NCBI RefSeq assembly: GCF_019602855.1 | Contig: NZ_CP080766.1 | Location: forward strand, 2,170,001-2,234,000 | DNA: 64,000 nucleotides | Direction: 5' to 3' | Source: Cupriavidus pinatubonensis | GTDB lineage: Bacteria; Pseudomonadota; Gammaproteobacteria; Burkholderiales; Burkholderiaceae | The notes under the pieces: model-generated | What the model saw: only the letters and a program-made list of their open reading frames with translations | Databases searched by the model: none | Told to the model about the DNA's origin: nothing | Made by a program: the position numbers and the translations under genes | Part shown: positions 1 to 64,000 of the stretch, piece after piece | Layout of the letters: each line of letters opens with the position of its first letter | Position numbering within the stretch: position 1 is the stretch's first letter

Positions 1-888
1 CTGACGGAACGGCGGATGCACGCCCGCTTGCATCAGCGCGGTCGCGACGGCTTCGCCGAGGCCGCCGATCACGGTATGGTTCTCCGCGACCACGACCAGC
101 CGGCCTGAACGCCTGGCTTCGCGCACGATGGTCTCGGTGTCGAGCGGCTTGATCGTCGGCACATGCAGCACCGCCACGCCGACGCGATCCTTCTCGAGTG
201 CCTTGGCCACTTCAAGCGCCCGCATGGTCATGATGCCCGACGAGATCACGAGCACATCGGCGCCGTCGCGCAGCAGTTTTGCCTTGCCGAGCTCGAACTT
301 GTAGTCGTACTCGTCGAGTACCACCGGCACATTGCCGCGCAGCAACCGCGCGTACACCGGGCCCGCATGGGCCGCGATGGCGGGAACCATCTGCTCGATG
401 TCGGTGGCGTCGCACGGGTCGATCACCGTCATGTTGGGCATGGCGCGCATGAGCGCCAGGTCTTCGGCGGCCTGATGGCTCGGTCCGTAGCCCGTGGTGA
501 GGCCCGGCAGCGCGCAGACGATCTTCACGTCGAGGTTGTCCTCGGCGATGGTCTGGTGCATGAAGTCATAGGCACGGCGCGTGGCGAACACCGCGTACGT
601 GGTCACGAACGGTTGCGCGCCTTCATGCGCGAAGCCCGCGGCCGCGCCCATCAGCAGCTGCTCGGCCATGCCCATCTGGTAGTAGCGCTCGGGGAATGCC
701 TGCGCCAGGATATGCAGGTCGGTGTATTTGCCGAGGTCGGCAGTCATGCCGATCACGTTGGACTTCTGCTTTGCGAGTTCCACCAGCGCGTGGCCGAACG
801 GGGCCGAACGTGTCGCCTGTCCTTCACCGGCGATCGAGGCGATCATTGCCGAGGTCTTCAGCTTCGGCTTGCCATTGTTGCTGCTCAT
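1..888 (-). CDS. Split transketolase, C-terminal subunit (partial)
   Basis: Second polypeptide of a two-gene transketolase. It would carry the pyrimidine-binding and C-terminal domains and form the thiamine-diphosphate active site with the N-terminal subunit encoded just upstream. 296 residues are visible; the gene runs off the left edge, so a few dozen residues are missing against the usual 310-330. The motif MGMAEQ (around residue 84) holds the Glu that activates the cofactor in this family. Its ATG overlaps the stop codon of the upstream gene (ATGA, 885-888), which implies translational coupling. The family assignment is firm. The sugar or keto-acid substrate cannot be told; neighbours (SDR, MFS permease, LysR) suggest catabolism rather than the housekeeping pentose phosphate pathway. 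Confidence 0.9.
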   Translation of the reverse strand, partial: MSSNNGKPKLKTSAMIASIAGEGQATRSAPFGHALVELAKQKSNVIGMTADLGKYTDLHILAQAFPERYYQMGMAEQLLMGAAAGFAHEGAQPFVTTYAVFATRRAYDFMHQTIAEDNLDVKIVCALPGLTTGYGPSHQAAEDLALMRAMPNMTVIDPCDATDIEQMVPAIAAHAGPVYARLLRGNVPVVLDEYDYKFELGKAKLLRDGADVLVISSGIMTMRALEVAKALEKDRVGVAVLHVPTIKPLDTETIVREARRSGRLVVVAENHTVIGGLGEAVATALMQAGVHPPFRQ

Positions 889-1730
889 GCTTGTCTCCCG
901 GCTTCCAGAGCCTGCAGGGCGAGTTGCCATTCGTGGGCATCGACCCGGATGAAGTGATTCTTTTCGCGTTGTTCGAGGAACGGCACGCCGCAACCCATGC
1001 GCGTGTCGCAGACGATCATGCGCGGTTGTTCGCCCGGATGCTTGCGTGCGGTATCGAAGGCCGCCGCGACCGCGTCGATGTCGTTGCCGTCGACGCGCTG
1101 CGTGAACCAGCCGAAGGCCTGCAGCTTTTCGACCAGCGGCTCGAACGCCATGATCTGGCTGGACGGGCCATCGGCCTGCTGGTTGTTGACGTCGACGATG
1201 CCGATCAGGTTGTCGAGCTTCCAGTGGCTGGCCGACTGGATGCCTTCCCAGATCGCGCCTTCATCGAGTTCGCCGTCGGAGAACAGCGTGTAGACGAACG
1301 CATCCGATCCCTTGCGCTTGAGGCCGAGGCAGCGGCCCACGGCAATGGTCAGGCCCTGGCCCAGCGAGCCGCCGGACATCTCCATGCCCGGCGTGTAGCT
1401 GGCCATGCCGGACATGGGCAGGCGGCTGTCGTCGCTGCCATACGTTTCGAGTTCCTCCATCGGCAGGATGCCGGCTTCGAGCAGCGCGGCGTACAAAGCG
1501 ATCGCATAGTGCCCGTTGGACAGCAGGAAGCGATCGCGCCCTTCCCAGTCCGGCTCTTCCGCGCGGTAGCGCATGGCGCCGAAGTAGGCGACGGCCAGGA
1601 CATCGGCGATATCGAGCGCCTGCCCAATGTAGCCTTGTCCCTGCACTTCGCCCATCAGCAGGGCGTTGCGCCGGATGCGGTAGGCGCGTTCGGCGAGGGG
1701 CACGGCCACCTCGTTGGTTGCGTAATGCAT
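885..1730 (-). CDS. Split transketolase, N-terminal subunit
   Basis: 281-residue thiamine-diphosphate-binding half of a split transketolase. The start is the ATG at 1730, which follows AGGAGACAAC; an open frame extends further upstream but has no family similarity. SNGHYAIALYAAL and the stretch from SDGELDEG to VDVNNQ are the substrate-side and Mg-ThDP motifs; the usual GDG reads SDG here, as in many split enzymes. GGSLGQG is also present. The gene ends in the four-base overlap ATGA with the C-terminal subunit. It sits 58 bases downstream of the permease gene and shares its ribosome-binding leader (AGGAGACAA), consistent with one transcript through 3951-1. Confidence 0.9.
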   Translation of the reverse strand: MHYATNEVAVPLAERAYRIRRNALLMGEVQGQGYIGQALDIADVLAVAYFGAMRYRAEEPDWEGRDRFLLSNGHYAIALYAALLEAGILPMEELETYGSDDSRLPMSGMASYTPGMEMSGGSLGQGLTIAVGRCLGLKRKGSDAFVYTLFSDGELDEGAIWEGIQSASHWKLDNLIGIVDVNNQQADGPSSQIMAFEPLVEKLQAFGWFTQRVDGNDIDAVAAAFDTARKHPGEQPRMIVCDTRMGCGVPFLEQREKNHFIRVDAHEWQLALQALEAGRQA

Positions 1731-1788
1731 GTTGTCTCCTGTGGATTGGGTAGTCGGAGCGAAGGGAAAGCCTGTGTACATGGCTGGC

Positions 1789-3117
1789 TCAGCGGTTGAC
1801 CGATCTGGCCGGCACGAGGAAGACGAGCAGTGCACCCACGACCACCGTGGCCGAGATGAAAAGCAGGCCCGCGGTCGACTTGCCCGTCAGGTCGTTGAGC
1901 CAACCCACGATGGCGGGCGAGAAGAATCCCGCCAGGTTGGCGACGCAGTTGACCGCCGCGATGCCTGCCGCCGCCGACATGCCGCCCAGCAGCGCAGTCG
2001 GCAGCGCCCAGAACTGCGAGGACGAGGCCAGGATGCCGGCTGCCGCCACGCACAGGCACAGCAGCGAAGCTTCCACGCCGCCCAGCAGCGGCAGCGTTGC
2101 GAAGCCCGCTGCCGACACCAGCATCGGCACAGCCAGATGCAAGCGACGCTCGCGTCGACGGTCCGCGCTTGCGCCGATCAGCGGCAGCGCGACGATGGCG
2201 CAGAGATAGGGCAGCGCCGTGAAGATGCCAACCCACAGCGGATCAGCCACGCCGGACTTGCGGATGATCGTCGGCAGCCAGAAGGTCAGCCCATACTGCC
2301 CGAGTACGACGCAGAAGTAGATAGCAGCCATCAGCCACAGGCGCCGGTCGGCCAGGAACGCGCGGATCGACAGATGCACGTGCTTCTGTGCGTTGTCCCC
2401 TTCGATGTTGCGCTCCAGCAGCGCCTTCTCGGCGTCGGTCAGCCACTTCGCGCTGCGGATGCCGTTGTCGAGGTAGAGCAGGATGGCGACGCCGAGTACC
2501 AGCGAGGGCAGCGCCTCGATCAGGAACAGCCACTTCCAGCCATCCATGCCTGCAGTACCCTGGAATGCGTGCAGGATGTAGCCCGAGAGCGGCCCGCCCA
2601 CGATGCCGGCGAGCGGAATCGCCATGAAGAACATCGACAGTGCCTTGGCGCGCCGCTCGGACGGGAACCAGTACGTCATGTACAGGATCACGCCCGGGGC
2701 GAAGCCCGCCTCGGCGACGCCGAGAAGGAAGCGCAGGACGTAGAACTGCGTGGGCGTGCTGACAAAGGCAAAGCTCGCGGAGATCACTGCCCAGGTCAGC
2801 ATGATGCGGGCCAGCCATTTTTTGGCGCCGACCTTGTGCAGGATGACGTTGCTCGGAACCTCGAAGATGAAGTAGCCGAGGAAGAAGATGCCGGCCCCGA
2901 GGCCATAGATGGTCTCGCTGAAGTGCAGGTCGTTGAGCATCTGCAGCTTGGCGAAGCCGACGTTGACCCGGTCCAGATACGCACCGAGGTAGCACAGCAT
3001 CAGGAACGGTATGAGCCGGCGAACGACCTTGGCGTAGGTGCTGGACTCGAACGTGGCCGCATCGACGTGCGGCGTCGCTTCGCCCGCGATGGGCGAAGTG
3101 GCGTACTTGGTCTTCAT
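1789..3117 (-). CDS. MFS transporter, anion:cation symporter family
   Basis: 442-residue inner-membrane permease with about twelve hydrophobic segments and a central cytoplasmic loop (about residues 195-235). Residues 30-60 (CYLGAYLDRVNVGFAKLQM) are typical of the anion:cation symporter branch of the major facilitator superfamily, whose members import organic acids such as phthalate, tartrate, glucarate or hexuronates. The ATG at 3117 follows GCAGGAGACAACA. Co-directional with the split transketolase and SDR, so it probably imports the cluster's substrate, likely a sugar acid or other carboxylate. That substrate is inferred only from family and context. Confidence 0.88.
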   Translation of the reverse strand: MKTKYATSPIAGEATPHVDAATFESSTYAKVVRRLIPFLMLCYLGAYLDRVNVGFAKLQMLNDLHFSETIYGLGAGIFFLGYFIFEVPSNVILHKVGAKKWLARIMLTWAVISASFAFVSTPTQFYVLRFLLGVAEAGFAPGVILYMTYWFPSERRAKALSMFFMAIPLAGIVGGPLSGYILHAFQGTAGMDGWKWLFLIEALPSLVLGVAILLYLDNGIRSAKWLTDAEKALLERNIEGDNAQKHVHLSIRAFLADRRLWLMAAIYFCVVLGQYGLTFWLPTIIRKSGVADPLWVGIFTALPYLCAIVALPLIGASADRRRERRLHLAVPMLVSAAGFATLPLLGGVEASLLCLCVAAAGILASSSQFWALPTALLGGMSAAAGIAAVNCVANLAGFFSPAIVGWLNDLTGKSTAGLLFISATVVVGALLVFLVPARSVNR

Positions 3118-3201
3118 TGTTGTCTCCTGCCATGTGCGCCGGAAGTCTCCGGCTGCACGGGCGTCTGATGGTCCGCCTCTGTGGGCGGCTTCAATGGAAA
3201 T

Positions 3202-3951
3202 TTAGTGGATCAGCATGCCGCCGTTGACATCGAGCGTGATGCCAGTCAGGTAGCTCGACAAGTCGCTCGCGAGGAACAGGCAAGCGTTGGCGACATCGCC
3301 GGCATCGCCAAGGCGGCCCAGCGGAATGCCCTTGATGATGTCGGCGCGCATGTCCGCCGTCAGCTTGTCGCCGGTGATGTCGGTCTGGATCAGCCCCGGC
3401 GTGATCGAGTTCACGCGGATGCCGTCGCCGCCGAACTCGCGCGCCATGGCCCGCGCCAGGCCCAGCACTCCCGCCTTGGCCGCGCTGTAGTGCGGGCCAC
3501 CGAAGATCCCGCCGCCGCGCTGCGCCGACACCGAGGACATGCAGACGATGCTTCCGCGCTTCTGCTCCTTCATCTGCGGCAGCACCGCCTGCGACATGTA
3601 CAGCGTGCCGCGCAGGTTGACGTCGACCACGGCGTCGAAGTTGGCCGCCTGGATGTCGAGCGTGCGTAGCGGCTGCGTGATGCCGGCGTTATTCACGAGG
3701 CCGTCGATGCGGCCAAAGCGTTCGACCACCGCCAGCGCGGCGCGCTCGCAAGCGGCCTTGTCCGTGACGTCGCAGGCCAGCCCGAGATGGCGCGGGCCGA
3801 GTTCGGCGGCGGCAGACTGGGCCTCTTCGAGCTTGAGGTCGAGGATCACGACATGGGCGCCCTGCGCGGACAGCGCGCGCGCAGTGGCTTTGCCGATGCC
3901 GCGCGGGGAAGCGGCCCCAGTGACGATGATGACTTTGTTTTCGACCAGCAT
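3202..3951 (-). CDS. SDR family NAD(P)-dependent oxidoreductase
   Basis: 249-residue classical short-chain dehydrogenase. The Rossmann motif near the N terminus reads TGAASPRGIGKA, two residues longer than the usual TGxxxGIG. NNAG (about residue 86), a catalytic Ser in MSSVSA and YSAAK follow, and the C terminus LDVNGGMLIH is typical of the FabG-like group. The start is the ATG at 3951 with AGGAGACAAGGA in front; the open frame continues upstream without similarity. As first gene of the permease-transketolase run it probably oxidises or reduces a polyol or keto intermediate before the transketolase step. Substrate unknown. Confidence 0.88.
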   Translation of the reverse strand: MLVENKVIIVTGAASPRGIGKATARALSAQGAHVVILDLKLEEAQSAAAELGPRHLGLACDVTDKAACERAALAVVERFGRIDGLVNNAGITQPLRTLDIQAANFDAVVDVNLRGTLYMSQAVLPQMKEQKRGSIVCMSSVSAQRGGGIFGGPHYSAAKAGVLGLARAMAREFGGDGIRVNSITPGLIQTDITGDKLTADMRADIIKGIPLGRLGDAGDVANACLFLASDLSSYLTGITLDVNGGMLIH

Positions 3952-4121
3952 TCCTTGTCTCCTGACTGTTGAAATGATGGGTCGAGTTTGGGCGACGGCG
4001 AGCGCCCGATCAACGCGGTCCGCCTCAACTATGCCTGAGAAATTTTCAGTTATCGGCTGATCCGGCGGGCATGGGAGGTGGCTCATCAGGCGCACTGGTG
4101 CACCTGCCCGAGCCGGTACCG

Positions 4122-5012
4122 TCACAAGTCGTCGGCGAGCAGTTCGCGGTCGATCCAGGCAAGGAACCGCGCGACGCGGGGCAGGTCGCCGTTCTGCGCG
4201 GGATAGACGACGTGATGCGCGCCGACCTCCACTGCGTGGGTCGGGTCCAGCACGGGCACCAGCCGGCCGCTGCGCAGCAGCACCGAAGCCAGCAGCGTGC
4301 TTTCGAGGGCCACGCCAAGGCCAAGCGCCGCAGTTTCGAGCGACATGTAGGACCGGTCGAACGAGAAGTCGAAGGTCTTGCGCACATGGTTGATGCCAAA
4401 CCGCGCGAACCATTGCTGCCATTGAACCAGCGGGGTTTCGGAGCAGATCAGGCGCTGCCCGAGCAGGTCTTGCGGCGTCTGGATGCCGTGCTGGCGCAGG
4501 TAATCCGCGGAGGCCAGCGGCGCGATGAATTCCTTGCGCAGCGTCTTGACCTGGAGGTCGCGCCAGTGCGCGTAGCCGTGCCGGATGTCGACATCATAGA
4601 AGCCGCTCGTGAACGATATGTCCTCATACGAGCACGACAGGTTCAGCCGGATGTCGCCGTGCTCGGCCTGGAACGACGCCAGCCGCGGCAGCAGCCACAT
4701 AAGCCCGAAGCTCGGACTCGAATGCACGCGGAGGATTTCCACGTCGGGCTGGCTCGAAGCGCGTTCGGTCGCACGATTCAGGTCGGCCAGCGCGCCAGTC
4801 ACCTCGCGCAGGTACTGTTCGCCCACCGGCGTCAGCACCAGTCCGCGTCCCTGTCGGAAGAACAGCGGTCGCCCGATCACCGATTCCAGGTTGCTGATCT
4901 GATGGCTTACGGCGGAGGCCGTCAGGCCCAGCTCTTCCGCCGCGCGGCTGACGCTCTTGGTTCGTGCAACGCTTTCGAAGGCGATGACGGCCTTCATCGG
5001 TGGAATGCGCAT
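4122..5012 (-). CDS. LysR family transcriptional regulator (GcvA-like)
   Basis: 296-residue LysR regulator. The N-terminal winged HTH (residues 5-62, including SVSRAAEELGLTASAVSHQI) and the LESVIGRPLFFRQGRGLVLTPVG segment place it in the GcvA/AmpR-like branch. The remainder is the effector-binding domain. It lies on the same strand as and 170 bases upstream of the SDR gene, so it is likely the regulator of the SDR-permease-transketolase cluster and may be co-transcribed. The 170-base gap contains no clear operator I could identify. Effector unknown. Confidence 0.88.
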   Translation of the reverse strand: MRIPPMKAVIAFESVARTKSVSRAAEELGLTASAVSHQISNLESVIGRPLFFRQGRGLVLTPVGEQYLREVTGALADLNRATERASSQPDVEILRVHSSPSFGLMWLLPRLASFQAEHGDIRLNLSCSYEDISFTSGFYDVDIRHGYAHWRDLQVKTLRKEFIAPLASADYLRQHGIQTPQDLLGQRLICSETPLVQWQQWFARFGINHVRKTFDFSFDRSYMSLETAALGLGVALESTLLASVLLRSGRLVPVLDPTHAVEVGAHHVVYPAQNGDLPRVARFLAWIDRELLADDL

Positions 5013-5104
5013 GTCTGCAGTACAGGCCCGGAAGGCGGCGATGGTTTCCTGAGGATTGCGGCATTCTACTTCCGCGGCTCGTCAGGCGGCGCGCGACGGC
5101 TGCA

Positions 5105-6322
5105 TCAACGTGCATCGGTGCCCATGGCACCGATGACGATGCGCACATCTCCGGTACCGATCCGCACAGGACCCACCTGGCCCACGAGATCCCCCGCCTG
5201 CGGCATCGCATTGCCGCTTGCCGAAATGCGCGCCTCCACCATGACTTGTTCCTGTCCCGACAGCTTGCGCTCGGGCGTGAGCGCAAGCGAATCGTCCAGT
5301 GTGAAATGCAGCGGCAGGTTGCGAACGGTCCGGCGCAGCACGGCCAGCGGCATGCGCGAACCATCGACGGTGCGCGCATAGACAAAGACTGTTTCATCGG
5401 GACCGGGCTTGCGGCTGGCATCGGGCGCGAGTGTGACGGTTCCGCTGATGCTGCCGTGGGTGGCTACGGACGCCCTGGTGTCGCCACGCGCCGCAGCCAG
5501 GTTGGCCGCGACCCGTGCGGCGGTCTGCGAATCCGGCGGCAGCAGACGATAGAGGTGTTCCCAATAGCTGATGGCCTGAGCGGTCTCGCCGCGTTCGGCG
5601 GCTGCGCTCGCGGCCAGCGCCAGGCCCTTCGGGTCATCAGCATCGAGCGCGAGCGCGCGCTGGATCTGCTCAGTCGCCGGTCCTTCGAGCGAGCCGCCAT
5701 TGAGGCTGGCGAGCACATCGGCATAGTCGGAGCGCAGTGCCGCCACGTCGGGCGCAAGGACAACCGCCTTTGCGTAAGCCGCGGCGGCATCGTCGTAGCG
5801 CTGCAGCGCAGTGTAGGAACGCGCGAGCATGGACCACCCCTCGGGATCCTCAGGCTTGTCGTGCAGGCGTGTCGCGAGCTGGTTCACCATGCCTTCGATC
5901 TGCGCGACGCTGAGTTCGTGCTGGCCGTCTTCGATGCCGTGCATGTCGCTGGCATTCCAGAGCGCGACGGGGTTGCCGAGATGCAGGTAGAGCAAGATGG
6001 CTGCGCTTGGCAGCACGGCGAGCAAGGCCGCGGCGAGCAACGTGGATGAACGCTGGCTGCGCACCGTGATGGATTGGTCACCCGTGTCGTCGAGCAGGCG
6101 GCGAGCAAGCTCGTTGCGCGCGTCCGCATGGCCTGCAGGGCTCAGCGTGCCGGCGCGCAGATCGGTGTCGAGTTCGCTGAGCTGGTCACGGTATATCTCG
6201 CGCAACGCCGGGACAGGGCGGTCCGAGACGGTTGTGCCGGAGGAATGGCGCAATAGCGGCCATAACAGACCCGCCATGGTCACGGCCATCAACGCTGCGG
6301 CAAGGAACCAGAAGGTCGTCAT
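5105..6322 (-). CDS. ccmI: Cytochrome c maturation protein CcmI
   Basis: 405-residue inner-membrane CcmI (CycH), the apocytochrome c chaperone of System I. Two hydrophobic segments (residues 3-22 and about 92-112) flank a cytoplasmic loop with the CcmI-typical LREIYRDQLSELDTDLRAG. The periplasmic part has TPR-like repeats (WSMLARSYTALQRYDDAAAAY) and a C-terminal domain that in this family binds the C-terminal helix of apocytochromes. Last gene of the nap-ccm operon; its ATG overlaps the ccmH stop (ATGA, 6319-6322). It presents apocytochrome, including NapB and NapC, to CcmF/CcmH for haem ligation. Confidence 0.93.
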   Translation of the reverse strand: MTTFWFLAAALMAVTMAGLLWPLLRHSSGTTVSDRPVPALREIYRDQLSELDTDLRAGTLSPAGHADARNELARRLLDDTGDQSITVRSQRSSTLLAAALLAVLPSAAILLYLHLGNPVALWNASDMHGIEDGQHELSVAQIEGMVNQLATRLHDKPEDPEGWSMLARSYTALQRYDDAAAAYAKAVVLAPDVAALRSDYADVLASLNGGSLEGPATEQIQRALALDADDPKGLALAASAAAERGETAQAISYWEHLYRLLPPDSQTAARVAANLAAARGDTRASVATHGSISGTVTLAPDASRKPGPDETVFVYARTVDGSRMPLAVLRRTVRNLPLHFTLDDSLALTPERKLSGQEQVMVEARISASGNAMPQAGDLVGQVGPVRIGTGDVRIVIGAMGTDAR

Positions 6323-6810
6323 GGCGGCGATAACGGTGGCAACGTGTCGATCGAACGCGGGGACCGCTGCGGTGGCTGTTCATCAAGCAACTCCGCCAGC
6401 CTGCGGCGTTCGGCGTCGTCCAGGGGACCCGCGGGTGCAACGCGGCGCGCGCGGGGGCGCCACAGGGCCGCCAGCACGACGAGCAACAACAGCAGCGGGC
6501 CAAACCACAGCAGCCAGGTCAGCGGCTTCAGCGGCGGCTTGTAGAGCACGAAATCGCCGTAGCGCTGCACGAGATACTGCTTCACGGCTTCGTCGCTGGC
6601 GCCCTGCCTTAGTTGCTCGCGGATCTGCCGGCGCAGGTCGACGGCTAGCTCTGCGTTGGAGTCGGCCAGCGTCTGGTTCTGGCAGACGAGGCAGCGCAGT
6701 TGCTCGGAGAGCGCGTGGACGCGTGCGTCGAGTTCTGCGTCGGTGAGCGGTGCGGCAATGGCACGCAGCGAGAGCGCCAGCACGCAGCACGCGAGCGTCG
6801 GCCTACGCAT
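6319..6810 (-). CDS. ccmH: Cytochrome c maturation protein CcmH
   Basis: 163-residue membrane-anchored thiol-disulfide protein. A signal sequence (residues 1-20) precedes the periplasmic three-helix domain with the family signature LRCLVCQNQ; the active Cys pair is C40 and C43. A single transmembrane helix follows at about 98-117, then a charged tail. It reduces or holds the CXXCH thiols of apocytochrome c before haem attachment. The start overlaps the end of ccmG by eight bases and the stop overlaps the ccmI start by four, in keeping with the coupled layout of the cluster. Confidence 0.95.
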   Translation of the reverse strand: MRRPTLACCVLALSLRAIAAPLTDAELDARVHALSEQLRCLVCQNQTLADSNAELAVDLRRQIREQLRQGASDEAVKQYLVQRYGDFVLYKPPLKPLTWLLWFGPLLLLLVVLAALWRPRARRVAPAGPLDDAERRRLAELLDEQPPQRSPRSIDTLPPLSPP

Positions 6811-7342
6811 GGCCGTCCCCCTTCTGCAGAGATTCCAGCAACGGGATCAGCTTGCGCTCCAGCACCTCCTGCGTCACCGGACCGACCTGCTTGTAGCGAA
6901 TCACGCCGGCCTTGTCGATAACAAAGGTCTCCGGCACGCCATACACGCCGAAGTCGATGCCTACGCGCCCGTCGGCATCGACCAGCGACGCCGCATACGG
7001 ATTGCCCATGCGCCGCAGCCAGTCGCGCGCGGCGCTGTCCTGATCCTTGTAGTTGAGCCCGTACAGCGGCACGCGCGAGCGCGCCGCGAAGTCGACGAGC
7101 ACCGGATGCTCAGCGCGGCACGCTGTGCACCACGATGCCCAGACATTGAGCAACCACACCTTGCCGCGCAGATCAGCCGCGCCGAGCTTCTGGCCGTCCT
7201 CGTCAAGCACCGGCAGCACGAATGCTGGCGCGGGCTTGCCGACCAGTGGCGACGGGAGCTCGCGCGGATCGTGGCGCAAGCCCGCGGCCAGCGCCACAGC
7301 GAGCGCCAGGAACACCGCAAGCGGCAGCAGGAAGCGCGTCAT
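6803..7342 (-). CDS. ccmG: Thiol:disulfide interchange protein CcmG/DsbE
   Basis: 179-residue periplasmic thioredoxin-fold protein tethered by an N-terminal helix (residues 3-21). The redox motif is W71-C72-T-A-C75, matching the WCxxC of the CcmG/DsbE family; GVYGVPETFVIDKAG supplies the cis-proline loop. It passes reducing equivalents from CcdA/DsbD to CcmH and apocytochrome c. It shares ATGA with the end of ccmF (7339-7342) and overlaps ccmH by eight bases. Confidence 0.95.
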   Translation of the reverse strand: MTRFLLPLAVFLALAVALAAGLRHDPRELPSPLVGKPAPAFVLPVLDEDGQKLGAADLRGKVWLLNVWASWCTACRAEHPVLVDFAARSRVPLYGLNYKDQDSAARDWLRRMGNPYAASLVDADGRVGIDFGVYGVPETFVIDKAGVIRYKQVGPVTQEVLERKLIPLLESLQKGDGHA

Positions 7343-9360
7343 GCCTGCGTCTCCTCGCTGCCAGCGAGCGCCAGTGCGGGCGCCTGAGGCTGGGGGACAT
7401 TCGCTTCCGGTGCCACAGCGCTGGCAGCCTGCCGGTGCAGCCGGTAGCGCCGGTCACAGGCCGCGAGCAGCCCGCCGATCGCCATCAGCACGCACCCGCC
7501 CCAGATCCAGTCGACGAACGGCTTGACGTGGATGCGCACGGCCCAGCGGCCTTCGCCGAGCGATTCGCCGAGCGCCACGTAGAGATCGCGTGTGAAGCCG
7601 CTGTCGATGGCGGCCTCGGTGGTCGGCATGTCCTGGCTGCGGTAGATGCGGCGTTCGGGCATCAGCGTGGTGATCGTCTTGCCGTGGCGCGACACGCTGA
7701 TGATGCCGCGCAGCGCTTCGTAGTTCGGGCCCGTGGCGGAACTGACGCCGCCGAAGCGGAAGTCATGATCGCCGACGGCGACGGTCTCGCCGGGCTGCAT
7801 CGGCAGCTCACGCAGGCTTTCCTGGCTGCTCACGAGCGTCACGCCCGCGATGAACACGCCCACGCCAAGGTGAGCCAGCAGCATGCCGAAATAGCCGGCC
7901 GGCAGTTGCCGCAGCGCGGCCAGCCGGCGTCCGCGCTGGTTGCGCAGCCTTGCGGCCACGCTGGCGGCCGCGCTCGCAGCGCACCAGGCCGCGAGTAGCA
8001 AGCCAAGTCCGGTCAGTGCCGATGCATTGCGCAGGATCAGCAGCAGGCCGACACCAATGGCGATGCTGGCCGCGGCTGCCCAGCGCAGCCGGCGCGCCAT
8101 GTCCGGCAAGTCGCCCTGCCGCCAGCGCGCGAGCGGCGCGGCGCCCATCAGCAGCACGGCGGGCGCCATCAGGGGCACGAAGACCTGCTCGAAGTAGGCC
8201 GGGCCCACCGAGATCTTGCCGAGACCGAGCACATCGACCAGCAGTGGGTAGAGCGTGCCCAGCAGCACCGTCGCCGCCGCGATGGCCAGCAGCACATTGT
8301 TGGCGAGCAGGAAAGTTTCCCGCGACAGCAGGCTGAACGCCGTGCGCCGAGCGAGTCGCGGCGCGCGCCATGCAAACAGCGCGAGCGCCAGGCCGGTCAC
8401 AAGACCCAGCAGCGCGAGGATGAAGATGCCGCGCTTCGGGTCGACGGCGAACGCGTGGACCGAGGTCAGCACACCCGAGCGGACCAGGAAGGTGCCGAGC
8501 AAGCTCAGCGAGAACGTGAAGATCGCGAGCAGCGCGGTCCAGGCGCGGAACGCGCCGCGTTTCTCCGTCACCGCGAGCGAATGCATCAGCGCCGTGCCGG
8601 CGAGCCACGGCATGAACGATGCATTCTCGACCGGATCCCAGAACCACCAGCCGCCCCAGCCCAGCTCGTAGTAGGCCCATGCGCTGCCAAGCATGATGCC
8701 GAGCGTCAGGAACATCCAGGCCACCGTGGTCCACGGCCGCGCCCAGCGTGCCCACGCGGCGTCGAGGCGCCCTTCGAGCAGCGCCGCGACGGCAAAGGAA
8801 AAGGTCACGGCAAAGCCGACGTATCCCATGTAAAGCATGGGCGGATGGAACACCATGCCGGGGTCCTGCAGCAGCGGGTTAAGGTCCCGACCGGCCATTG
8901 CCGGCGGCAGCAGGCGGATGAACGGATTGGACGCGAACAGCAGGAACAGCAGCAAGCCACTGCTGATGGCGCCCATCACGCCGAGCACGCGTGCGACCAC
9001 GGGCAGCGGGAGGCGGCGGCTGAACACCGAGACCGCGAGGGACCACAGCGCCAGCATCAGCGTCCACAGCAGCATCGAGCCCTCATGTCCCCCCCAGACG
9101 GCGGCCAGCCGGTAGGCGAGCGGCAGGTCGCTGTTCGAATTTGCGGCGACGTAGCGCACGCTGAAGTCATTGCCCGCGAAGGCCAGCGTCAGTGTCACGT
9201 AGGCCAGCACTATCAACGCGCACTGCACGCGCGCTGCAGGCCTGGCGACAGACATCCACGCCGCATTGGCACGCGCCGCGCCGGCCAGCGGCAGCAGAGC
9301 CTGCATCATGGCGGCCAACAGCGCCACGATCAATGCAAAGTGTCCGAGTTCCGGGATCAT
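7339..9360 (-). CDS. ccmF: Haem lyase subunit CcmF
   Basis: 673-residue polytopic membrane protein with about fifteen hydrophobic segments, the normal size for CcmF. The tryptophan-rich WWD domain is clear in [25 protein letters not shown] (about residues 234-258 in two runs), and conserved periplasmic His residues ([26 protein letters not shown]) are present. CcmF accepts haem from holo-CcmE and ligates it to apocytochrome c with CcmH/CcmI. Both ends form ATGA overlaps, with ccmE upstream and ccmG downstream. No truncation is visible. Confidence 0.96.
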
Positions 9361-9836
9361 CGCTGCGTCTCCCGTTCGCCTTCCGCTAACTGGCTCGCCA
9401 TGCGGCGGTTGACCTGTTCCGCCTGCTTCAGCGCATCGGCGGCTTCGGGCGGCATGTAGTTTTCATCGTGCTTGGCCAGTACCTCGCTGGCGACGAAGGT
9501 GCCGCTGCGGTCTAGCGTGCCACGCGCGACCACGCCCTTGCCTTCGCGGAACAGGTCCGGCAACAGGCCGCGATAGACCACCGGAACTTCGCGCGCCTTG
9601 TCGGTGACGATGAAGCGGACGGTCATGCCGTCGCCTTCACGGCGAATGGAGCCGGGCGCGACGAGACCGCCGAGCCGGAAGCTTCGCGAAGCCGGCGCCT
9701 CGTGCGCGGCAACCTGGCTCGGGCTGAAGAAGAACACGAGGTTCGAGCGAAATGCATTGAGCACGAGCGCGAGCGCGATGCCCGCGCAGGCCAGCGCGGC
9801 CAGCAGCATGCCCAGGCGGCGCTGGCGCGGCGTCAT
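9357..9836 (-). CDS. ccmE: Haem chaperone CcmE
   Basis: 159-residue periplasmic OB-fold haem chaperone with one N-terminal membrane anchor (about residues 8-28). The haem-binding motif [12 protein letters not shown] places the covalently haem-binding His at H123 and the conserved Tyr at Y127, the HxxxY type rather than the Cys variant of some archaea and deltaproteobacteria. The tail after the motif is flexible and charged. ATGA overlaps join it to ccmD (9833-9836) and ccmF (9357-9360). Confidence 0.95.
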
Positions 9837-9979
9837 CGCGGCGTGTGCCGTGTGGCGCTGGCACGGCTACGCCGCGCCAGCAGGACAAGTTCCACGCCGA
9901 TCAGCGCGAATGCCACGCCGAATGCGCCGGCAATATAGCCTGCGTGGCCGGTCAGCGAAGACAACGTGAATTCGCTCAT
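9833..9979 (-). CDS. ccmD: Haem exporter protein CcmD
   Basis: 48-residue single-span membrane peptide found by reading the gap between ccmC and ccmE. A hydrophobic helix (about residues 14-35) is followed by a basic cytoplasmic tail ([16 protein letters not shown]), the usual shape of CcmD, which releases holo-CcmE from CcmABC. It starts at the ATG overlapping the ccmC stop (ATGA, 9976-9979) and ends in the ATGA shared with ccmE. Its position and overlaps make the call secure despite the small size. Confidence 0.9.
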
Positions 9980-10767
9980 GGTGCAGTCTTCCGAAGTTCG
10001 GCCGGCAGCGTGCCGGCTTCGCCGCGCTCGCGCAGGATGCAACGCACGCGCACCAGCGCCACGGCGATCGTGTACATCCAGCACGCGAGCGTCATCACCA
10101 GCATGCCGGCCAGCATGGTCGCGGCCATCGAAGGCGCTGCGGTCAGGCTGATCGACGCGCCCTGGTGCAGCGTGTTCCACCATTGCACGGAAAAATAGAT
10201 CACCGGAACATTCGCCATGCCGACCAGCGCGAGCACGCCGCAAGCGCGCTCGGCCCGCCGGGTCTCGTCGATGGCGGCCTCCAGCGCGATGAAGCCCAGG
10301 TACAGAAACAGCAGGATCAGCTCCGACGTCAGCCGCGCATCCCAGACCCACCACGTGCCCCAGGTCGGCTTTCCCCACAGCGCGCCGGTCCACAGCGCAA
10401 TCGCGGTGAACAGCGCGCCGGTCGGCGCCAGCGCCGAGGCCATCATGGACGACAGGCGCGTGCGCAGCACCAGCGCCAGCGCGCAATAGCCGGCCATGAC
10501 CAAGTAGATGAACATCGACATCCATGCGGCCGGCACGTGGATGAAGATGATGCGGTAGACCTCGCCCTGCTGCGCATCGGTGGGCGCCACGACGAAGCCG
10601 ATCCACAGTCCGCCCACGAGCAACAGCGCGGCGGCGGCAAAGAACCATGGTGCGAGCCTGCCCGCGAGCGGATAGAAGCGCACCGGCGCGGCGAACGCAA
10701 GCCAGCGCGATCGCCGCATGCCAGGCCGGTCGGCGACCGCGTGGGTGGGGTGCAGCGGTTGGCCCAT
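9976..10767 (-). CDS. ccmC: Haem exporter permease CcmC
   Basis: 263-residue integral membrane protein with six hydrophobic segments. The WWD haem-handling domain reads WGTWWVWDARLTSE, flanked by conserved His residues (IFIHVPAAWMS and WWNTLHQG). CcmC loads haem onto CcmE. The start ATG at 10767 has GGAGTAGAC in front; the open frame continues far upstream but through the ccmB region in another frame. It lies two bases after the ccmB stop and overlaps ccmD by four bases. Confidence 0.95.
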   Translation of the reverse strand: MGQPLHPTHAVADRPGMRRSRWLAFAAPVRFYPLAGRLAPWFFAAAALLLVGGLWIGFVVAPTDAQQGEVYRIIFIHVPAAWMSMFIYLVMAGYCALALVLRTRLSSMMASALAPTGALFTAIALWTGALWGKPTWGTWWVWDARLTSELILLFLYLGFIALEAAIDETRRAERACGVLALVGMANVPVIYFSVQWWNTLHQGASISLTAAPSMAATMLAGMLVMTLACWMYTIAVALVRVRCILRERGEAGTLPAELRKTAP

Positions 10768-10769
10768 GT

Positions 10770-11438
10770 CTACTCCATGGCGATGCGCAGACCCGCCGCG
10801 GTCGCGAGCGGGCACAGGAACAGCGACAGCGCCAGGCATGCGCCCAGCAGCGAGAATTGCGGCATCACATCGAGCCCGGCGTCGGCCGCGACGCCCGCGC
10901 TGGCGCCGAACACCAGCACCGGCACGCACAGCGGCAGCACCAGGACGCACAGCAGCACCGCACTGCCGCGCACGCCCAGCGTTAGCGCGGCGCCGACCGC
11001 GCCAATCAGGCTCAGCGCCGGCGTGCCGACCAGCAGCGATGCCGACAGCAGCAGCGCGGACCCGGCGGGCAGGCTGTACTGCTGCGCCAGCAACGGCGTG
11101 AGCAGCAGCAACGGCAGCCCGCTGGTCAGCCAGTGCGCGCAGATCTTCGCCAGCACCAGCAAGGCCAGCGGTTGCGGCGAAAGCAGCAGTTGGTCGAGGC
11201 TGCCATCGGCGTACTCCTGAGCGAACAGCCGCGACAGCGACAACATCGATGCGAGCAGCGCCGCCACCCACAGGATGCCCGGCGCGAGCGCGCGCAGTTG
11301 CTGCGGCTCGGGGCCGATCGCAAGCGGGAACAGGCTCGCGGCGATGACGAAGAACACCACGCTGCCGAGCAGGCTGCCGCGCCGCCGCCAGGCGAGCGAC
11401 AGGTCGTGCATGACGATGGCGCCAAGGGTTGCGAGCAT
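10770..11438 (-). CDS. ccmB: Haem exporter permease CcmB
   Basis: 222-residue ABC-type membrane subunit with six hydrophobic segments, close to the usual 220. It works with CcmA and CcmC to release haem-loaded CcmE. I chose the ATG at 11438 (MLATLGAIVMHDLSLAWRR), seven bases past the ccmA stop, because family members begin about here; a start at 11477 inside ccmA would add thirteen residues without similarity. FAQEYADGSLDQLLLSP is a conserved CcmB cytoplasmic stretch. Confidence 0.93.
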   Translation of the reverse strand: MLATLGAIVMHDLSLAWRRRGSLLGSVVFFVIAASLFPLAIGPEPQQLRALAPGILWVAALLASMLSLSRLFAQEYADGSLDQLLLSPQPLALLVLAKICAHWLTSGLPLLLLTPLLAQQYSLPAGSALLLSASLLVGTPALSLIGAVGAALTLGVRGSAVLLCVLVLPLCVPVLVFGASAGVAADAGLDVMPQFSLLGACLALSLFLCPLATAAGLRIAME

Positions 11439-11445
11439 GGCGCGA

Positions 11446-12126
11446 TCAGGCGGGGGGCAGCGCATGCGCGCCGCCAAGTTGCAGTACTTCCCCGCCGCCG
11501 GGCAACAGCCGGTGCGTGGCGATCACCGCCATGCCGCCGTCGCGGAGGTGCTCGTCAAGCAGGTCGTGAAAGCAGGCGGCCGATTCGTCATCGAGCGAGG
11601 TGAGCGGTTCGTCGAGCAGCCACAACGCACGCCGGACCAACGCCAGCCGCGCCAGCGCGACGCGGCGGCGCTGGCCTTGCGAAAGCGTCCGTACTGGGAC
11701 ATGCATGGTCTTTGCGATGCCAAGCCGCGCGAGCGCCACGCGCACGGTCTCGTTCGTCGCGTGCAGGCCAGTGAGCCGCGCAGCGTAGCGCAGGTGTTCG
11801 TCCGCAGTCAGGTCGGTATCGATGCCGTCAGCATGGCCGACGTAGGCGAGCGACTGCAGGTAGGCCGGATCGCCTGCGCGAACGCATTTGCCGAGCCAGC
11901 TCACGCTGCCGCTAGCCGGTTGCAGCAGTCCGCTCAGCACGCGCAGCAGCGACGACTTGCCGCTGCCGTTCGGGCCCACGACCTGTATCACGCCGCCTGC
12001 GCTGACGCTGAAGTCGATGCCGGTAAAGACAGGGCGCCCCCCACGAGAAAACGCAAGATCGTTGGCCCGCAGCACCGGGCCAACGGCAACGCCATTACAG
12101 GAGAGCCCGGAAGAGGGAGTCGGCAC
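11446..12126 (-). CDS. ccmA: Haem exporter ATP-binding protein CcmA
   Basis: 226-residue ABC ATPase. Walker A is GPNGSGKS (51-58), the signature is LSQGQRRR (148-155), and Walker B LWLLDEP puts the catalytic Glu about residue 173; an ATHR switch follows. The frame opens with GTG at 12126, three bases after napC, preceded by GGGGA; a second GTG 36 bases on is possible because the first dozen residues look non-conserved. Direct abutment with napC shows that nap and ccm form one transcriptional unit. Confidence 0.93.
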   Translation of the reverse strand: MPTPSSGLSCNGVAVGPVLRANDLAFSRGGRPVFTGIDFSVSAGGVIQVVGPNGSGKSSLLRVLSGLLQPASGSVSWLGKCVRAGDPAYLQSLAYVGHADGIDTDLTADEHLRYAARLTGLHATNETVRVALARLGIAKTMHVPVRTLSQGQRRRVALARLALVRRALWLLDEPLTSLDDESAACFHDLLDEHLRDGGMAVIATHRLLPGGGEVLQLGGAHALPPA

Positions 12127-12129
12127 GCG

Positions 12130-12717
12130 CTACTGTTCCCCGGCTTTCGACACGTCGGGCAGGTGGTGGGCAATGCCCTTGTGGCAATCGATGCAGGTCT
12201 TTTCCTTGTTTTCCAGATAGGTCGAATGCATGGCCTGTGCGCGCGGGCTCTGGCGCGTGAAGTCCATCGACTGGTAGTCGTGGCAGTTGCGGCATTCAAG
12301 CGAGTCGTTGGCCTTGAAGCGTGCCCACTCGTGCTGGGCCAGCTCCAGCCGGTGCGCGAGGAACTTCTCGCGCGTATTGATCGTGCCAAAGATCTTGCCC
12401 CAGACCTCTTTCGACGCCTGCATCTTGCGCGCCATCTTGGTGGTCCAGTTGTGTGGCACATGGCAGTCCGAACACTTGGCGCGCACGCCGCTGCGGTTGG
12501 TGAAGTGGATGGTGCCCTGCAGTTCCTGGTAGACGTTGTCGCGCATCTCATGGCAACCGGTGCAGAATTGCTCGGTATTGGTCAGCTCCAGCGCGGTGTT
12601 GAACGCGCCCCAGAACATCACCCCGGCAATGAAACCGCCCAGCGTCAGGAAGCCCAGGCTGAAATAGGCGCTGGGCCGGTTGATGGTCCGCCAATAGCGC
12701 TTGATGAGATCCAGCAT
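12130..12717 (-). CDS. napC: Tetrahaem c-type cytochrome NapC
   Basis: 195-residue membrane-anchored quinol dehydrogenase of the NapC/NirT family. One N-terminal helix (about residues 18-38) is followed by four CXXCH haem sites: CTGCH 52-56, CSDCH 82-86, CRNCH 142-146 and CIDCH 175-179. It takes electrons from quinol in the membrane and passes them to NapB and NapA. I prefer the ATG at 12717 (MLDLIKRYW), eight bases after an AGG, over the GTG nine bases upstream. It lies 21 bases after napB. Confidence 0.95.
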
Positions 12718-12738
12718 GGCGCGCACCTGTCTTGTTGG

Positions 12739-13245
12739 TTACTTGCCCGCGCTCTTGGCGCCGGGCTTGCGCTTGAGCATCGTTTCCACATCGACGAAGT
12801 TATTGCCGACCAGCGGCTTCGCGTCGGCCTGCGGTACATGGCATTGGGTGCAGAAATAGCGCCGTGGCGAGACATCGGCCAGCACATTGTTGTCGCGATC
12901 CATGTAATGCGTGATGCTGACCGGAATGGCCTGCGTCTCCTCGGTCCGCGTGCGTGCATGGCAGAACATGCAGCGGTTGAAGTCCTTGTCAAGCTGGTAG
13001 CCGTCGATCTTGTGGGGGATCGTCGGCGGCTGCATGGTGTAATTGCGCGTGCGCCGGATGTCCTTGTTCTCGGTCGGGTACAGGATCGGGGCCTTGGTCT
13101 CGTTGGCCACGGGCGTAGGACCACGCATGGCGTCGACCACGCCCTGCGCGCCGGCGGGCGCGGCCGCGAACATGGCACATGCAAATGCCGCCAGCAGCCA
13201 GGTACACAAGGCCAGCAGCGGTGCCCAGGATCGGCTCGGCTTCAT
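12739..13245 (-). CDS. napB: Dihaem cytochrome subunit NapB
   Basis: 168-residue periplasmic electron-transfer subunit of nitrate reductase. A cleavable signal sequence spans residues 1-33 (cleavage near APAGAQ). Two c-type haem motifs follow, CMFCH (92-96) and CTQCH (132-136), together with the conserved distal His ligands in the YTMQPPTIPHKIDGY and PVSITHYMD stretches. It carries electrons from NapC to NapA. It sits 31 bases downstream of napA in the operon. Confidence 0.95.
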   Translation of the reverse strand: MKPSRSWAPLLALCTWLLAAFACAMFAAAPAGAQGVVDAMRGPTPVANETKAPILYPTENKDIRRTRNYTMQPPTIPHKIDGYQLDKDFNRCMFCHARTRTEETQAIPVSITHYMDRDNNVLADVSPRRYFCTQCHVPQADAKPLVGNNFVDVETMLKRKPGAKSAGK

Positions 13246-13276
13246 GGCGTCTCCTTTTGTGGATTGGCGTGGGCGG

Positions 13277-15772
13277 CTACACCTTGACGATCTTCACCGC
13301 GCACTTCTTGTAGTCGGTCTGCAGCGAAATCGGACAGGTCGCGTCGAGCGTGACCTTGTTGATGAGCTGGCTTGCATCGAACCACGGCACGAAGACCAGG
13401 CCACGCGGCGGCGCGTCGCGGCCGCGTGTCTCCACGCGCGAACGCATGCGCCCGCGCCGCGACACCACTTCCACCTCGACGCCGCGCCGCAGCCCCATGG
13501 CCTTGGCGTCTTCGGGATGCATGAACACCACCGCGTTGGGGAAGGCCCGGTAGAGTTCGGGCACACGCCGCGTCATCGAGCCGGAATGCCAGTGTTCCAG
13601 CACGCGCCCGGTGGCGAGCCAGAACGGATATTCCTTGTCCGGCGATTCCGGTGGCGGCTCATACGGCAGCGCGAAGATCACGGCCTTGCCGTCGGGATTG
13701 CCGTAGAACTGGAAGCCGGTACCGGCCTTGACATAAGGATCGCTGCCTTCGCGGTAGCGCCAGCGCGTTTCCTTGCCGTTGACCACGGGCCAGCGCAGGC
13801 CGCGTTCCTCGTGGTAGCGGTCGAACGGTGCCAGGTCGTGGCCATGCCCGCGGCCGAAGCTCGCGTATTCCTCGAACAGGCCCTTCTGCACGTAGAAGCC
13901 GAAGGCCTGGGCCTCGGCATTGTGGTATTCGGTGCTGACTTCCTTGATCGGGAACTTGTCGACCTGGCCGTTGCGGTACAGCACGTCGAACAGCGTCTTG
14001 CCCTTGTATTCAGGTTTCTTTGCCACGAGTTCGGCCGGCCAGACTTCCTCGACCTTGAAGCGCTTGGAAAACTCCATGAGCTGCCACAGGTCGGAGCGCG
14101 CATCGCCCGGCGCATCGACAAGCTGGTGCCAGAACTGCGTGCGGCGTTCCGCGTTACCGTAGGCGCCTTCCTTTTCCACCCACATCGCGCTGGGCAGGAT
14201 CAGGTCCGCCGACAGCGCTGTCACGGTCGGGTATGCGTCCGAAACAACGATGAAGTTGGCGGGGTTGCGGTAGCCCGGCAGGGCTTCCTCCATGATGTTG
14301 GCCGCCGCCTGCATATTGTTGTTGACCTGCACCCAGTACGCATTGAGCTTGCCGTCCCGGAGCATGCGGTTCTGCAGCACGGCGTGGTAGCCGGGCTTCT
14401 CGACGATGGTGCCTGGTGGCAGTTTCCAGATGCGCTCGGCTTCCTCGCGGTGCTTCGGATTCGTGACCACCATGTCGGCTGGGAGCCGGTGCGAGAACGT
14501 GCCGACTTCGCGCGCGGTGCCGCACGCGGACGGCTGCCCGGTCAGCGAGAACGGGCTGTTGCCCGGCGTGGCGATCTTGCCGGTCAGCAGGTGGACGTTG
14601 TAGACCATGTTGTTGACCCAGCTGCCACGCGTATGCTGGTTGAACCCCATGGTCCACAACGACATCACCTTGACGTTGGGGTCCGCGTACAGCTCGGCAA
14701 GCTGCCTGAGCTTGTCCTTCGGTACGCCGGAGAGCTTGCTGACGTAGTCGGCGTCGTACTTGGAGACGAACTTGGCGAAATCATCAAACGTGATGGGCTT
14801 CGAATCGCCCGGATTGGCCGCGTTCTTTGCGGCCTTCTGCAGCGGATGGTCAGGCCGCAAGCCGTAGCCGATTTCCGTCACGCCTTCCTTGAACACCGTG
14901 TGTTTGTTGACGAAGTCCTTGTTGACCTTGTTGTTCTGGATGATGTAGTTGGCGATGTAGTTCAGCATCGCCAGGTCGGTCTGCGGCGTGAAGATGATCG
15001 GGATATCCGCCAGGTCGAACGAGCGGTGCGTGAAAGTGGACAGCACCGCCACGCGCGTCTTCGGGTGGCTCAGGCGCCGGTCCGTGATGCGCGTCCACAG
15101 GATCGGGTGCATCTCCGCCATGTTCGAGCCCCACAGCACGAACGCGTCGGCGGCCTCGAAATCGTCATAGCAGCCCATCGGCTCGTCCATGCCGAAGGTG
15201 CGCATGAAGCCCTGCACTGCAGACGCCATGCAATGGCGTGCGTTTGGGTCGATATTGTTGGAACGGAAGCCCGCCTTGTAGAGCTTGGACGCCGCGTAGC
15301 CTTCCCAAACGGTCCACTGGCCGGAGCCGAACATGCCCACCGCGGTCGGGCCTTTCTCCTTGAGCACGCGCTTGAACTGGCGCTCCATCTCGTCGAACGC
15401 CTGGTCCCACGTGACCGGCGCGAACTCGCCGTTCTTGTCGTACTTGCCGTTCTTCATGCGCAGCAGCGGCTTGGTGAGCCGGTCCTGGCCGTACATGATC
15501 TTCGACAGGAAGTAGCCCTTGACGCAGTTCAGGCCCTTGTTGACCTCGCACTGCGGATCGCCCTGCGTGGCCACCACCTTGTTGTCTCGCACGGCCACGG
15601 TGACGCCGCAGCCCGTGCCGCAGAAGCGGCAGGGCGCCTTCGACCACTTCAGCTTCGTGACTTCGCTGTCGGTGACGAAGTTGGCGGCCTCGGTGCCAAG
15701 CGGAATGCCAGCAACCGATGCTGTCGCTGCGATGGCAGTCTGTTTAATGAAATCCCGACGAGAGACTTTCAT
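13277..15772 (-). CDS. napA: Periplasmic nitrate reductase catalytic subunit NapA
   Basis: 831-residue molybdopterin oxidoreductase that reduces nitrate to nitrite in the periplasm. A twin-arginine signal ([13 protein letters not shown], residues 4-16) is followed by the [4Fe-4S] ligands C48, C51, C55 and C83, and the molybdenum-ligand Cys is in NARHCMASA (about C180). The C-terminal molybdopterin dinucleotide domain ends with [14 protein letters not shown]. Length is normal. The start overlaps the end of napD by 29 bases, so the Tat-proofreading chaperone NapD is made just before its client. Confidence 0.97.
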
Positions 15773-16082
15773 CGTCGATCTCCTCGTTCATGGCTTCGGC
15801 GTCTTCGTTGTGCTGATAGACCAGGGTGGCCGACAGCACGCCTTCGAGCTGGTGAAGGCGGGTCAGCTGCGCGGCAATGGCGCGGGAGGAGGGGGCTTCG
15901 ACGGTGACGACCAGCTTGCCGGCTTCGCTGGCAGCATGGATCTCCACGCCCGTCATGGCTTCGACGGCGGCGCGCACGCGGCTCACGCTGTCGGGATGCG
16001 CGTACACGACAATCCCGGCGATATGCCATTCCTCGCCGGCGGAGACCGGCCCGATGGGTATAAAAGATCTTGCAGCTGGCAT
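15744..16082 (-). CDS. napD: Nitrate reductase maturation chaperone NapD
   Basis: 112-residue cytoplasmic ferredoxin-fold chaperone that binds the NapA Tat signal and holds export back until cofactor loading. The core [35 protein letters not shown] and a terminal YQHNEDAEA stretch fit NapD. The N terminus is about fifteen residues longer than in E. coli. The ATG at 16082 follows GGAGTTACCGA. It overlaps napA by 29 bases, a usual sign of coupling in nap operons. Confidence 0.92.
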
Positions 16083-16174
16083 TCGGTAACTCCAGCTAAA
16101 GGCCGTTTAATTCTGTGTTGCAGCCTTTTTATGGTCGCCTTTGTTGCACTCTCTCTGGCGAGAGGGTTGCGGAC

Positions 16175-16342
16175 TCAATGCGTAGGAGGGCCGCTGATGA
16201 GTTGGCTCATCCAGACAATGAAGCCGTAACCGGCTACGGTGATGACCGACAGCACCGGTACCATCACCGCGGTAAGAAACAGGAAGCTGCGCAATTCTTC
16301 CTTCTTGCGCTGCGGATCTTCGATGCCGCCTTTTTCCATCAT
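16175..16342 (-). CDS. napE: Nitrate reductase small membrane subunit NapE
   Basis: 55-residue single-span membrane protein read from the sequence upstream of napD. A short charged N terminus (MMEKGGIEDPQRKKEELRSF) precedes a hydrophobic helix from about residue 20 to 48, and the protein ends SGPPTH. NapE heads nap operons in many proteobacteria; its exact role is unsettled. Two tandem ATGs (16342 and 16339) are possible starts; neither has a strong ribosome-binding site. 92 bases separate it from napD. Confidence 0.85.
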   Translation of the reverse strand: MMEKGGIEDPQRKKEELRSFLFLTAVMVPVLSVITVAGYGFIVWMSQLISGPPTH

Positions 16343-16396
16343 GGCTTGATGTAATGGGTGGGGCCTTTCATGCGGCAGGCTTGATATGTGTTACCC

Positions 16397-16425
16397 ATTA
16401 AACAAAGCAGGCGCCAAGGTGTCAA
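16397..16425 (-). promoter_or_regulatory. Sigma-70 promoter of the nap-ccm operon
   Basis: On the minus strand TTGACA (16425-16420) is followed after exactly 17 bases by TTTAAT (16402-16397). This is a full-consensus -35 and a 5/6 -10. The start point would fall near 16390, leaving a leader of about 50 bases before napE. No perfect FNR, NarL or Dnr box overlaps it. Confidence 0.7.
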
Positions 16426-16567
16426 GACTGCACCTGCATGCAGCCCCGCAGAATGTTGGGACACGCGCGTCAGTTCATCCGGATCGGGCCATATTCTTGC
16501 TGCGGCAGGCGCAGCCCGATGGGCTCCGCTGGCGGTGTGGCGCAAGCGTCTCGCAGACGGCTCCGCG

Positions 16568-17119
16568 TCAGTATACGTCGTGCATTGCGCCGCTCCGGGC
16601 CACAGCCACGGATAGTGGCTTGCCGTGTTCGGGGGGCACGGCGGGGCGCATTGCAGCAAGCGCAGCGAGGTCAAGTTCGTCGAGCCGTGCATCGCGCCAG
16701 GCGGCGCCGTCCCAGTGCTGGAAGCGCAGTTCAGCCAGCGGCACCTGCGCCAGCACGCCGACCCAGTCGGTCGGGGTGGCGCCGCGGCGCAGCCCGGCCG
16801 AAACCATGGCCATGGCTTCCGGGATGTCGATATCGGCCAGGCGCGTGACCGCGGGCCATGGCACAAGACGGTTGTCCGACGCCGGCAGGCCAAAGCGGAA
16901 CACGCCGTCCTTCTCGGGGAAAGCGGTCTTGGCGGCGGGGTGGCGTTTCCAGCCGGTCCTGGCGGTCGACGGCTCCCACGTCTGCTGGCGTGAAAACCAC
17001 AGCACGCCGAGCGACGCCGTGGCGTGCAGCGACCTTGCGGGAATCAGCAAGCCGGATTCCGCGATGGCTGGCAACCTCGTGCCGACCGTGTAGTGCCAGA
17101 CGAAGTTGGTGGGTTTCAT
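16568..17119 (-). CDS. Conserved hypothetical protein
   Basis: 183 residues, preceded by a strong AGGAGG eight bases before the ATG at 17119. The N terminus reads FVWHYTVGTRLPAIAESGLL, then GVLWFSRQQTWEP and a later RFGLPA. The pattern H-[YF]-T, L..I..SG.L, WFS is seen in small uncharacterised proteins and recalls ADP-ribosyltransferase-fold or KptA-like enzymes; this fold is my inference and no function is known. No signal peptide or membrane span. It lies between the nap promoter and the LuxR gene, with a short dyad (17186-17199) about 70 bases upstream. Confidence 0.75.
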   Translation of the reverse strand: MKPTNFVWHYTVGTRLPAIAESGLLIPARSLHATASLGVLWFSRQQTWEPSTARTGWKRHPAAKTAFPEKDGVFRFGLPASDNRLVPWPAVTRLADIDIPEAMAMVSAGLRRGATPTDWVGVLAQVPLAELRFQHWDGAAWRDARLDELDLAALAAMRPAVPPEHGKPLSVAVARSGAMHDVY

Positions 17120-17185
17120 GATGTCCTCCTGTTCGACACCTCCAGCTTGGGCGCGAATCCTTGCCTGGACAAGCAAGTTCATGAG

Positions 17186-17199
17186 GCATTGTGCAATGC
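17186..17199. promoter_or_regulatory. Short dyad upstream of the hypothetical gene
   Basis: GCATTG-TG-CAATGC, a perfect six-base inverted repeat with a two-base centre, 67-80 bases upstream of the ATG at 17119 and in the gap before the LuxR gene. It has the size and place of an operator; the binding protein is unknown. Confidence 0.4.
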
Positions 17200-17274
17200 G
17201 GAATAGTGAGGCGGCGTCGGCGTCGCGCTGCAGGAGGGTCCGTGCGCCGATGTGCGCCGACCGGCCTTTTCGCT

Positions 17275-20016
17275 TCACGGGATCAGGCCGCGGGAGCGCC
17301 CGATAGCGACAGCCTCCGTGCGGTTCTGCGCGCCGAGTTTGGCGTTGATCTTGCGCAGGTGTGACTTTACCGTCAGTTCGGAGAGAAAGAGCTTCTCCGC
17401 AATCGCGCGGTTGCGCAGGCCCGCCGACAGCATCTGCAGCACTTCCAGTTCGCGCGCCGTAAGGCTGTCCGACAGGCCGGCTACCAAAGCGGGTTCCGCT
17501 TCGGTGGCGACAGGCGCGCCCGGCAGCTTCGCCAGCAGCCGCGTGACGAACTGCGGGGCAATGCCCAGGCCCGCCGCCTGCGTCTGGTATGCCGAAGCCC
17601 AACTGCGTACCAGCATGGCGATCCGCTCACCTTCGTCGAGGAACGTGCGTACAAAGCCTTCGTGGCTGGCGAGCCGCAGCGCTTCAGTGATTTCCTGCAA
17701 CGCCTCGTCGCGCCGCGCGAGGCCGTCGAGCGCCGTGGCGCGCAGGATGCGTAGTTTGAGCAGGCGCCAGAAGCGCTGGTGCGCAATGGCAGCGCCGATG
17801 GCTTCGTCCAGTGCGGCGAGTGCCACCGCATGCTGTCCCTGCGCAATTTCCAGGCGGCGCCGCGTGATCGACGGACGTTCGATGTCGTTGGCGTGTCCGG
17901 CCGTATCACGGGCTTCCCAGCCGCCATACAGATCGACGGCGCGCAGCGCCTGTTCGGCGGCGTCGAGCCGGCCTTCGAGCGTGGCTACGCGGGCGCGCTC
18001 TATCCACGCCGAGCACACCGACCGTTCTGCATTGACCTGCTGACCGAGCTGTTCCAGTTCTGCCAGCACGCGCAGCCACTGCTCCTTGTCGCCGCGCAGC
18101 AGCGCCAGTCGCGCGCTCAGCACATGGCAGCCGATCACCGAGTCCGGCGGGCCGTTGGCCTTGGTGTAGGGCAGCGCGTCGGCGAGCAGCCGCGCCATTT
18201 CGTCGAGTGCATCGTTCTCGTACAGCGCCAGCGACCACGAGGTGTCGATCGCCGGCTTGTCGCCGGTGATGTCCCCGCTCGCGTCGTTCCACGTGCGCGT
18301 GGAGGCGGTGTGAAAGCGCGCCAGCGCGTTGCCAAGGCGGCCATGCACCAGATCGATGAGGCCTTCCAGGCAATCGGCGATGCTGCGCATGAATACCGAA
18401 CGCTCATCGGCACCGCGCTGGATCGCGCGCGACAACACGCTGCGCGCGTCGTCGTAGCGGTGGGTGCAGATCAGGCTGTAGGCCAGCGAGTTGGCGAGGA
18501 TGCAGTACTGGAACAGGTCGTCGGGCCCAAGCCGGTTGATCTGGACCATGCTGGCCTGGCGGCAGGCCTCGACCTGGTCGGTCATGACCAGCAGCACGCA
18601 GCGGATCGTTTCCGCTTCCACGGCGAGCCGCTCGCTGCCACCGCTGTCGCCAAGCGCCTGGATCGATTCGACGGCCTGCAGGGCATCGGCGTAGCGTCGG
18701 TTGAGCAGCAGCGCCCACGCACGTGCGAGCCTCAGGCGCGGATGGCGCGCCAGCGCTTCGGGGCGGATCGGGTCGAGCCAGCGCACGAGCAACCGGACGC
18801 GGCCCGCGCTCAGCAGCGCATCGGCCTGCCGCGCGATCTGGGGCAGCGCTTCGTCGTGCAAGCCGGCCTGTAGCAGGTGGTCCACCGCCGGCACCGGCCG
18901 GCTCTGCTCGAGGTACCAGCGGGCCGCGTCCCGGTGCAATTCCGTCGCGCGGCCCGGTTGCTGCAAGTCCAGCCGGTGCTGCAGGAAGCTGGCAAAGAGC
19001 TGGTGGTAGCGATACCAGGTGCGGTCGCCGTCCAGCGGGAACAGCAGCAGGTTGGCGCGCTCGAGGTAGTCGATCATTGCGCGGCTGTCTTGCCGGCCCG
19101 TGACAGCGTCGCACAGCGACGCGCTGAGTTGGCCCAGTACGCTGGTTTCGAGCAGGAACGACCGGCAGGCATCGCTCTGCTGCGCGAGGATGTCCTCGGC
19201 CAGGTATTCGGCCAGTTCAAGGTTGGTGCCCGAGAACGAGGCGACGAATGCCGCGTGGTCCGTGCGTGTCTGGAGGGACAGCGTGGCCAGGTAGATCGCG
19301 GTGGCCCAGCCTTCGGTGCAGCGGTGCAGCGTGGCAATCTCGCTGTCGCGCAGCGGCAGGTGGCAGCGCTCGCGGATCAGCGCAGTGGCTTCTTCGAGCG
19401 TGAAGCGCAACTGCGCGGGGTGGATCTCGAGCAGGTGCCCGCGCGCACGGATGCGTCCCAGCCCGATTTCGGGCGTGACGCGCGAGGCGATCACCAGCGT
19501 GCCGCACGGCGGCATGGCTTCGACGAGTTGCTGCACGAAGTTCAGCACCGATGCGCTTTGGACGGTCTCGAAGTCGTCGAGCAGGATGCTGAACGGCAAC
19601 ACGGCGCTGGCCACCTGTTCGATGATGCGGTGCGCGAGCCGCGGCCCGGTCGTGTCATCGGCGGGCGCGGTGCCCCGCGCGGCCTTGCGCTTGCCATGCA
19701 GAGCCTGCAGGCCGGCGTCGAGGTGGACCAGGAACCGTTCGAGGTCGTTGTCGCCGCCGTCCACGCGTAACCATGCCGTGCTGCGCTGGCGCGCCGCGCA
19801 TTGGACGGCGTATTGCTGCATCAGCGTGGTCTTGCCAAAGCCGGCGGCCGCGCGAATCAGGATCAGCCGCGCCGCGCTGGCATCAAGCATGCCCTGTACG
19901 AGCTGCGGCCGCGGCAGTGTCGCCGGTCCGCTGGCTGGCGGCACCAGCTTCGACGCCACCAGCCCGCGCGAGGGCGGGCGGGCAGGCAAGGGGATGTCCT
20001 CTACTCCTTTGTGCAT
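17275..20016 (-). CDS. MalT/AlkS-type ATP-dependent LuxR family regulator
   Basis: 913-residue large LuxR-type activator. An N-terminal STAND NTPase domain carries Walker A AAAGFGKT (56-63) and a Walker B-like SILLDD. A long helical repeat region, typical of MalT-like inducer-sensing superhelices, fills the centre. The C terminus has a LuxR HTH (LTARELEVLQMLSAGLRNRAIAEKLF and onward). Family members are activated by inducer and ATP. AlkS, which controls alkane oxidation in Pseudomonas, has the same build. It diverges from the acyl-CoA ligase operon with 255 bases between, so it is very likely that operon's activator. Inducer unknown. Confidence 0.9.
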   Translation of the reverse strand: MHKGVEDIPLPARPPSRGLVASKLVPPASGPATLPRPQLVQGMLDASAARLILIRAAAGFGKTTLMQQYAVQCAARQRSTAWLRVDGGDNDLERFLVHLDAGLQALHGKRKAARGTAPADDTTGPRLAHRIIEQVASAVLPFSILLDDFETVQSASVLNFVQQLVEAMPPCGTLVIASRVTPEIGLGRIRARGHLLEIHPAQLRFTLEEATALIRERCHLPLRDSEIATLHRCTEGWATAIYLATLSLQTRTDHAAFVASFSGTNLELAEYLAEDILAQQSDACRSFLLETSVLGQLSASLCDAVTGRQDSRAMIDYLERANLLLFPLDGDRTWYRYHQLFASFLQHRLDLQQPGRATELHRDAARWYLEQSRPVPAVDHLLQAGLHDEALPQIARQADALLSAGRVRLLVRWLDPIRPEALARHPRLRLARAWALLLNRRYADALQAVESIQALGDSGGSERLAVEAETIRCVLLVMTDQVEACRQASMVQINRLGPDDLFQYCILANSLAYSLICTHRYDDARSVLSRAIQRGADERSVFMRSIADCLEGLIDLVHGRLGNALARFHTASTRTWNDASGDITGDKPAIDTSWSLALYENDALDEMARLLADALPYTKANGPPDSVIGCHVLSARLALLRGDKEQWLRVLAELEQLGQQVNAERSVCSAWIERARVATLEGRLDAAEQALRAVDLYGGWEARDTAGHANDIERPSITRRRLEIAQGQHAVALAALDEAIGAAIAHQRFWRLLKLRILRATALDGLARRDEALQEITEALRLASHEGFVRTFLDEGERIAMLVRSWASAYQTQAAGLGIAPQFVTRLLAKLPGAPVATEAEPALVAGLSDSLTARELEVLQMLSAGLRNRAIAEKLFLSELTVKSHLRKINAKLGAQNRTEAVAIGRSRGLIP

Positions 20017-20271
20017 GGCTTATCCGACGCGTCTGACTACAGTTTTGCCTGATTTGTGATCAATTCTACGCATACTGGCCATCGGATTCAGGAAAAACGC
20101 GATTGTTCCACGCCTGCGTACGCCTGTCGTAGTTCTTTCGAACGATTCGGCGTCCGCCGGGATTTTCCTCCCTTCGACGGACGACAGCCGACAGGGCGGC
20201 TCCTAAAGTGGCCGACTACAGCGGGGCGCCACGTCCTCCCCGCCGCCCACGCACTCCGGAGACTTCGCAGT

Positions 20272-21828
20272 ATGTACCTGACCCAAGGGCTGCATCGCTG
20301 TCTGCAGCAAACGCCTGATCGCACGGCCACTATCTTTCGTACCCGCCGCCAGACCTTTCGCCAGCTTGGCGACCGCGTCGCGCGCCTGGCCGGCGCACTG
20401 CGCCAGCTGGGCATGGCCGAAGGGCACCGCGTCAGCATGCTGGCGCTGAACTCGGACCGCTATCTCGAATACATGCTGTCGGTCTGGTGGGGCGGCGGCG
20501 TGCTCAATCCCGTCAATACCCGCTGGAGCGTGCCCGAGATCGTCTACTCGCTTGACGATTGCGACACCGGCATCCTGATCGTCGACGACCACTTCCTGCC
20601 GATGGTGCCCGGCATCGTTGCGAGCGCCAGCCGAAAGCCGGTGCTGATCCACGTCGGTGACAACTCCACGCCCGACGGCATGCTGTCGTACGAGCGGCTT
20701 GTTGCCGAAGCTACGCCGGTCGAAGACGCGCAGCGCGGCGGCGACGACCTGGCCGCCATCATGTACACAGGCGGCACCACGGGCAAGCCCAAGGGCGTGA
20801 TGCAGTCGCACATGAACCTGTGGTCGTCGGCGATCTCGCGCATGGCGCAGTATCCGTGCCCCGAAGACACCATCACGCTGCATGCGTGCCCGCTGTTCCA
20901 CACCGCGGCCATGGCCAAGGCGGTGACGCTGTTCGTCGCCGGTGCCACGCATGCGCTGATTCCCGCCTTCGATGCGAAGGAAGTGCTCGACACCATGGTG
21001 AGGGAACAGGTCAATGAAATCCTGCTAGTCCCGACCATGCTGCAGGCGGTGCTCTCGCATCCCGATTTCGCGAGCCATGACCTGCGCGGCCTGCAGCGCA
21101 TCAACTATGGTGCCTCGCCGATCAGTGCTGGCCTGCTCGATGCTGCGCTGGCCGCGCTGCCGCAGGTGCAGTTCTTCCACGCGTACGGACTGACCGAGGC
21201 CGCTCCGGTGGTCTCCGTCAATCCGCCCGTCAATCACGGCCCGGAGGGCCGTGCCAGCGGCCTGTACCGCTCGGCTGGCCGCGCCGGGTACGGCGTCACG
21301 GTCAAGATCGTGGACGATCAGGGCGTCGAAGTGCCGCGCAATACCGTCGGCGAAATCATCGTGCGCGGCCCGAACGTCATGCAGGGCTACTGGAACAAGG
21401 CCGCCGAGACCGCGGCCACGCTGCGCGATGGCTGGCTGCATACCGGCGACGGCGCATACATGGATGAAAACGGCTACCTGTTCATCGTCGACCGACTCAA
21501 GGACATGATCGTGAGCGGCGGCGAAAACGTCTACTCGGCGGAAGTCGAGAACGTGCTCTCGCGCCATCCGGCGGTGGCGTCGTGCGCCGTGATCGGCGTG
21601 CCTGATGCGCGCTGGGGTGAGGCCGTGCATGCGGTGATCGTGCTCAAGCCCGGCGCGCAGGCCGACGAGGCCGGCCTGCGCGAGCACTGCCGCCAGTTTA
21701 TCGCGGGCTACAAATGCCCGAAGAGCATCGAATTCCGTGCCGAGATGCCGCTGTCCGCGGCCGGCAAGATCCTCAAGCGCGATCTGCGCTCCCCGTACTG
21801 GAAAGACAGCACCCGGCAGGTCAACTGA
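20272..21828 (+). CDS. Fatty-acyl-CoA synthetase (AMP-forming ligase)
   Basis: 518-residue ANL-superfamily ligase that activates a carboxylic acid with ATP and CoA. The P-loop is YTGGTTGKPKG (about residue 164), then YGLTEAAPVV, the hinge region HTGDGAYMDENGYLFIVDRLKDM and a C-terminal Lys in SAAGKILKRDLR. The start at 20272 (MYLTQGLHRCLQQ) follows CCGGAGACTTCGCAGT; the open frame runs further upstream without similarity. First gene of the ten-gene operon and probably the entry point of the acid into beta-oxidation. Chain length or ring type of the acid is not evident. Confidence 0.9.
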   Translation: MYLTQGLHRCLQQTPDRTATIFRTRRQTFRQLGDRVARLAGALRQLGMAEGHRVSMLALNSDRYLEYMLSVWWGGGVLNPVNTRWSVPEIVYSLDDCDTGILIVDDHFLPMVPGIVASASRKPVLIHVGDNSTPDGMLSYERLVAEATPVEDAQRGGDDLAAIMYTGGTTGKPKGVMQSHMNLWSSAISRMAQYPCPEDTITLHACPLFHTAAMAKAVTLFVAGATHALIPAFDAKEVLDTMVREQVNEILLVPTMLQAVLSHPDFASHDLRGLQRINYGASPISAGLLDAALAALPQVQFFHAYGLTEAAPVVSVNPPVNHGPEGRASGLYRSAGRAGYGVTVKIVDDQGVEVPRNTVGEIIVRGPNVMQGYWNKAAETAATLRDGWLHTGDGAYMDENGYLFIVDRLKDMIVSGGENVYSAEVENVLSRHPAVASCAVIGVPDARWGEAVHAVIVLKPGAQADEAGLREHCRQFIAGYKCPKSIEFRAEMPLSAAGKILKRDLRSPYWKDSTRQVN

Positions 21829-21864
21829 GGCGGCCGCCTTCTTTAATTCTCAGAGGAAATCGAC

Positions 21865-23052
21865 ATGAGCAACAAAGTGGTAGTGGCCGGCGTCGGCATG
21901 ATCCCGTTCACCAAGCCTGGCGCCAGCGATGACTATGGCGTGATGGGCGCCAATGCGGCCAAGGCCGCGCTGGCAGATGCTGGCATCGACTACGCGCTGG
22001 TAGAGCAGGCCTACGTTGGCTATGTGTTCGGCGATTCGACGTCGGGCCAGGCCGCCATCTACGGCGTCGGCCTGACCGGCATTCCGGTCATCAACGTCAA
22101 CAACAACTGCGCCACCGGCTCGACCGCGCTGTTCCTGGCGCGCCAGGCCGTGGAAAGCGGCGCGATTGAATGCGCCATCGCGGTCGGCTTCGAGCAGATG
22201 GTGCCGGGCGCGCTCAAGGGCGCTTATACCGACCGTCCTGGCCCGATGGAACGCTTTGCGAACACCATGGCGCAAGTCCAGGGCTTCGACGAGCAGGCGC
22301 CGCGCGCGGCGCAGTTCTTCGGCGGCGCGGGCCGTGCGTACATGAAGGAATACGGCATCCGCCCGGACACCTTCGCGCGCATCTCGGTCAAGGCGCGCCA
22401 GCATGCCGCGCGCAACCCGTTTGCAGTGTTCCGCAATACCGTTACTCTGGAAGAGGTCATGGCGGCGCCGACCGTGTTCGACCCGCTCACACGCCTGCAG
22501 TGCTGCCCGCCGACCTGCGGCGCTGCCGCCGCGATCCTGTGCACGGAAGCGTTCGCGCGCAAGCATGGCCTCGACACGCGCGTGAACATCGCCGCGCAAG
22601 CCATGACCACGGACCGCAACAGCACCTTCGACGAAGGCGACATGCGCAAGGTGGTGGGCTACGACATGACCGCTGCCGCAGCGAAAGCCGTCTACGAGAA
22701 GGCCGGTGTTGCGCCGACCGATATCGACGTGGTGGAACTGCACGACTGCTTCACCGCCAACGAGCTGATTACCTACGAAGGCCTGGGTCTGACTCCGGTC
22801 GGTACTGCCGAGAAATTCATCGTCGATGGCGACAACACCTACGGCGGCCGCGTGGTTACCAATCCGTCGGGCGGCCTGCTGTCCAAGGGTCACCCGCTGG
22901 GTGCCACCGGCCTCGCGCAATGCGCCGAACTGGTCTGGCAACTGCGCGGCAAGGCCGGTGACCGCCAGGTCGAAGGCGCGCGCCTGGCGCTGCAGCACAA
23001 CCTCGGCCTCGGTGGCGCCTGCGTGGTGACGCTGTACGAACGCCAGCAATAA
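21865..23052 (+). CDS. SCP-x-type thiolase / lipid-transfer protein
   Basis: 395-residue thiolase-fold enzyme of the SCP-x class, which cleaves 3-ketoacyl-CoA esters, often branched or steroid-like ones. The nucleophile is C82 in NNNCATGSTAL. A catalytic-type HDCFTANEL and the NPSGGLLSKGHPLGATG loop complete the site. It lacks the C-terminal CxG pair of canonical thiolases, ending LGGACVVTLYERQQ. AGAGGAAA precedes the ATG. It sits 36 bases after the ligase. The class points to a substrate other than simple straight-chain fatty acid, but this is an inference. Confidence 0.88.
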   Translation: MSNKVVVAGVGMIPFTKPGASDDYGVMGANAAKAALADAGIDYALVEQAYVGYVFGDSTSGQAAIYGVGLTGIPVINVNNNCATGSTALFLARQAVESGAIECAIAVGFEQMVPGALKGAYTDRPGPMERFANTMAQVQGFDEQAPRAAQFFGGAGRAYMKEYGIRPDTFARISVKARQHAARNPFAVFRNTVTLEEVMAAPTVFDPLTRLQCCPPTCGAAAAILCTEAFARKHGLDTRVNIAAQAMTTDRNSTFDEGDMRKVVGYDMTAAAAKAVYEKAGVAPTDIDVVELHDCFTANELITYEGLGLTPVGTAEKFIVDGDNTYGGRVVTNPSGGLLSKGHPLGATGLAQCAELVWQLRGKAGDRQVEGARLALQHNLGLGGACVVTLYERQQ

Positions 23053-23072
23053 GCGGTAAAGGAAGCACAGAG

Positions 23073-23516
23073 ATGATCGACAAGATCCATATCGGCGCGC
23101 TGATCTCGCGCCATTCCGTTGACGTGGAGGCCGGACGCCTGCGCTTCTTCGCCAAGGCGACGGGCCAGAATGATGCGCGCTACACCGACCTGGCTGCGGC
23201 CGAGGCCGCGGGCTATCCGGACCTGCCGGTACCGCCCACTTTCCTGTTCTGCCTCGAAATGGAATCGCCCAATCCGCGCGCCATGATCGAGCGGCTGAAC
23301 ATCGATATCGGCAAGGTCCTGCATGGCCAGCAGCATTTCGAATACCACCGAATGGCCTATGCGGGCGAGTGCCTGACCTTCGAAACCCGCGTGGCCGACA
23401 TCTACGAAAAGAAGGGCGGCGCACTGGAGTTCGTGGTGCGCGAAACCCGTGTGACTGACGCCAAGGGCGACCCGGTCGCCGACCTGCGCAGCACCATCGT
23501 CGTGCGCAACAGCTAA
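23073..23516 (+). CDS. MaoC-type dehydratase N-terminal domain protein
   Basis: 147-residue single hot-dog domain (FAS1-like dehydratase region). It begins with the domain-typical RLRFFAKATGQNDARYTD, then PVPPTFLFCLEME, but lacks the catalytic D-x4-H hydratase motif. In this family such a subunit pairs with a second MaoC protein to form a heterodimeric enoyl-CoA hydratase, as in steroid side-chain degradation; the partner is the next gene, ten bases on. The role as a hydratase subunit for bulky acyl-CoA is inferred from that arrangement. Confidence 0.85.
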   Translation: MIDKIHIGALISRHSVDVEAGRLRFFAKATGQNDARYTDLAAAEAAGYPDLPVPPTFLFCLEMESPNPRAMIERLNIDIGKVLHGQQHFEYHRMAYAGECLTFETRVADIYEKKGGALEFVVRETRVTDAKGDPVADLRSTIVVRNS

Positions 23517-23526
23517 GGAGACAGCC

Positions 23527-23943
23527 ATGCAGACCCTCCGGTTTGATGAGATCGCGGTCGGCACGGAGCTGCCGTCCTTTACCGCGCCGCCGCTGAACCG
23601 CCTCACGCTGGCGCTGTACGCCGGTGCCTCGGGCGACCACAACCCGATCCACGTCGATATCGACTTTGCGCGCAGGGCAGGCATGCCTGACGTATTCGCC
23701 CACGGCATGCTGTCGATGGCTTACCTCGGCCGTCTGCTGACCAACTGGGTGTCGCAACAAGACATTCGCAGCTTCTCGGTGCGCTTTGCCGCGATCACGC
23801 ATGTCGGCGACGAGATCGCGTGCACCGGCACGGTTGTGGAAAAGGATGACGTTGCGCGCACCGTGCGCGTGGCACTGGAGACCCGCAACCAGACGGGCGA
23901 AATCAAGCTGTCAGGCGATGCACTGATCGCCCTTGCCGCCTGA
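23527..23943 (+). CDS. MaoC family (R)-enoyl-CoA hydratase
   Basis: 138-residue hot-dog hydratase. The catalytic motif YAGASGDHNPIHVDIDFAR holds the Asp and His of the MaoC/PhaJ site, followed by FAHGMLSM. It adds water to a trans-2-enoyl-CoA. An AAGGAG lies just before the ATG. Together with the preceding hot-dog protein it probably makes an alpha-beta hydratase whose split design in other bacteria accommodates large substrates. Confidence 0.88.
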   Translation: MQTLRFDEIAVGTELPSFTAPPLNRLTLALYAGASGDHNPIHVDIDFARRAGMPDVFAHGMLSMAYLGRLLTNWVSQQDIRSFSVRFAAITHVGDEIACTGTVVEKDDVARTVRVALETRNQTGEIKLSGDALIALAA

Positions 23944-23993
23944 GGCGGCCGGACAGCCGGGACATTCAACAGATCAGCAAAGGAGTACAGGAA

Positions 23994-24824
23994 ATGAGAA
24001 AACTCGTCGACAAGGTCGCTATCGTTTCGGGTTCGGGCCGCGGCATCGGCCGTGAAATCGCGCTGAAGCTCGCCAGCGAAGGCGCAGCCGTCGTGATCAA
24101 CGACCTCGACGCGGAACCGGCACAGGCCGTGGTGCAGGAGATCGTCGCCGCCGGCGGCAAGGCCGTCGCGTGCGTGGGCAGCGTGACCGAAGCCGATTTC
24201 GGCACCCGCTTCGTCGGTACCGCGCTGCAGACCTTCGGTCGCCTGGACATCATCGTCAACAACGCCGGCTACACCTGGGACAACGTGATCCAGAAGATGA
24301 CCGACGAACAGTGGTCGGCCATCATGGACGTGCACGTGACCGCGCCGTTCCGCATTCTGCGCGCCGCCGCTGACTACTTCCGCGAAGCCGCCAAGAAGGA
24401 AGCCGAGGCCGGCCAGGAAGTGTTCCGCAAGGTGGTCAACATCTCGTCGGTATCGGGCGTGATGGGCAACGCCGGCCAGGCCAACTACTCGGCCGGCAAA
24501 GCCGCCATCAACGGCCTGACCAAGGCACTCGCCAAGGAGTGGGGCCGTTACAAGGTCAACGTCAACAGCGTGGCGTTCGGCCTGATCAAGACGCGCCTGA
24601 CCGAGGCCACGGCCGGCTCGGACAACACCTCGACGCTGAACATCGGCGGCAACGAGATCAAGGTTGGCGTGAATCCGCAGCTCATGAAAAATATCGAAGC
24701 GATGATCCCGCTGGGCCGTGGCGGCACGCCGGTCGAAGCTGCGGGTTCTGTGTACCTGCTGTGCATCCCCGAGTCGAACTACATCACCGGCCAGGTGCTG
24801 ATCTGCGGCGGCGGCCGTCCCTGA
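23994..24824 (+). CDS. SDR family oxidoreductase (3-hydroxyacyl-CoA dehydrogenase type)
   Basis: 276-residue classical SDR: cofactor motif GSGRGIG (about residues 12-18), NNAG, Ser in ISSVSG and YSAGK. Residues 100-140 include REAAKKEAEAGQEVFRKVVN, a loop insertion seen in MFE-2/HSD17B4-like 3-hydroxyacyl-CoA dehydrogenases. In the operon it follows the hydratase pair, so it most likely oxidises 3-hydroxyacyl-CoA to 3-ketoacyl-CoA for the thiolase. Ribosome-binding site AAAGGAG precedes the ATG. Confidence 0.87.
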   Translation: MRKLVDKVAIVSGSGRGIGREIALKLASEGAAVVINDLDAEPAQAVVQEIVAAGGKAVACVGSVTEADFGTRFVGTALQTFGRLDIIVNNAGYTWDNVIQKMTDEQWSAIMDVHVTAPFRILRAAADYFREAAKKEAEAGQEVFRKVVNISSVSGVMGNAGQANYSAGKAAINGLTKALAKEWGRYKVNVNSVAFGLIKTRLTEATAGSDNTSTLNIGGNEIKVGVNPQLMKNIEAMIPLGRGGTPVEAAGSVYLLCIPESNYITGQVLICGGGRP

Positions 24825-24842
24825 TCGAAGCGGAGCAAGAGC

Positions 24843-25991
24843 ATGGCATTCAATCAACGTCCCTGGATTACTGACGACCTGGCGATGTTCCAGGACGGCA
24901 TCCGCAAGTTCATCGAACGCGAGCTGGTTCCGCACGAGGATCGCTGGTGGAAGCAGCAGCACGTCGACCGCGAGATCTGGCGCAAGGCCGGCGAGATGGG
25001 CATGTTGTGCGCGAGCATTCCCGAGGAATACGGCGGTGGCGGCGGCAACTTCGCGCATGAAGCAGTCATCACGCTCGAGCAGTCCCGGGTGGGCGTCAGC
25101 AGCCTTGGCACTAACGTCCACAGCGGCATCGTCGCGCATTACATCCTGCGTTATGGCACCGAGGCGCAGAAGCAGAACTGGCTGCCGAAGATGGCCAGCG
25201 GCGAAATAGTCGCGGCCATTGCCATGTCGGAGCCCGGTGCGGGATCGGACCTCAAGAGCATCAAGGCGCGCGCCGTCCGCGACGGCGACCAGTATGTGCT
25301 GAACGGCTCGAAGACCTTCATCACCAATGGCTTTCTGGCCGACCTGATCCTGGTGGTCTGCAAGACCGATCCGGACAAGGGTGCAAAAGGCGTGTCGATC
25401 GTCGTGGTCGAGACCGAGAACCTGCCGGGCTTCCGCCGCGGCCGCATCCTTGAAAAGATCGGCCAGAAGGGTCAGGACACAGCCGAGCTGTTCTTCGACG
25501 ACGTGCGCGTGCCCTGCACGAACCTGCTGGGCACGGAAGAAGGCAAAGGCTTCTACCAGCTCATGCAGCAGCTTCCGCAGGAGCGCATGATCATCGCGCT
25601 GGGCGCGTTGTCTGCGATGGAACGCGCGGTGGAACTGACCACCGACTACGTGCGCGAACGCAAAGTGTTTGGCGCGACGCTGCTCGACATGCAGAACACC
25701 CGCTTCAAGCTGGCGGAGTGCAAGACCAAGGCTGTCATCGCGGGCGCATTTGTCGACGACTGCATGGCCAAGGTCCTGCGCGACGAGCTCGATCCCGAGA
25801 CCGCCGCCATGGCGAAGTGGTGGGGCACGCAGACGAGCTGCGAAATCATCGATGAATGCCTGCAGCTCCATGGCGGCTACGGCTACATGATGGAGTACCC
25901 GATCGCGCGCATGTACGTGAACGCACGCGTGGGCAAGATCTACGGCGGCTCGAACGAGATCATGAAGGAGATCATCGCGCGCACGCTCTGA
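24843..25991 (+). CDS. Acyl-CoA dehydrogenase
   Basis: 382-residue FAD-dependent acyl-CoA dehydrogenase, full length. The signature stretches AIAMSEPGAGSD and QLHGGYGYMMEYPIARM are intact; the Glu in EYP fits the usual catalytic-base position. The C terminus KIYGGSNEIMKEIIARTL is typical. It makes trans-2-enoyl-CoA, the first oxidative step after the ligase. It sits 18 bases after the SDR. With ligase, hydratase pair, SDR and thiolase it completes one beta-oxidation cycle. Confidence 0.9.
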   Translation: MAFNQRPWITDDLAMFQDGIRKFIERELVPHEDRWWKQQHVDREIWRKAGEMGMLCASIPEEYGGGGGNFAHEAVITLEQSRVGVSSLGTNVHSGIVAHYILRYGTEAQKQNWLPKMASGEIVAAIAMSEPGAGSDLKSIKARAVRDGDQYVLNGSKTFITNGFLADLILVVCKTDPDKGAKGVSIVVVETENLPGFRRGRILEKIGQKGQDTAELFFDDVRVPCTNLLGTEEGKGFYQLMQQLPQERMIIALGALSAMERAVELTTDYVRERKVFGATLLDMQNTRFKLAECKTKAVIAGAFVDDCMAKVLRDELDPETAAMAKWWGTQTSCEIIDECLQLHGGYGYMMEYPIARMYVNARVGKIYGGSNEIMKEIIARTL

Positions 25992-26090
25992 CCTTAGCGG
26001 CACCGCAGGACCATGGCTGCATGACCAGGCCCGCCAGAGGCCGGCTGCAGCCGCGAATCGGTAGAACCAATGAAAAATGGAGACAGCAAG

Positions 26091-27092
26091 ATGCAGCAGC
26101 AAAGGCGAAAGGTTTTGCAGCAGTTGGCGCTCGGTTTGGCAGGCGCGGCATTCGGAGGCGTCGGCCTCAATGCGCGGGCCCAGGCCAACGCGGCCGGGTT
26201 CCCATCGCGCGCGGTGCGCGTGGTGTACCCGTACCAGGCGGGCGGTACCGGCGACGTGGTCGCGCGGCAGATTGCCGAGGGCCTTGCCAAAGCCTGGGGC
26301 AAGCCGGTCATCGTTGACAACCGGCCCGGCGCCGGCGGCATGATCGGTGCTGACATGGTCGCCAAGGCCGACCCGGACGGCCATACGCTACTGCTGACGC
26401 TGACCGGTATGGTGCAGGCGCCAAGCCTGTACAGCAAGGCGCCGTACAACCCGGTGCGGGACTTTGCGCCGGTTTCGGAGCTTGCCACGTCGAACCTTGC
26501 GCTGGTGGTGCAGCCTTCGCTCGGGGTGAGCAGCGTGAAGCAGCTGATCGAATACATCGGCAAGCAGGGGAAGCCGCTGGCGTACGGTTCCTATGGCCTG
26601 GGCTCGAGTGGCCATTTGCAGATGGAGATCTTCGGACGCAACGCGAAAGTGGCGCTCACACATGTGCCCTACAAAGGTGAGGCGCCAATGGTCAACGACC
26701 TGCTGGGCGGACAGCTTCCGGCCGGCATGATCGCCGCAGTCAGTGCGCGCCAGCATGCCGCCGCGGGCAAGCTGCGGGTGCTCGCTGTTGCAGGCGCAGC
26801 GCGCTCACCCATGCTGCCTGACGTGCCGACGTTTGCCGAGGCTGGCGTGCGTGGACTCGAGCGGCAGGGATGGGTGGGCATGTTCGCGCCCGCTGCAACG
26901 CCGCGCGCCATCGTGGAAAAGGTGTCGGCCGACGTCAACCGCACGTTGACCAACCCCGATTTCCGCGCGCGCATGGTCGATCTTGGGATCGTGCTCAAGG
27001 GAAGCACGCCGTCGGCTTTCTCCGATGTCGTCAAGGCCGAGCAGGCCTATTGGGCCGAAGCGATCCGTGCTTCGGACATCCGCCTGGACTGA
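26091..27092 (+). CDS. Bug family tripartite tricarboxylate transporter binding protein
   Basis: 333-residue periplasmic solute-binding protein of the Bug (TctC) family. An N-terminal signal (QRRKVLQQLALGLAGAAFGG) ends near NARAQANAAG. The family stretch VVYPYQAGGTGDVVARQIAEGL, PVIVDNRPGAGG and the ADPDGHTLLLT loop are all present. I chose the ATG at 26091, eight bases after GGAG, over one seven codons earlier. No tctAB membrane genes are nearby, as is common for Bug proteins. It probably captures the pathway's substrate, usually a carboxylate. Confidence 0.9.
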   Translation: MQQQRRKVLQQLALGLAGAAFGGVGLNARAQANAAGFPSRAVRVVYPYQAGGTGDVVARQIAEGLAKAWGKPVIVDNRPGAGGMIGADMVAKADPDGHTLLLTLTGMVQAPSLYSKAPYNPVRDFAPVSELATSNLALVVQPSLGVSSVKQLIEYIGKQGKPLAYGSYGLGSSGHLQMEIFGRNAKVALTHVPYKGEAPMVNDLLGGQLPAGMIAAVSARQHAAAGKLRVLAVAGAARSPMLPDVPTFAEAGVRGLERQGWVGMFAPAATPRAIVEKVSADVNRTLTNPDFRARMVDLGIVLKGSTPSAFSDVVKAEQAYWAEAIRASDIRLD

Positions 27093-27173
27093 TTGCGCCA
27101 GCATGCAGTGAATCGCTGGTGCGGCAGATCGAGCCCGCGCCGGCCAGCAGCCCACCGAACAAAAGGAGATGAT

Positions 27174-28088
27174 ATGACCCGTAGCAATGCCGCCGTTCAA
27201 CTTAGCGATGCGTCCGCCGAACCTAACACCCTGAACTACCACGGCTTCACCATTACACGGTCGACGCCGACCATTGGTGCCGAGGTCGGCGGGATCGATC
27301 TGGCCGAGACGCTCGACGACGCCACCGTGGCCGCGCTGCGGCAAGCGCTGGTGCGCCACAAGGTGCTGTTCTTCCGCGACCAGGACATCACGCCGGCACA
27401 GCACGTGCAGCTCGCACGCCGCTTCGGCGAACTCGAAGTTCACCCCGTCTTTCCGCATCACGAGGACCATCCCGAATTGGTGCTGCTGGGCGGAAGCAAG
27501 GACATGCGTGGCCGCGAGAACATCTACCACTCCGACGTCTCGTGGCGCGAGGTGCCGTCGATGGCGTCGATGCTGCGCTGCGTGGAGTGCCCCGACACCG
27601 GCGGCGACACGATCTGGGTCGATATGGCACGTGCCTACGCGGCCCTGCCCGACGCCGTCAAGGAGCGGATCGACGGCCTCTATGCGGTTCACGACATCAT
27701 GCCCGGCTTCGGCGCACGCATGACTCCGGAGGAACGTGAAGTCAACCGCAAGAAGTTCCCTGCGGTCACGCACCCGGTCGTGCGCACGCATCCCGAGAGC
27801 GGTGAAAAGATCCTCTACGTCAACGAAGGATTTGTCACGCATCTCGCGAACTTCGGCGAGAAGGTGCAGTTCCGCGTGGGCTTCGATTTCCGCTATGGCG
27901 AACTCGATCTGCTGCAGTACCTGTTCCGCCAGGCCGCCGTGCCCGAGTACCAGGTCCGCCTGAAATGGCGGCCCAACACCATTGCGTTCTGGGATAACCG
28001 TTCCACGCAGCACTACGCCGTGCAGGACTATTTCCCCGCAGTACGCCGGATGATGCGCGCGACCATCATCGGCGATAAACCTTTCTGA
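27174..28088 (+). CDS. TauD/TfdA family 2-oxoglutarate-dependent dioxygenase
   Basis: 304-residue non-haem iron dioxygenase. Iron ligands are H119 and D121 (YHSDVSW) and the distal H280 (STQHYAVQDYFP); an Arg pair at about 287 fits the 2-oxoglutarate carboxylate. Length is close to the alkylsulfatase AtsK and taurine dioxygenase group. Such enzymes hydroxylate next to a heteroatom, so that a sulfate, sulfonate or ether breaks and an aldehyde or ketone is left. The next gene is an aldehyde dehydrogenase, which fits that chemistry. Actual substrate unknown. AAGGAG precedes the ATG. Confidence 0.88.
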   Translation: MTRSNAAVQLSDASAEPNTLNYHGFTITRSTPTIGAEVGGIDLAETLDDATVAALRQALVRHKVLFFRDQDITPAQHVQLARRFGELEVHPVFPHHEDHPELVLLGGSKDMRGRENIYHSDVSWREVPSMASMLRCVECPDTGGDTIWVDMARAYAALPDAVKERIDGLYAVHDIMPGFGARMTPEEREVNRKKFPAVTHPVVRTHPESGEKILYVNEGFVTHLANFGEKVQFRVGFDFRYGELDLLQYLFRQAAVPEYQVRLKWRPNTIAFWDNRSTQHYAVQDYFPAVRRMMRATIIGDKPF

Positions 28089-28118
28089 AGCGCCCCCACT
28101 TTCAGGAGTTAACGCTCG

Positions 28119-29567
28119 ATGCACAATCTCAATACGTTCTATATCGGGGGCGAGTGGGTTAAACCCGCTGATGGCGCCACGTTGGCGGATCTCGTCAACC
28201 CGGCGACGGAGGCCGTGATCGGCACGGTCGCCATGGGTGGCGCGGCCGATGTCGACCGTGCCGTGGCGGCCGCGCGCGACGCGTTCGCATCGTGGTCCAG
28301 GTCCAGTCGCGAGGAACGCCTGGCCCTGCTGCGCCGCATTTCCGACGGCTACAAGGCGCGCATCGGGGAGATTGCCGAGGCCATCAGCACGGAGATTGGC
28401 GCGCCAATCTGGCTGTGCCGTGAATACCAGGCCCCGATGGGCTTGGTACAGATTCAGGCAGCCATTGCAGCGCTCGAAGCGTTCGAGTTCGTCACCGTCA
28501 AGGGCACGACCCAGGTCGTGCGGGAGGCGGTCGGCGTGGCCGCGCTGATCACGCCGTGGAACTGGCCGGTCAATCAGATTGCCGCCAAGGTGGCGCCGGC
28601 GCTGGCGGCCGGATGCACGATGGTGCTCAAGCCATCGGAAATCGCGCCGCTCGACGCGCGCATCTTTGCCGAGATCGTGCAGGAGGCCTGCCAGGCCACA
28701 TCGACGCCCGCAGGCGTGTTCAACATGTTGTTTGGCACGGGTCCGACGGTCGGCGCGGCGTTGTCGCGCCACCCCGATGTCGACATGGTGTCCATCACCG
28801 GCTCCACGCGCGCTGGCGTAGACGTGGCCATGCAGGCCGCGCCAACGGTGAAGCGCGTCGCGCAGGAACTTGGCGGCAAGTCGCCCAACGTCATCCTCGA
28901 TGATGCCGATCTCAAGGCTGCGGTCTCTCAGGGCGTGGTGAGCTGCATGCTGAATTCCGGCCAGACCTGCACGGCGCCGACGCGCATGCTGGTACCACGC
29001 GCGCAATACCAGATGGCCATCGCGATTGCGCAAGCGACGGTGCAGGCGCTGACTGTCGGTGATCCGTCTTCGCCTGACAGCAAGCTGGGGCCCAGTTCCA
29101 ACCGTGCACAGTACGAACGTGTCCAGCGCATGATCGAAGCCGGTATCCAGGAGGGCGCACGCGTCGTGGCCGGTGGTCCGGGCCGCCCGGAAGGACTTGC
29201 GCAGGGCTTTTACAACCGCCCGACGGTATTTGCCGACGTCAGCAACGACATGACCATTGCCCGGGAGGAGATTTTCGGGCCGGTGCTGTCGATGATTCCT
29301 TACGACAACGAGGCTGAGGCAATCCGTATCGCCAACGACACGCCTTACGGGCTCGCTGCCTATGTCTGGTCGGGCAACCCGGCACGTGCGCGCCGCGTCG
29401 CTGGAGAACTGCGCGCGGGCTCCGTGCAGATCAACGGTGCGAAGATGGACTTTGCCGCGCCGTTCGGCGGCTACAAGACGTCGGGCAACGGCCGCGAGTT
29501 CGGCGCGTACGGCCTGGCCGAGTTCCTCGAATACAAGTCGGTCGCAGGCTGCACCGTGGATGAATGA
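28119..29567 (+). CDS. Aldehyde dehydrogenase family protein
   Basis: 482-residue NAD(P)-dependent aldehyde dehydrogenase, complete. The catalytic nucleophile is C284 (SGQTCTAPT), the general base E250 (QELGGKSPN), and the oxyanion Asn lies in TPWNWPVNQ. It turns an aldehyde into the acid that the operon's first enzyme can activate. The gene overlaps no neighbour; a TTTCAGGAGTT leader precedes the ATG. It lies between the TauD dioxygenase and the GMC alcohol dehydrogenase, so its aldehyde could come from either. Confidence 0.92.
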   Translation: MHNLNTFYIGGEWVKPADGATLADLVNPATEAVIGTVAMGGAADVDRAVAAARDAFASWSRSSREERLALLRRISDGYKARIGEIAEAISTEIGAPIWLCREYQAPMGLVQIQAAIAALEAFEFVTVKGTTQVVREAVGVAALITPWNWPVNQIAAKVAPALAAGCTMVLKPSEIAPLDARIFAEIVQEACQATSTPAGVFNMLFGTGPTVGAALSRHPDVDMVSITGSTRAGVDVAMQAAPTVKRVAQELGGKSPNVILDDADLKAAVSQGVVSCMLNSGQTCTAPTRMLVPRAQYQMAIAIAQATVQALTVGDPSSPDSKLGPSSNRAQYERVQRMIEAGIQEGARVVAGGPGRPEGLAQGFYNRPTVFADVSNDMTIAREEIFGPVLSMIPYDNEAEAIRIANDTPYGLAAYVWSGNPARARRVAGELRAGSVQINGAKMDFAAPFGGYKTSGNGREFGAYGLAEFLEYKSVAGCTVDE

Positions 29568-29583
29568 AGGAGTGACCGATTAC

Positions 29584-31224
29584 ATGGAAACGTTTGACTA
29601 TCTGGTGGTGGGTGCCGGCTCGGCAGGCTGCGCCATTGCATCAAGGCTGGCCGAAGACCCCGCCGTGACGGTGGCCCTGATCGAGGCCGGGCCGACTGAT
29701 CACCATATGAGCATCTGGATGCCGATCGGCATGGCATCTACCGTGCGCAATGCCGGCCCACGCAACTACGGCTACTACACCGTGCCGCAGCCGGGCTTCA
29801 ACGGGCGGCAGGGTTACCAGCCGCGCGGCAAGGGTCTGGGCGGCAGCTCGTCGATCAACGGCATGGTCTATATCCGCGGTCACCGCAACGACTACGACGA
29901 CTGGGCGCGCCTGGGCTGCACCGGCTGGGGATATGAAGACGTGCTGCCGTACTTCCGGCGCAGCGAACATCACGAGGACTACAGCGGCCGGGACGATAAC
30001 CGATGGCACGGTGGCACGGGCCCGCTGCGCGTAAGCAACCTGCGCTCGCCCAGCCCGTTTTCCCGGCGCTTTATCGACGCGGCAATCCAGGCTGGCTATC
30101 GGCCCAATAGCGATTTCAACGGTGCGGATCAGGAGGGAGCGGGCTTCTACCACGTCACCCAGCATCGTGGCGAGCGCTGGAATTCGGCGCGCGCCTACCT
30201 GCATCAGGGCAACGCGGGCGACAAGACTCTGAGCGGAGGCCGCAGCAACCTTTCGGTGCTGGTCGAGACGCAGGTGCTGCGTATCAACTTCGACGGCAGG
30301 CGGGCCACGGGACTGACCGTTGTGCGCGGCGGGGTGGAGCAGAAGCTGGCGGCACGGCGCGAAGTCATTGTCAGCGCCGGGGCCTTCAACTCGCCGCAGT
30401 TGCTGCTGGCGTCCGGCGTAGGCCCGGCGCGCGAGCTTTTTGACATGGGGATTCATGTTGTAGCCGACCTGCCTGGCGTAGGTAGGAACCTGCAGGACCA
30501 TCCGGATGTCATCCTGAACAAGCAGGTGCATTCGCTGGACCTGTTTGGCCATTCCTTTGGCGGCTTTGTGAAGCTGTCGATGGAGTTGCTGCGCTATCGC
30601 CGCAAACGCACCGGCATGCCTAGCAGCAATTTCGCGGAGGCCGGCGCTTTCATCAAGAGTCGGCAGGGACTTGCGGCCCCTGATATTCAGCTGCATTTCA
30701 TCACGGCACTGCTCAATCACGGCAGCGACAGGAAGAAGCTGGGTCATGGCTATTCCTGCCATGCCTGCGTGCTGCGGCCGAAGAGTGTTGGAGAAGTACG
30801 ATTGCGTTCCCCGGACATGCGCGAAGCACCGGTCATCGATCCGCGCTTCCTCAGCCATGAGGAAGATATGACCGTCATGGTGGCAGGCGTGCGCGCAATC
30901 CGCCGCATCTTCGCGCAGCAGGCGCTGGCCAGCGCCGGCGGCCGCGAGCTGTTCACCGACGAATTCGGGCCGGGCGACGGCGACCAGCAAGCAATCGAGG
31001 CTTTCGTGCGCGAGCGGACCGACAGCGTCTACCACCCGGTCGGCACCTGCAAGATGGGTGTGGATGACATGGCCGTGGTCGATCCCGCCTTGCGTGTGCG
31101 TGGTGTGCAGGGCTTGCGCGTGGTCGATGCATCGATCATGCCGACGCTGGTGGCAGGCAACACCAATGCGCCGGCGATCATGATCGCCGAGAAGGCGGCA
31201 GACCTGATCCGCGCCGGCGACTAA
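29584..31224 (+). CDS. GMC family FAD-dependent alcohol dehydrogenase
   Basis: 546-residue glucose-methanol-choline oxidoreductase. The N-terminal FAD motif is VVGAGSAGCAIASRL, then GKGLGGSSSINGMVYIRGH, and the C-terminal active-site region has VYHPVGTCKMG and GNTNAPAIMIAEK. Members such as AlkJ, choline dehydrogenase and polyethylene-glycol dehydrogenase oxidise alcohols to aldehydes, feeding electrons to quinone. Start taken at ATG 29584 (METFDYLVVG), 12 bases after AAGGAG; an in-frame ATG at 29560 overlaps the previous gene. Last gene of the operon, followed by two perfect hairpins. Confidence 0.9.
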   Translation: METFDYLVVGAGSAGCAIASRLAEDPAVTVALIEAGPTDHHMSIWMPIGMASTVRNAGPRNYGYYTVPQPGFNGRQGYQPRGKGLGGSSSINGMVYIRGHRNDYDDWARLGCTGWGYEDVLPYFRRSEHHEDYSGRDDNRWHGGTGPLRVSNLRSPSPFSRRFIDAAIQAGYRPNSDFNGADQEGAGFYHVTQHRGERWNSARAYLHQGNAGDKTLSGGRSNLSVLVETQVLRINFDGRRATGLTVVRGGVEQKLAARREVIVSAGAFNSPQLLLASGVGPARELFDMGIHVVADLPGVGRNLQDHPDVILNKQVHSLDLFGHSFGGFVKLSMELLRYRRKRTGMPSSNFAEAGAFIKSRQGLAAPDIQLHFITALLNHGSDRKKLGHGYSCHACVLRPKSVGEVRLRSPDMREAPVIDPRFLSHEEDMTVMVAGVRAIRRIFAQQALASAGGRELFTDEFGPGDGDQQAIEAFVRERTDSVYHPVGTCKMGVDDMAVVDPALRVRGVQGLRVVDASIMPTLVAGNTNAPAIMIAEKAADLIRAGD

Positions 31225-31228
31225 CGGG

Positions 31229-31282
31229 ACGGCACTGCAATCGTCTTGCCGGCCCGCAGTGCCGTGAGGTGCTGCGGGCCGG
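31229..31282. terminator. Two overlapping, mutually exclusive hairpins after the GMC gene
   Basis: Stem 1 is ACGGCACTGC (31229-31238) with GCAGTGCCGT (31256-31265), ten perfect pairs. Stem 2 is CCGGCCCGCAG (31249-31259) with CTGCGGGCCGG (31272-31282), eleven perfect pairs. They share 31256-31259, so only one can form at a time. The site lies between convergent genes, five bases after the GMC stop. No U-tract follows, so classical intrinsic termination is unsure. Confidence 0.6.
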
Positions 31283-31297
31283 GGCGTCGGGCCGGCT

Positions 31298-31633
31298 TCA
31301 GAGATAGGTAGCCACAACCACGTACGTGTTCGTGGCGCCACGGCGGCCAATCGGCTCCAGCCGCAACTGGGCCGCGCCCACTCGGGCGCTTGCGGCCTTG
31401 CCAAGGGCCGCCGCGCGCAACGCCTTGCTGACCGGGCGCCCCGCCGGCGTCAGGCAAGTGGCGTTGACCCCTTGCGCGTCCGCCTCGAACCCGCACGAGG
31501 GCTCGGTGATCGCACCCTGGAACGTGATGGTGCCGGACTGCGCGGCCGCACCGCCCGCGATACCTGCCGCAACACACAACGACAATCCGACCCGTCGCGC
31601 CCATGCCGGCACGCGCCTTTCCTTTGCGTCCAT
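31298..31633 (-). CDS. Small secreted fimbrin-like protein
   Basis: 111-residue exported protein. The signal sequence covers about residues 1-32 (VGLSLCVAAGIAGGAAAQ, cleavage near AAAQ-S). The mature start GTITFQGAITEPSCGFE resembles the first strand and first Cys of type 1 pilin subunits, and a second Cys (NATCLTP) could close the disulfide. At about 80 residues the mature part is much shorter than a true fimbrial subunit (about 150). No usher or chaperone genes are near. Start chosen at 31633 because GGAGGG sits seven bases upstream. Function unknown. Confidence 0.65.
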   Translation of the reverse strand: MDAKERRVPAWARRVGLSLCVAAGIAGGAAAQSGTITFQGAITEPSCGFEADAQGVNATCLTPAGRPVSKALRAAALGKAASARVGAAQLRLEPIGRRGATNTYVVVATYL

Positions 31634-32048
31634 ATCGATTCCCTCCATGGTGGATGCCACCTGACTGTTGCCGTGTGGCGCGGAGCGCGACCGCTGTCAG
31701 TGCTCCTGTCGCCAATAGCGGCGTGCCAGGACTGGGCTTTAGTAATTCCCTTAAAAATATTGCAGCCTGTTGACTTCTGATGCGGTCCGGCGGTGTCAGT
31801 TGCCGGCGACGGCCTGAAGAGTAGCGTTGCCGCTGAAGCCATTTGGCGCCACCGGGATATCGCCGGGCAAGGCGGGCGGCTACGCCTCAGCCCATTCTTA
31901 TCGGCCCCGGCTGATTTTCGTGCGCAGCGGAGGACGATGCGGGCAGGCTCTCGGAAAAGAGGCGTCATCCGCCGTCTGGCCTCATGCGTTGCATGCGGCC
32001 AGACGGCGGATGTGGTGCGACAGGAAAAATCGGTGCGAAGGGGTGGGG
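31634..32048. other. Intergenic region with AT-rich segment
   Basis: No credible gene. An AT-rich patch at about 31738-31765 may hold the promoter of the small secreted protein on the minus strand. A long hairpin occupies 31966-32012. Otherwise I see nothing in it. Confidence 0.6.
31966..32012 (-). terminator. Long hairpin terminator downstream of the serA-like gene
   Basis: CATCCGCCGTCTGGCC (31966-31981) pairs perfectly with GGCCAGACGGCGGATG (31997-32012), sixteen pairs. Inside, after one T/C mismatch, CATGC and GCATG pair across GTT, so the whole 47 bases fold into one rod. On the minus strand the run CTCTTTT follows a few bases later, which fits an intrinsic terminator for the dehydrogenase gene ending at 32049. 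Confidence 0.75.
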
Positions 32049-33251
32049 TTAGCGCACCAGCAGCCGCGAACGTACGAATCCGGCATGCGTGCGCAGCGAT
32101 TCCATCAGCACGTCGGACGGCACGCGGTCGAGATCCGTGACGACGTAGCCGGTATGGCCGCGCGTCTGCAGGTGCTGGCCGTTGATGTTGACGCCATCCT
32201 GGGCCAGCAGCGTGTTCAGTGCGGCTAGCGCGCCCGGAGCATTGCTGTGGATGTTGAGCAGGCGTGCCGGCGCGTGCAGCGGACCGGGATCGACTTCGGG
32301 AAAGTTGACGGCGCCAATGGTGCCGCCGGTGTTCAGGTAGTTCAGCAGCTTGGCGGCTACCTCTGTGCCGATGTTCTCCTGCGCCTCTTCAGTGCTGCCG
32401 CCGATGTGGGGCGTCAGCAGGACATTCGGAAGCTGCTGCAGCGGACTGACGAATGGATCGTTGTTCGTCTTCGGCTCTTCCGGGAACACGTCGATTGCCG
32501 CGCCGCCCAGGCGCTTGTCGCGCAGTGCCGCCGCAAGCGCATCGATATCCACCACGGTGCCGCGCGATGCGTTGATCAGGATCGCGCCCGGCTTGAAGCA
32601 GGCGAGCACGTGGGCATCGATCATGTTGCGCGTGCGGGCCGTAGCGGGCACGTGCAGAGTGACCACGTCCGCCTGCGACACGGCTTCTTCGAGCGTACCG
32701 GCGGCACGCGCCGAGCCGAGCGACAGCCGGGCCAGCACGTCGTAGTACACCACCCGCATGCCCATCGACTCCGCCAATACGCCGACCTGAGAGCCGATAT
32801 TGCCGTAGCCGACGATGGCGATGGTCTTGCCGCGCGCCTCGAACGCGCCGCTGGCGCCCTTGGCCCACTTGCCGGCATGAGCTAGCGCATTCTTCTCCGG
32901 GATCTTGCGCAGCAGCATCACGGCCTCGGACACGACCAGCTCGGCCACCGACCGCGTGTTCGAAAACGGCGCATTGAAGACCGGGATGCCAGCCGCGGTC
33001 GCGGCGTCCAGATCGACCTGCGAGGTGCCGATGCAGAAGCAGCCGATGCTGAGCAGCGCGGGCGCGCTGCGGATATCGTCGCCGCGCAGGTGCGTGGCAG
33101 AGCGGATGCCGACGAGGTCATGGCTTGCCAGCACCTGGCGCAGTTCGTCGCCGGCCAGCGCGCCGGTGCGGCGCTCGACCGTCAGGCCGGCCTCGCCAAG
33201 GCGCGCCGTGGCGCTTGCATGGATGTTTTCGAGCAGGATCGCAGTCGTCAC
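32049..33251 (-). CDS. D-3-phosphoglycerate dehydrogenase-like 2-hydroxyacid dehydrogenase
   Basis: 400-residue D-isomer-specific 2-hydroxyacid dehydrogenase of the SerA type. NAD motif VGYGNIGSQVG, catalytic Arg in NASRGTVVD, Glu in DVFPEEPK and His in LTPHIGGST are all present. A C-terminal ACT domain begins near RLLNIHSNAPGALAALN, as in serine-feedback-regulated SerA. It would oxidise 3-phosphoglycerate in serine synthesis, though a second copy could use another 2-hydroxyacid. I take the GTG at 33251 (VTTAILLENIHAS) as start; an open frame reaches 33326 but has no similarity. Followed by a strong terminator. Confidence 0.88.
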   Translation of the reverse strand: MTTAILLENIHASATARLGEAGLTVERRTGALAGDELRQVLASHDLVGIRSATHLRGDDIRSAPALLSIGCFCIGTSQVDLDAATAAGIPVFNAPFSNTRSVAELVVSEAVMLLRKIPEKNALAHAGKWAKGASGAFEARGKTIAIVGYGNIGSQVGVLAESMGMRVVYYDVLARLSLGSARAAGTLEEAVSQADVVTLHVPATARTRNMIDAHVLACFKPGAILINASRGTVVDIDALAAALRDKRLGGAAIDVFPEEPKTNNDPFVSPLQQLPNVLLTPHIGGSTEEAQENIGTEVAAKLLNYLNTGGTIGAVNFPEVDPGPLHAPARLLNIHSNAPGALAALNTLLAQDGVNINGQHLQTRGHTGYVVTDLDRVPSDVLMESLRTHAGFVRSRLLVR

Positions 33252-33404
33252 GTTCAGTTTTCCGCGCAAGAATAGGACTCGGAGAGAACAAGGTGCGCGC
33301 CGGCAGCCTCTGCTGCGGCGCGGCAATGTCTATTCTGCGCGAAAAAGCTGCCGCGGTCCCGGTGCCCCTTCCGCCAACGTTGGCACCATCGGGAGCCGCT
33401 CAGC

Positions 33405-33920
33405 CTACCGGGAGCGTCCGCGTCGGTCGCCGCCGAGCGGGTCGACGATGATCATGCTTTGCTGCAGCACGCCGTTGTCGTCGAAGTAGCAGCTGAAATG
33501 GGCGGTCTGGTAGCCGTCCTTGTACATCCGGTAGGTCCAGGCCTCGCGCTTCATCAGCGGGTAGTACTGCGTGGGCTCGCGTGGCTTGCCGAAGCGCTCG
33601 AGCACTTCCTGCTTGGTCCAGACTCCGACCTGCGCCTGATAGATTTCGGCTTCCGTCAGCATTTGCCGATAGCTGACGAGCTTGCCGGTCGCGTCAAAGT
33701 CCGCGGCATAGACCGTGTGGCCGAGCGGCTGCCCCGAGTAGAGCCAGCGGGACGTGCCGTTCGGAAACCTGAAGGTATCGGTGGGCTCCCCCAATGTACC
33801 GCGAACGGCACCTTGGTCGCTGCCGATCAGTCGCTGGCCGGTCTGTTCCGGTTGCAGCGACGCGCAGGCGCTCAAGGCAAGGGCTGCCATGCAAGCCAGT
33901 GTGGCCAGGCGGATTCGCAT
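33405..33920 (-). CDS. Putative lipoprotein (SmpA/BamE-like fold)
   Basis: 171-residue lipoprotein: signal sequence with lipobox LSAC, acylated Cys at about residue 19. The mature part has two weakly similar segments, GAVRGTLGEPTDTFRFPNG and QEVLERFGKPREPTQYYPL, which look like a repeated SmpA/OmlA (BamE-like) beta-alpha unit, each with a G-x-P turn. It is probably anchored in the outer membrane. No conserved neighbours hint at a function. The gene stands alone between SerA and the universal stress gene. Confidence 0.8.
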   Translation of the reverse strand: MRIRLATLACMAALALSACASLQPEQTGQRLIGSDQGAVRGTLGEPTDTFRFPNGTSRWLYSGQPLGHTVYAADFDATGKLVSYRQMLTEAEIYQAQVGVWTKQEVLERFGKPREPTQYYPLMKREAWTYRMYKDGYQTAHFSCYFDDNGVLQQSMIIVDPLGGDRRGRSR

Positions 33921-34013
33921 CGTGCGCTCCCGCGGGGAAATCCCGCATGCCCGGATTGTCCGGCCTGTGGCACGGCGTGCGCAATAGCGCCGGCTGCAGT
34001 CGGCGGCGCGGGA

Positions 34014-34469
34014 CTAGCCCTCGACCTCGCTGCGGATCAGCAGCACCGGGCGGTTGGATTTGCTCACCACGCCCTCGGAGACGCTGCCCATCAACAGACG
34101 CCGTACGCCGCGCCGGCCGTGGGTGCCCAAGACGATCAGGTCTGCGTTCCAGGTATCGGCCTGCGCGACGATGGTTGACGAAATCTGCCCGGGTGCCACC
34201 GGCTTTTCGATCAGTTGGGTCACATGCCTGACGCCGGCTGCATCGAGCCTGCTCGCGGCCTCGGCAAGGACTTTGTTGCCGAATGTCAGGATACCTTGCA
34301 TCAGGGCCTTGGCGTCGAAGTAGGCGACGTCGAAAAACGCGTCGCTGTCGTCGGCGACGAACAGGGCCTTGACCTCCGCCCCCGTGGCCTTGGCGATTGT
34401 GATGGCCTGGCTCAACGCCAGGTCGGAAGACTGGCTGCCATCTACGGCGAGCAGGATGCGTTGATACAT
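34014..34469 (-). CDS. Universal stress protein UspA family
   Basis: 151-residue single-domain Usp. N-terminal ILLAVDGSQSSDLALSQAI and the C-terminal nucleotide loop GTHGRRGVRRLLMGSVSEG match the ATP-binding G-x2-G-x9-G-S group. In proteobacteria such proteins accumulate under low oxygen or growth arrest. It diverges from a second Usp gene across a 263-base gap holding two FNR/ANR-type boxes; the nearer one is placed for activation of this gene, so oxygen-limited expression is likely. Confidence 0.92.
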   Translation of the reverse strand: MYQRILLAVDGSQSSDLALSQAITIAKATGAEVKALFVADDSDAFFDVAYFDAKALMQGILTFGNKVLAEAASRLDAAGVRHVTQLIEKPVAPGQISSTIVAQADTWNADLIVLGTHGRRGVRRLLMGSVSEGVVSKSNRPVLLIRSEVEG

Positions 34470-34572
34470 GGCGGATCTCCGGAGTGTGACGGCGGATGGT
34501 CAGGAGTGGCAAATGGTTGCCGGTACGCGTGAACGCGTTGGATTCAGCGTAGGTGCATCTGAAGGTGTCGGC

Positions 34573-34586
34573 TTGATGTGCATCAA
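34573..34586. promoter_or_regulatory. FNR/ANR box, perfect, for the minus-strand usp gene
   Basis: TTGATGTGCATCAA matches TTGAT-N4-ATCAA in all ten fixed positions. Its centre (34579.5) lies about 41 bases upstream of a start site predicted from the minus-strand -10-like TACGCT (34551-34546), the class II activation spacing. Confidence 0.8.
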
Positions 34587-34630
34587 GGCTTGCTGCGGCA
34601 GACGCGGCATCACGGTTCGGTCGTGCCGCA

Positions 34631-34644
34631 TTGATGCCCGTCAA
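34631..34644. promoter_or_regulatory. FNR/ANR box, 9/10, for the plus-strand usp gene
   Basis: TTGATGCCCGTCAA matches the FNR/ANR consensus in nine of ten fixed positions. The centre (34637.5) lies about 41 bases before the start site expected from the -10-like TACACT at 34666-34671, again class II spacing. Confidence 0.72.
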
Positions 34645-34732
34645 GCACCTTGGCCGGCAAATGCTTACACTGGTTCACGTCCCAGGCGGTCCGCAGCGTC
34701 GCACTCACGCCTTTGCAAGGAGCAATGAACCG

Positions 34733-35563
34733 ATGGACTACAAGACAATCCTTGTCGCGCTGGGCGACGATCCCGCGCGCGCGGCGCGCTTGCACGCCGC
34801 GCTGGTCCTGTGCCGGCACTTCGGGGCGGGGCTGGTCGGGCTGACCGCAACGGGCACGCAGCTCGAGCCGTTCCGCGGCGCCGGCGACGAGGCCGGCAAG
34901 TACGCCGAGCAGGCGGCGGCAAGCTTGCAGCGCATCGTGGATGAGAACCTGGCGGCGCTGCAGGCTGCGGTCACGTCATCGGGCAGCGGCATGAGGTGCC
35001 GGCACGCGGTGGTCGAGGCGGAGACGGGCTGGGCGCTCGCGATGGAAGGCCGATTTGCGGACCTGGTTCTGCCGCCGGCTTTGCAGGCTGGCGACAACGC
35101 CCCCGCACTGATGGCCGAGGAAGCCGAGTACGCGCTGCTCAATACGGGGCGTCCGATGCTGCTGGTACCGGCCGGTGCCACGCTGGCACCGCAGGGGCAT
35201 GCATTGGTGGGCTGGGATGGCAGCCAGCCAGCCGCGCGCGCGGTGAGCGATGCGCTGCCGCTGCTGGCGCAGGCGTCCTATGTAACCGTGGTGGTGGTGG
35301 CCGGCGCCAGTGGCGAAGACGAGAAGGAAGCAGGCGGGGAACGGCTGCTGCAGTGGCTGGCCGCGCACGGGATCGAGGCCTGGCTGCGTGTCGAACGTGG
35401 CGGACAGCCCGGCGATGAACTGCTGCGGCTAACCTATGAACTCGGTGCCGGCCTGTTGGTGGCAGGCGGCTACGGCCGCAGCCGCCTGCGCCAACGCGTG
35501 CTGGGCGGCACCACGCGCACGCTGGTGCGGCGCGCCGGCGTGCCGCTGTTCATGTCGCACTGA
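34733..35563 (+). CDS. Tandem-domain universal stress protein
   Basis: 276-residue protein with two Usp domains. The first (about 1-140) begins DYKTILVALGDDPARAAR; the second (about 150-276) has HALVGWDGSQPAARAV and ends with GGYGRSRLRQRVLGGTTRT, a G-x2-G-like nucleotide loop. The first domain lacks that loop, so only the second may bind nucleotide. AAGGAG stands nine bases before the ATG. Divergent from the single-domain usp gene and probably also under FNR/ANR control. Confidence 0.88.
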   Translation: MDYKTILVALGDDPARAARLHAALVLCRHFGAGLVGLTATGTQLEPFRGAGDEAGKYAEQAAASLQRIVDENLAALQAAVTSSGSGMRCRHAVVEAETGWALAMEGRFADLVLPPALQAGDNAPALMAEEAEYALLNTGRPMLLVPAGATLAPQGHALVGWDGSQPAARAVSDALPLLAQASYVTVVVVAGASGEDEKEAGGERLLQWLAAHGIEAWLRVERGGQPGDELLRLTYELGAGLLVAGGYGRSRLRQRVLGGTTRTLVRRAGVPLFMSH

Positions 35564-35595
35564 CGATTGCCAGCGCGTTGGCGCGCGGTAAAGCC

Positions 35596-36513
35596 TCAGG
35601 CCGGCAGGAAGCCCTCGACCGTCAGGTAACGCTCGCCGGTGTCATAGTTGAACCCGAGCACGCGGGCGCCGGCCGGAAGTTCAGGCAGCTTGCTCGCGAT
35701 CGCGGCCAGCGTCGCGCCCGACGAAATGCCAACCAGGATGCCTTCTTCGCGCGCGCAGCGGCGCGCCATCTCGCGCGCTGGTTCGGCATCGACCTGGATC
35801 ACGCCATCGAGCAGGTCGGTTTTCAGGTTCTCCGGGATAAAACCGGCGCCGATGCCCTGGATCGGATGCGGCGCGGGCGCGCCACCCGAAATCACCGGCG
35901 ATGCCGTCGGCTCCACGGCGAACACCTTCAGTTGCGGCCATTTCTGCTTGAGCACCTGCGCGCAGCCCGAGATATGGCCGCCCGTGCCCACGCCGGTAAT
36001 CAGTGCATCGAGGCCTTCCGGGAAGTCCGCCAGGATTTCCTGCGCCGTGGTGCGCGCATGGACGTCGATGTTGGCCGGATTCTCGAATTGCTGCGGCATC
36101 CACGCGCCGGGGATCGAGGCGATCAATTCCTCGGCGCGGGCGATCGCGCCCTTCATGCCTTTCTCGCGCGGGGTCAGGTCAAAGGTCGCGCCGTAGGCGA
36201 GCATCAGCCGGCGGCGTTCGATCGACATGCTGTCCGGCATCACCAGGATCAGCTTGTAGCCCTTGACTGCCGCCACCATCGCCAGGCCGATGCCGGTATT
36301 GCCGGAGGTCGGCTCGACAATGGTGCCACCGGGTTTGAGCACGCCACGGCGTTCGGCGTCTTCCACCATCGATAGCGCGATACGGTCCTTGATCGAGCCG
36401 CCCGGGTTGGACCGCTCCGACTTGATCCAGACTTCGTGGCCGTTTCCGAACAGCCGTCGGATGCGGATATGCGGCGTATTGCCGATGGTCTGCAGGATGT
36501 TGTCTGCCTTCAT
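35596..36513 (-). CDS. cysK: Cysteine synthase A
   Basis: 305-residue O-acetylserine sulfhydrylase. The PLP lysine is K42 in NPGGSIKDR; the substrate loop PTSGNTG is at about 68-74 and the phosphate-binding [10 protein letters not shown] at about 176. It joins O-acetylserine and sulfide to form cysteine in the cytoplasm. Length is somewhat short of CysK (about 320) and fits CysK rather than CysM by overall motif wording; the CysK/CysM split is not certain. Convergent with the plus-strand usp gene, 32 bases away. Confidence 0.88.
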
Positions 36514-36610
36514 GTTGTCTCCGGAGGGTTGTGCGGGCGCGGCGAACCGCGGCGCGAATGCGTGTCAGACCGGGATTCTATTAAAGTTCACAGAGCCTTG
36601 GTCGCATGCG

Positions 36611-38350
36611 TCATGCAGCGTGGCCCGCGGCATGGCCATCGGTGTATGCCTGCGGCCCCGGCGCGAAGCGCTCCAGCACATGGGCCGTCATGCCCCTGGC
36701 CAGTTCTTCCTCGCCGTAGAAGACCGTGCCGATTGCCTCCTTGCGCAGCATGACGGACTCGTCTTCATTGTGCGTACGCAGGACGATCTCAATCGAGGGA
36801 TTGAGCGTGCGGGCGGTATCGGCCATCTGCCTGACATCGATTGGATCGGCAATGGCGACCACAAGCATGGCGGCACGCGCGATATGGGCCTGGATCAGGA
36901 CGGCGGGATCGGCCGCGTTGCCCGAAACCGCCGCAATACCGCGATTGCGCAGGCTCTCCACCAGTTCGCGGTTCTGCTCCGCGACCACGAACGGAATGCC
37001 GCGCGACTGCAGCGCGCTGCCGATGCGACGCCCCACGCGGCCATAGCCGACCAGCACGACCTGGCCCTCGAGATACTTGCGCTCGGTCGTCATCGGCAAT
37101 TCAGCGTACGGGTCGCCACGCTGCTCCAGGCGCCGGGCCAGTGCCGAGCGTTTGAGGACCCAGCGGCGGAACGGCTCGTTGAGGGCGAACAGCACCGGGT
37201 TCAGCGCGATCGAGATCAGCGCACCCGCCAGCACCAGGCTCATGCCCTCGGCCGGCAGCAGGCCGAGCGAGAGCCCGAGCCCGGCCAAGATGAACGAAAA
37301 CTCGCCGATCTGCGCGAGGCTGGCCGAGACAGTCAGCGCGGTATTGAGCGGATAGCGGAACGCCAGCACCAGCGCGAACGCTGCAATCGACTTGCCGACG
37401 ATGATGATCGCCACCGTGCCAAGCACGTGCAGCGGCTGCTCGATCAGGATTGCGGGCTTGAACAGCATGCCCACCGAGACGAAAAAGAGCACCGAGAACG
37501 CATCGCGCAGCGGTAGCGATTCCTGCGCCGCGCGGTGGCTGAACTCTGACTCGCGCATGACCATGCCGGCGAAGAAAGCGCCCAGCGCGAACGAGACACT
37601 GAACAACTGGGCCGCGCCGTACGCAATGCCGATGGCCGCGGCGATGACTGACAGCGTGAACAACTCGCGCGAGCCCGTGCGCGCGACCAGCCACAGGAAC
37701 CACGGCAGCAAGCGGCGGCCCGCCACCAGCATCAGCGCGATAAAGGCACCGACCTGCAGCAGCGTCAGCGCGATGGTGGTCCACAGCGGCCGGGTCTCCG
37801 CCGCGGCCGATGCGTCCGAGCCGCCCAGAATGCCCGCCAGCGGCGGCAGCAGGACCAGCACCAGCACGGTGGCCAAATCTTCGACCACCAGCCAGCCCAC
37901 CGCGATGCGGCCGTTCATGCTTTCCAGCACGCCGCGCGTCTCCAGCGCCTTGAGCAGCACGACCGTACTCGCACAAGAGAGCGAGAGCCCGAAGATCAGC
38001 CCGCTGCCCCAATGCCAGTCCCACATCCATGCAACCCCAGCGCCGAGCGCCGTGGCCAGCGCCATCTGCACCACCGCGCCAGGCACGGCGATGCGCTTGA
38101 CCGCCAGCAGGTCTTTGAGCGAGAAGTGCAGCCCCACGCCGAACATGAGCAGCATCACGCCGATCTCGGAAAGCTGGGAGGCCAGATGTACGTCCGCGAC
38201 AAAGCCGGGCGTGCCCGGTCCGATGATGATGCCGGCTACCAGGTAGCCGACCAGCGCCGGCACTTTGACCCGCTCGGCCAGGAAGCCGAGAACCAGGGCA
38301 ATGCCGAACCCGGCGGCAAGCGTGGTGATAAGAGGGATGTTGTGTTCCAT
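36611..38350 (-). CDS. Kef/YbaL-type cation:proton antiporter
   Basis: 579-residue monovalent cation:proton antiporter-2. About twelve to thirteen membrane segments fill residues 5-400, beginning with ALVLGFLAERVKVPALVGYLVAG in two runs. A cytoplasmic TrkA-N domain follows with VVLVGYGRVGRRIGSAL. Overall layout matches YbaL/KefB potassium-efflux systems. The ATG at 38350 was chosen because the 26 residues before it have no similarity, although no clear ribosome-binding site precedes it. It may help with K+ or pH homeostasis. No kefF/kefG-type ancillary gene is adjacent. Confidence 0.88.
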   Translation of the reverse strand: MEHNIPLITTLAAGFGIALVLGFLAERVKVPALVGYLVAGIIIGPGTPGFVADVHLASQLSEIGVMLLMFGVGLHFSLKDLLAVKRIAVPGAVVQMALATALGAGVAWMWDWHWGSGLIFGLSLSCASTVVLLKALETRGVLESMNGRIAVGWLVVEDLATVLVLVLLPPLAGILGGSDASAAAETRPLWTTIALTLLQVGAFIALMLVAGRRLLPWFLWLVARTGSRELFTLSVIAAAIGIAYGAAQLFSVSFALGAFFAGMVMRESEFSHRAAQESLPLRDAFSVLFFVSVGMLFKPAILIEQPLHVLGTVAIIIVGKSIAAFALVLAFRYPLNTALTVSASLAQIGEFSFILAGLGLSLGLLPAEGMSLVLAGALISIALNPVLFALNEPFRRWVLKRSALARRLEQRGDPYAELPMTTERKYLEGQVVLVGYGRVGRRIGSALQSRGIPFVVAEQNRELVESLRNRGIAAVSGNAADPAVLIQAHIARAAMLVVAIADPIDVRQMADTARTLNPSIEIVLRTHNEDESVMLRKEAIGTVFYGEEELARGMTAHVLERFAPGPQAYTDGHAAGHAA

Positions 38351-38685
38351 GCAGGACGAAGGGAGTGGCGGATTGAAAACGGGGCGGTCCTGCGGCGGAG
38401 CCCGGCAGTCCGGTTGCCGGTCGGGCAAGGGTGGGTCTGCCGTGCGCCGGCAGACATACCAGGCCCCTTCATGATAACGGCAGATGGACGAAGCGCTGTC
38501 GAAAGGGCAGATTCAGGCGCATGGCGAGTCTATGGCGAAGCATGGCGCGCCGGCCGTGCTGTGGGCCAGCGTGTGGCGCAGGCAAACGTTGCGTTCGGAA
38601 ATTGCAGATGGTGCGCGGCCCGGTTAGCGGCGATGATCGGTGCCGATATCCTGCTACCGGCTGTTTTCCGAGTCTTCCGTCCACC
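38351..38685. other. Intergenic region, 335 bases
   Basis: Gap between the divergent antiporter and AraC-like genes. Open frames cross it but show no recognisable protein. No dyad longer than five bases or clear promoter was found. Confidence 0.5.
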
Positions 38686-39282
38686 ATGCGCGTCCACCTG
38701 CAGTCCTACTCGCACGTCAGCCTGCATCGACTGTTCCTGGCGTTCCCGCTGACCATCGTGGCCACGCATGGCAGGTCGGTCGTCAGGCGGCGCGGCCACG
38801 AGCGGCTGCTTGTGCCGGGACACGATGTCACGATCGAGCCGTTCGAGACCATCGACATGCATCTGGACGGCAGCAGCGGCCAGCCGTCGTCGTGCACGTT
38901 CGAGATCAGGCGCGGCATGCCCGGCACGCCGCAGGATGCGTTGCACCAAAGGATTTCCAGGCGCGTTTTCCTGCAGCCCCAGTATGCATGGAGCGCGGGC
39001 TTCATCGCCGAACGTATCGACATGCCCGCGACGCAGCTGCGCCGCCTGCTGTTTTCGCAAGGCACGGCGCTGACGGACCTCTGCCGTACGCAGCGGCTCA
39101 TGCGCCTGCTGTTCGAAGCCATGGCGGGCGACGTAGCCATGGCGGACCTGAAGCGGTTCGTCGGATGGCCACCCAACGGTGATGTGGAGTCGGCTTTCTA
39201 TGATCGCTTCGGCGTGTCCGTACAGACCGCGAGGCGGCTGGCCAGTCATCGGGTACCCGAACTGAGGCGCTCCATTGCCTGA
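38686..39282 (+). CDS. AraC-like HTH protein
   Basis: 198 residues. The C-terminal half carries an AraC-type helix-turn-helix pattern: SAGFIAERIDMPATQLRRLLF (first HTH, in two parts) then LCRTQRLMRLLFEAM and a weak second helix pair ending FGVSVQTARRLASHR. The N-terminal half (residues 1-95) matches no sensor domain I recognise. The start ATG at 38686 has no strong ribosome-binding site, so the exact N terminus is uncertain. Divergent from the antiporter gene. Target unknown. Confidence 0.65.
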   Translation: MRVHLQSYSHVSLHRLFLAFPLTIVATHGRSVVRRRGHERLLVPGHDVTIEPFETIDMHLDGSSGQPSSCTFEIRRGMPGTPQDALHQRISRRVFLQPQYAWSAGFIAERIDMPATQLRRLLFSQGTALTDLCRTQRLMRLLFEAMAGDVAMADLKRFVGWPPNGDVESAFYDRFGVSVQTARRLASHRVPELRRSIA

Positions 39283-39360
39283 GTGGATTGCGTCTCTCCG
39301 GCAGCAACCGCCCTATGCAGTCATACTGGCGCATTCACGGAATCGGCGGAGGACGCTGAC

Positions 39361-39834
39361 ATGGCAGATCGAGAGCATCACTATCGGGTTTCGGTCGAGT
39401 GGACCGGCAACAAGGGCAGCGGCACGTCGGGCTACCGCGCGTATGCGCGCGACTACGTGATTCGCTCCGGCGCCAAGCCGGTCATTCCGGGCTCATCGGA
39501 TCCGTCCTTTCTCGGCGATGCGGCGCGCTGGAATCCGGAGGACCTGCTCGTGGCCTCCGCCGCGGCGTGCCACAAGCTCTGGTACCTGCATCTGTGCGCC
39601 AACGCGGGCATCGTCGTGCTTGCGTATGTCGATGATGCGGAAGGCACGATGATCGAAGCGCAGTCCGGCCGCTTCACAAGGATCGTCCTGCGGCCGCGCG
39701 TCACCGTGCGCGCGGGCGACGACCTGGAACTGGCTGCGCGGCTGCATCACACCGCCCACGAACAATGCTTTATCGCCAACTCGCTCAATTTCCCGGTGCT
39801 GTGCGAGCCGACCTTCGAGCAGGCGCCCGCTTAG
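39361..39834 (+). CDS. OsmC family peroxiredoxin-like protein
   Basis: 157-residue OsmC-fold protein. The two family cysteines are in AAACHKLWYLHLC and HEQCFIANSLNFPV; in OsmC/Ohr proteins they reduce organic hydroperoxides. The N terminus HHYRVSVEWTGNKGSGTSGYRAY and WNPEDLLVASAAACH are typical of the OsmC subgroup rather than Ohr. CGGAGGAC precedes the ATG. A strong terminator follows four bases after the stop. Confidence 0.88.
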   Translation: MADREHHYRVSVEWTGNKGSGTSGYRAYARDYVIRSGAKPVIPGSSDPSFLGDAARWNPEDLLVASAAACHKLWYLHLCANAGIVVLAYVDDAEGTMIEAQSGRFTRIVLRPRVTVRAGDDLELAARLHHTAHEQCFIANSLNFPVLCEPTFEQAPA

Positions 39835-39837
39835 AGC

Positions 39838-39876
39838 AAGCGTCGCGGTCCCGCTGTTCGGACCGCCCCGACGCTT
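39838..39876 (+). terminator. Terminator after the OsmC gene
   Basis: AAGCGTCGCGGTCC (39838-39851) folds back on GGACCG and CGACGCTT (39860-39876), fourteen pairs with a three-base bulge and an eight-base loop, and runs into GCTTTGTG. It starts four bases past the OsmC stop codon. Confidence 0.7.
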
Positions 39877-40027
39877 TGTGCGCCTGTTGGCCGTTGCCCA
39901 CCAAAATCAGCCTCTGACAGCTCGTTGCGTACACCTGAGCGCGCGCGCAGTCGGTGGCATGGCATCTGCATAGTCAAGGGCGAACGTCGTATCCGCCGTT
40001 CGCTTTCCATGACTACAGGAGATTCCC

Positions 40028-40291
40028 ATGTCCACGCTACTGATCGAAAACCTGCCGCGCGTCCGCGAACTGGACCGGGCTGCCCGTGCCGCCATCCGCG
40101 GCGGCGTTGCCTACATGCCTGCTTCCATCGCGGTGGGCGAGCCCGACCCGAACGGGCACCTGCCGGGGCCGTCGATGCCCTCGATGCCTCCGCTGCCATC
40201 GTTCCCGCCGATGCCTCCGATGCTGAAGCTGCCCGAGTTTCCGGCGGGATTCCCGTTCCAGCCCAAGCCTCGTCACATTGTGCCGCTGTAA
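40028..40291 (+). CDS. Small proline-rich protein with double-glycine leader-like N terminus
   Basis: 87 residues, AGGAG seven bases before the ATG. The first 26 residues (LLIENLPRVRELDRAARAAI then RGG) look like a helical leader ending in a Gly-Gly site, as in double-glycine secreted or ribosomally made modified peptides. The remaining 61 residues hold 19 prolines and several Met (PSMPSMPPLPSFPPMPPM), so they are probably extended and unstructured. No cysteine. No peptidase-ABC transporter or modifying enzyme is adjacent. A perfect seven-base hairpin (39980-40003) lies just upstream. Secretion or modification is inference. Confidence 0.7.
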   Translation: MSTLLIENLPRVRELDRAARAAIRGGVAYMPASIAVGEPDPNGHLPGPSMPSMPPLPSFPPMPPMLKLPEFPAGFPFQPKPRHIVPL

Positions 40292-40454
40292 GCACCTGTC
40301 CCTCCTCGGCCGCCTCGATACGCGTCAAGCGTGCCAGGGCACGTGAGCGACCGCACCATGGACATCGTCTGGAGTGACTGACCATACCGGCAGGGCACCC
40401 GGGCGATGTCCATTCCTTCTTGAGGCGCAAGGAACTCACTTTCCGAAACTCCTA

Positions 40455-40507
40455 TTGCTTTCATTATGAAAGTTCGGCTAGAGTTGTTACTAGCATGATG
40501 ATAGTAA
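40455..40507 (+). promoter_or_regulatory. Promoter with two operator-like dyads upstream of the thiolase gene
   Basis: TTGCTT (40455-40460) and TAGAGT (40479-40484) form a -35/-10 pair with 18 bases between. A perfect dyad CTTTCAT-T-ATGAAAG (40458-40472) lies between them, as at MerR-type promoters. A second perfect dyad, TTACTA-N9-TAGTAA (40487-40507), covers the expected start point. The surrounding gap 40292-40602 holds nothing else I can name. Confidence 0.6.
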
Positions 40508-40602
40508 GTGGTAGCTGAACCGACGCTGCTGCTATGTCAGTGCCATCCGGTGCCGCTTGTGGCGCCCGCAACCGTCGTCGACGTCCGTAGGAGGGTAGTT
40601 TC

Positions 40603-41787
40603 ATGAATACGCGCGAAGTGGTGTTGTGTCACCCGGTTCGCACCGCGATTGGTGCATTCAACGGCACCCTGAAGGGCACGCCTGCGGTTGAACTCGGGGC
40701 CGCGGCAATCGGAGAGTCGCTCAAGCGTGCAGGCATCGATGCCGGCCGCATCGGCAGTGTGGTGTTCGGCAACGTGATTCAGGCCGGCAACCGCATGAAC
40801 CCTGCACGGCAGGCCGCCATCGGCGCGGGCTTGCCGGTATCCGTCCCGGCCATGACCGTGAACCGCGTGTGCGGGTCCGGTGCGCAGGCCATTGCAACGG
40901 CCGCGGACGAGGTCAGGCTTGGCTATGCCGACGTCGCCGTCGCCGGCGGCATGGAGAACATGGACCGTGCGCCTTACCTCGTGCCATCCGGCCGCTGGGG
41001 GCAGCGCATGGGCGATACGGTCATGCATGACAGCATGCTGTTCGACGGGCTGCAGGATGCGTTCTCCGGCCTGCACTCGGGCTGGCATACCGAGGATCTC
41101 GCCACCCGCTACGAGCTCAGCCGCGATGCACAGGACCGCTGGGCCGAGCGGTCGCAGCAGCGCTTTGCGCGAGCGCAGGCGCAGGGCCGATTCGCGTCGC
41201 AGATCGTTGAAGTCGCCGTGAAGGCCAAGGGCGGTACGGCCGCGTTCAAGGTCGACGAGGCCAATCGTCCCGATACCACCCTCGAGACGCTGGCGCGACT
41301 GAAGGCGGCATTTCGTGAGGGTGGAACCATTACTGCCGGCAATGCGCCCGGCATCAACAGTGGTGCCGCTGCCATGCTGGTGGCCGAACGCGCCTTTGCG
41401 GAAAGCCAGGGCATGAAGCCGATGGCTAGGCTGGTTGCCTACGGTGTCGGCGCGGTGGAACCGGGATTGTTCGGGCTTGGCCCCGTTCCTGCCGTGCGCC
41501 AGGCGCTCGAGCGCGCACGCTGGACGCTCGGCGATATCGAGCGTATCGAGATCAACGAGGCCTTCGCTGCCGTGCCGCTCGCAGTCGCGGCCGAGTTGGG
41601 CCTGCCCCACGACATCATCAACGTGGACGGCGGTGCCATTGCGCACGGGCATCCGATCGGTGCGACCGGTGCGGTGCTGACGACGCGGCTGCTCCATGCG
41701 ATGCAGTCGGACGGCATCCGGCGCGGCATTGTCACGCTCTGCATTGGCGGCGGGCAGGGCATTGCGCTTGCCATCGAATCTCTCTGA
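40603..41787 (+). CDS. Acetyl-CoA acetyltransferase (thiolase)
   Basis: 394-residue canonical thiolase with all three catalytic elements: C90 in NRVCGSGAQ, the His in [12 protein letters not shown] and the second Cys in TLCIGGGQG. It condenses or cleaves acetoacetyl-CoA or 3-ketoacyl-CoA. GGAGGG precedes the ATG. It forms an operon with the PanE-like gene 14 bases downstream, and its own promoter region carries two dyads. No phaB, CoA-transferase or hydratase gene accompanies it, so the pathway is unclear. Confidence 0.92.
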
Positions 41788-41801
41788 ACAGACGAGACCT
41801 T

Positions 41802-42734
41802 ATGAAGATACTTGTGCTGGGCGCGGGCGCCATGGGCGGTTACTATGGCGCGCGCCTGATCGAGGCCGGCGCGGACGTCACGTTCCTTGTGCGCGCGGGA
41901 CGTGCCCGGGCGCTGGCGGAACACGGGCTGGTCGTGCGCAGCGCGCTTGGTGATTTCAGGCGCGCCGTGAAGACCGTGCAGGCGGGCGCAGTCAGGCCCG
42001 AGTACAACCTCGTGCTCATGGCGTGCAAGGCCTATGACCTCGAAGACGCCATGCTCGCAATCGCGCCGGCCGTCGGCAGCGACACGGCCATCCTGCCGCT
42101 GCTCAATGGAATGTCCGCCTATGACCAGCTCGACGCGCGCTTCGGCGGGAAGCGCGTGCTTGGTGGTGTGTCATACATTGCGACGACGCTTGCGGATGAC
42201 GGAACCATCGCTCACGCCGGCAGCAACGACCGGCTGATGGTGGGCGCGCGCGCACCCGAAACGCATGATATTGCCAGGGCGCTCCACGAGCAGTTTTCCC
42301 GCTCGGCGGGCACGCGCGAACTGTCATCCGATATCGTCCAGGAGCTCTGGAACAAATGGGCGATGATCGCCGCCGGCGCGTTGATGACCTGCCTGATGCG
42401 CGGCAACGTCGGACAGATCATGCGGACGCGCGACGGCCGGAGCCTGACGTTGCAGGCGATTGCGGAGTGCGGGGCTGTCGCGGCACTGAGCGGCTTTCCG
42501 CTTCCAGAGGCGGTCGCCAATGCCGTGAAGAGCCGCCTGCTCGATGAATCGTCGACCTGGGCCGCCTCGATGATGCGCGATATCGCACAAGGCAGGCGCC
42601 AGATTGAGGCCGATGCGATTGTTGGGGATCTCGTCGCGCGTGCGGCCGTGCTCGGGCATGAGGTGCCGTTGAGCCGCATGGCTTATTGCCACCTTCAGGT
42701 CTATCAAGGCCAGCGCGCTGCGGAACGGGTCTGA
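41802..42734 (+). CDS. 2-dehydropantoate 2-reductase family protein
   Basis: 310-residue ketopantoate reductase (PanE/ApbA) family enzyme. The NADP motif is [14 protein letters not shown] (7-20), with MACKAYDL after the Rossmann fold, a catalytic Lys region in [14 protein letters not shown] and the C-terminal [11 protein letters not shown]. PanE makes pantoate for coenzyme A; a paralogue beside a thiolase could reduce another 2-keto acid, so I give no gene symbol. It shares a transcript with the thiolase. Confidence 0.88.
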
Positions 42735-42942
42735 GCCACGTGTGACGACGGCGGGTACGACCTGGCACTTGCCAGCGGCTCGTCCCCCCGTATCGCACTA
42801 ATCTTCCTTCTTTTCCTCGCGCATTGCCCGCGGCATGCCGGTCCATACGCACCGGTGCCCGGCACTGCCGAGCTCCGATGCGAGCGCCGACAGCGTCATG
42901 GCTATCAGAACAAAGAGCCTTCGCATCGCCAGCCACCGCTTG

Positions 42943-43995
42943 TCAGTGCGTGTCGACGTCCAGCACCGCCTGTGCAAACGCTACAGGCGCTTCCTGCGGC
43001 AGGTTGTGGCCAATGCCGCCGGTCAGGTGCCGGTGCTCGTACCGGCTTGTGAACTTGCTGGCATAGGCGCTGGGCTCAGGGTGAGGCGCGCCATTGGCAT
43101 CGCCTTCCATGGTGATCGTCGGCACGCGGATGGCAGGTGCGGTCGCGAGCTTCCGTTCGATGTCGTCGAATCGTGCATCGCCGGCGGCCAGCCCCTGTCG
43201 CCAGCGGTAGTTGTGGATGGTGATTTCCACGTGGTCGGGGTTGTCGAACGCGGCGGCGCTGCGCTCGAACGTGGCATCGTCGAAGTTCCATTGCGGCGAG
43301 GCGAGCTTCCAGATCAGCTTGGCAAACTGCCGCGTGTACTTCTGGTACCCCGCGCGGCCGCGTTCGGTCGCGAAGTAGAACTGGTACCACCACTGCAGTT
43401 CGGCTTCGGGCGGCAATGGCTGCTTGCCGGCTGCCTGGCTGCCGATCAGGTAGCCGCTGACGGACACGAGTCCGCGGCAACGGTCTGGCCACAGCGCGGC
43501 CATGATGTCGGCGGTGCGTGCGCCCCAGTCGAAGCCAGCCACGACGGCGTTCTGGATGCGCAGCGCGTCCATCAGCGCGATCATGTCGACCGCGACGGCG
43601 GACGGCTGGCCGTTGCGGAAGGTATCGGGCGACTGGAACGTGGTCGCGCCATGGCCGCGCAGGTAAGGCATGATGACGCGATATCCGCGTGCCGCCAGCA
43701 ATGGGGCGACATCGACAAAGCTGTGGATGTCGTAAGGCCAGCCATGCAGCAACAGCGCGACGGGCCCGTTGGCGGGGCCCGCTTCGGCGTAGCCGACGTT
43801 AAGCACGCCGGCATTGACGTGCTTGATCGGTGCGAAGGTGGTATGCGTTCCGGGCAGGGCAGAGGGCAGGGGCGAGGCTTTCGCCACGCTGGTCTGTGCC
43901 TGTGCTGCCTGCGAAAGGCCAAACTGTGCTGCGGCCAGCGTGGCGGCCGCAGCACCCAGAAACCCCCGGCGGGGCAGATCGACTTTCTCCGACAT
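42943..43995 (-). CDS. Tat-exported alpha/beta hydrolase (epoxide hydrolase-like)
   Basis: 350 residues. A twin-arginine signal (PRRGFLGAAAATLAAAQFG) directs it to the periplasm. LLHGWPYD supplies the HGxP oxyanion motif and GFDWGART the nucleophile elbow with Asp, so it belongs with epoxide hydrolases or haloalkane/haloacetate dehalogenases rather than Ser esterases. The C-terminal His is in GGIGHNLPQE. AGGAG precedes the ATG at 43995; a longer open frame upstream was not used. Convergent with the PanE-like gene; substrate unknown. Confidence 0.85.
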   Translation of the reverse strand: MSEKVDLPRRGFLGAAAATLAAAQFGLSQAAQAQTSVAKASPLPSALPGTHTTFAPIKHVNAGVLNVGYAEAGPANGPVALLLHGWPYDIHSFVDVAPLLAARGYRVIMPYLRGHGATTFQSPDTFRNGQPSAVAVDMIALMDALRIQNAVVAGFDWGARTADIMAALWPDRCRGLVSVSGYLIGSQAAGKQPLPPEAELQWWYQFYFATERGRAGYQKYTRQFAKLIWKLASPQWNFDDATFERSAAAFDNPDHVEITIHNYRWRQGLAAGDARFDDIERKLATAPAIRVPTITMEGDANGAPHPEPSAYASKFTSRYEHRHLTGGIGHNLPQEAPVAFAQAVLDVDTH

Positions 43996-44140
43996 CGCGT
44001 TCTCCTGTGTGCTGAACAATCTGTGCACGAGTCTAGGAGGCCGCCGCATGCGGCATGTGTCGAAGTTCCTGGGCTTTGTATCGCCATGTATATGGCGCTG
44101 ACCAGCGCATACATCGATACAAAAAGATGCCTTTGCCGGG

Positions 44141-44857
44141 TCACCGCCCTTGTGGGGCGTTATGAAACGATAGCTCCACGCCGATGCGGTCGCCTGCACG
44201 GACGCGGCTGATCGCATGCCGAAGGTTGACGCGATAGTGCCCGCCTGCTCCCTTGTGAGGGCGCCGGGCTGTGCTGATGATAGCCATGTCGCCAATCCCC
44301 AGCGGCACCACCGCTGGCCGCGACTGCATGCGCGGGCGCTGCTCGGTCATCACGAATTCACCGCCCTGGAAATCCACGCCCGGTTCGCTGAGCAACGCGA
44401 TGACCTGCAGCGGGAACACATGTTCGCCATCGGCACGTTGATGCAAGGCGAGATAGTCCCCAGAACGAAGGCGATGCAGGCAGGACAGCGGCTGCGATTG
44501 ACCGGCTTCCCGGTTGTGCTTGATGAACTCGCGCAGTTCCCGAGGGTAGCGGTAGTCGATATTCATCAGTGCGTTCCACCGGTTCGCGATGGGCGCGAGC
44601 TTGCAATACAGCGCCGTGCGCCAGTCCGCCCACGGATCGGGAAGCACACCGCCGAGACAGACCATCTCGCCGCGCCCGAGGCCGGCCGATTCCAGTGAGT
44701 GGTGGTGGAAGGCGCCCGATTGTCCTGCGTCACGGCCGAGCTCCCTTGCCTGCTCCGGCGAGAGCAGGCCGGGCAGCCCGGCATACCCGTCCTGATCGAG
44801 TTGTGCAGCGATCTCCTGCCAGTCCAGCCGGTCGAATGTCATAGCGGAGGAGGGCAT
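44141..44857 (-). CDS. 2OG-Fe(II) oxygenase family protein
   Basis: 238-residue double-stranded beta-helix protein related to prolyl-hydroxylase-type 2OG oxygenases. HVFPLQVIALLSEPG, GGEFVMTEQRPRMQSR and NLRHAISR are family-typical. Where relatives that I recall have an HxD metal pair, this protein reads LHQRADG, with Asp four rather than two residues after His; the distal His in NLRH is kept. It starts 13 bases after the ada stop, with GGGACG upstream, so the two are co-transcribed and it may act in alkylation damage repair. Substrate unknown. Confidence 0.75.
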   Translation of the reverse strand: MPSSAMTFDRLDWQEIAAQLDQDGYAGLPGLLSPEQARELGRDAGQSGAFHHHSLESAGLGRGEMVCLGGVLPDPWADWRTALYCKLAPIANRWNALMNIDYRYPRELREFIKHNREAGQSQPLSCLHRLRSGDYLALHQRADGEHVFPLQVIALLSEPGVDFQGGEFVMTEQRPRMQSRPAVVPLGIGDMAIISTARRPHKGAGGHYRVNLRHAISRVRAGDRIGVELSFHNAPQGR

Positions 44858-44870
44858 CGCATCGTCCCGG

Positions 44871-45947
44871 TCAGGCTTCGGCTTCGCGCCGCAGCAGTTC
44901 GCGCTTGCGATCCACGCCCCAGCGATAGCCAGCGATGTCGCCATCGCGGCGGACGACGCGGTGGCACGGAATCGCGATGGCAATGTGGTTGGCGCCGCAA
45001 GCCTGAGCGACGGCGCGCGTGGCCGTGGGCCTGCCGATACGTTCGGCGATCTCCGCATAGCTCACGGTCGTGCCGGGCGGGATCTCGCGCAAGGCCTGCC
45101 AGACGCGTTCCTGGAACGCGGTGCCACGGACGTCGAGCGGCAGGTTGAGACCGATGGATGGCGCCTCAACGAAGCCGACCACCTGGGCCACGAGATTTTC
45201 GAAGCCGGCATCGCCACCGATCAGCTGGGCATTGGGAAACTGGTCTTGCAGCTCGCGCACGAGCGCATCCGGGTCATCGTTGAGCAGGATCGCGCAGATG
45301 CCGCGCTGGCTTTGCGCGACCAGGATGGCGCCTAGCGAACACTGGCCGACCGCGAAGTGAATCACCGCGCCGGTGCCGCCGGCGCGGTAGTCGCGCGCGC
45401 GCATGCCGAGCAACTGGTCGGAGGTTTCGTAGAACCGGCTGTTGGAGTTGAAGCCGGCATCGTAGATGGCCTCCGTCACCGATGCGTTCGGCGTGCCAAG
45501 GCCCGCGCGCAGCCGGCGCGCGCGGTAGGCCGATGCATAGGCCCTGGGCGTCAGGCCGGTCTCGGCCTTGAAGACGCGATGCAGGTGGAACGGGCTCATG
45601 CCGGCGCGCGCGGCCAGTTCGTCAAGGCTGGGGACGGTGTCCGAAGCTTCGATCAGTCGGCAGACCTCCGCCACGAGCGCAGCGCGCCCGGCGGCCGCGC
45701 TGGTCCGGTCGGCGCGAGCACGGCGGCTGGCTCGGTATCCGGCGGCTTCGGCCGCTGCGGGCGTATCGAAGAACTCGACGTTCTCGCGCTTCGGCAGGCG
45801 CGCGGAAGCACTGGGACGGCAATAGACGCCTGTCGTGCGCACGGCGTAGACAAAGTATCCGTCAGCGGCGGCGTCGCGCGCCTGTACTGCCTGCCAGCGC
45901 GATGCTTCGCTCGCGTACATGGCGGTGCCGGTGCCTTTCGCGTTCAT
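44871..45947 (-). CDS. ada: Ada-type methyltransferase/regulator with degenerate N-terminal zinc site
   Basis: 358 residues with the full Ada layout: N-terminal methylphosphotriester domain (1-80), AraC HTH (about 95-195), and C-terminal O6-methylguanine methyltransferase with active C328 in AIPCHRVV. Aligned to E. coli Ada without gaps, the four zinc Cys (38, 42, 69, 72) correspond to C43, A47, S74 and A77, so only one remains. The O6-methyltransferase should work; the methyl-triggered switch that turns Ada into an activator is probably lost. Start ATG 45947, MNAKGTGTAMYASE. Followed by a 2OG oxygenase gene. Confidence 0.88.
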   Translation of the reverse strand: MNAKGTGTAMYASEASRWQAVQARDAAADGYFVYAVRTTGVYCRPSASARLPKRENVEFFDTPAAAEAAGYRASRRARADRTSAAAGRAALVAEVCRLIEASDTVPSLDELAARAGMSPFHLHRVFKAETGLTPRAYASAYRARRLRAGLGTPNASVTEAIYDAGFNSNSRFYETSDQLLGMRARDYRAGGTGAVIHFAVGQCSLGAILVAQSQRGICAILLNDDPDALVRELQDQFPNAQLIGGDAGFENLVAQVVGFVEAPSIGLNLPLDVRGTAFQERVWQALREIPPGTTVSYAEIAERIGRPTATRAVAQACGANHIAIAIPCHRVVRRDGDIAGYRWGVDRKRELLRREAEA

Positions 45948-46077
45948 GGTGCATGTCCTGGAAGGGTCGATCACAGTGCCAGAATAGGCCCGGATTCGAT
46001 CGCAAGAACTCCGATTCTTGCGGACTAATTTCCCACAAATCCTGGACAACGGGCAGACGCCTGATGTATCCGCCAGG

Positions 46078-46608
46078 CTACCTCTGGCCGGTGGCTGTGC
46101 GCCAACGCATGACGAATGCACGGTATTCGGCGATGTCCAGATGCCGCGTCAGGTCCGCGTCGTTCGGGATCGGCCGCATGCCGGCGCCCAGTTGCGCGGC
46201 CAAATGTACGGCGGTAATGTCGCCGCCGACGTCACCGCGCACGGCATACAGCCCGGCGCGCTGTGCCATGAGCGCTTGTCCGCGCCGCGACAGCGTGTAG
46301 TCGACCCATAGCCGCGCCGCATTCGGGTGGCTCGCGCGCTGGCTGATGAGCTGGATGCGCAACAGCGCGAGCGTGTAGTCACTCAGGAAGGCCCAGCCGA
46401 TGCCGGCGTCCTTGCGCGCCTGGCTAACCGTGTAGGCGCCGAGCACGTTGTAGGCAATCGTCATGCTGCCGCTGGCCACATGTCGCAGCATGGCGGCGGT
46501 GGTCGTCGCGTACCTGGCATCGACCCTGCCCAGGCCAGCGGCCATGTCCCAGAAGGCTGGCCATGCCCGGGCGTCCTGTGCGGCCAGCAGGAAGCCCAGG
46601 CCGGATCT
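46078..46608 (-). pseudogene. Remnant of an ABC-type solute-binding protein
   Basis: The frame encodes the C-terminal half of an extracellular iron- or solute-binding protein: GLGFLLAAQDARAWPAFWD, TIAYNVLGAYTVSQARKDAG, DYTLALLRIQLISQRASHP and LWVDYTLSRRGQALMAQ. A stop codon at 46611-46609 ends the frame on the N-terminal side, and no start or signal peptide precedes it. The N-terminal half is absent or scrambled in the 105 bases before the next gene. No permease or ATPase gene is near. Best read as a decayed fragment left by deletion. Confidence 0.6.
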
Positions 46609-46713
46609 TCAGCAGCGGCGCCGCGATCACTACGTCGATACTGACGGAGTATATGTTGCGGGGGAGGCCCGTGGCGAGGAGATTTGGGTCTCCAGTCCCC
46701 CGTCGCACCACCC

Positions 46714-47700
46714 CTACCGGACGTCCACCACCACCTTGACCCGCCCGGTGCCTGCCGCAACAACTTCATAGCCGGCTTCCGCCGTGCCGAGGCCGAAATG
46801 GCGCGGATCGACCACGGGTTTCAGCGCACCGGCTTCGGCCAGACGCGTGGCTTCACGCAGCATTTCACCGTGATGCGCGCGGTGTTTGCCGGTCAGCAAG
46901 GGATAAAGCGTAAACACCCCGGAATAGCTTGCCTCGCGAAACGACAGCGGAGCCAGCGCATGCGTGCCCCAGCCGAGTGCGCTGACAACGTGGCCGAAGT
47001 GCTTCACCGCGGCAAACGAGGTATCAAGCGTCGCACCGCCCACCGTATCGACAACCAGATCGAACCCTTCGCCCCCGGTGTGGGCCTCGACATAGGCTTC
47101 AACCGGCTGCGCACGGTAGTCGATCGGCGTGGCGCCGAGTTGCCGGACGAGATCGAGGTTCGCTTCGCTGGCGGTGGCGAACACTTCGGCACCAAGCGCG
47201 CGTGCCAGTTGCACCGCAATATGGCCCACGCCACCAGCGCCGCCCTGGACAAGGACGGTCTGACCAGCCTGCAGATGTGCGCGGTCGACGATGCCGGCGT
47301 AGGCGGTGATGAAGGCAAGCGGCAACGCGGCCGCCTCGCGCATCGACAGGTTCGCCGGTTTATGTGCGAGCAGCGCCGCATCGACAGCGGCGTATTGCGC
47401 GAGCGAACCCTGGATGCCGCCGACGCCACCGGTCATGCCGTAGACCTCGTCGCCGGGTTTGAACGCGCTGACGCCAGCGCCGACGGCCTCGACCGTGCCA
47501 GCCATGTCGATGCCGAGGACCAGTGGCAGCGGGTGCCGCGCATGCGCTGCGGCACCGGCGCGGATCTTGGTATCGAGAGGATTGAGGCCACTCGCCGCGA
47601 TACGTACAAGTACCTGGCCCGGAGCGGCGTCAGGGCGCGGCACGGTGGTGAGTTCGAGGGGGCCGTTGTGCCGGGTCAGCACCAGTGCTTGCATGGACAT
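46714..47700 (-). CDS. NADP-dependent quinone oxidoreductase, zinc-independent MDR family
   Basis: 328-residue medium-chain dehydrogenase/reductase. It has the quinone-oxidoreductase N terminus (ASGLNPLDTKIRAG), the nucleotide motif GGAGGVGHIAVQLA and no catalytic or structural zinc ligands. Such enzymes reduce quinones or enones with NADPH. The ATG at 47700 has AAGGAG six bases upstream. It diverges from a LysR gene across 93 bases that include a 16-base dyad, so LysR control is likely. Confidence 0.9.
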   Translation of the reverse strand: MSMQALVLTRHNGPLELTTVPRPDAAPGQVLVRIAASGLNPLDTKIRAGAAAHARHPLPLVLGIDMAGTVEAVGAGVSAFKPGDEVYGMTGGVGGIQGSLAQYAAVDAALLAHKPANLSMREAAALPLAFITAYAGIVDRAHLQAGQTVLVQGGAGGVGHIAVQLARALGAEVFATASEANLDLVRQLGATPIDYRAQPVEAYVEAHTGGEGFDLVVDTVGGATLDTSFAAVKHFGHVVSALGWGTHALAPLSFREASYSGVFTLYPLLTGKHRAHHGEMLREATRLAEAGALKPVVDPRHFGLGTAEAGYEVVAAGTGRVKVVVDVR

Positions 47701-47743
47701 CGTGATCTCCTTGGAAACAGTGAACAGTGGAGTCATCATGGTT

Positions 47744-47759
47744 CATGCGAATTTGCATG
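47744..47759. promoter_or_regulatory. Operator-like dyad between lysR and quinone reductase
   Basis: CATGCGAATTTGCATG is palindromic in 14 of 16 positions. It sits near the middle of the 93-base divergent gap, 34 bases before the LysR start and 43 before the reductase start, the usual place of an autoregulated LysR operator. Confidence 0.55.
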
Positions 47760-47793
47760 TAAATTGACAGAATTGAATAACCGTCAGTCAAAT

Positions 47794-48660
47794 ATGAATG
47801 AAAGGCTCGAGTGGAGCGATTTGCGCATCTTTCTGGCAATCGCGCGTGCCGGCACGCTCGGTGCCGCGGCGAGGAGGGTCGGCCTGACGCAGCCGACCAT
47901 GGGCCGGCGCTTGCGCGCGCTGGAAGCGGCGGTCGGTTACATGCTGTTCCACCGTACCAGCGATGGCTTTGTCCTGACGCAGGAGGGCAGCGCCATACTT
48001 GCCTACGCGGAACGCATGGAAGACGAGGCGCTGGGTCTTGCTCGGGCGCTTGCAGGAAGCGATAACGCGCTGACGGGCCTGTTGCGCGTGACCTCGTCGG
48101 ACTGGTTCGGTATTCATGTGCTGACACCGGTTTTTGCGCGCTTCCTGGCGCATCATCCGCGCGTTGCGCTGGAGTTAGTGACTGACGCCCGCCAGTACAG
48201 CCTGACCCGGCGCGAAGCCGATCTGGCGTTCCGCATCACGCCATTCGAGGAGCCGGATGTGATTCAGCGCACGGTGATGCACATGGACTACGCGCTGTAC
48301 GGTCATGTTGACCTTGAAGTGCCGACCGCGGGCGATGGTGAAGGCATCGCACTCATCAGCATGGACACCGCCTTTGGCATGCTGCCCGATGTGGCATGGA
48401 CTGCGCGCATGCTGCCACGCGCCCGCACGGTGTTCCGCAGCAACAACCGCGGTGTGCAGGCGCGCATGTGTGCGGAGCGCGGGGGCTTTGCGGTGCTGCC
48501 GTGCCCGCTTGGCGATGCCACACCCGGCCTGCGCCGCATCGATCTCGGCGAAGCGCCACCGGGGCGCGATGTCTGGATGGGTTGCCACCGTGACTTGCGG
48601 CGGCTCACGCGTCTGCAGGCGCTGATGGCAATGACGACGGAGTGCCTCGGGCTACCCTGA
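47794..48660 (+). CDS. LysR family transcriptional regulator
   Basis: 288-residue LysR protein. HTH region: WSDLRIFLAIARAGTLGAAA followed by RRVGLTQPTMGRRLRALEA. The effector domain follows from about residue 90 (LLRVTSSDWFGIHVLTPVF). Start ATG 47794, MNERLEWSD, with only weak ribosome-binding sequence. It is divergent from the quinone reductase and likely controls it. Its stop is five bases from the stop of the convergent FMN-protein gene. Confidence 0.88.
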   Translation: MNERLEWSDLRIFLAIARAGTLGAAARRVGLTQPTMGRRLRALEAAVGYMLFHRTSDGFVLTQEGSAILAYAERMEDEALGLARALAGSDNALTGLLRVTSSDWFGIHVLTPVFARFLAHHPRVALELVTDARQYSLTRREADLAFRITPFEEPDVIQRTVMHMDYALYGHVDLEVPTAGDGEGIALISMDTAFGMLPDVAWTARMLPRARTVFRSNNRGVQARMCAERGGFAVLPCPLGDATPGLRRIDLGEAPPGRDVWMGCHRDLRRLTRLQALMAMTTECLGLP

Positions 48661-48665
48661 CGGGA

Positions 48666-49601
48666 CTACTCATCTGCAGCATCCCCGGCACGCGCCCAGC
48701 GCATCGGCAATGCCGCCTCGCGCCGCACGATCTTTTCGGGGAAGAAGCGCCACAGGCGCTCGGCGCCCTGAAACGCAGCGATCTCGGGGGAGTCGACGAT
48801 GACCTCCACGCGGCCCGACATCTGCAGCAGTTCACCGGTGTCGAAGTCGGCAAACGTGACGCCGGCCGTCGGATTCACCATGAAATTGCCGAGCGTGTTG
48901 AAGAACAGGTTGCCGGCGAAATCCGGAATGGTGAGACCGCCATCTGCGTCAATCCGCACGAAGCCCGGTTCGCCGCCGCGATGCGACACGTCGACCTGCC
49001 GGCCGGCTTCAGGCCGGTCCGCGTAGGACGCCACGAAGAACGCGTCCGCCGAGGCGATCAGCGCGCGAGCGCGCGAGTCCAGCGCGCCCATGGCCAGCGG
49101 GGCGATTGTGGTCTGCTCGGACGGATCGCGCGTGAAGCGGAACGCGCGTTGCTGGATGTAGCGCGGGCAGTTGCCGAAACTCTGCACCACGTCGATGCGC
49201 AAGTCCGCGCCGTCGCGGTCCGCTCGCCGCAGCACGCCATTCATGCGATTTCGCCGGCGCGTCATCAGGTCGATGCCGAGGAGGCCCAAAGGCTGGCCGT
49301 CTTCCATGCCTGCATCAGCCGGGTCGGCGGCTTCCCGTGGCAGGCGCAGCTCCAGGATGCGGGCATCGGGCGATTGCAGAAAACCCGGCCGCCCGGCGCG
49401 CAACGTTGCCCACACGCGCCCGTCCGGCGCCACGGTGCCGAGCACGACGAACGGCATCTGCGCGAAGAACTCGCGGTGCTGGTCCGGCATGTAGTCGCGC
49501 ATCACGCGCCGGCCAACATCTTCCATCTTTGCCGCGACACCGACACGGGCTTGCAGCGCGAGTTCGCCCGCGTGCCAGGGGAGGCTGGGGTTTGTGGACA
49601 T
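48666..49601 (-). CDS. Pyridoxamine 5'-phosphate oxidase-like FMN-binding protein
   Basis: 311 residues with split-barrel flavin-binding segments: FVVLGTVAPDGRVWATLRAG (about residue 50) and a second NLFFNTLGNFMVNPTAGVTFADFDTGELLQMSG (in two runs, about residue 230). This is the two-part layout of larger pyridoxamine-oxidase-like proteins, not of the biosynthetic PdxH. It follows the GST gene by 30 bases on the same strand, and such FMN protein plus GST pairs are common; a detoxifying redox role is an inference. The protein is probably cytoplasmic. Confidence 0.82.
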   Translation of the reverse strand: MSTNPSLPWHAGELALQARVGVAAKMEDVGRRVMRDYMPDQHREFFAQMPFVVLGTVAPDGRVWATLRAGRPGFLQSPDARILELRLPREAADPADAGMEDGQPLGLLGIDLMTRRRNRMNGVLRRADRDGADLRIDVVQSFGNCPRYIQQRAFRFTRDPSEQTTIAPLAMGALDSRARALIASADAFFVASYADRPEAGRQVDVSHRGGEPGFVRIDADGGLTIPDFAGNLFFNTLGNFMVNPTAGVTFADFDTGELLQMSGRVEVIVDSPEIAAFQGAERLWRFFPEKIVRREAALPMRWARAGDAADE

Positions 49602-49631
49602 GTGCGGACTCCGGCGGACGAGGTAGCGTTT

Positions 49632-50243
49632 TCAGGCTTCGAGCCCGGCCGGGCTCTTCCTGAACTCGATAAAGCCAGGCAGCGCTTCCACGGCCGCAAG
49701 CCAGCGCCTGACATTGGCGTACTCCGCCAGGTCGACAAAGCCTTCCGGCGCGCGCGCGATATAGCTGTAGAGCGCCACGTCGGCAATCGTCGGCTGCGCC
49801 GCGGCGATCCATTCGCGGCCTTCGAGCGCGTCGTCCACGCGCTTGATGACCACGTGGGCACGGGCGATGACTTCCTCGCGGTTCAGCGGCGCGCCGAACA
49901 CGGTGATCAGGCGCGCGGCGGCGGGGCCGAAGGCAATATCGCCCGCGGCCACGGACAGCCAGCGCTGCACGGCGGCGGCAGCGGCCGGCGCTTCAGGCAG
50001 CCAGTCGGTCCTGCCGAACTTGCGGGCCAGGTAGACCATGATCGCGTTGGAGTCCGGTACCACGGTGTCGCCGTCGACGAGGACCGGCACCTGCCCGAAC
50101 GGATTGAGCTTGAGGAATTCGGGCGACTTGTGCTGGCGCCTGGCCAGGTCGACCTCGACAGGCTCGGCATGGACATCGATCAGCGACAGGAAGAGGCGGG
50201 CGCGATGCGAATGGCCGGACAGCGGGTGGTGGTAGATCAGCAT
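49632..50243 (-). CDS. Glutathione S-transferase family protein
   Basis: 203 residues. The thioredoxin-like N-terminal domain has [35 protein letters not shown] (glutathione-binding loop, cis-Pro) and a helical C-terminal domain with the N-capping motif region [14 protein letters not shown]. The catalytic Ser/Tyr near the N terminus is probably Y4 or S9. It conjugates or reduces electrophiles with glutathione. Transcribed with the FMN protein gene downstream. A perfect TTCTGG/CCAGAA dyad lies 140 bases upstream, next to the LysR stop. Confidence 0.9.
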
Positions 50244-50383
50244 GGAAGAAGCCCCTTTTGCGACGGTGATGGTGTGCGCCGCTGCCGGCCTGCATTCTTG
50301 CCGCCGGCGCGCGGGATGTTCTGCTGCAAACCATCTTAGGTGCGCGAACGGCCACGAGAAATGGCCTGTCCGTGAAGGGACTC

Positions 50384-50398
50384 TTCTGGAAACCAGAA
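50384..50398. promoter_or_regulatory. Dyad upstream of the GST gene
   Basis: TTCTGG-AAA-CCAGAA, a perfect six-base inverted repeat with a three-base centre. It lies between the LysR stop (50409) and the GST start (50243). It could be an operator for the adjacent LysR or a short terminator stem; no T-run follows. Confidence 0.45.
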
Positions 50399-50408
50399 TA
50401 ATGGGGCG

Positions 50409-51308
50409 TCAGTTGATGGTCTTGTCGGCGCGCAGCCGTTCGATCGCAAGATCGAGGAACGCGCGTACTTTCTGCACCGCGTGGCGCCCTTCGCGATGGA
50501 TCACATGGATCGGAAGCGGCGCAGGTTCATAGTCGGCGAGCACAGTCTGTAATCGCCCATCCCGCAGTTCACCAGCGATCTGGTACGACAGCACCCGCGC
50601 CACGCCGAAGCCTGCCACTGCCGCGGCAATGGCGGAGTCATTGGTGGTGGTGGCCATGCGCGGGGCAATGCGCGTGAACACCGGTTGATCGTTGTGGTGA
50701 AAGCGCCATTCCGGCAGTGTGGAGATGCCGGTGGTCTGTATCAACGTGTGGTGGGCAAGGTCATCCGGTGTTCGCGGCACGCCATGGCGAGCGAGGTAGT
50801 CGGGCGATGCACACACCACGCGCCGCACGCGGCCGACCGGAACGGCCTGCAGCGACGAACTCGGCAACTCGCCGATGCGCACGCCGACGTCGATGCCCTC
50901 GTCGACAAAGTTGACCACGCGGTCCAGCAGCAGGCAGCTGACGCCGACCTCGGGATAGCGCCGCAGATATTCGACGACGATCGGCGTGACGTAGCGCGAG
51001 CCGAACAGGACCGATGCGGTCACCGACAACTGGCCGCGCGGCGCCGCATGCGTCCCCGTGACGGAAAGTTCGGCCTCTTCAATCTCGGCCAGAAGGCGTC
51101 GGCAATTTTCGAAGTAAGCGGTCCCGGTCTCAGTGGGCCGCACCAGCCGCGTGGTACGCGTCAGCAGCCGCACGCCAAGGTGGGCCTCCAGTTCCGTGAT
51201 CACACGGCTCACGACGGACAACGATACATCGAGCTTGCGCGCAGCGGCCGTGAAGCCACCGGTCTCCACGACCGTGACGAAGGTCTTCATGGCCTGCAGC
51301 CGATCCAC
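50409..51308 (-). CDS. LysR family transcriptional regulator
   Basis: 299 residues. The HTH reads LQAMKTFVTVVETGGFTAAA and then RKLDVSLSVVSRVITELEAH, and LLTRTTRLVRPTETGTAYFE follows, which is the CrgA/DsdC-like LysR branch. I take the GTG at 51308 (VDRLQAMKTF) as the start: GGAGAG precedes it and homologues begin with MDRLQAM; the sixteen extra residues upstream have no match. It is co-directional with the GST and FMN-protein genes and probably controls them or the isochorismatase-like gene upstream. Confidence 0.88.
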   Translation of the reverse strand: MDRLQAMKTFVTVVETGGFTAAARKLDVSLSVVSRVITELEAHLGVRLLTRTTRLVRPTETGTAYFENCRRLLAEIEEAELSVTGTHAAPRGQLSVTASVLFGSRYVTPIVVEYLRRYPEVGVSCLLLDRVVNFVDEGIDVGVRIGELPSSSLQAVPVGRVRRVVCASPDYLARHGVPRTPDDLAHHTLIQTTGISTLPEWRFHHNDQPVFTRIAPRMATTTNDSAIAAAVAGFGVARVLSYQIAGELRDGRLQTVLADYEPAPLPIHVIHREGRHAVQKVRAFLDLAIERLRADKTIN

Positions 51309-51405
51309 GCGTGCTCTCCGGGGTTGGTTTGTCGCGAGTATATCGGGATGCAGCAAAGGGGCCGTAGCCCCTCCTGTATTTGCAACTCAGGCGGCGTGCC
51401 GGTGC

Positions 51406-52104
51406 TTAGTGTTCGATCACCGGCGCATGGACCGGCGCAATCGAAGCGTGTGTCGTCGCCGTGCGCTGCGCCGCCTTGTGCACCATCGTGTAGGCATAGT
51501 CGATGCCCATGCCGTAGGCGCCCGAGTGTTCCTTGGCCACACCGATGACGGCGTCGTAGGTTTCGCGGTTCTTCCAGTCGCGTTGCCATTCCAGCATGAC
51601 CTGTTGCCAGGTCACCGGTACCACGCCGGCCTGGATCATGCGTTGCATCGCATAGTCGTGCGCTTCCTTCGTCGTGCCGCCGGACGCGTCCGCCACCATG
51701 TAGATCTCGTAGTCGCCTTCCAGCATCGCGCTCAACGCGAAGGTGGTGTTGCAGACCTCCGTCCACAGCCCGGCCACAACGATCTTCTTGCGGCCGTTCG
51801 CGGCGAGCGCGTCACGCACCTTCTGGTCATCCCACGAATTCATCGAGCTGCGTTCGAGCGTTTCCTTGCCCGGAAACACGTCGAGCAGTTCGGGATACGT
51901 GAAGCCCGAGAACGATTCGCTTTCGACCGTGGTGATGGTGGTCGGCACCTCGAAGATCTTCGCCGCCTTCGCCAGGCCCACGACATTGTTCTTCATGGTC
52001 TGGCGGTCCATCGACTGGACGCCGAACGCCATCTGCGGCTGATGGTCGATGATGATGAGCTGGCTATTGCGCGGGGTCAGGACTTGCAGCTTGGCGTTCG
52101 ACAT
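51406..52104 (-). CDS. Isochorismatase family hydrolase (YcaC-like)
   Basis: 232 residues of the cysteine hydrolase fold. The catalytic Asp is in LIIIDHQPQMAF, the Lys in NGRKKIVVAG and the nucleophile Cys in GLWTEVCNTTFALSAM; this matches YcaC and related amidohydrolase-like proteins more than EntB-type isochorismatases. Start ATG 52104 with TTAGGAGAG upstream. Natural substrate unknown. A TTCAA-N5-TTGAA dyad sits 23 bases before the start. Confidence 0.87.
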   Translation of the reverse strand: MSNAKLQVLTPRNSQLIIIDHQPQMAFGVQSMDRQTMKNNVVGLAKAAKIFEVPTTITTVESESFSGFTYPELLDVFPGKETLERSSMNSWDDQKVRDALAANGRKKIVVAGLWTEVCNTTFALSAMLEGDYEIYMVADASGGTTKEAHDYAMQRMIQAGVVPVTWQQVMLEWQRDWKNRETYDAVIGVAKEHSGAYGMGIDYAYTMVHKAAQRTATTHASIAPVHAPVIEH

Positions 52105-52126
52105 GGCGTCTCTCCTAAATGGAAAA

Positions 52127-52141
52127 TTCAATTGGTTTGAA
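52127..52141. promoter_or_regulatory. Operator-like dyad upstream of the isochorismatase gene
   Basis: TTCAA-TTGGT-TTGAA, perfect five-base arms, located 23-37 bases upstream of the ATG at 52104, where a repressor would block the promoter or leader. The region 52105-52450 has no gene; an AT-rich patch at 52225-52262 may hold promoter elements. Confidence 0.45.
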
Positions 52142-52450
52142 CTTCAGATCTGGCGGGGTACTTGCTGTGCTCTTCGCCATGGGCAGAACTATAGCCAGGG
52201 TCGCCTCGAAGGAATGGTACCGTTGCTGTAATAGTTCATCAAAAAAATTGAATTATAGAAGGTGGCGTATGTGCCTCACGACCCCTCCCTCAGTTGGGGT
52301 GAATTTCGACGCGCTGGTGCCGACAAACCGTGGGGGCATTGCCTGCGCGCAATGTGCATCGATGCCGCGCCGGTGAAACAAGCCGCAGCCTCGGTCAGGT
52401 CGCCCCGGCGGCCCGGAAAACATCACCACGACGAGAACCATAACTCAGGG

Positions 52451-53416
52451 ATGGATAGCGACTACTACCGAGTACTCGGGGTTCGACGTGCGGCTTCACA
52501 GGCCGATATCCGCAATGCCTATCGCCGCCTGGCCATGCGTTGGCATCCGGACAGGAATCCCGACACGGCCGAGCGTGCGGAAGCGGTCTTCAAGTCGCTG
52601 CAGCAAGCCCATGCGGTGCTGAAAGACCCGGTGGCCCGCGCTGCCTACGACGCGCAAGTGGCACAGCCGAGGCGCAATGACGGCCCTCCGGCGGCGCCGG
52701 ACACTGCGCACAACCCGGGTACACCGGGCGCGGACTACGTCTGCGAGACGACGATTCCGCTTGAAACAGCCGTTCTCGGAGGCATTGCGTTGACGAGAGT
52801 CAGCGAGTCTCCGGCCTGTGTGCACTGTTCGGGAAAGGGGCAACAGGCTTCGAACTGCGCGACCTGTGAGGGCCGTGGTTCACTCGCCCGACGTTTCCGG
52901 CAGGTGCCATGCACTGACTGCAAGGGTGCGGGTCAGCGAACGCGTCGTTGCGATGCCTGCCGGGGGCTCGGGACGACCCGGGTGGCAAAGCTGCTGCGCG
53001 TCACGGTTCCCGCGCATACCAGAGATGGCACCGTGCTTCGCGCCAGGGGCCTCGGAGGGGAATCCGTCGACGGCGGGCCCAGGGGCAACCTGCTTTGCAA
53101 AGTCAGTATTCGTGCAGACCGCGTCTTCCGCATGGACGGACTGGATCTTCAGCGTGAACTGAAGATCGACTTCGTGGTTGCCATCCTGGGCGGGCAGGTG
53201 CCGTTGATGCGCTTCCGGAACTCCCTCGTGGTGGAGGTGCCGCCAATGACGCGCAGTGGCGCGCTGATCCGCATAGCGGGGCAGGGGCTGCAGGATCCAA
53301 AGCGCCGGCGGTCTGGAGACCTCGTGCTGAAAGTCATGATCGATCTGCCGGCGAAGATGCGCATGCCCGACGAGCGGCAGCGCGCGGTGTTGCGCGAGAT
53401 CGCTCGTGGATATTGA
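52451..53416 (+). CDS. DnaJ family chaperone lacking the G/F linker
   Basis: 321 residues. J domain (1-70) with the HPD motif in MRWHPDRNPD; then a short linker (about 70-95) without the usual Gly/Phe-rich region; then a zinc-finger domain with four CXXCXGXG units (CVHCSGKG, CATCEGRG, CTDCKGAG, CDACRGLG) at about residues 122-180; then the C-terminal substrate domain (LRVTVPAHTRDGTVLRARGLG). Shorter than DnaJ (about 375). It stands alone without grpE or dnaK, so it is a second J-protein. Partner Hsp70 not seen here. Confidence 0.9.
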   Translation: MDSDYYRVLGVRRAASQADIRNAYRRLAMRWHPDRNPDTAERAEAVFKSLQQAHAVLKDPVARAAYDAQVAQPRRNDGPPAAPDTAHNPGTPGADYVCETTIPLETAVLGGIALTRVSESPACVHCSGKGQQASNCATCEGRGSLARRFRQVPCTDCKGAGQRTRRCDACRGLGTTRVAKLLRVTVPAHTRDGTVLRARGLGGESVDGGPRGNLLCKVSIRADRVFRMDGLDLQRELKIDFVVAILGGQVPLMRFRNSLVVEVPPMTRSGALIRIAGQGLQDPKRRRSGDLVLKVMIDLPAKMRMPDERQRAVLREIARGY

Positions 53417-53469
53417 TCGGGGCGAGGCCGCTTGCCGTTGCCCCTCATCCTTCGGCTGTGCGCGACGTC

Positions 53470-54210
53470 TTACCAGCGTTCCATGTAAGGGCGCAGGTCC
53501 AGCTCAAAAGTCCAGGCATCGCGCGGCTGGCTATGCAGGTACCAGTAGTTCTCTGCGATGTGCTCGGGGTTCAGGATGCCATCCTGGTCCTTGAGCGCGT
53601 AGCGTTCGGGAAACGTATCGCGGATGAACGCGGTGTCGATGGCGCCGTCCACGACCACATGCGCGACGTGGATGTTTTGTGGGCCCAGCTCGCGGGCCAT
53701 GCTTTGCGCCAGCGCGCGCAGCGCGTGTTTTGCCCCGGCAAACGCGGCAAAGTTTGCCGCACCGCGCAACGCGGCCGTGGCGCCCGTGAACAGGATGGTG
53801 CCCCGGCCGCGCGCGACCATCCGGCGGGCCGCCGCCTGGGCGTTGAGGAAGCCGCTGAAGCAGGCCATCTCCCAGATCTTGAAGTACTTGCGCGGAGTCT
53901 CTTCGAGGATGCTTGAAGGTACGTTGGCGCCAATGTTGAACACGAGAACCTCGACCGGCCCATGCTCGGATTCGATCTGCTCGAACAATGCCGCCACCGC
54001 GTCTTCCTTGCGCGCATCGCTGCCGTAGCCAAACGCCTGGCCGCCTTCGGCGCGAATACTGTCGACGAGTGGTTGCAGTTTGTCCGCGTCGCGGCGAGTG
54101 ACGCAGGCGATATAGCCTTCGCGGGCAAAACGCCTGGCAATGGCCCCGCCAGTGGAATCGCCTGCGCCAATCACCAGGGCAACCTTGGGCTGCGATTGGC
54201 TGGATGTCAT
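53470..54210 (-). CDS. SDR family protein with Tyr-to-Phe at the catalytic site
   Basis: 246 residues. The Rossmann start reads VIGAGDSTGGAIARRFAREG; the position of the catalytic YxxxK has FAGAK instead, in AAFAGAKHALRALAQSMAREL. GATAAL replaces the usual Ser loop. It keeps the fold and probably NAD(P) binding, but the normal proton-relay Tyr is missing, so it may be inactive or use another mechanism. AAAGGAG precedes the ATG. Upstream lies a copy of the TetR-linked operator. Convergent with dnaJ-like gene. Confidence 0.85.
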   Translation of the reverse strand: MTSSQSQPKVALVIGAGDSTGGAIARRFAREGYIACVTRRDADKLQPLVDSIRAEGGQAFGYGSDARKEDAVAALFEQIESEHGPVEVLVFNIGANVPSSILEETPRKYFKIWEMACFSGFLNAQAAARRMVARGRGTILFTGATAALRGAANFAAFAGAKHALRALAQSMARELGPQNIHVAHVVVDGAIDTAFIRDTFPERYALKDQDGILNPEHIAENYWYLHSQPRDAWTFELDLRPYMERW

Positions 54211-54229
54211 GGAGTCTCCTTTGGTCTAC

Positions 54230-54254
54230 GTCCGTTTAGTGAACGAACGTTAAG
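54230..54254. promoter_or_regulatory. Putative TetR operator, copy A, before the SDR gene
   Basis: GTCCGTTTAGTGAACGAACG followed by TTAAG shares most positions with the site at 54915-54938. Both contain CGTT-N5-AACG and ACGTTAA. It lies 20-44 bases upstream of the SDR start. Confidence 0.7.
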
Positions 54255-54295
54255 TTACGGCTCGCGAGGTGTCAAGCAACTGGAGCCGGAAGCGA

Positions 54296-54871
54296 TCAGC
54301 CTTTTGATTCGGTGGCGGTCGGGATTGTCTTGCCGAGGAAGCGGCGGCTGGCAGCCAGGATTTCCTTGCGCGTCTTTTCGCTTTCGACGGTGCGGGCCAG
54401 TACCAGCGCGCCGACCAGTTGGGCGATCAGGGCCCAGGCTGCGTCGCTGTCGCCCGTGCGCGCGCTCCAACTCTGTTGCGTATGCTTCAGGCCGCGCTCG
54501 ACCTGTTGCCGCACGGCAGGGCCCGCGCGCGCGATTTCGGCACCCAGGGTCGGGAGGATGCAACCCACCTCCGGCGTGACTGCGTGAAACGAGCTCAGAT
54601 AGTCCCGCACGCACTTTGCCACGTGGTTTTCCGGGGACTCCTTGTCGCCTGCCATCATGTCGCTGCTCTTCTGCATTTCGAGTTCGACGATGGCCTCGAA
54701 CAATTCCTGCTTGGAACCGAAATGGCTGTAGAACGCACCGCCCGTCAACCCGATGGAGGACATCAGCGCGTCAACGCCCGTGGACGAGAATCCTCCCTTC
54801 TTGGCGATCGCGCTGCTCGCATCGAGCAGCTTCTTGCGGGTCTCTTCCTTGTGGGTCTTGGTGTAGCGCAT
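54296..54871 (-). CDS. TetR family transcriptional regulator
   Basis: 191 residues. N-terminal HTH: RKKLLDASSAIAKKGGFSST then GVDALMSSIGLTGGAFYSHF, typical of TetR repressors. The C-terminal helices form the ligand pocket and dimer face. It is flanked by the SDR gene (same strand, downstream) and the DsbA-family isomerase (divergent). Matched operator sequences stand before both, so it likely represses both and itself. Ligand unknown, probably an intermediate of the pathway. Confidence 0.9.
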   Translation of the reverse strand: MRYTKTHKEETRKKLLDASSAIAKKGGFSSTGVDALMSSIGLTGGAFYSHFGSKQELFEAIVELEMQKSSDMMAGDKESPENHVAKCVRDYLSSFHAVTPEVGCILPTLGAEIARAGPAVRQQVERGLKHTQQSWSARTGDSDAAWALIAQLVGALVLARTVESEKTRKEILAASRRFLGKTIPTATESKG

Positions 54872-54887
54872 GGCAGCGGACTGGCAG

Positions 54888-54938
54888 TTGACATCAACTG
54901 AACCATAGCATATCGTCCGTTAACTAAACGTACGTTAA
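54888..54938 (+). promoter_or_regulatory. Promoter and TetR operator, copy B, of the isomerase gene
   Basis: TTGACA (54888-54893) and TATCGT (54911-54916) are 17 bases apart, a good sigma-70 promoter. GTCCGTTAACTAAACGTACG with TTAA (54915-54938) overlaps the -10 end and start site and matches copy A at 54230-54254. Binding there would block transcription. The core AACGTACGTT is a perfect palindrome. Confidence 0.75.
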
Positions 54939-54954
54939 ATAAAAGGAGGATGAC

Positions 54955-55545
54955 GTGACCAAGACGGTGGAGTTCTACTTCGATGTGGGCAGTCCAGCCT
55001 CCTACCTGGCCTGGACGCAGCTTCCCGCGCTCTGTGCGCAAGCCGGCGCGCAACTCGTCTACAAGCCGATGCTGCTGGGCGGCGTGTTCCAGGCCACAGG
55101 CAATGCTTCGCCGGCCGCGGTGCCGGCGAAGGGGCGCTACGTCTCGCACGACCTGGCCCGCTTTGCGCGGCGCTACGGCGTGCCGCTAGCGCAGAACCCG
55201 CACTTTCCCATCATCACGCTGATGCTCATGCGCGCAGCCACCGCGGTCCAGTTGCGCGAGCCGGAGCAGTTCGACCATTTCCTGTCCACGGTTTTCCAGG
55301 CTATCTGGGTGGATTCGCTCAACCTGAATGACATGGGGCTGACCGCGCAGACGCTCGCGCGCGGCGGGTTCGACGCAGGTCAGATCGAAGCATGGGTCAG
55401 CGATCCCGAGATCAAGGCGGCGTTGAAGGCCACCACCGACGAGGCGCTGCAGCGTGGCGTCTTCGGCGCACCGACGATGTTCGTCGGGCAGGAGATGTTC
55501 TTCGGACAGGACCGGCTGGACTTTGTACGGGAAGCCCTAGGCTGA
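54955..55545 (+). CDS. DsbA-family 2-hydroxychromene-2-carboxylate isomerase-like protein
   Basis: 196 residues of the thioredoxin/kappa-GST fold. The glutathione-activating Ser is S13 in FYFDVGSPASYLAW. GVFGAPTMFVGQEMFFGQDRL is the cis-Pro loop and C-terminal region of the NahD-type isomerase. NahD converts 2-hydroxychromene-2-carboxylate in naphthalene degradation. Start is GTG at 54955 with AAGGAGG six bases upstream. Divergent from tetR; near a Rieske oxygenase operon of salicylate type, which supports an aromatic role. The exact reaction is not proven. Confidence 0.85.
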   Translation: MTKTVEFYFDVGSPASYLAWTQLPALCAQAGAQLVYKPMLLGGVFQATGNASPAAVPAKGRYVSHDLARFARRYGVPLAQNPHFPIITLMLMRAATAVQLREPEQFDHFLSTVFQAIWVDSLNLNDMGLTAQTLARGGFDAGQIEAWVSDPEIKAALKATTDEALQRGVFGAPTMFVGQEMFFGQDRLDFVREALG

Positions 55546-55703
55546 CCGACGTGTTGCGCCGGCCACGCCTGCAACGCGTGCCGAACACCAGTATGGCTCG
55601 TCCGGATCCGACTGGATCGACGAGGAAGCCTGTCGTTGCAGGCGCCGCTCACCGCGTGCGCACCACTCGTGCGATCAGGCTCGGTGGTGAAGCGTCGTCG
55701 GCT

Positions 55704-56963
55704 TCAGGCAGAAAGCTTGCCCATGGGAACATCCGCGTCGGCAAGTCGCTTCACATCTACCGGCTTGCTCTGCTCGATCAGCCTGCGCGCGAAACGGAGG
55801 TCGCGGGCGGCGTTGGCGCCCAGCGCGGCCTTGATGACATCGTCTTCGAGGTAGAACAGCGCGAAGCTGTTGTCTCCCGGCATGCCGCGCGTCACGATGC
55901 GGTGCGAGGGCAGGGGGACGCCATAGATCTGCAGGTTCATATCGTATTGATCAGACCAGAACCACGGCAGCGGCTGATAGACGACCGGCAGGCACAGCGC
56001 GGCGCGTGCCGCAGCGATACCTTGCTCCTGCGCGTTGTGCCACGATTCCAGCCGCATGCGGCGGCCAGCCCACGGGTTTGGCGTCACGGCGACATCGCCC
56101 GCGGCAAAGATGTCGGGGTCGGACGTGCAGCAGCGCTCGTCGACAATTATGCCGCCGTCGCAATCCAGCCCTGCGTCACGCGCCAGATCATCATTCGGCA
56201 CCAGACCCACCCCCGCGACGATCGCATCGCAAGTTAGCGTGTCCCCATCGGCAAGCGTCAGGGCGGGCCGTCCGTCGGCGCCTCGGGCGATACCAGAGAT
56301 ATGAACGCCGAGTCTGATGTGCACGCCATGCGTGGCATGCAGCCCAAGCAGATGCTCCGAGATCTCCGGCGGCACGGAGCGTTCGCACAGCCGGCCTTGT
56401 GCCTCGATTACCGTCACCTCTGCGCCTCTCTGGCGCGCCGTGGCGGCGACTTCGAGTCCGATCCAGCCACCGCCGATCACGGCCACGCTGCGGCCCGGTC
56501 GAAACTCTTGTGCGAGCGACAGCGCGTCACCAATGGTCCGCAAGGTATGGACGCGGGCCCGATCCGCGCCCGGGACAGTGAGCGTGCGGGCGCGGCCGCC
56601 GGTGCACAGGATCAGCTTGTCGTAGGCCAGCGTCTTGCCATCCGTCATCTCCAGCCGTTTCGCATGGCGGTCGATGTGGTTCACCGGTATGTCCGGCCAC
56701 CACTCCAGCCCGAGGGCCTCGAACGCGTCTGGCCTGAGCAACTGCGTGCTGGAAGGCTCCGCCTCTCCTGCAAGCACGGCTTTGGACAATGGCGGCCGCT
56801 CATACGGAGGATGGCTTTCATCACCAATCAGCACAAGCCTGCCTGTGAAGCCTTCGTTGCGCAGCGTCTGGGCGGCCCAGCCGCCGGCCTGGCCTGCGCC
56901 AACGATGACGATCGTGCTGGTCGGCACGTTAGCGGTCGCGCCGCGTGGTTGTTCGTCATGCAT
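55704..56963 (-). CDS. Ferredoxin reductase of the Rieske oxygenase system
   Basis: 419-residue FAD/NAD(P) oxidoreductase. FAD motif IVIVGAGQAGGWAAQTLR near residue 20, NAD motif VAVIGGGWIGLEVA near residue 160, and the family-typical ESWHNAQEQGIAAA and PWFWSDQYDMNLQIYG. It passes electrons from NADH to the Rieske ferredoxin encoded 31 bases upstream. Last gene of the four-gene minus-strand operon. This is the BphA4/RhaD-like reductase type, unlike NagAa of Ralstonia U2, which is a plant-ferredoxin-type reductase. Confidence 0.9.
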   Translation of the reverse strand: MHDEQPRGATANVPTSTIVIVGAGQAGGWAAQTLRNEGFTGRLVLIGDESHPPYERPPLSKAVLAGEAEPSSTQLLRPDAFEALGLEWWPDIPVNHIDRHAKRLEMTDGKTLAYDKLILCTGGRARTLTVPGADRARVHTLRTIGDALSLAQEFRPGRSVAVIGGGWIGLEVAATARQRGAEVTVIEAQGRLCERSVPPEISEHLLGLHATHGVHIRLGVHISGIARGADGRPALTLADGDTLTCDAIVAGVGLVPNDDLARDAGLDCDGGIIVDERCCTSDPDIFAAGDVAVTPNPWAGRRMRLESWHNAQEQGIAAARAALCLPVVYQPLPWFWSDQYDMNLQIYGVPLPSHRIVTRGMPGDNSFALFYLEDDVIKAALGANAARDLRFARRLIEQSKPVDVKRLADADVPMGKLSA

Positions 56964-56994
56964 GCGGAGTTCCTCTGGTTCTGACGCAGGCGTG

Positions 56995-57309
56995 TTAGCC
57001 GAGGTCCACGAAGACCTTGCCGCCCTCGATCCGCACGGGATAGGTGCGGATGCCCGCGGTCAGCGGCGCGCACATGGCGGCGCCGTTGCGGATGTCGAAC
57101 CTGCCCTGGTGAAGCGGGCACTCGATCTCGTGCCCCTCAAGGAAGCCTTCGCACAGGCGTGCGTGGCCGTGCGTGCAGATGTTGTCGGTCGCATAGACGT
57201 CGCCGTCCACGCTGTACAGCGCGATCTCCTTGCCTTGCACGGCCACGGCGATCACGTCGTCCTGCGGCACGCCGGACAGCGCCGCTGCCTCGATCCAGGT
57301 TTCGGTCAT
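56995..57309 (-). CDS. Rieske [2Fe-2S] ferredoxin
   Basis: 104-residue ferredoxin of ring-hydroxylating oxygenases. Cluster ligands are C45 and H47 (ICTHGHA) and C64 and H67 (CPLHQGRFD). It shuttles electrons from the reductase to the oxygenase alpha subunit. Encoded 12 bases after the beta subunit gene. AAGGAG is in the leader. Confidence 0.93.
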
Positions 57310-57321
57310 GAGGGCTCCTTG

Positions 57322-57792
57322 TCAGATGGGGTAGATCAGCGAGTTGGGGATCATCTCGCTGTCGAATATGCAGAGGCGTGACGCGAACTTCCAGCCTTCG
57401 GCCGTCCGTGCGATGGTGTCGAGATAGCGGCCGACGTTGTACACATCGCTCATCTGGTCGGGTTTGGTGCGCAGCACGGCATAGTTCGTCTCCGCGACGA
57501 TCTTCTCGCCGGTGGCCTCGCGGATCAGAGGCGTCCCGACGATGTGGCGCTGATAGTAGGGATCGTGAAACAGCGTCTCGCGAATGCCATAGATGCGGTC
57601 CTTGAGCATGCCCTTGCCTTCGAGCGAGAGCGTGGCGAGTGGCAAGCCACGCTCGTGGTTCTCGCGGGGCTGGACGCGATAGAGGCAGTCGTCGGTGAAG
57701 AAGTCAGGCCAGCGGTCCCATTCGCCGCTGTCCACGACACTGGTGTAATCGGCGTGCAGCGTGAGCAGCGCGTAATAGTCAGTGAAGTTCAT
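57322..57792 (-). CDS. Ring-hydroxylating oxygenase beta subunit (salicylate 5-hydroxylase type)
   Basis: 156-residue small subunit with the SnoaL-like/cone fold of Rieske oxygenase beta subunits. FFTDDCLYRVQPRENHERG and ETLFHDPYYQRHIVG are typical of the NagH/HybC-like group, which partner with salicylate 5-hydroxylase alpha subunits. It provides structure to the alpha3beta3 enzyme. It starts four bases after the alpha-subunit stop. Substrate class is by resemblance only. Confidence 0.85.
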   Translation of the reverse strand: MNFTDYYALLTLHADYTSVVDSGEWDRWPDFFTDDCLYRVQPRENHERGLPLATLSLEGKGMLKDRIYGIRETLFHDPYYQRHIVGTPLIREATGEKIVAETNYAVLRTKPDQMSDVYNVGRYLDTIARTAEGWKFASRLCIFDSEMIPNSLIYPI

Positions 57793-57796
57793 GGCG

Positions 57797-59050
57797 TCAG
57801 ACCTCCATCACCTTGCGCCAGTAGGCGTACATGCCGCGGATCAGGGTTTCGGTGACCATGTGGTCGGTGTTCTCGGCGGTCTTGCCGCCAAGTTCGGCGA
57901 TCACGCGATGCCATGGCTTTTGGGAGAAGCCTTCCTGCGAGCATTCGATCGCTTCGCCATCGTCGGCTGACACGAAGCCCGCCGGCCCGAACAGGTTGGC
58001 CTGGCGCAGGCGGCGCCGCGTCATCTCGTCCGTGTCGTCGTCAAAGCCGAAGTGCGTCCACACGAAGTCGAACGAGTCGGGGCCATTGGGCTGGATATGG
58101 CGCGTGGAAACCGAGTTGACCTGCTGCTGGAAGATCACGCTGGGGAAGACCGTCATCATCACCGCGGTGGGCTCGCCCCACCATGGCTCGTGGACGATGT
58201 CGAGGATGCGGTCATCGTTCAGCGCCATCTGGTCCTTGAAGCTGGAGACGCCCGAGGTCACGTCGCTTTTTCCGCCCTGGCCGCGCGTCGATACCATCGC
58301 CGCATGGCGGAACGCGTTATCCATCACCAGGCGCGACTTGTTGTCCGCGCGCCAGAGTCCGAACGTGACAAACCAGGTGTGGAGAAGGCCGGGGTGGTAG
58401 GGATCCTTGATGTTTTCCTGCATCAGCTTCCAGTTGCCCGGAATACGCTGCTTGTTGTAGCCGAGCACCTTCAGCTTGCGGCCATTGAAGAGTCGGTCGA
58501 AGTAGCCGAGGATGTCCGGCCCGAGATAGTCCTCGAGCGGCTGGACGTCGTGGTCGAACGAAGCAAACACGACACCGCCGCGCGTCGCCACCTTCAGTTG
58601 CGTCAACCCGTGCTCCTGCGGCTTGAAGTCGACCGGCATGCCGCCATTGACCTTGCCGTCCTGCTTGACGCCGCGGCGCAGTGGCACACCTTGCAGGTTG
58701 CCCTTCAGGTCATAGTTCCACTGGTGGTACGGGCAATGGAAGTCCTTGCGGTTTCCGCTGCGTTCCCTGCAAAACTTCATGCCGCGATGAGCGCAGACGT
58801 TTTCGACGACGTTGATGTCGCCGTCCTGGTCGCGAACCAGGATGACGGACCGTTCCCCTACCGTGGTGCGCTTGAAGTCGCCGGCATTCGGAATCTCGGC
58901 CTCGAGCCCGACGTAGTTCCAGTGACCCTTATAGAAGCAGCGTTCGAGTTCACGCCGGTACAACTGGGCGTCCGTGTAGACGCGGAAGGGGATGCGGCTG
59001 ATGCTGTCGTCAGCCCACACCCGACCAGCCTGGGACGAGTCGGTTCGCAT
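57797..59050 (-). CDS. Rieske ring-hydroxylating oxygenase alpha subunit (salicylate 5-hydroxylase type)
   Basis: 417 residues. Rieske ligands C86, H88, C106 and H109 (NVCAHRGMKFC ... HCPYHQWNYD). Mononuclear iron ligands H219 and H224 with the bridging D216 in KDPYHPGLLHTW. The closest family that I recognise is NagG/HybB, the large subunit of salicylate 5-hydroxylase, which makes gentisate; anthranilate- or related hydroxylases cannot be excluded. ATG 59050 follows GGAGACAACC; the frame extends to 59140 without similarity. First gene of the operon, divergent from a NahR-like regulator. Confidence 0.88.
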   Translation of the reverse strand: MRTDSSQAGRVWADDSISRIPFRVYTDAQLYRRELERCFYKGHWNYVGLEAEIPNAGDFKRTTVGERSVILVRDQDGDINVVENVCAHRGMKFCRERSGNRKDFHCPYHQWNYDLKGNLQGVPLRRGVKQDGKVNGGMPVDFKPQEHGLTQLKVATRGGVVFASFDHDVQPLEDYLGPDILGYFDRLFNGRKLKVLGYNKQRIPGNWKLMQENIKDPYHPGLLHTWFVTFGLWRADNKSRLVMDNAFRHAAMVSTRGQGGKSDVTSGVSSFKDQMALNDDRILDIVHEPWWGEPTAVMMTVFPSVIFQQQVNSVSTRHIQPNGPDSFDFVWTHFGFDDDTDEMTRRRLRQANLFGPAGFVSADDGEAIECSQEGFSQKPWHRVIAELGGKTAENTDHMVTETLIRGMYAYWRKVMEV

Positions 59051-59133
59051 GGTTGTCTCCGTATTGCTTTCCGTATGCGAAGGATCATGGAGCGCCGCGC
59101 AAAATAAACCAATAGAATCCGGTCTATAGTCAA

Positions 59134-59150
59134 TATTCACAGAATCAATA
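59134..59150. promoter_or_regulatory. Putative LysR operator between regulator and oxygenase operon
   Basis: TATTCACAGAATCAATA, with outer arms TATT/AATA and the LysR T-N11-A form, eight bases before the regulator's ATG. It starts like the ATTCAC of NahR sites. The placement suits autoregulation and activation of the divergent operon. Confidence 0.5.
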
Positions 59151-59158
59151 AGACTTCC

Positions 59159-60061
59159 ATGGAGCTGAGAGACGTCGATCTGAACCTGCTGGTTGTTTTT
59201 GAACAGTTGCTGCGGCAGGGCACCGTTTCTGGCGCCGCCAAGGCCATGAATCTCAGCCAGCCGGCCGTGAGCAATGCACTGGCCCGCTTGCGTACGCTGT
59301 TGGGGGATCAGTTATTTGTGCGAAGCAGCAAGGGGATGCTGCCAACGCCGCTCGCGCTGGAGTTGGCTGAGCCCATCAGCTTTGCGCTGGAGTCACTGCA
59401 GGCGACGCTGAGCCAGAAGCGCAGCTTCGACCCCGAGCACAGCACTCGCGCGTTCCGTGTCGCGATGACCGATATCGGCGAGGTTCATTTCATTCCGCCC
59501 TTGATGGGTGCGCTGGGACAACGCGCACCTGGCGTGACGCTGGCGACCGTGCGCAATACGGCGGTGGACCTCGCGGCGGACATGAGTCAGGGGAAGATCG
59601 ATCTGGCGGTCGGCCATCTTCCTGAGCTCGGCAGCGGGTTCTTTCAACGGCGCCTGTTCCGACAGCGCTATGTTTGCCTGTTCCGCCCCGGGCATGCGCT
59701 GGACAAGAAGAAGATCAGCATGCGGGACTTCGAAGCGGCGGAACACGTGGTGGTGACGGCAGCGGGCACAGGGCACGCCCGGGTTGACGAACTTCTTGCC
59801 GAAGCGGGCGTGAACCGGCGGGTTCGCCTGCACGTCCCGCATTTCGTGGCGCTGGCGGACATCATCGCCACCACCGATCTGGTAGCCACGGTGACCTGGA
59901 CCTTTGCGGAACGATGTGCCCGGTACTTCGGGCTTAAATATGTCAGTCACCCGTTTGCGCTGCCCGAGATACAGATCAATCTGTTCTGGCATGCCAGGTA
60001 CCATCACGACCCGGCAAACCAGTGGCTGCGCAATCAGTTTGTCAAACTGTTCGCGGGTTAG
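59159..60061 (+). CDS. NahR-like LysR family regulator
   Basis: 300 residues strongly resembling NahR, the salicylate-responsive activator of naphthalene operons. MELRDVDLNLLVVFEQLLRQ, the HTH AKAMNLSQPAVSNALARLRT, then FRVAMTDIGEVHFIPPLMGAL and VNRRVRLHVPHFVALAD all follow NahR wording. Salicylate or a close analogue is therefore the probable inducer, which supports the salicylate assignment of the divergent operon. No ribosome-binding site precedes the ATG. A long hairpin follows the stop codon. Confidence 0.9.
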   Translation: MELRDVDLNLLVVFEQLLRQGTVSGAAKAMNLSQPAVSNALARLRTLLGDQLFVRSSKGMLPTPLALELAEPISFALESLQATLSQKRSFDPEHSTRAFRVAMTDIGEVHFIPPLMGALGQRAPGVTLATVRNTAVDLAADMSQGKIDLAVGHLPELGSGFFQRRLFRQRYVCLFRPGHALDKKKISMRDFEAAEHVVVTAAGTGHARVDELLAEAGVNRRVRLHVPHFVALADIIATTDLVATVTWTFAERCARYFGLKYVSHPFALPEIQINLFWHARYHHDPANQWLRNQFVKLFAG

Positions 60062-60071
60062 AGATGGAAAA

Positions 60072-60109
60072 GCGGCAGGCAGCCAGCTGAGACGCTGGCT
60101 GGCTGCCGC
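60072..60109 (-). terminator. Hairpin terminator between convergent lysR and pyc
   Basis: GCGGCAGGCAGCCAGC (60072-60087) pairs with GCTGGCTGGCTGCCGC (60094-60109), fifteen of sixteen pairs and a six-base loop. On the minus strand TTTTCC follows, so it best serves pyruvate carboxylase; it may also stop lysR transcription. Confidence 0.75.
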
Positions 60110-60115
60110 CCGGGG

Positions 60116-63100
60116 TTACTCCGTTCCCTTCAGCTCGATCAGTAGATCCTTCGCCGACACCCGGTCACCAGACTTCACATGCACGGCCGCGATCTCACAG
60201 TCGCGCTCAGCCGCGATGTGGGTTTCCATCTTCATGGCTTCCAACGCAATCAGCGTCGTGCCCGCCGCCACGCGTTGGCCCGGCTGGACCGCTACGGTCA
60301 CGATCGAGCCTGGCATCGGCGCGGCGATATGCAGCGGATTCTCAGGGTCCGCAACCGGACGGCTGTGGCGTGACGTACCGGCCTGCACGGTGCTGCGCTG
60401 CTCGATCACCGCCGTGCGCGACTGCCCGTTCAGTTCGAACTGGACCTTGATGTTGCCCTCTTCCGCGTCGGCATGCGTGCCCTGCAGCGATACCAGCAGC
60501 GTCTTGCCCGGCTCGATGTCGATGCCCACTTCTTCCTGTGGCTGCAGGCCGTACAGGAAGGCCGGCGTCGGCACCACCGAGGTATCGCTGTAGGTGCGCA
60601 CGTGCGCGTGATAAGCAACGGCCTGCTTGGGATACATCAGGTACGACGCCAGCTGGCGGTCGTCGACAGGCTGTTCGCACGCCGCGCTGGCTTCGGCGCG
60701 CGCTGCCTCGAGGTCAACCGCCGGAATCTGGTCGCCCGGGCGGTAAGGCGCGGGCGGCTCGCCGCGCAGCACCTTGCGCGACAGTTCCGCGGGGAAGCCG
60801 TCGGGCGGGAAGCCCAGCTCGCCCTTGAACAGCGAGACCACCGATTCGGGGAAGGCAACTTCGCGGGCCGGATCGCAGACATCGGCAGCGCTCATGTCGT
60901 TGGCCACCATCATCAGCGCCATGTCGCCGACCACCTTGGAGGTCGGCGTCACCTTCACGATATCGCCGAACATCTTGTTGACGTCGGCGTACGCGCGCGA
61001 CACCTCGGTCCAGCGATGCTCGATGCCGAGCGAACGTGCCTGCTCGCGCAGGTTGGTGTACTGGCCGCCGGGCATTTCGTGGCGGTAGACATCGGCGGTA
61101 CCCGCGCGGATTTCCGACTCGAACGGCGCGTAGTAGCGACGCACGCCTTCCCAGTACATCGACGCCTCGTGCAGCCGCTCCAGGCTGAGCCCCGGGTCGC
61201 GCTCGCTGCCGGCAAGCGCCGCCGCGATGCTCGACAGGTTCGGTTGCGAGGTGAGTCCGCTCATTGCATCCAGCGCACCATCCACTGCATCGCAGCCCGC
61301 CTCGATGGCGGCCAGCGCGGACGCGGCCGAGATGCCGCTGGTGTCGTGGGTATGGAAGTGCACGGGCAGGCCGGTCTCTTCCTTGAGCGCCTTGACCAGC
61401 GCGGCCGCGGCCTGCGGACGGCAGATGCCGGCCATATCCTTGATGCCCAGCACATGCACGCCGGCCTGCTTCAGTTCGCGCGCGATGCCGACGTAGTACT
61501 TCAGGTCGTACTTGGGACGGGAGCCGTCGAAGATGTCACCGGTGTAGCAGATCGCGCCTTCGCACAGCGCGCCGCTTTCGCCCACGGCATCGATGGCCAC
61601 GCGCATATTGCGCACCCAGTTCAGGGAATCGAACACGCGGAACACGTCCACGCCGGCGCTGGCGGCCTGGCGCACGAAGAACTTCACCACGTTGTCCGCG
61701 TAGTTGGTGTAGCCGACCGCGTTCGAGCCGCGCAACAGCATCTGGAACAGGATGTTCGGCACCCGCTCGCGCAGTTGCTCGAGACGCTGCCACGGGTCTT
61801 CCTTGAGGAAGCGCAGCGCCACATCGAACGTCGCGCCACCCCAGCACTCCATCGAGAACAGCTGCGGCAGTTCGCGCGCGTAGAACGGCGCGATCGGCAG
61901 CATGTCGGCGGTGCGCATGCGCGTGGCGAACAGCGACTGGTGCGCATCGCGCATGGTGGTGTCGGTCAGCAGCACCCGCTTCTGCTCGAGCATCCATTGC
62001 GAGAACTTCTCTGCACCAAGCTCGCGCAGCAGATCGCGCGTGCCGGTCGGCACCGGGCTCGTTGCGTCTACCGAGGGAAGCACGGGTGCGGGCAGCGGCA
62101 AGGACGGCAGCGAGCGGCCCGCCATTTCTGGATGGCCATTGACGCAGACATCGCCGAGATAGTGCAGCAGCTTGGTCGCGCGATCCTGCCGCTTGGTGAA
62201 CGCCAGCAGTTCGGGCGTCTTGTCGATAAAGCGCGTGGTGACGTCACCGGCCTTGAACGATGGGTGGTTGATGACGTTCTCGAGGAACTGCAGGTTGGAC
62301 GCGACGCCGCGGATGCGGAACTCGCGCAGCGCGCGGTCCATGCGCCGGATCGACTCGGGAGCAGTGGGCGCCCAGGTCGTGACCTTGACCAGCAGCGAAT
62401 CGTAGTAGGGCGTGATCACCGCGCCGCCGTAGGCGGTGCCGGCATCGAGCCGCACGCCGAAGCCTGCGGCGCTGCGATACGCGGACAGGCGGCCATAGTC
62501 GGGCAGGAAGCCGTTCTCAGGGTCCTCTGTGGTGATCCGGCATTGCAAGGCATGCCCGTTCAGCGAAATCCCCGACTGTTCCGGCACACCCGCAGCGCGC
62601 ACCACGATCTTGCCGTCAGCGTCGCGCGTGTTCTCGGTCATGCCGATATGGCCGCCTTCAGTGATGCGGATCTGCGCCTTGACGATATCGACGCCGGTGA
62701 CCATCTCGGTGACCGTGTGCTCGACCTGGATGCGCGGATTGACTTCGATGAAGTAGAACTGGCCGGAGTCGGCATCCATCAGGAATTCGATCGTGCCCGC
62801 ATGCGTGTAGCCGACCGCGCGCATCAGCCGCATCGCCGCGTCGCACAGTGCTGCGCGACCGGCGGCGTCGAGGTATGGCGCAGGCGCCCGCTCCACCACC
62901 TTCTGGTTGCGCCGCTGCACGGTACAATCGCGCTCGTACAGGTGCACCAGGTTGCCATGCGTATCGCCGAGCGCCTGCACTTCGACGTGGCGCGCATTGC
63001 GTACCAGTTTCTCGACATAGACCTCATCGTTGCCGAACGCAGCCAGCGCCTCCCGCCTTGCCGCCGGCAGCAACGTTTCGAGATCCTGTTCATTCTCCAG

Positions 63101-63625
63101 CATACGCATGCCGCGTCCGCCGCCACCCCAGCTCGCCTTGAGCATTAGCGGATAGCCGATGCCGGCTGCCAGGCGCTTGCACTCGTCCAGATCTTGCGGC
63201 AACGGGTCGGTGGCCGGCATCACCGGCACGCCCGCCTCGATCGCGGCATTGCGCGCCGCGACCTTGTTGCCGAGCTTGCGCATGACATCGGGCGACGGGC
63301 CGATCCAGCGGATACCGGCATCCATCACGGCCTGCGCGAAATCAGGGTTCTCCGAGAGGAAGCCGTAGCCCGGGTGAATGGCGTCGACCTTCGCCTGGCG
63401 CGCAATGCGCAAGATGTCGTCGATATCGAGGTAGGCCGCCAGCGGCTTCTTGCCCTCGCCGACAAGGTAGCTTTCATCGGCCTTGAAGCGATGGAGCGCG
63501 AGCCGGTCTTCCTTCGAATAGATCGCAACCGTGCGGATGTTCATCTCGGCGGCGGCCCGCATCACGCGAATCGCGATTTCGGATCGGTTGGCAATCAGCA
63601 GGGATTTGATTGGGGTGTAGTTCAT
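60116..63625 (-). CDS. pyc: Pyruvate carboxylase
   Basis: 1169-residue single-chain biotin enzyme that carboxylates pyruvate to oxaloacetate. The biotin carboxylase domain (1-470) begins SLLIANRSEIAIRVMRAA and has the ATP-grasp Gly-rich KASWGGGGRGM; the carboxyltransferase domain (about 540-820) has TDTTMRDAHQSLFATRM; the C-terminal carrier domain has EAMKMET with biotinyl K1132. Full length. ATG 63625 (MNYTPIKS) is preferred over a TTG three codons upstream; neither has a strong ribosome-binding site. Anaplerotic, cytoplasmic. A terminator lies directly after the stop. Confidence 0.95.
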   Translation of the reverse strand: MNYTPIKSLLIANRSEIAIRVMRAAAEMNIRTVAIYSKEDRLALHRFKADESYLVGEGKKPLAAYLDIDDILRIARQAKVDAIHPGYGFLSENPDFAQAVMDAGIRWIGPSPDVMRKLGNKVAARNAAIEAGVPVMPATDPLPQDLDECKRLAAGIGYPLMLKASWGGGGRGMRMLENEQDLETLLPAARREALAAFGNDEVYVEKLVRNARHVEVQALGDTHGNLVHLYERDCTVQRRNQKVVERAPAPYLDAAGRAALCDAAMRLMRAVGYTHAGTIEFLMDADSGQFYFIEVNPRIQVEHTVTEMVTGVDIVKAQIRITEGGHIGMTENTRDADGKIVVRAAGVPEQSGISLNGHALQCRITTEDPENGFLPDYGRLSAYRSAAGFGVRLDAGTAYGGAVITPYYDSLLVKVTTWAPTAPESIRRMDRALREFRIRGVASNLQFLENVINHPSFKAGDVTTRFIDKTPELLAFTKRQDRATKLLHYLGDVCVNGHPEMAGRSLPSLPLPAPVLPSVDATSPVPTGTRDLLRELGAEKFSQWMLEQKRVLLTDTTMRDAHQSLFATRMRTADMLPIAPFYARELPQLFSMECWGGATFDVALRFLKEDPWQRLEQLRERVPNILFQMLLRGSNAVGYTNYADNVVKFFVRQAASAGVDVFRVFDSLNWVRNMRVAIDAVGESGALCEGAICYTGDIFDGSRPKYDLKYYVGIARELKQAGVHVLGIKDMAGICRPQAAAALVKALKEETGLPVHFHTHDTSGISAASALAAIEAGCDAVDGALDAMSGLTSQPNLSSIAAALAGSERDPGLSLERLHEASMYWEGVRRYYAPFESEIRAGTADVYRHEMPGGQYTNLREQARSLGIEHRWTEVSRAYADVNKMFGDIVKVTPTSKVVGDMALMMVANDMSAADVCDPAREVAFPESVVSLFKGELGFPPDGFPAELSRKVLRGEPPAPYRPGDQIPAVDLEAARAEASAACEQPVDDRQLASYLMYPKQAVAYHAHVRTYSDTSVVPTPAFLYGLQPQEEVGIDIEPGKTLLVSLQGTHADAEEGNIKVQFELNGQSRTAVIEQRSTVQAGTSRHSRPVADPENPLHIAAPMPGSIVTVAVQPGQRVAAGTTLIALEAMKMETHIAAERDCEIAAVHVKSGDRVSAKDLLIELKGTE

Positions 63626-64000
63626 AGCGCACAAAGGAAGGGTCGGCCAGGGTTCAGGTGGCCCTCATGGTCAATCGGGTGCGGTGGTCCGCCATTGGGT
63701 CGAATAAGCGGAGGTTGGTCGGGGCATAGCGCAAGAAGCAGGCCAAGGCCTGCTGTCATCACAGCTCTTTGATTTTTATGGAACTTTTTTGGAGGGATGG
63801 GACCGGGTGTTTCGCTAATGAAATGCAAGATTTCACTGGTGAAATTGAACGGCCATCAGGCGGCCGTTCCATACGCTTAGAGGCGAGGCAGGAGACGGCG
63901 CCCGATAGGCCGCGTGATGTCGCGTAATACCATGTCCGCACAATCCGAGGCAGTCGCGGATCGTCCGTCTTCAGTGTTCCTCATTGCACCCATTTCACAG
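63626..64000. other. Intergenic region at the window end
   Basis: No credible gene in 375 bases. It holds two tandem dyads (63810-63845) and an eight-base hairpin (GAACGGCC at 63847-63854 with GGCCGTTC at 63862-63869). The region probably contains promoters for pyc and for a gene beyond the window. Confidence 0.6.
63810..63845. promoter_or_regulatory. Two tandem operator-like dyads, 21 bases apart
   Basis: TTTCGCTAATGAAAT (63810-63824) and TTTCACTGGTGAAAT (63831-63845) share TTTC-N6-GAAAT and their starts are exactly 21 bases apart, two helical turns. The second has seven-base arms (ATTTCAC/GTGAAAT). They are 185-220 bases upstream of pyc and may serve pyc or a gene past the window. Confidence 0.65.

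Follow-up and report, generated by a model that had tools for sequence, protein, structure and literature searches.

Which substrate is handled by a ten-gene oxidation operon that faces its own MalT-type regulator? The question is raised by positions 17275–31224 of the window, the 64,000-nucleotide stretch of DNA that was analysed. ORF calling placed ten plus-strand reading frames (20272–31224) and one minus-strand frame (17275–20016) there, and Pfam and NCBIfam profiles bore out the preliminary description of ten plus-strand oxidation genes opposite a MalT-type regulator. The plus-strand neighbours are 10–81 bp apart. The starts of the ligase (20272), the TauD-like (27174) and the GMC (29560 or 29584) genes were corrected, and the GMC gene overlaps the stop of the aldehyde dehydrogenase (ALDH) gene if the earlier of its two starts is used. 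In 17000–31700, no sigma-70 consensus site was found, where shuffled sequence would give 2.2, and the number of terminator-like sites (8) was at the shuffle level of 8.9.

The minus-strand gene (17275–20016) encodes a MalT-type regulator (STAND ATPase, TPR and LuxR HTH; Pfam TPR_MalT and GerE). It scored 357.4 bits on the NCBIfam MalT model, under the equivalog cut-off of 537, and its identity across the three collinear loci described below is 89–95%. Upstream of the ligase gene, the distal operator-like dyad GTAGTTCTTTCGAACGA (20129–20145, plus strand) is the best-scoring position in 13 of 13 ligase promoters, the window's own included, with matches at 16–17 of its 17 positions. We picked these promoters from fetched loci whose ligase is at least about 70% identical, and G504, G524 and G497 (89% thiolase) were left out of the set. 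The dyad is the sole exact match in its own genome, where one further site with one mismatch (C1:1934913) was found against three matches of a reversed control pattern, so there is no evidence for further targets in this genome. A proximal, degenerate copy (20165–20181, plus strand), read by eye in the upstream regions, starts 36 bp from the start of the distal one; it is outside the three best scores of the window and is clearest in L038 and L119, at a spacing of 37 bp. A putative promoter (CGACAG, 16 nt, TAAAGT; 20182–20209, plus strand), missed by the sigma-70 consensus scan, was placed by eye from the conserved spacing. In P. domus the operator site is flanked by the regulator gene on one side and by a run of thiolase, ALDH and GMC genes on the other, and in G511 it precedes both the regulator and the ligase with one mismatch. 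The operator-like site is conserved upstream of the operon; we infer that the MalT-type regulator binds the dyad, and the same applies to its inducer and to its action as an activator. The earlier claim of one regulated oxidation operon is supported.

The same gene order, which the preliminary description proposed to seek in other genomes, was found in three: these further members of the genus have the whole locus in collinear form, with protein identities of 88–99%. The dN/dS values (NG86) were low in all 33 comparisons (0.015–0.152; 11 genes in 3 genomes), and the locus is therefore regarded as a real, selected unit. A fourth other genome (G523, an 86% complete draft) has the regulator, ligase, thiolase, acyl-CoA dehydrogenase and Bug protein at 87–98% in a partial locus with broken frames and with no MaoC or SDR gene between, which runs to the contig end. 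G528, one of the genomes with the full locus, also carries a sister run that comprises the whole branched-chain set, on a single strand and in the order SDR, acyl-CoA dehydrogenase, racemase, ALDH, GMC, ligase, SCP2-thiolase, both MaoC genes, FGE maturase and sulfatase. Genes of fetched loci were taken from a simple ORF caller, by which overlapping genes were missed or mislabelled; tblastn showed that it had missed the SDR and first MaoC genes of L295.

The first half of the operon encodes a beta-oxidation core. An acyl-CoA ligase (20272–21828; AMP-ligase, PRK06187 subfamily, 517 bits against a cut-off of 476) is followed by an SCP2-type (type 1) thiolase (21865–23052) that scored 698.1 bits on NCBIfam PRK08256 (cut-off 436), and the solved structures nearest to this thiolase are the SCP2-thiolase type-1 entries 6hsj and 6hrv (E ~1e-146; next 2.6e-63). 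The next two genes encode a MaoC-like partner subunit (23073–23516; FAS1 DH region, PF13452), in which the hydratase-2 D...H residues are missing, and the MaoC catalytic subunit of a putative (R)-enoyl-CoA hydratase (23527–23943; PF01575), which has the hydratase-2 type motif as GDHNPIHVD. The hydratase genes also gave a match to the MFE-2 hydratase family PF22622. The SDR (23994–24824) is a probable (3R)-3-hydroxyacyl-CoA dehydrogenase, its only PDB match at E<=1e-48 being the (3R)-hydroxyacyl-CoA dehydrogenase 2et6. The LCAD-like acyl-CoA dehydrogenase (24843–25991) matched first 2pg0, annotated just as "acyl-CoA dehydrogenase", and second the long-chain specific enzyme 8w0t (E 2.6e-114). 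These genes and the remaining ones of the operon are all on the plus strand. The thiolase, both MaoC genes and the SDR gene were found together in 60 of 100 loci drawn by SDR similarity, which may include several loci per genome or near relatives. Modules with the same core kinds, often in the same order, occur in Pseudomonas, Bradyrhizobium, Rhodococcus, Mycobacterium and others, but they differ from the present locus in that TauD is found in only 4/60 and GMC in only 1/60. A PF00884-type sulfatase is found in 1/60 as well, so by the sulfatase and TauD counts the core has no tie to sulfate of its own. The preliminary description was right about an SCP-x thiolase and a split hydratase of the branched-chain type, while its term "undescribed pathway" was overstated for this half, which is a widespread module.

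At the level of families, the core has the same kinds of enzymes as the peroxisomal MFE-2/SCPx/AMACR route, namely a putative (R)-hydratase, a probable (3R)-hydroxyacyl-CoA dehydrogenase and a type 1 SCP2-thiolase. It differs in having an LCAD-like acyl-CoA dehydrogenase instead of an oxidase, in coding separately for activities that are fused in MFE-2 and SCPx, and in lacking both a racemase and the SCP2 lipid-binding domain. Pfam profiles detected no alpha-methylacyl-CoA racemase in the window run, whereas tblastn gave racemase-like matches of more than 200 bits in 17 of the 60 related loci. Two racemase-like proteins matched MCR and FAR of M. tuberculosis (4e-99 and 3e-83 for the first, 1.6e-80 and 1e-71 for the second) far better than other CoA transferases (3e-37 and 1e-26, respectively). 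The own genome has a racemase-like stretch about 9.6 kb from a TauD paralogue (L165; 50% identity to that of L172). Judged by sequence, the beta-oxidation half is similar to the route by which eukaryotes degrade branched chains, and the branched part of the substrate reading is well supported.

SCP2-thiolase, racemase and MFE-2-type enzymes constitute the peroxisomal set for the bile-acid side chain. The match of the locus to this set suggests catabolism of a steroid or isoprenoid side chain, with the core handling its alpha-methyl groups, a reading that we regard as unlikely. A 3-ketosteroid-dehydrogenase-like gene is present in three of the four full-locus genomes, but all nine such matches in the seven genomes searched are under the family cut-off, and a partner of the DUF35/Shy-Sal type is absent from the run. 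Growth of Cupriavidus necator ATCC 17699 on testosterone is described in PMC4810484; the same paper found most cholate side-chain genes missing from members of Cupriavidus and no use of cholesterol or cholate by C. necator. The fourth full-locus genome, G528, gave no 3-ketosteroid-dehydrogenase match at E<=1e-60. A steroid-like substrate, as suggested earlier, is therefore not supported as a requirement and was demoted to a rival explanation.

The second half of the operon is centred on a TauD-like Fe(II)/2-oxoglutarate dioxygenase (27174–28088; PF02668), putatively of the oxidative alkyl-sulfatase type according to its PDB neighbours TauD and AtsK and the residue analysis. By sequence, TauD (233 bits) is a closer relative of the protein than AtsK (153 bits) is, but the protein scored 292.6 bits on the NCBIfam taurine dioxygenase model, below the equivalog cut-off of 313. 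At the order level, TauD matches at E<=1e-95 were found in only 3 of 300 genomes, and the clade is therefore narrow. Most members are marked by R-E-N-[LI]-Y-H-S-D. Among the 62 proteins of the residue analysis (the window protein and L167 included, L303 not), TauD H70 and F206 are retained in 62 and V102 and R270 in 61. Y73, D94 and N95 of TauD have roles in binding the taurine amine, and in alkyl sulfatases Y73 is replaced by Val/Ile and D94 by Ala, according to PMC3675115. In the clade, the Y73 position is F/I/L/A (Tyr in 0/62), the D94 position is R/M/H/T/Y, mostly Arg, and the N95 position is Glu in 62/62 (Asn in none); the window protein has Phe, Arg and Glu, respectively. Compared with type II alkyl sulfatases, the anion residues H70, V102, F206 and R270 are thus kept and the Y73 position is hydrophobic, but the D94 position is mostly Arg, not Ala. 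By alignment, the clade has replaced all three taurine-amine residues, of which AtsK and Rv3406 have replaced two, and has kept the sulfate/sulfonate-binding residues. As far as sequence can tell, the enzyme probably acts on a sulfate or sulfonate group, in line with the earlier suggestion of sulfate esters.

The type II alkyl sulfatases AtsK from P. putida and Rv3406 from M. tuberculosis share the fold family of this clade. The likeness comprises the conserved residues for iron, 2-oxoglutarate and sulfate and the lost taurine-amine contacts, and the Rv3406 paper (PMC3675115) names a branched ester, 2-ethylhexyl sulfate, as the best substrate. The clade differs in being nearer to TauD overall, in its conserved Glu at N95 and in the Arg mostly found at D94. 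A further difference is that Rv3406 was shown to scavenge sulfur, whereas the TauD-like gene lies in a carbon-catabolic operon. That location, the replaced taurine-amine residues, the score below the taurine dioxygenase cut-off and the lack of a tauABC-type transporter among the 11 proteins make it very improbable that the protein is a true taurine/sulfonate enzyme for sulfur scavenging with incidental neighbours, even though its closest solved relatives are named taurine dioxygenases.

The TauD-like gene is followed by genes for an ALDH (28119–29567; PF00171) and a GMC alcohol dehydrogenase of a choline-dehydrogenase-like subfamily (29560 or 29584–31224; PF00732/PF05199, NCBIfam betA below cut-off). 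To define the neighbourhoods, 62 TauD places were obtained from 66 rows by dropping the duplicates L168, L183, L182 and L172 together with L130, whose TauD matches in two frames and fell under the length filter, and adding L303. In 42 places the orthologous ALDH gene is on the same strand and no more than 400 bp away, and in four more an ALDH of another family is (46/62 in total); a GMC gene is within 2.3 kb in 28/62. Neither ALDH kind is within 400 bp in the other 16 places, which include L276, where the orthologous ALDH is ~1.6 kb off, and L278, where it adjoins TauD and, at 58% identity, falls under the 60% threshold. The recurring TauD-ALDH pair points to an aldehyde as the likely TauD product. 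A choline-O-sulfate/bet operon was rejected, as the GMC protein scored 492.5 against 732.1 (BetA) and the ALDH 410.5 against 668.6 (BetB); for the neighbouring sulfatase of L281, too, the PehA score (311.8 bits) exceeded that for choline sulfatase (188.5), and neither reached its cut-off.

PF00884-type sulfatases occur in 19 of the 62 fetched TauD stretches, and 12 genomes contain 2–7 sulfatases each. Seventeen of the 19 cases belong to one synteny lineage, two members of which (L273 and L281) have a divergent GntR gene between the sulfatase and the GMC-TauD-ALDH genes, so the independent cases number about three. The window locus has no sulfatase, racemase or sulfate exporter; in a distant relative (52% identity), the TauD gene shares its run with one annotated as "putative sulfate exporter family", which fits a sulfonate or a sulfate equally. 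That gene, the scarcity of sulfatases in the core module (1/60) and the (R)-phenoxypropionate dioxygenase 6d0o among the PDB neighbours (1.5e-42) leave some room for the rather doubtful alternative that the operon degrades branched alcohols or acids while the TauD-like enzyme acts on an ether or an amine-free alkyl sulfonate, or hydroxylates the chain. The anion-binding residues of sulfate/sulfonate enzymes, kept in 61–62 of 62, and the recurrence of sulfatases near TauD argue against this.

The locus is a junction of two separately conserved modules, the beta-oxidation core and the TauD-ALDH(-GMC) unit. Their being mostly apart (TauD in 4/60 core loci; a thiolase of >=58% identity in the fetched stretch of only 16/66 TauD rows) would suit a chance joining of two unrelated pathways on one transcript, one for branched acids and the other made up of TauD, ALDH and GMC. 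We consider this improbable: the modules meet repeatedly and in varied orders in L070, L118, L130, L132, L135, L182, L183, L186, L187, L248, L249 and L303, some of which are near relatives of one another, and one operator precedes the thiolase-ALDH-GMC run in P. domus.

AlkJ, AlkH and AlkK have the roles of GMC alcohol dehydrogenase, ALDH and ligase, respectively. Enzymes of these broad families stand here under a LuxR/MalT-type regulator, as in the alkBFGHJKL/alkS system of Pseudomonas putida GPo1, whose AlkS is of that regulator family (PMC3664771). The mirror image of the Alk system drawn in the preliminary description is a weaker point, being one of broad families, and the regulator, with 357 bits, falls short of the MalT cut-off of 537. 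The observation there that an alkane hydroxylase is missing was confirmed, since the profile search placed none of the 11 proteins in an alkane hydroxylase or rubredoxin family; the locus also has its own beta-oxidation set, TauD and Bug. The Bug/TctC periplasmic binding protein (26070–27092; PF03401) has no place in the route proposed below.

Our preferred reading, to which we assign a probability of roughly 0.45, is a locally regulated operon that breaks down alpha-branched (2-alkyl) primary alcohols and probably also the sulfate esters of these alcohols. The substrate class, its sulfate part and every reaction step are what we infer from these comparisons. The TauD-like enzyme would hydroxylate the sulfate-bearing carbon to release sulfate and an aldehyde, and the GMC dehydrogenase would be the entry point of the free alcohol. 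The ALDH would then yield the 2-alkyl acid, which the ligase would convert to the CoA thioester. One (R)-type round of beta-oxidation on the branched acyl-CoA would fall to the LCAD-like dehydrogenase, MaoC pair, SDR and SCP2-thiolase, and the MalT-type regulator would turn the operon on at the conserved dyad. Several features count against this reading: the TauD-like protein is closer to TauD than to AtsK, and its D94 position is Arg, not Ala; most sulfatase neighbourhoods come from one lineage, sulfatase and TauD are scarce in core loci, and 16 of the 62 TauD places have no ALDH of either kind within 400 bp; and the window locus itself has no sulfatase, racemase or sulfate exporter. A more specific version is offered tentatively, namely a carbon-catabolic pathway for branched primary alcohol sulfates where an enzyme of a new TauD-derived clade would take the place of a hydrolytic sulfatase and pass its aldehyde directly to the partner ALDH, feeding an SCPx/MFE-2-type pathway under one MalT-type switch. 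No gene-for-gene match to a published pathway was found in the open-licence PMC literature.

The ten-gene unit of this soil-type bacterium looks like a bacterial version of the peroxisomal branched-fat pathway, and its core module would serve as a simple bacterial model for human SCPx/MFE-2 chemistry. The operator-like site is a candidate for a biosensor. What is known of oxidative (type II) alkyl sulfatases comes from sulfur scavenging; by 2013, two of them had been characterised in vitro or in vivo (PMC3675115). If the TauD-like clade is tied to ALDHs, many "taurine dioxygenase" annotations would be wrong, and the clade would provide a testable gene set for the breakdown of branched surfactants.

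The ten genes are read from the plus strand at 20272–31224 and face the gene of a 913-residue regulator on the minus strand (17275–20016). ORF calls and family searches bore out the preliminary description of ten oxidation genes opposite this regulator. The genome comprises 7.55 Mb in four contigs; the G+C content of the locus lies inside the range seen across the window, and ARAGORN detected no tRNA gene in the window. The gene-order search in other genomes that the preliminary description had proposed yielded the complete locus, with all 11 genes collinear at 88–99% identity, in three genomes (G528, G500, and G495). Among 60 genomes of the genus, this one included, GMC genes of at least 88% identity and thiolase genes of at least 98% identity were each confined to these three and the genome itself, and G523 has a 95% identical thiolase and a partial locus with broken frames that reaches the contig end. 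The dN/dS values were ≤0.152 in all 33 comparisons (11 genes, 3 genomes). In Cupriavidus metallidurans CH34 (L183/L247), a simple ORF caller gave a shorter version of the locus (ligase-thiolase-SDR-Bug-TauD), and the regulator adjoins it. Four loci of relatives (L038, L039, L119, and L120) contain the regulator and ligase-thiolase-MaoC-MaoC-SDR-ACAD, and TauD, ALDH, and GMC are absent from the fetched stretch. A small protein encoded on the minus strand (16568–17119) adjoins the regulator, and its G500 counterpart (L163:1554–2105) is also beside the regulator. Elsewhere in the window, ORFs at 55704–60061 look like the reductase, ferredoxin, and small and large subunits of a ring-hydroxylating dioxygenase, beside a divergent LysR-type gene, and minus-strand ORFs at 5105–9836 and 13277–15772 resemble genes for cytochrome c maturation and for the catalytic subunit of a periplasmic nitrate reductase.

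Comparison with solved structures placed the thiolase as a relative of SCP2-thiolase type 1. The SDR has one solved relative at E ≤ 1e-48, a (3R)-hydroxyacyl-CoA dehydrogenase, and the closest named solved relative of the acyl-CoA dehydrogenase is LCAD. The MaoC pair consists of a FAS1-DH-region protein and a MaoC protein; the hydratase-2 type motif can be read in the second and is absent from the first. A racemase is a mark of alpha-methyl-branched substrates. Among related core loci (those with thiolase, both MaoC proteins, and SDR), a racemase-like stretch occurred in 17 of 60, and two such proteins that were examined score much higher against the racemases of M. tuberculosis than against other CoA transferases. 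Because of these relatives and the racemase-like stretches, the substrate of the beta-oxidation half is likely a branched acyl-CoA. The preliminary description had assigned the SCP-x thiolase and split hydratase to branched or steroid-like acyl-CoA; the families and racemases support the branched part. Three of the four full-locus genomes carry a gene that resembles a 3-ketosteroid dehydrogenase but scores under the cut-off of that family; the fourth, G528, has no such match at E ≤ 1e-60. Bergstrand et al. reported that C. necator used testosterone but neither cholesterol nor cholate, and that most cholate side-chain genes were missing from Cupriavidus members (PMC4810484). A steroid side chain is therefore a possible substrate that the locus does not require.

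Relatives of the TauD-like dioxygenase (27174–28088, plus strand) were found at E ≤ 1e-110 in 41 of 299 genomes of the family and at E ≤ 1e-95 in 3 of 300 genomes of an order-wide draw. At 62 distinct places outside the window, same-strand ALDH genes within 400 bp of TauD are the ortholog in 42 cases and a member of another ALDH family in four more, and a GMC gene lies within 2.3 kb in 28. TauD-type cleavage at a C–S or C–O carbon yields an aldehyde, and the conserved ALDH neighbor argues for an aldehyde as the predicted TauD product. When aligned with E. coli TauD, members of the clade retain the residues for iron and 2-oxoglutarate as well as H70, V102, F206, and R270 of the sulfonate site. 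The window protein has an insertion of ~11 residues after F206 that E. coli TauD lacks and the solved protein 5vn6 shares. According to the Rv3406 paper, Y73, N95, and D94 bind the taurine amino group, two of these positions are hydrophobic in AtsK and Rv3406, and 2-ethylhexyl sulfate was the best substrate (PMC3675115). In the clade of the window protein, Y73 is replaced by Phe, Ile, Leu, or Ala, N95 by an invariant Glu, and D94 mostly by Arg. The sharpest new claim of this analysis is that the clade would not be a taurine dioxygenase.

Several other TauD neighborhoods were recorded. A second member of the clade (70%) in the same genome (G000:C1:2442110–2442943; L165:12110–12940) adjoins a Bug gene, and ~9.6 kb from it lies a stretch that resembles a racemase. 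A 581-residue protein is encoded between GMC and TauD in L269:2944–4689, where it has no Pfam match, and L294:7391–9136; a protein that begins with a similar 'NPYLAQSYNNQTHWNDG' stretch and likewise lacks a Pfam match is encoded close to an SCP2-thiolase gene in Pseudomonas (L076:18626–20398). Squalene-hopene cyclase genes lie ~3–13 kb from TauD in two Cupriavidus-type genomes (L265:3718–5703 and L172:11473–14433), the latter also with a squalene/phytoene synthase. On plasmid p2 of Novosphingobium sp. ES2-1 (L188:13027–18825), a 52%-identical TauD stands in a run with a quinone oxidoreductase, a 3-keto-5-aminohexanoate cleavage protein, an alpha/beta hydrolase, an MFS protein, and a putative sulfate exporter, neighbors that hint at a sulfur leaving group.

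The main rival reading keeps the branched chain but has TauD act on another leaving group. As for sulfate, 12 genomes have 2–7 PF00884 sulfatases each (E ≤ 1e-20), and therefore about 1 in 100 stretches of 20 kb is expected to contain one. A sulfatase was present in 19 of the 62 TauD stretches. Seventeen belong to one lineage with shared synteny, in which the sulfatase and the GMC-TauD-ALDH triad stand on either side of a divergent GntR gene (the L281 member, a PF00884 protein, has 4upi/4upl, 'sulfatase family protein', as its closest solved relatives); the other two differ in kind (L252, which also has an FGE maturase, and L270). Because of this synteny and separation, we count about three independent cases. 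Stronger evidence for sulfate comes from G528, which also has a one-strand sister run on contig C3 (L295:3009–18198): SDR (70%), ACAD (56%), a racemase-like (alpha-methylacyl-CoA) gene, ALDH (30%), GMC (52%), ligase (57%), SCP2-thiolase (67%), MaoC partner (50%), MaoC (59%), FGE maturase, sulfatase, and a porin-like gene. The sister run has a sulfatase where the window operon has TauD, and its fuller gene set strengthens the sulfatase link a little. Since only one of the 60 core loci, which were drawn by SDR similarity, holds a sulfatase, sulfate is tied to the entry half (TauD-ALDH-GMC) and not to the core.

A 17-bp dyad fitting GTRGTYCKTTCGRACSA was the top-scoring position upstream of the ligase in all 13 promoters examined, the window included, although the pattern was built from these promoters and independent support comes from matches elsewhere. 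It matches at 16–17 of 17 positions, 143–181 bp before the ligase start; a weaker copy scores 36–37 bp downstream in six loci (L164, L039, L119, L121, L120, and L038), followed by a candidate −35/−10 pair identified by eye. Across the remaining 3.68 Mb of loci, the sole exact match is in Paraburkholderia domus; it lies between a thiolase (84%)-ALDH (75%)-GMC (65%) run and a regulator that is 65% identical over its 235 available residues. In G511, regulator and ligase are apart with a one-mismatch site before each; in L038, L039, L119, and L120, the site is still at the ligase although the regulator lies at the opposite end of the operon; and the sole exact match in the own genome is the window ligase promoter. 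These sequence matches make the association of site and regulator strong. We infer that the regulator binds the dyad and acts as an activator, not a repressor; the inducer, too, is an inference.

The enzyme families of the operon are all known already. In the titles and abstract openings returned by searches of the open-licence PMC literature, we found no description of the cluster, and the pathway proposed as undescribed had no gene-for-gene counterpart among the characterised ones there. Two modules, each conserved alone, are repeatedly brought together, and in the window they share one switch. The entry module would convert an alcohol or ester to an aldehyde and then an acid, and the second would carry out branched-chain beta-oxidation. 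The best single account, to which as a whole we assign a probability of roughly 0.45, is that the operon may serve to break down alpha-branched primary alcohols and, probably, the sulfate esters of such alcohols.
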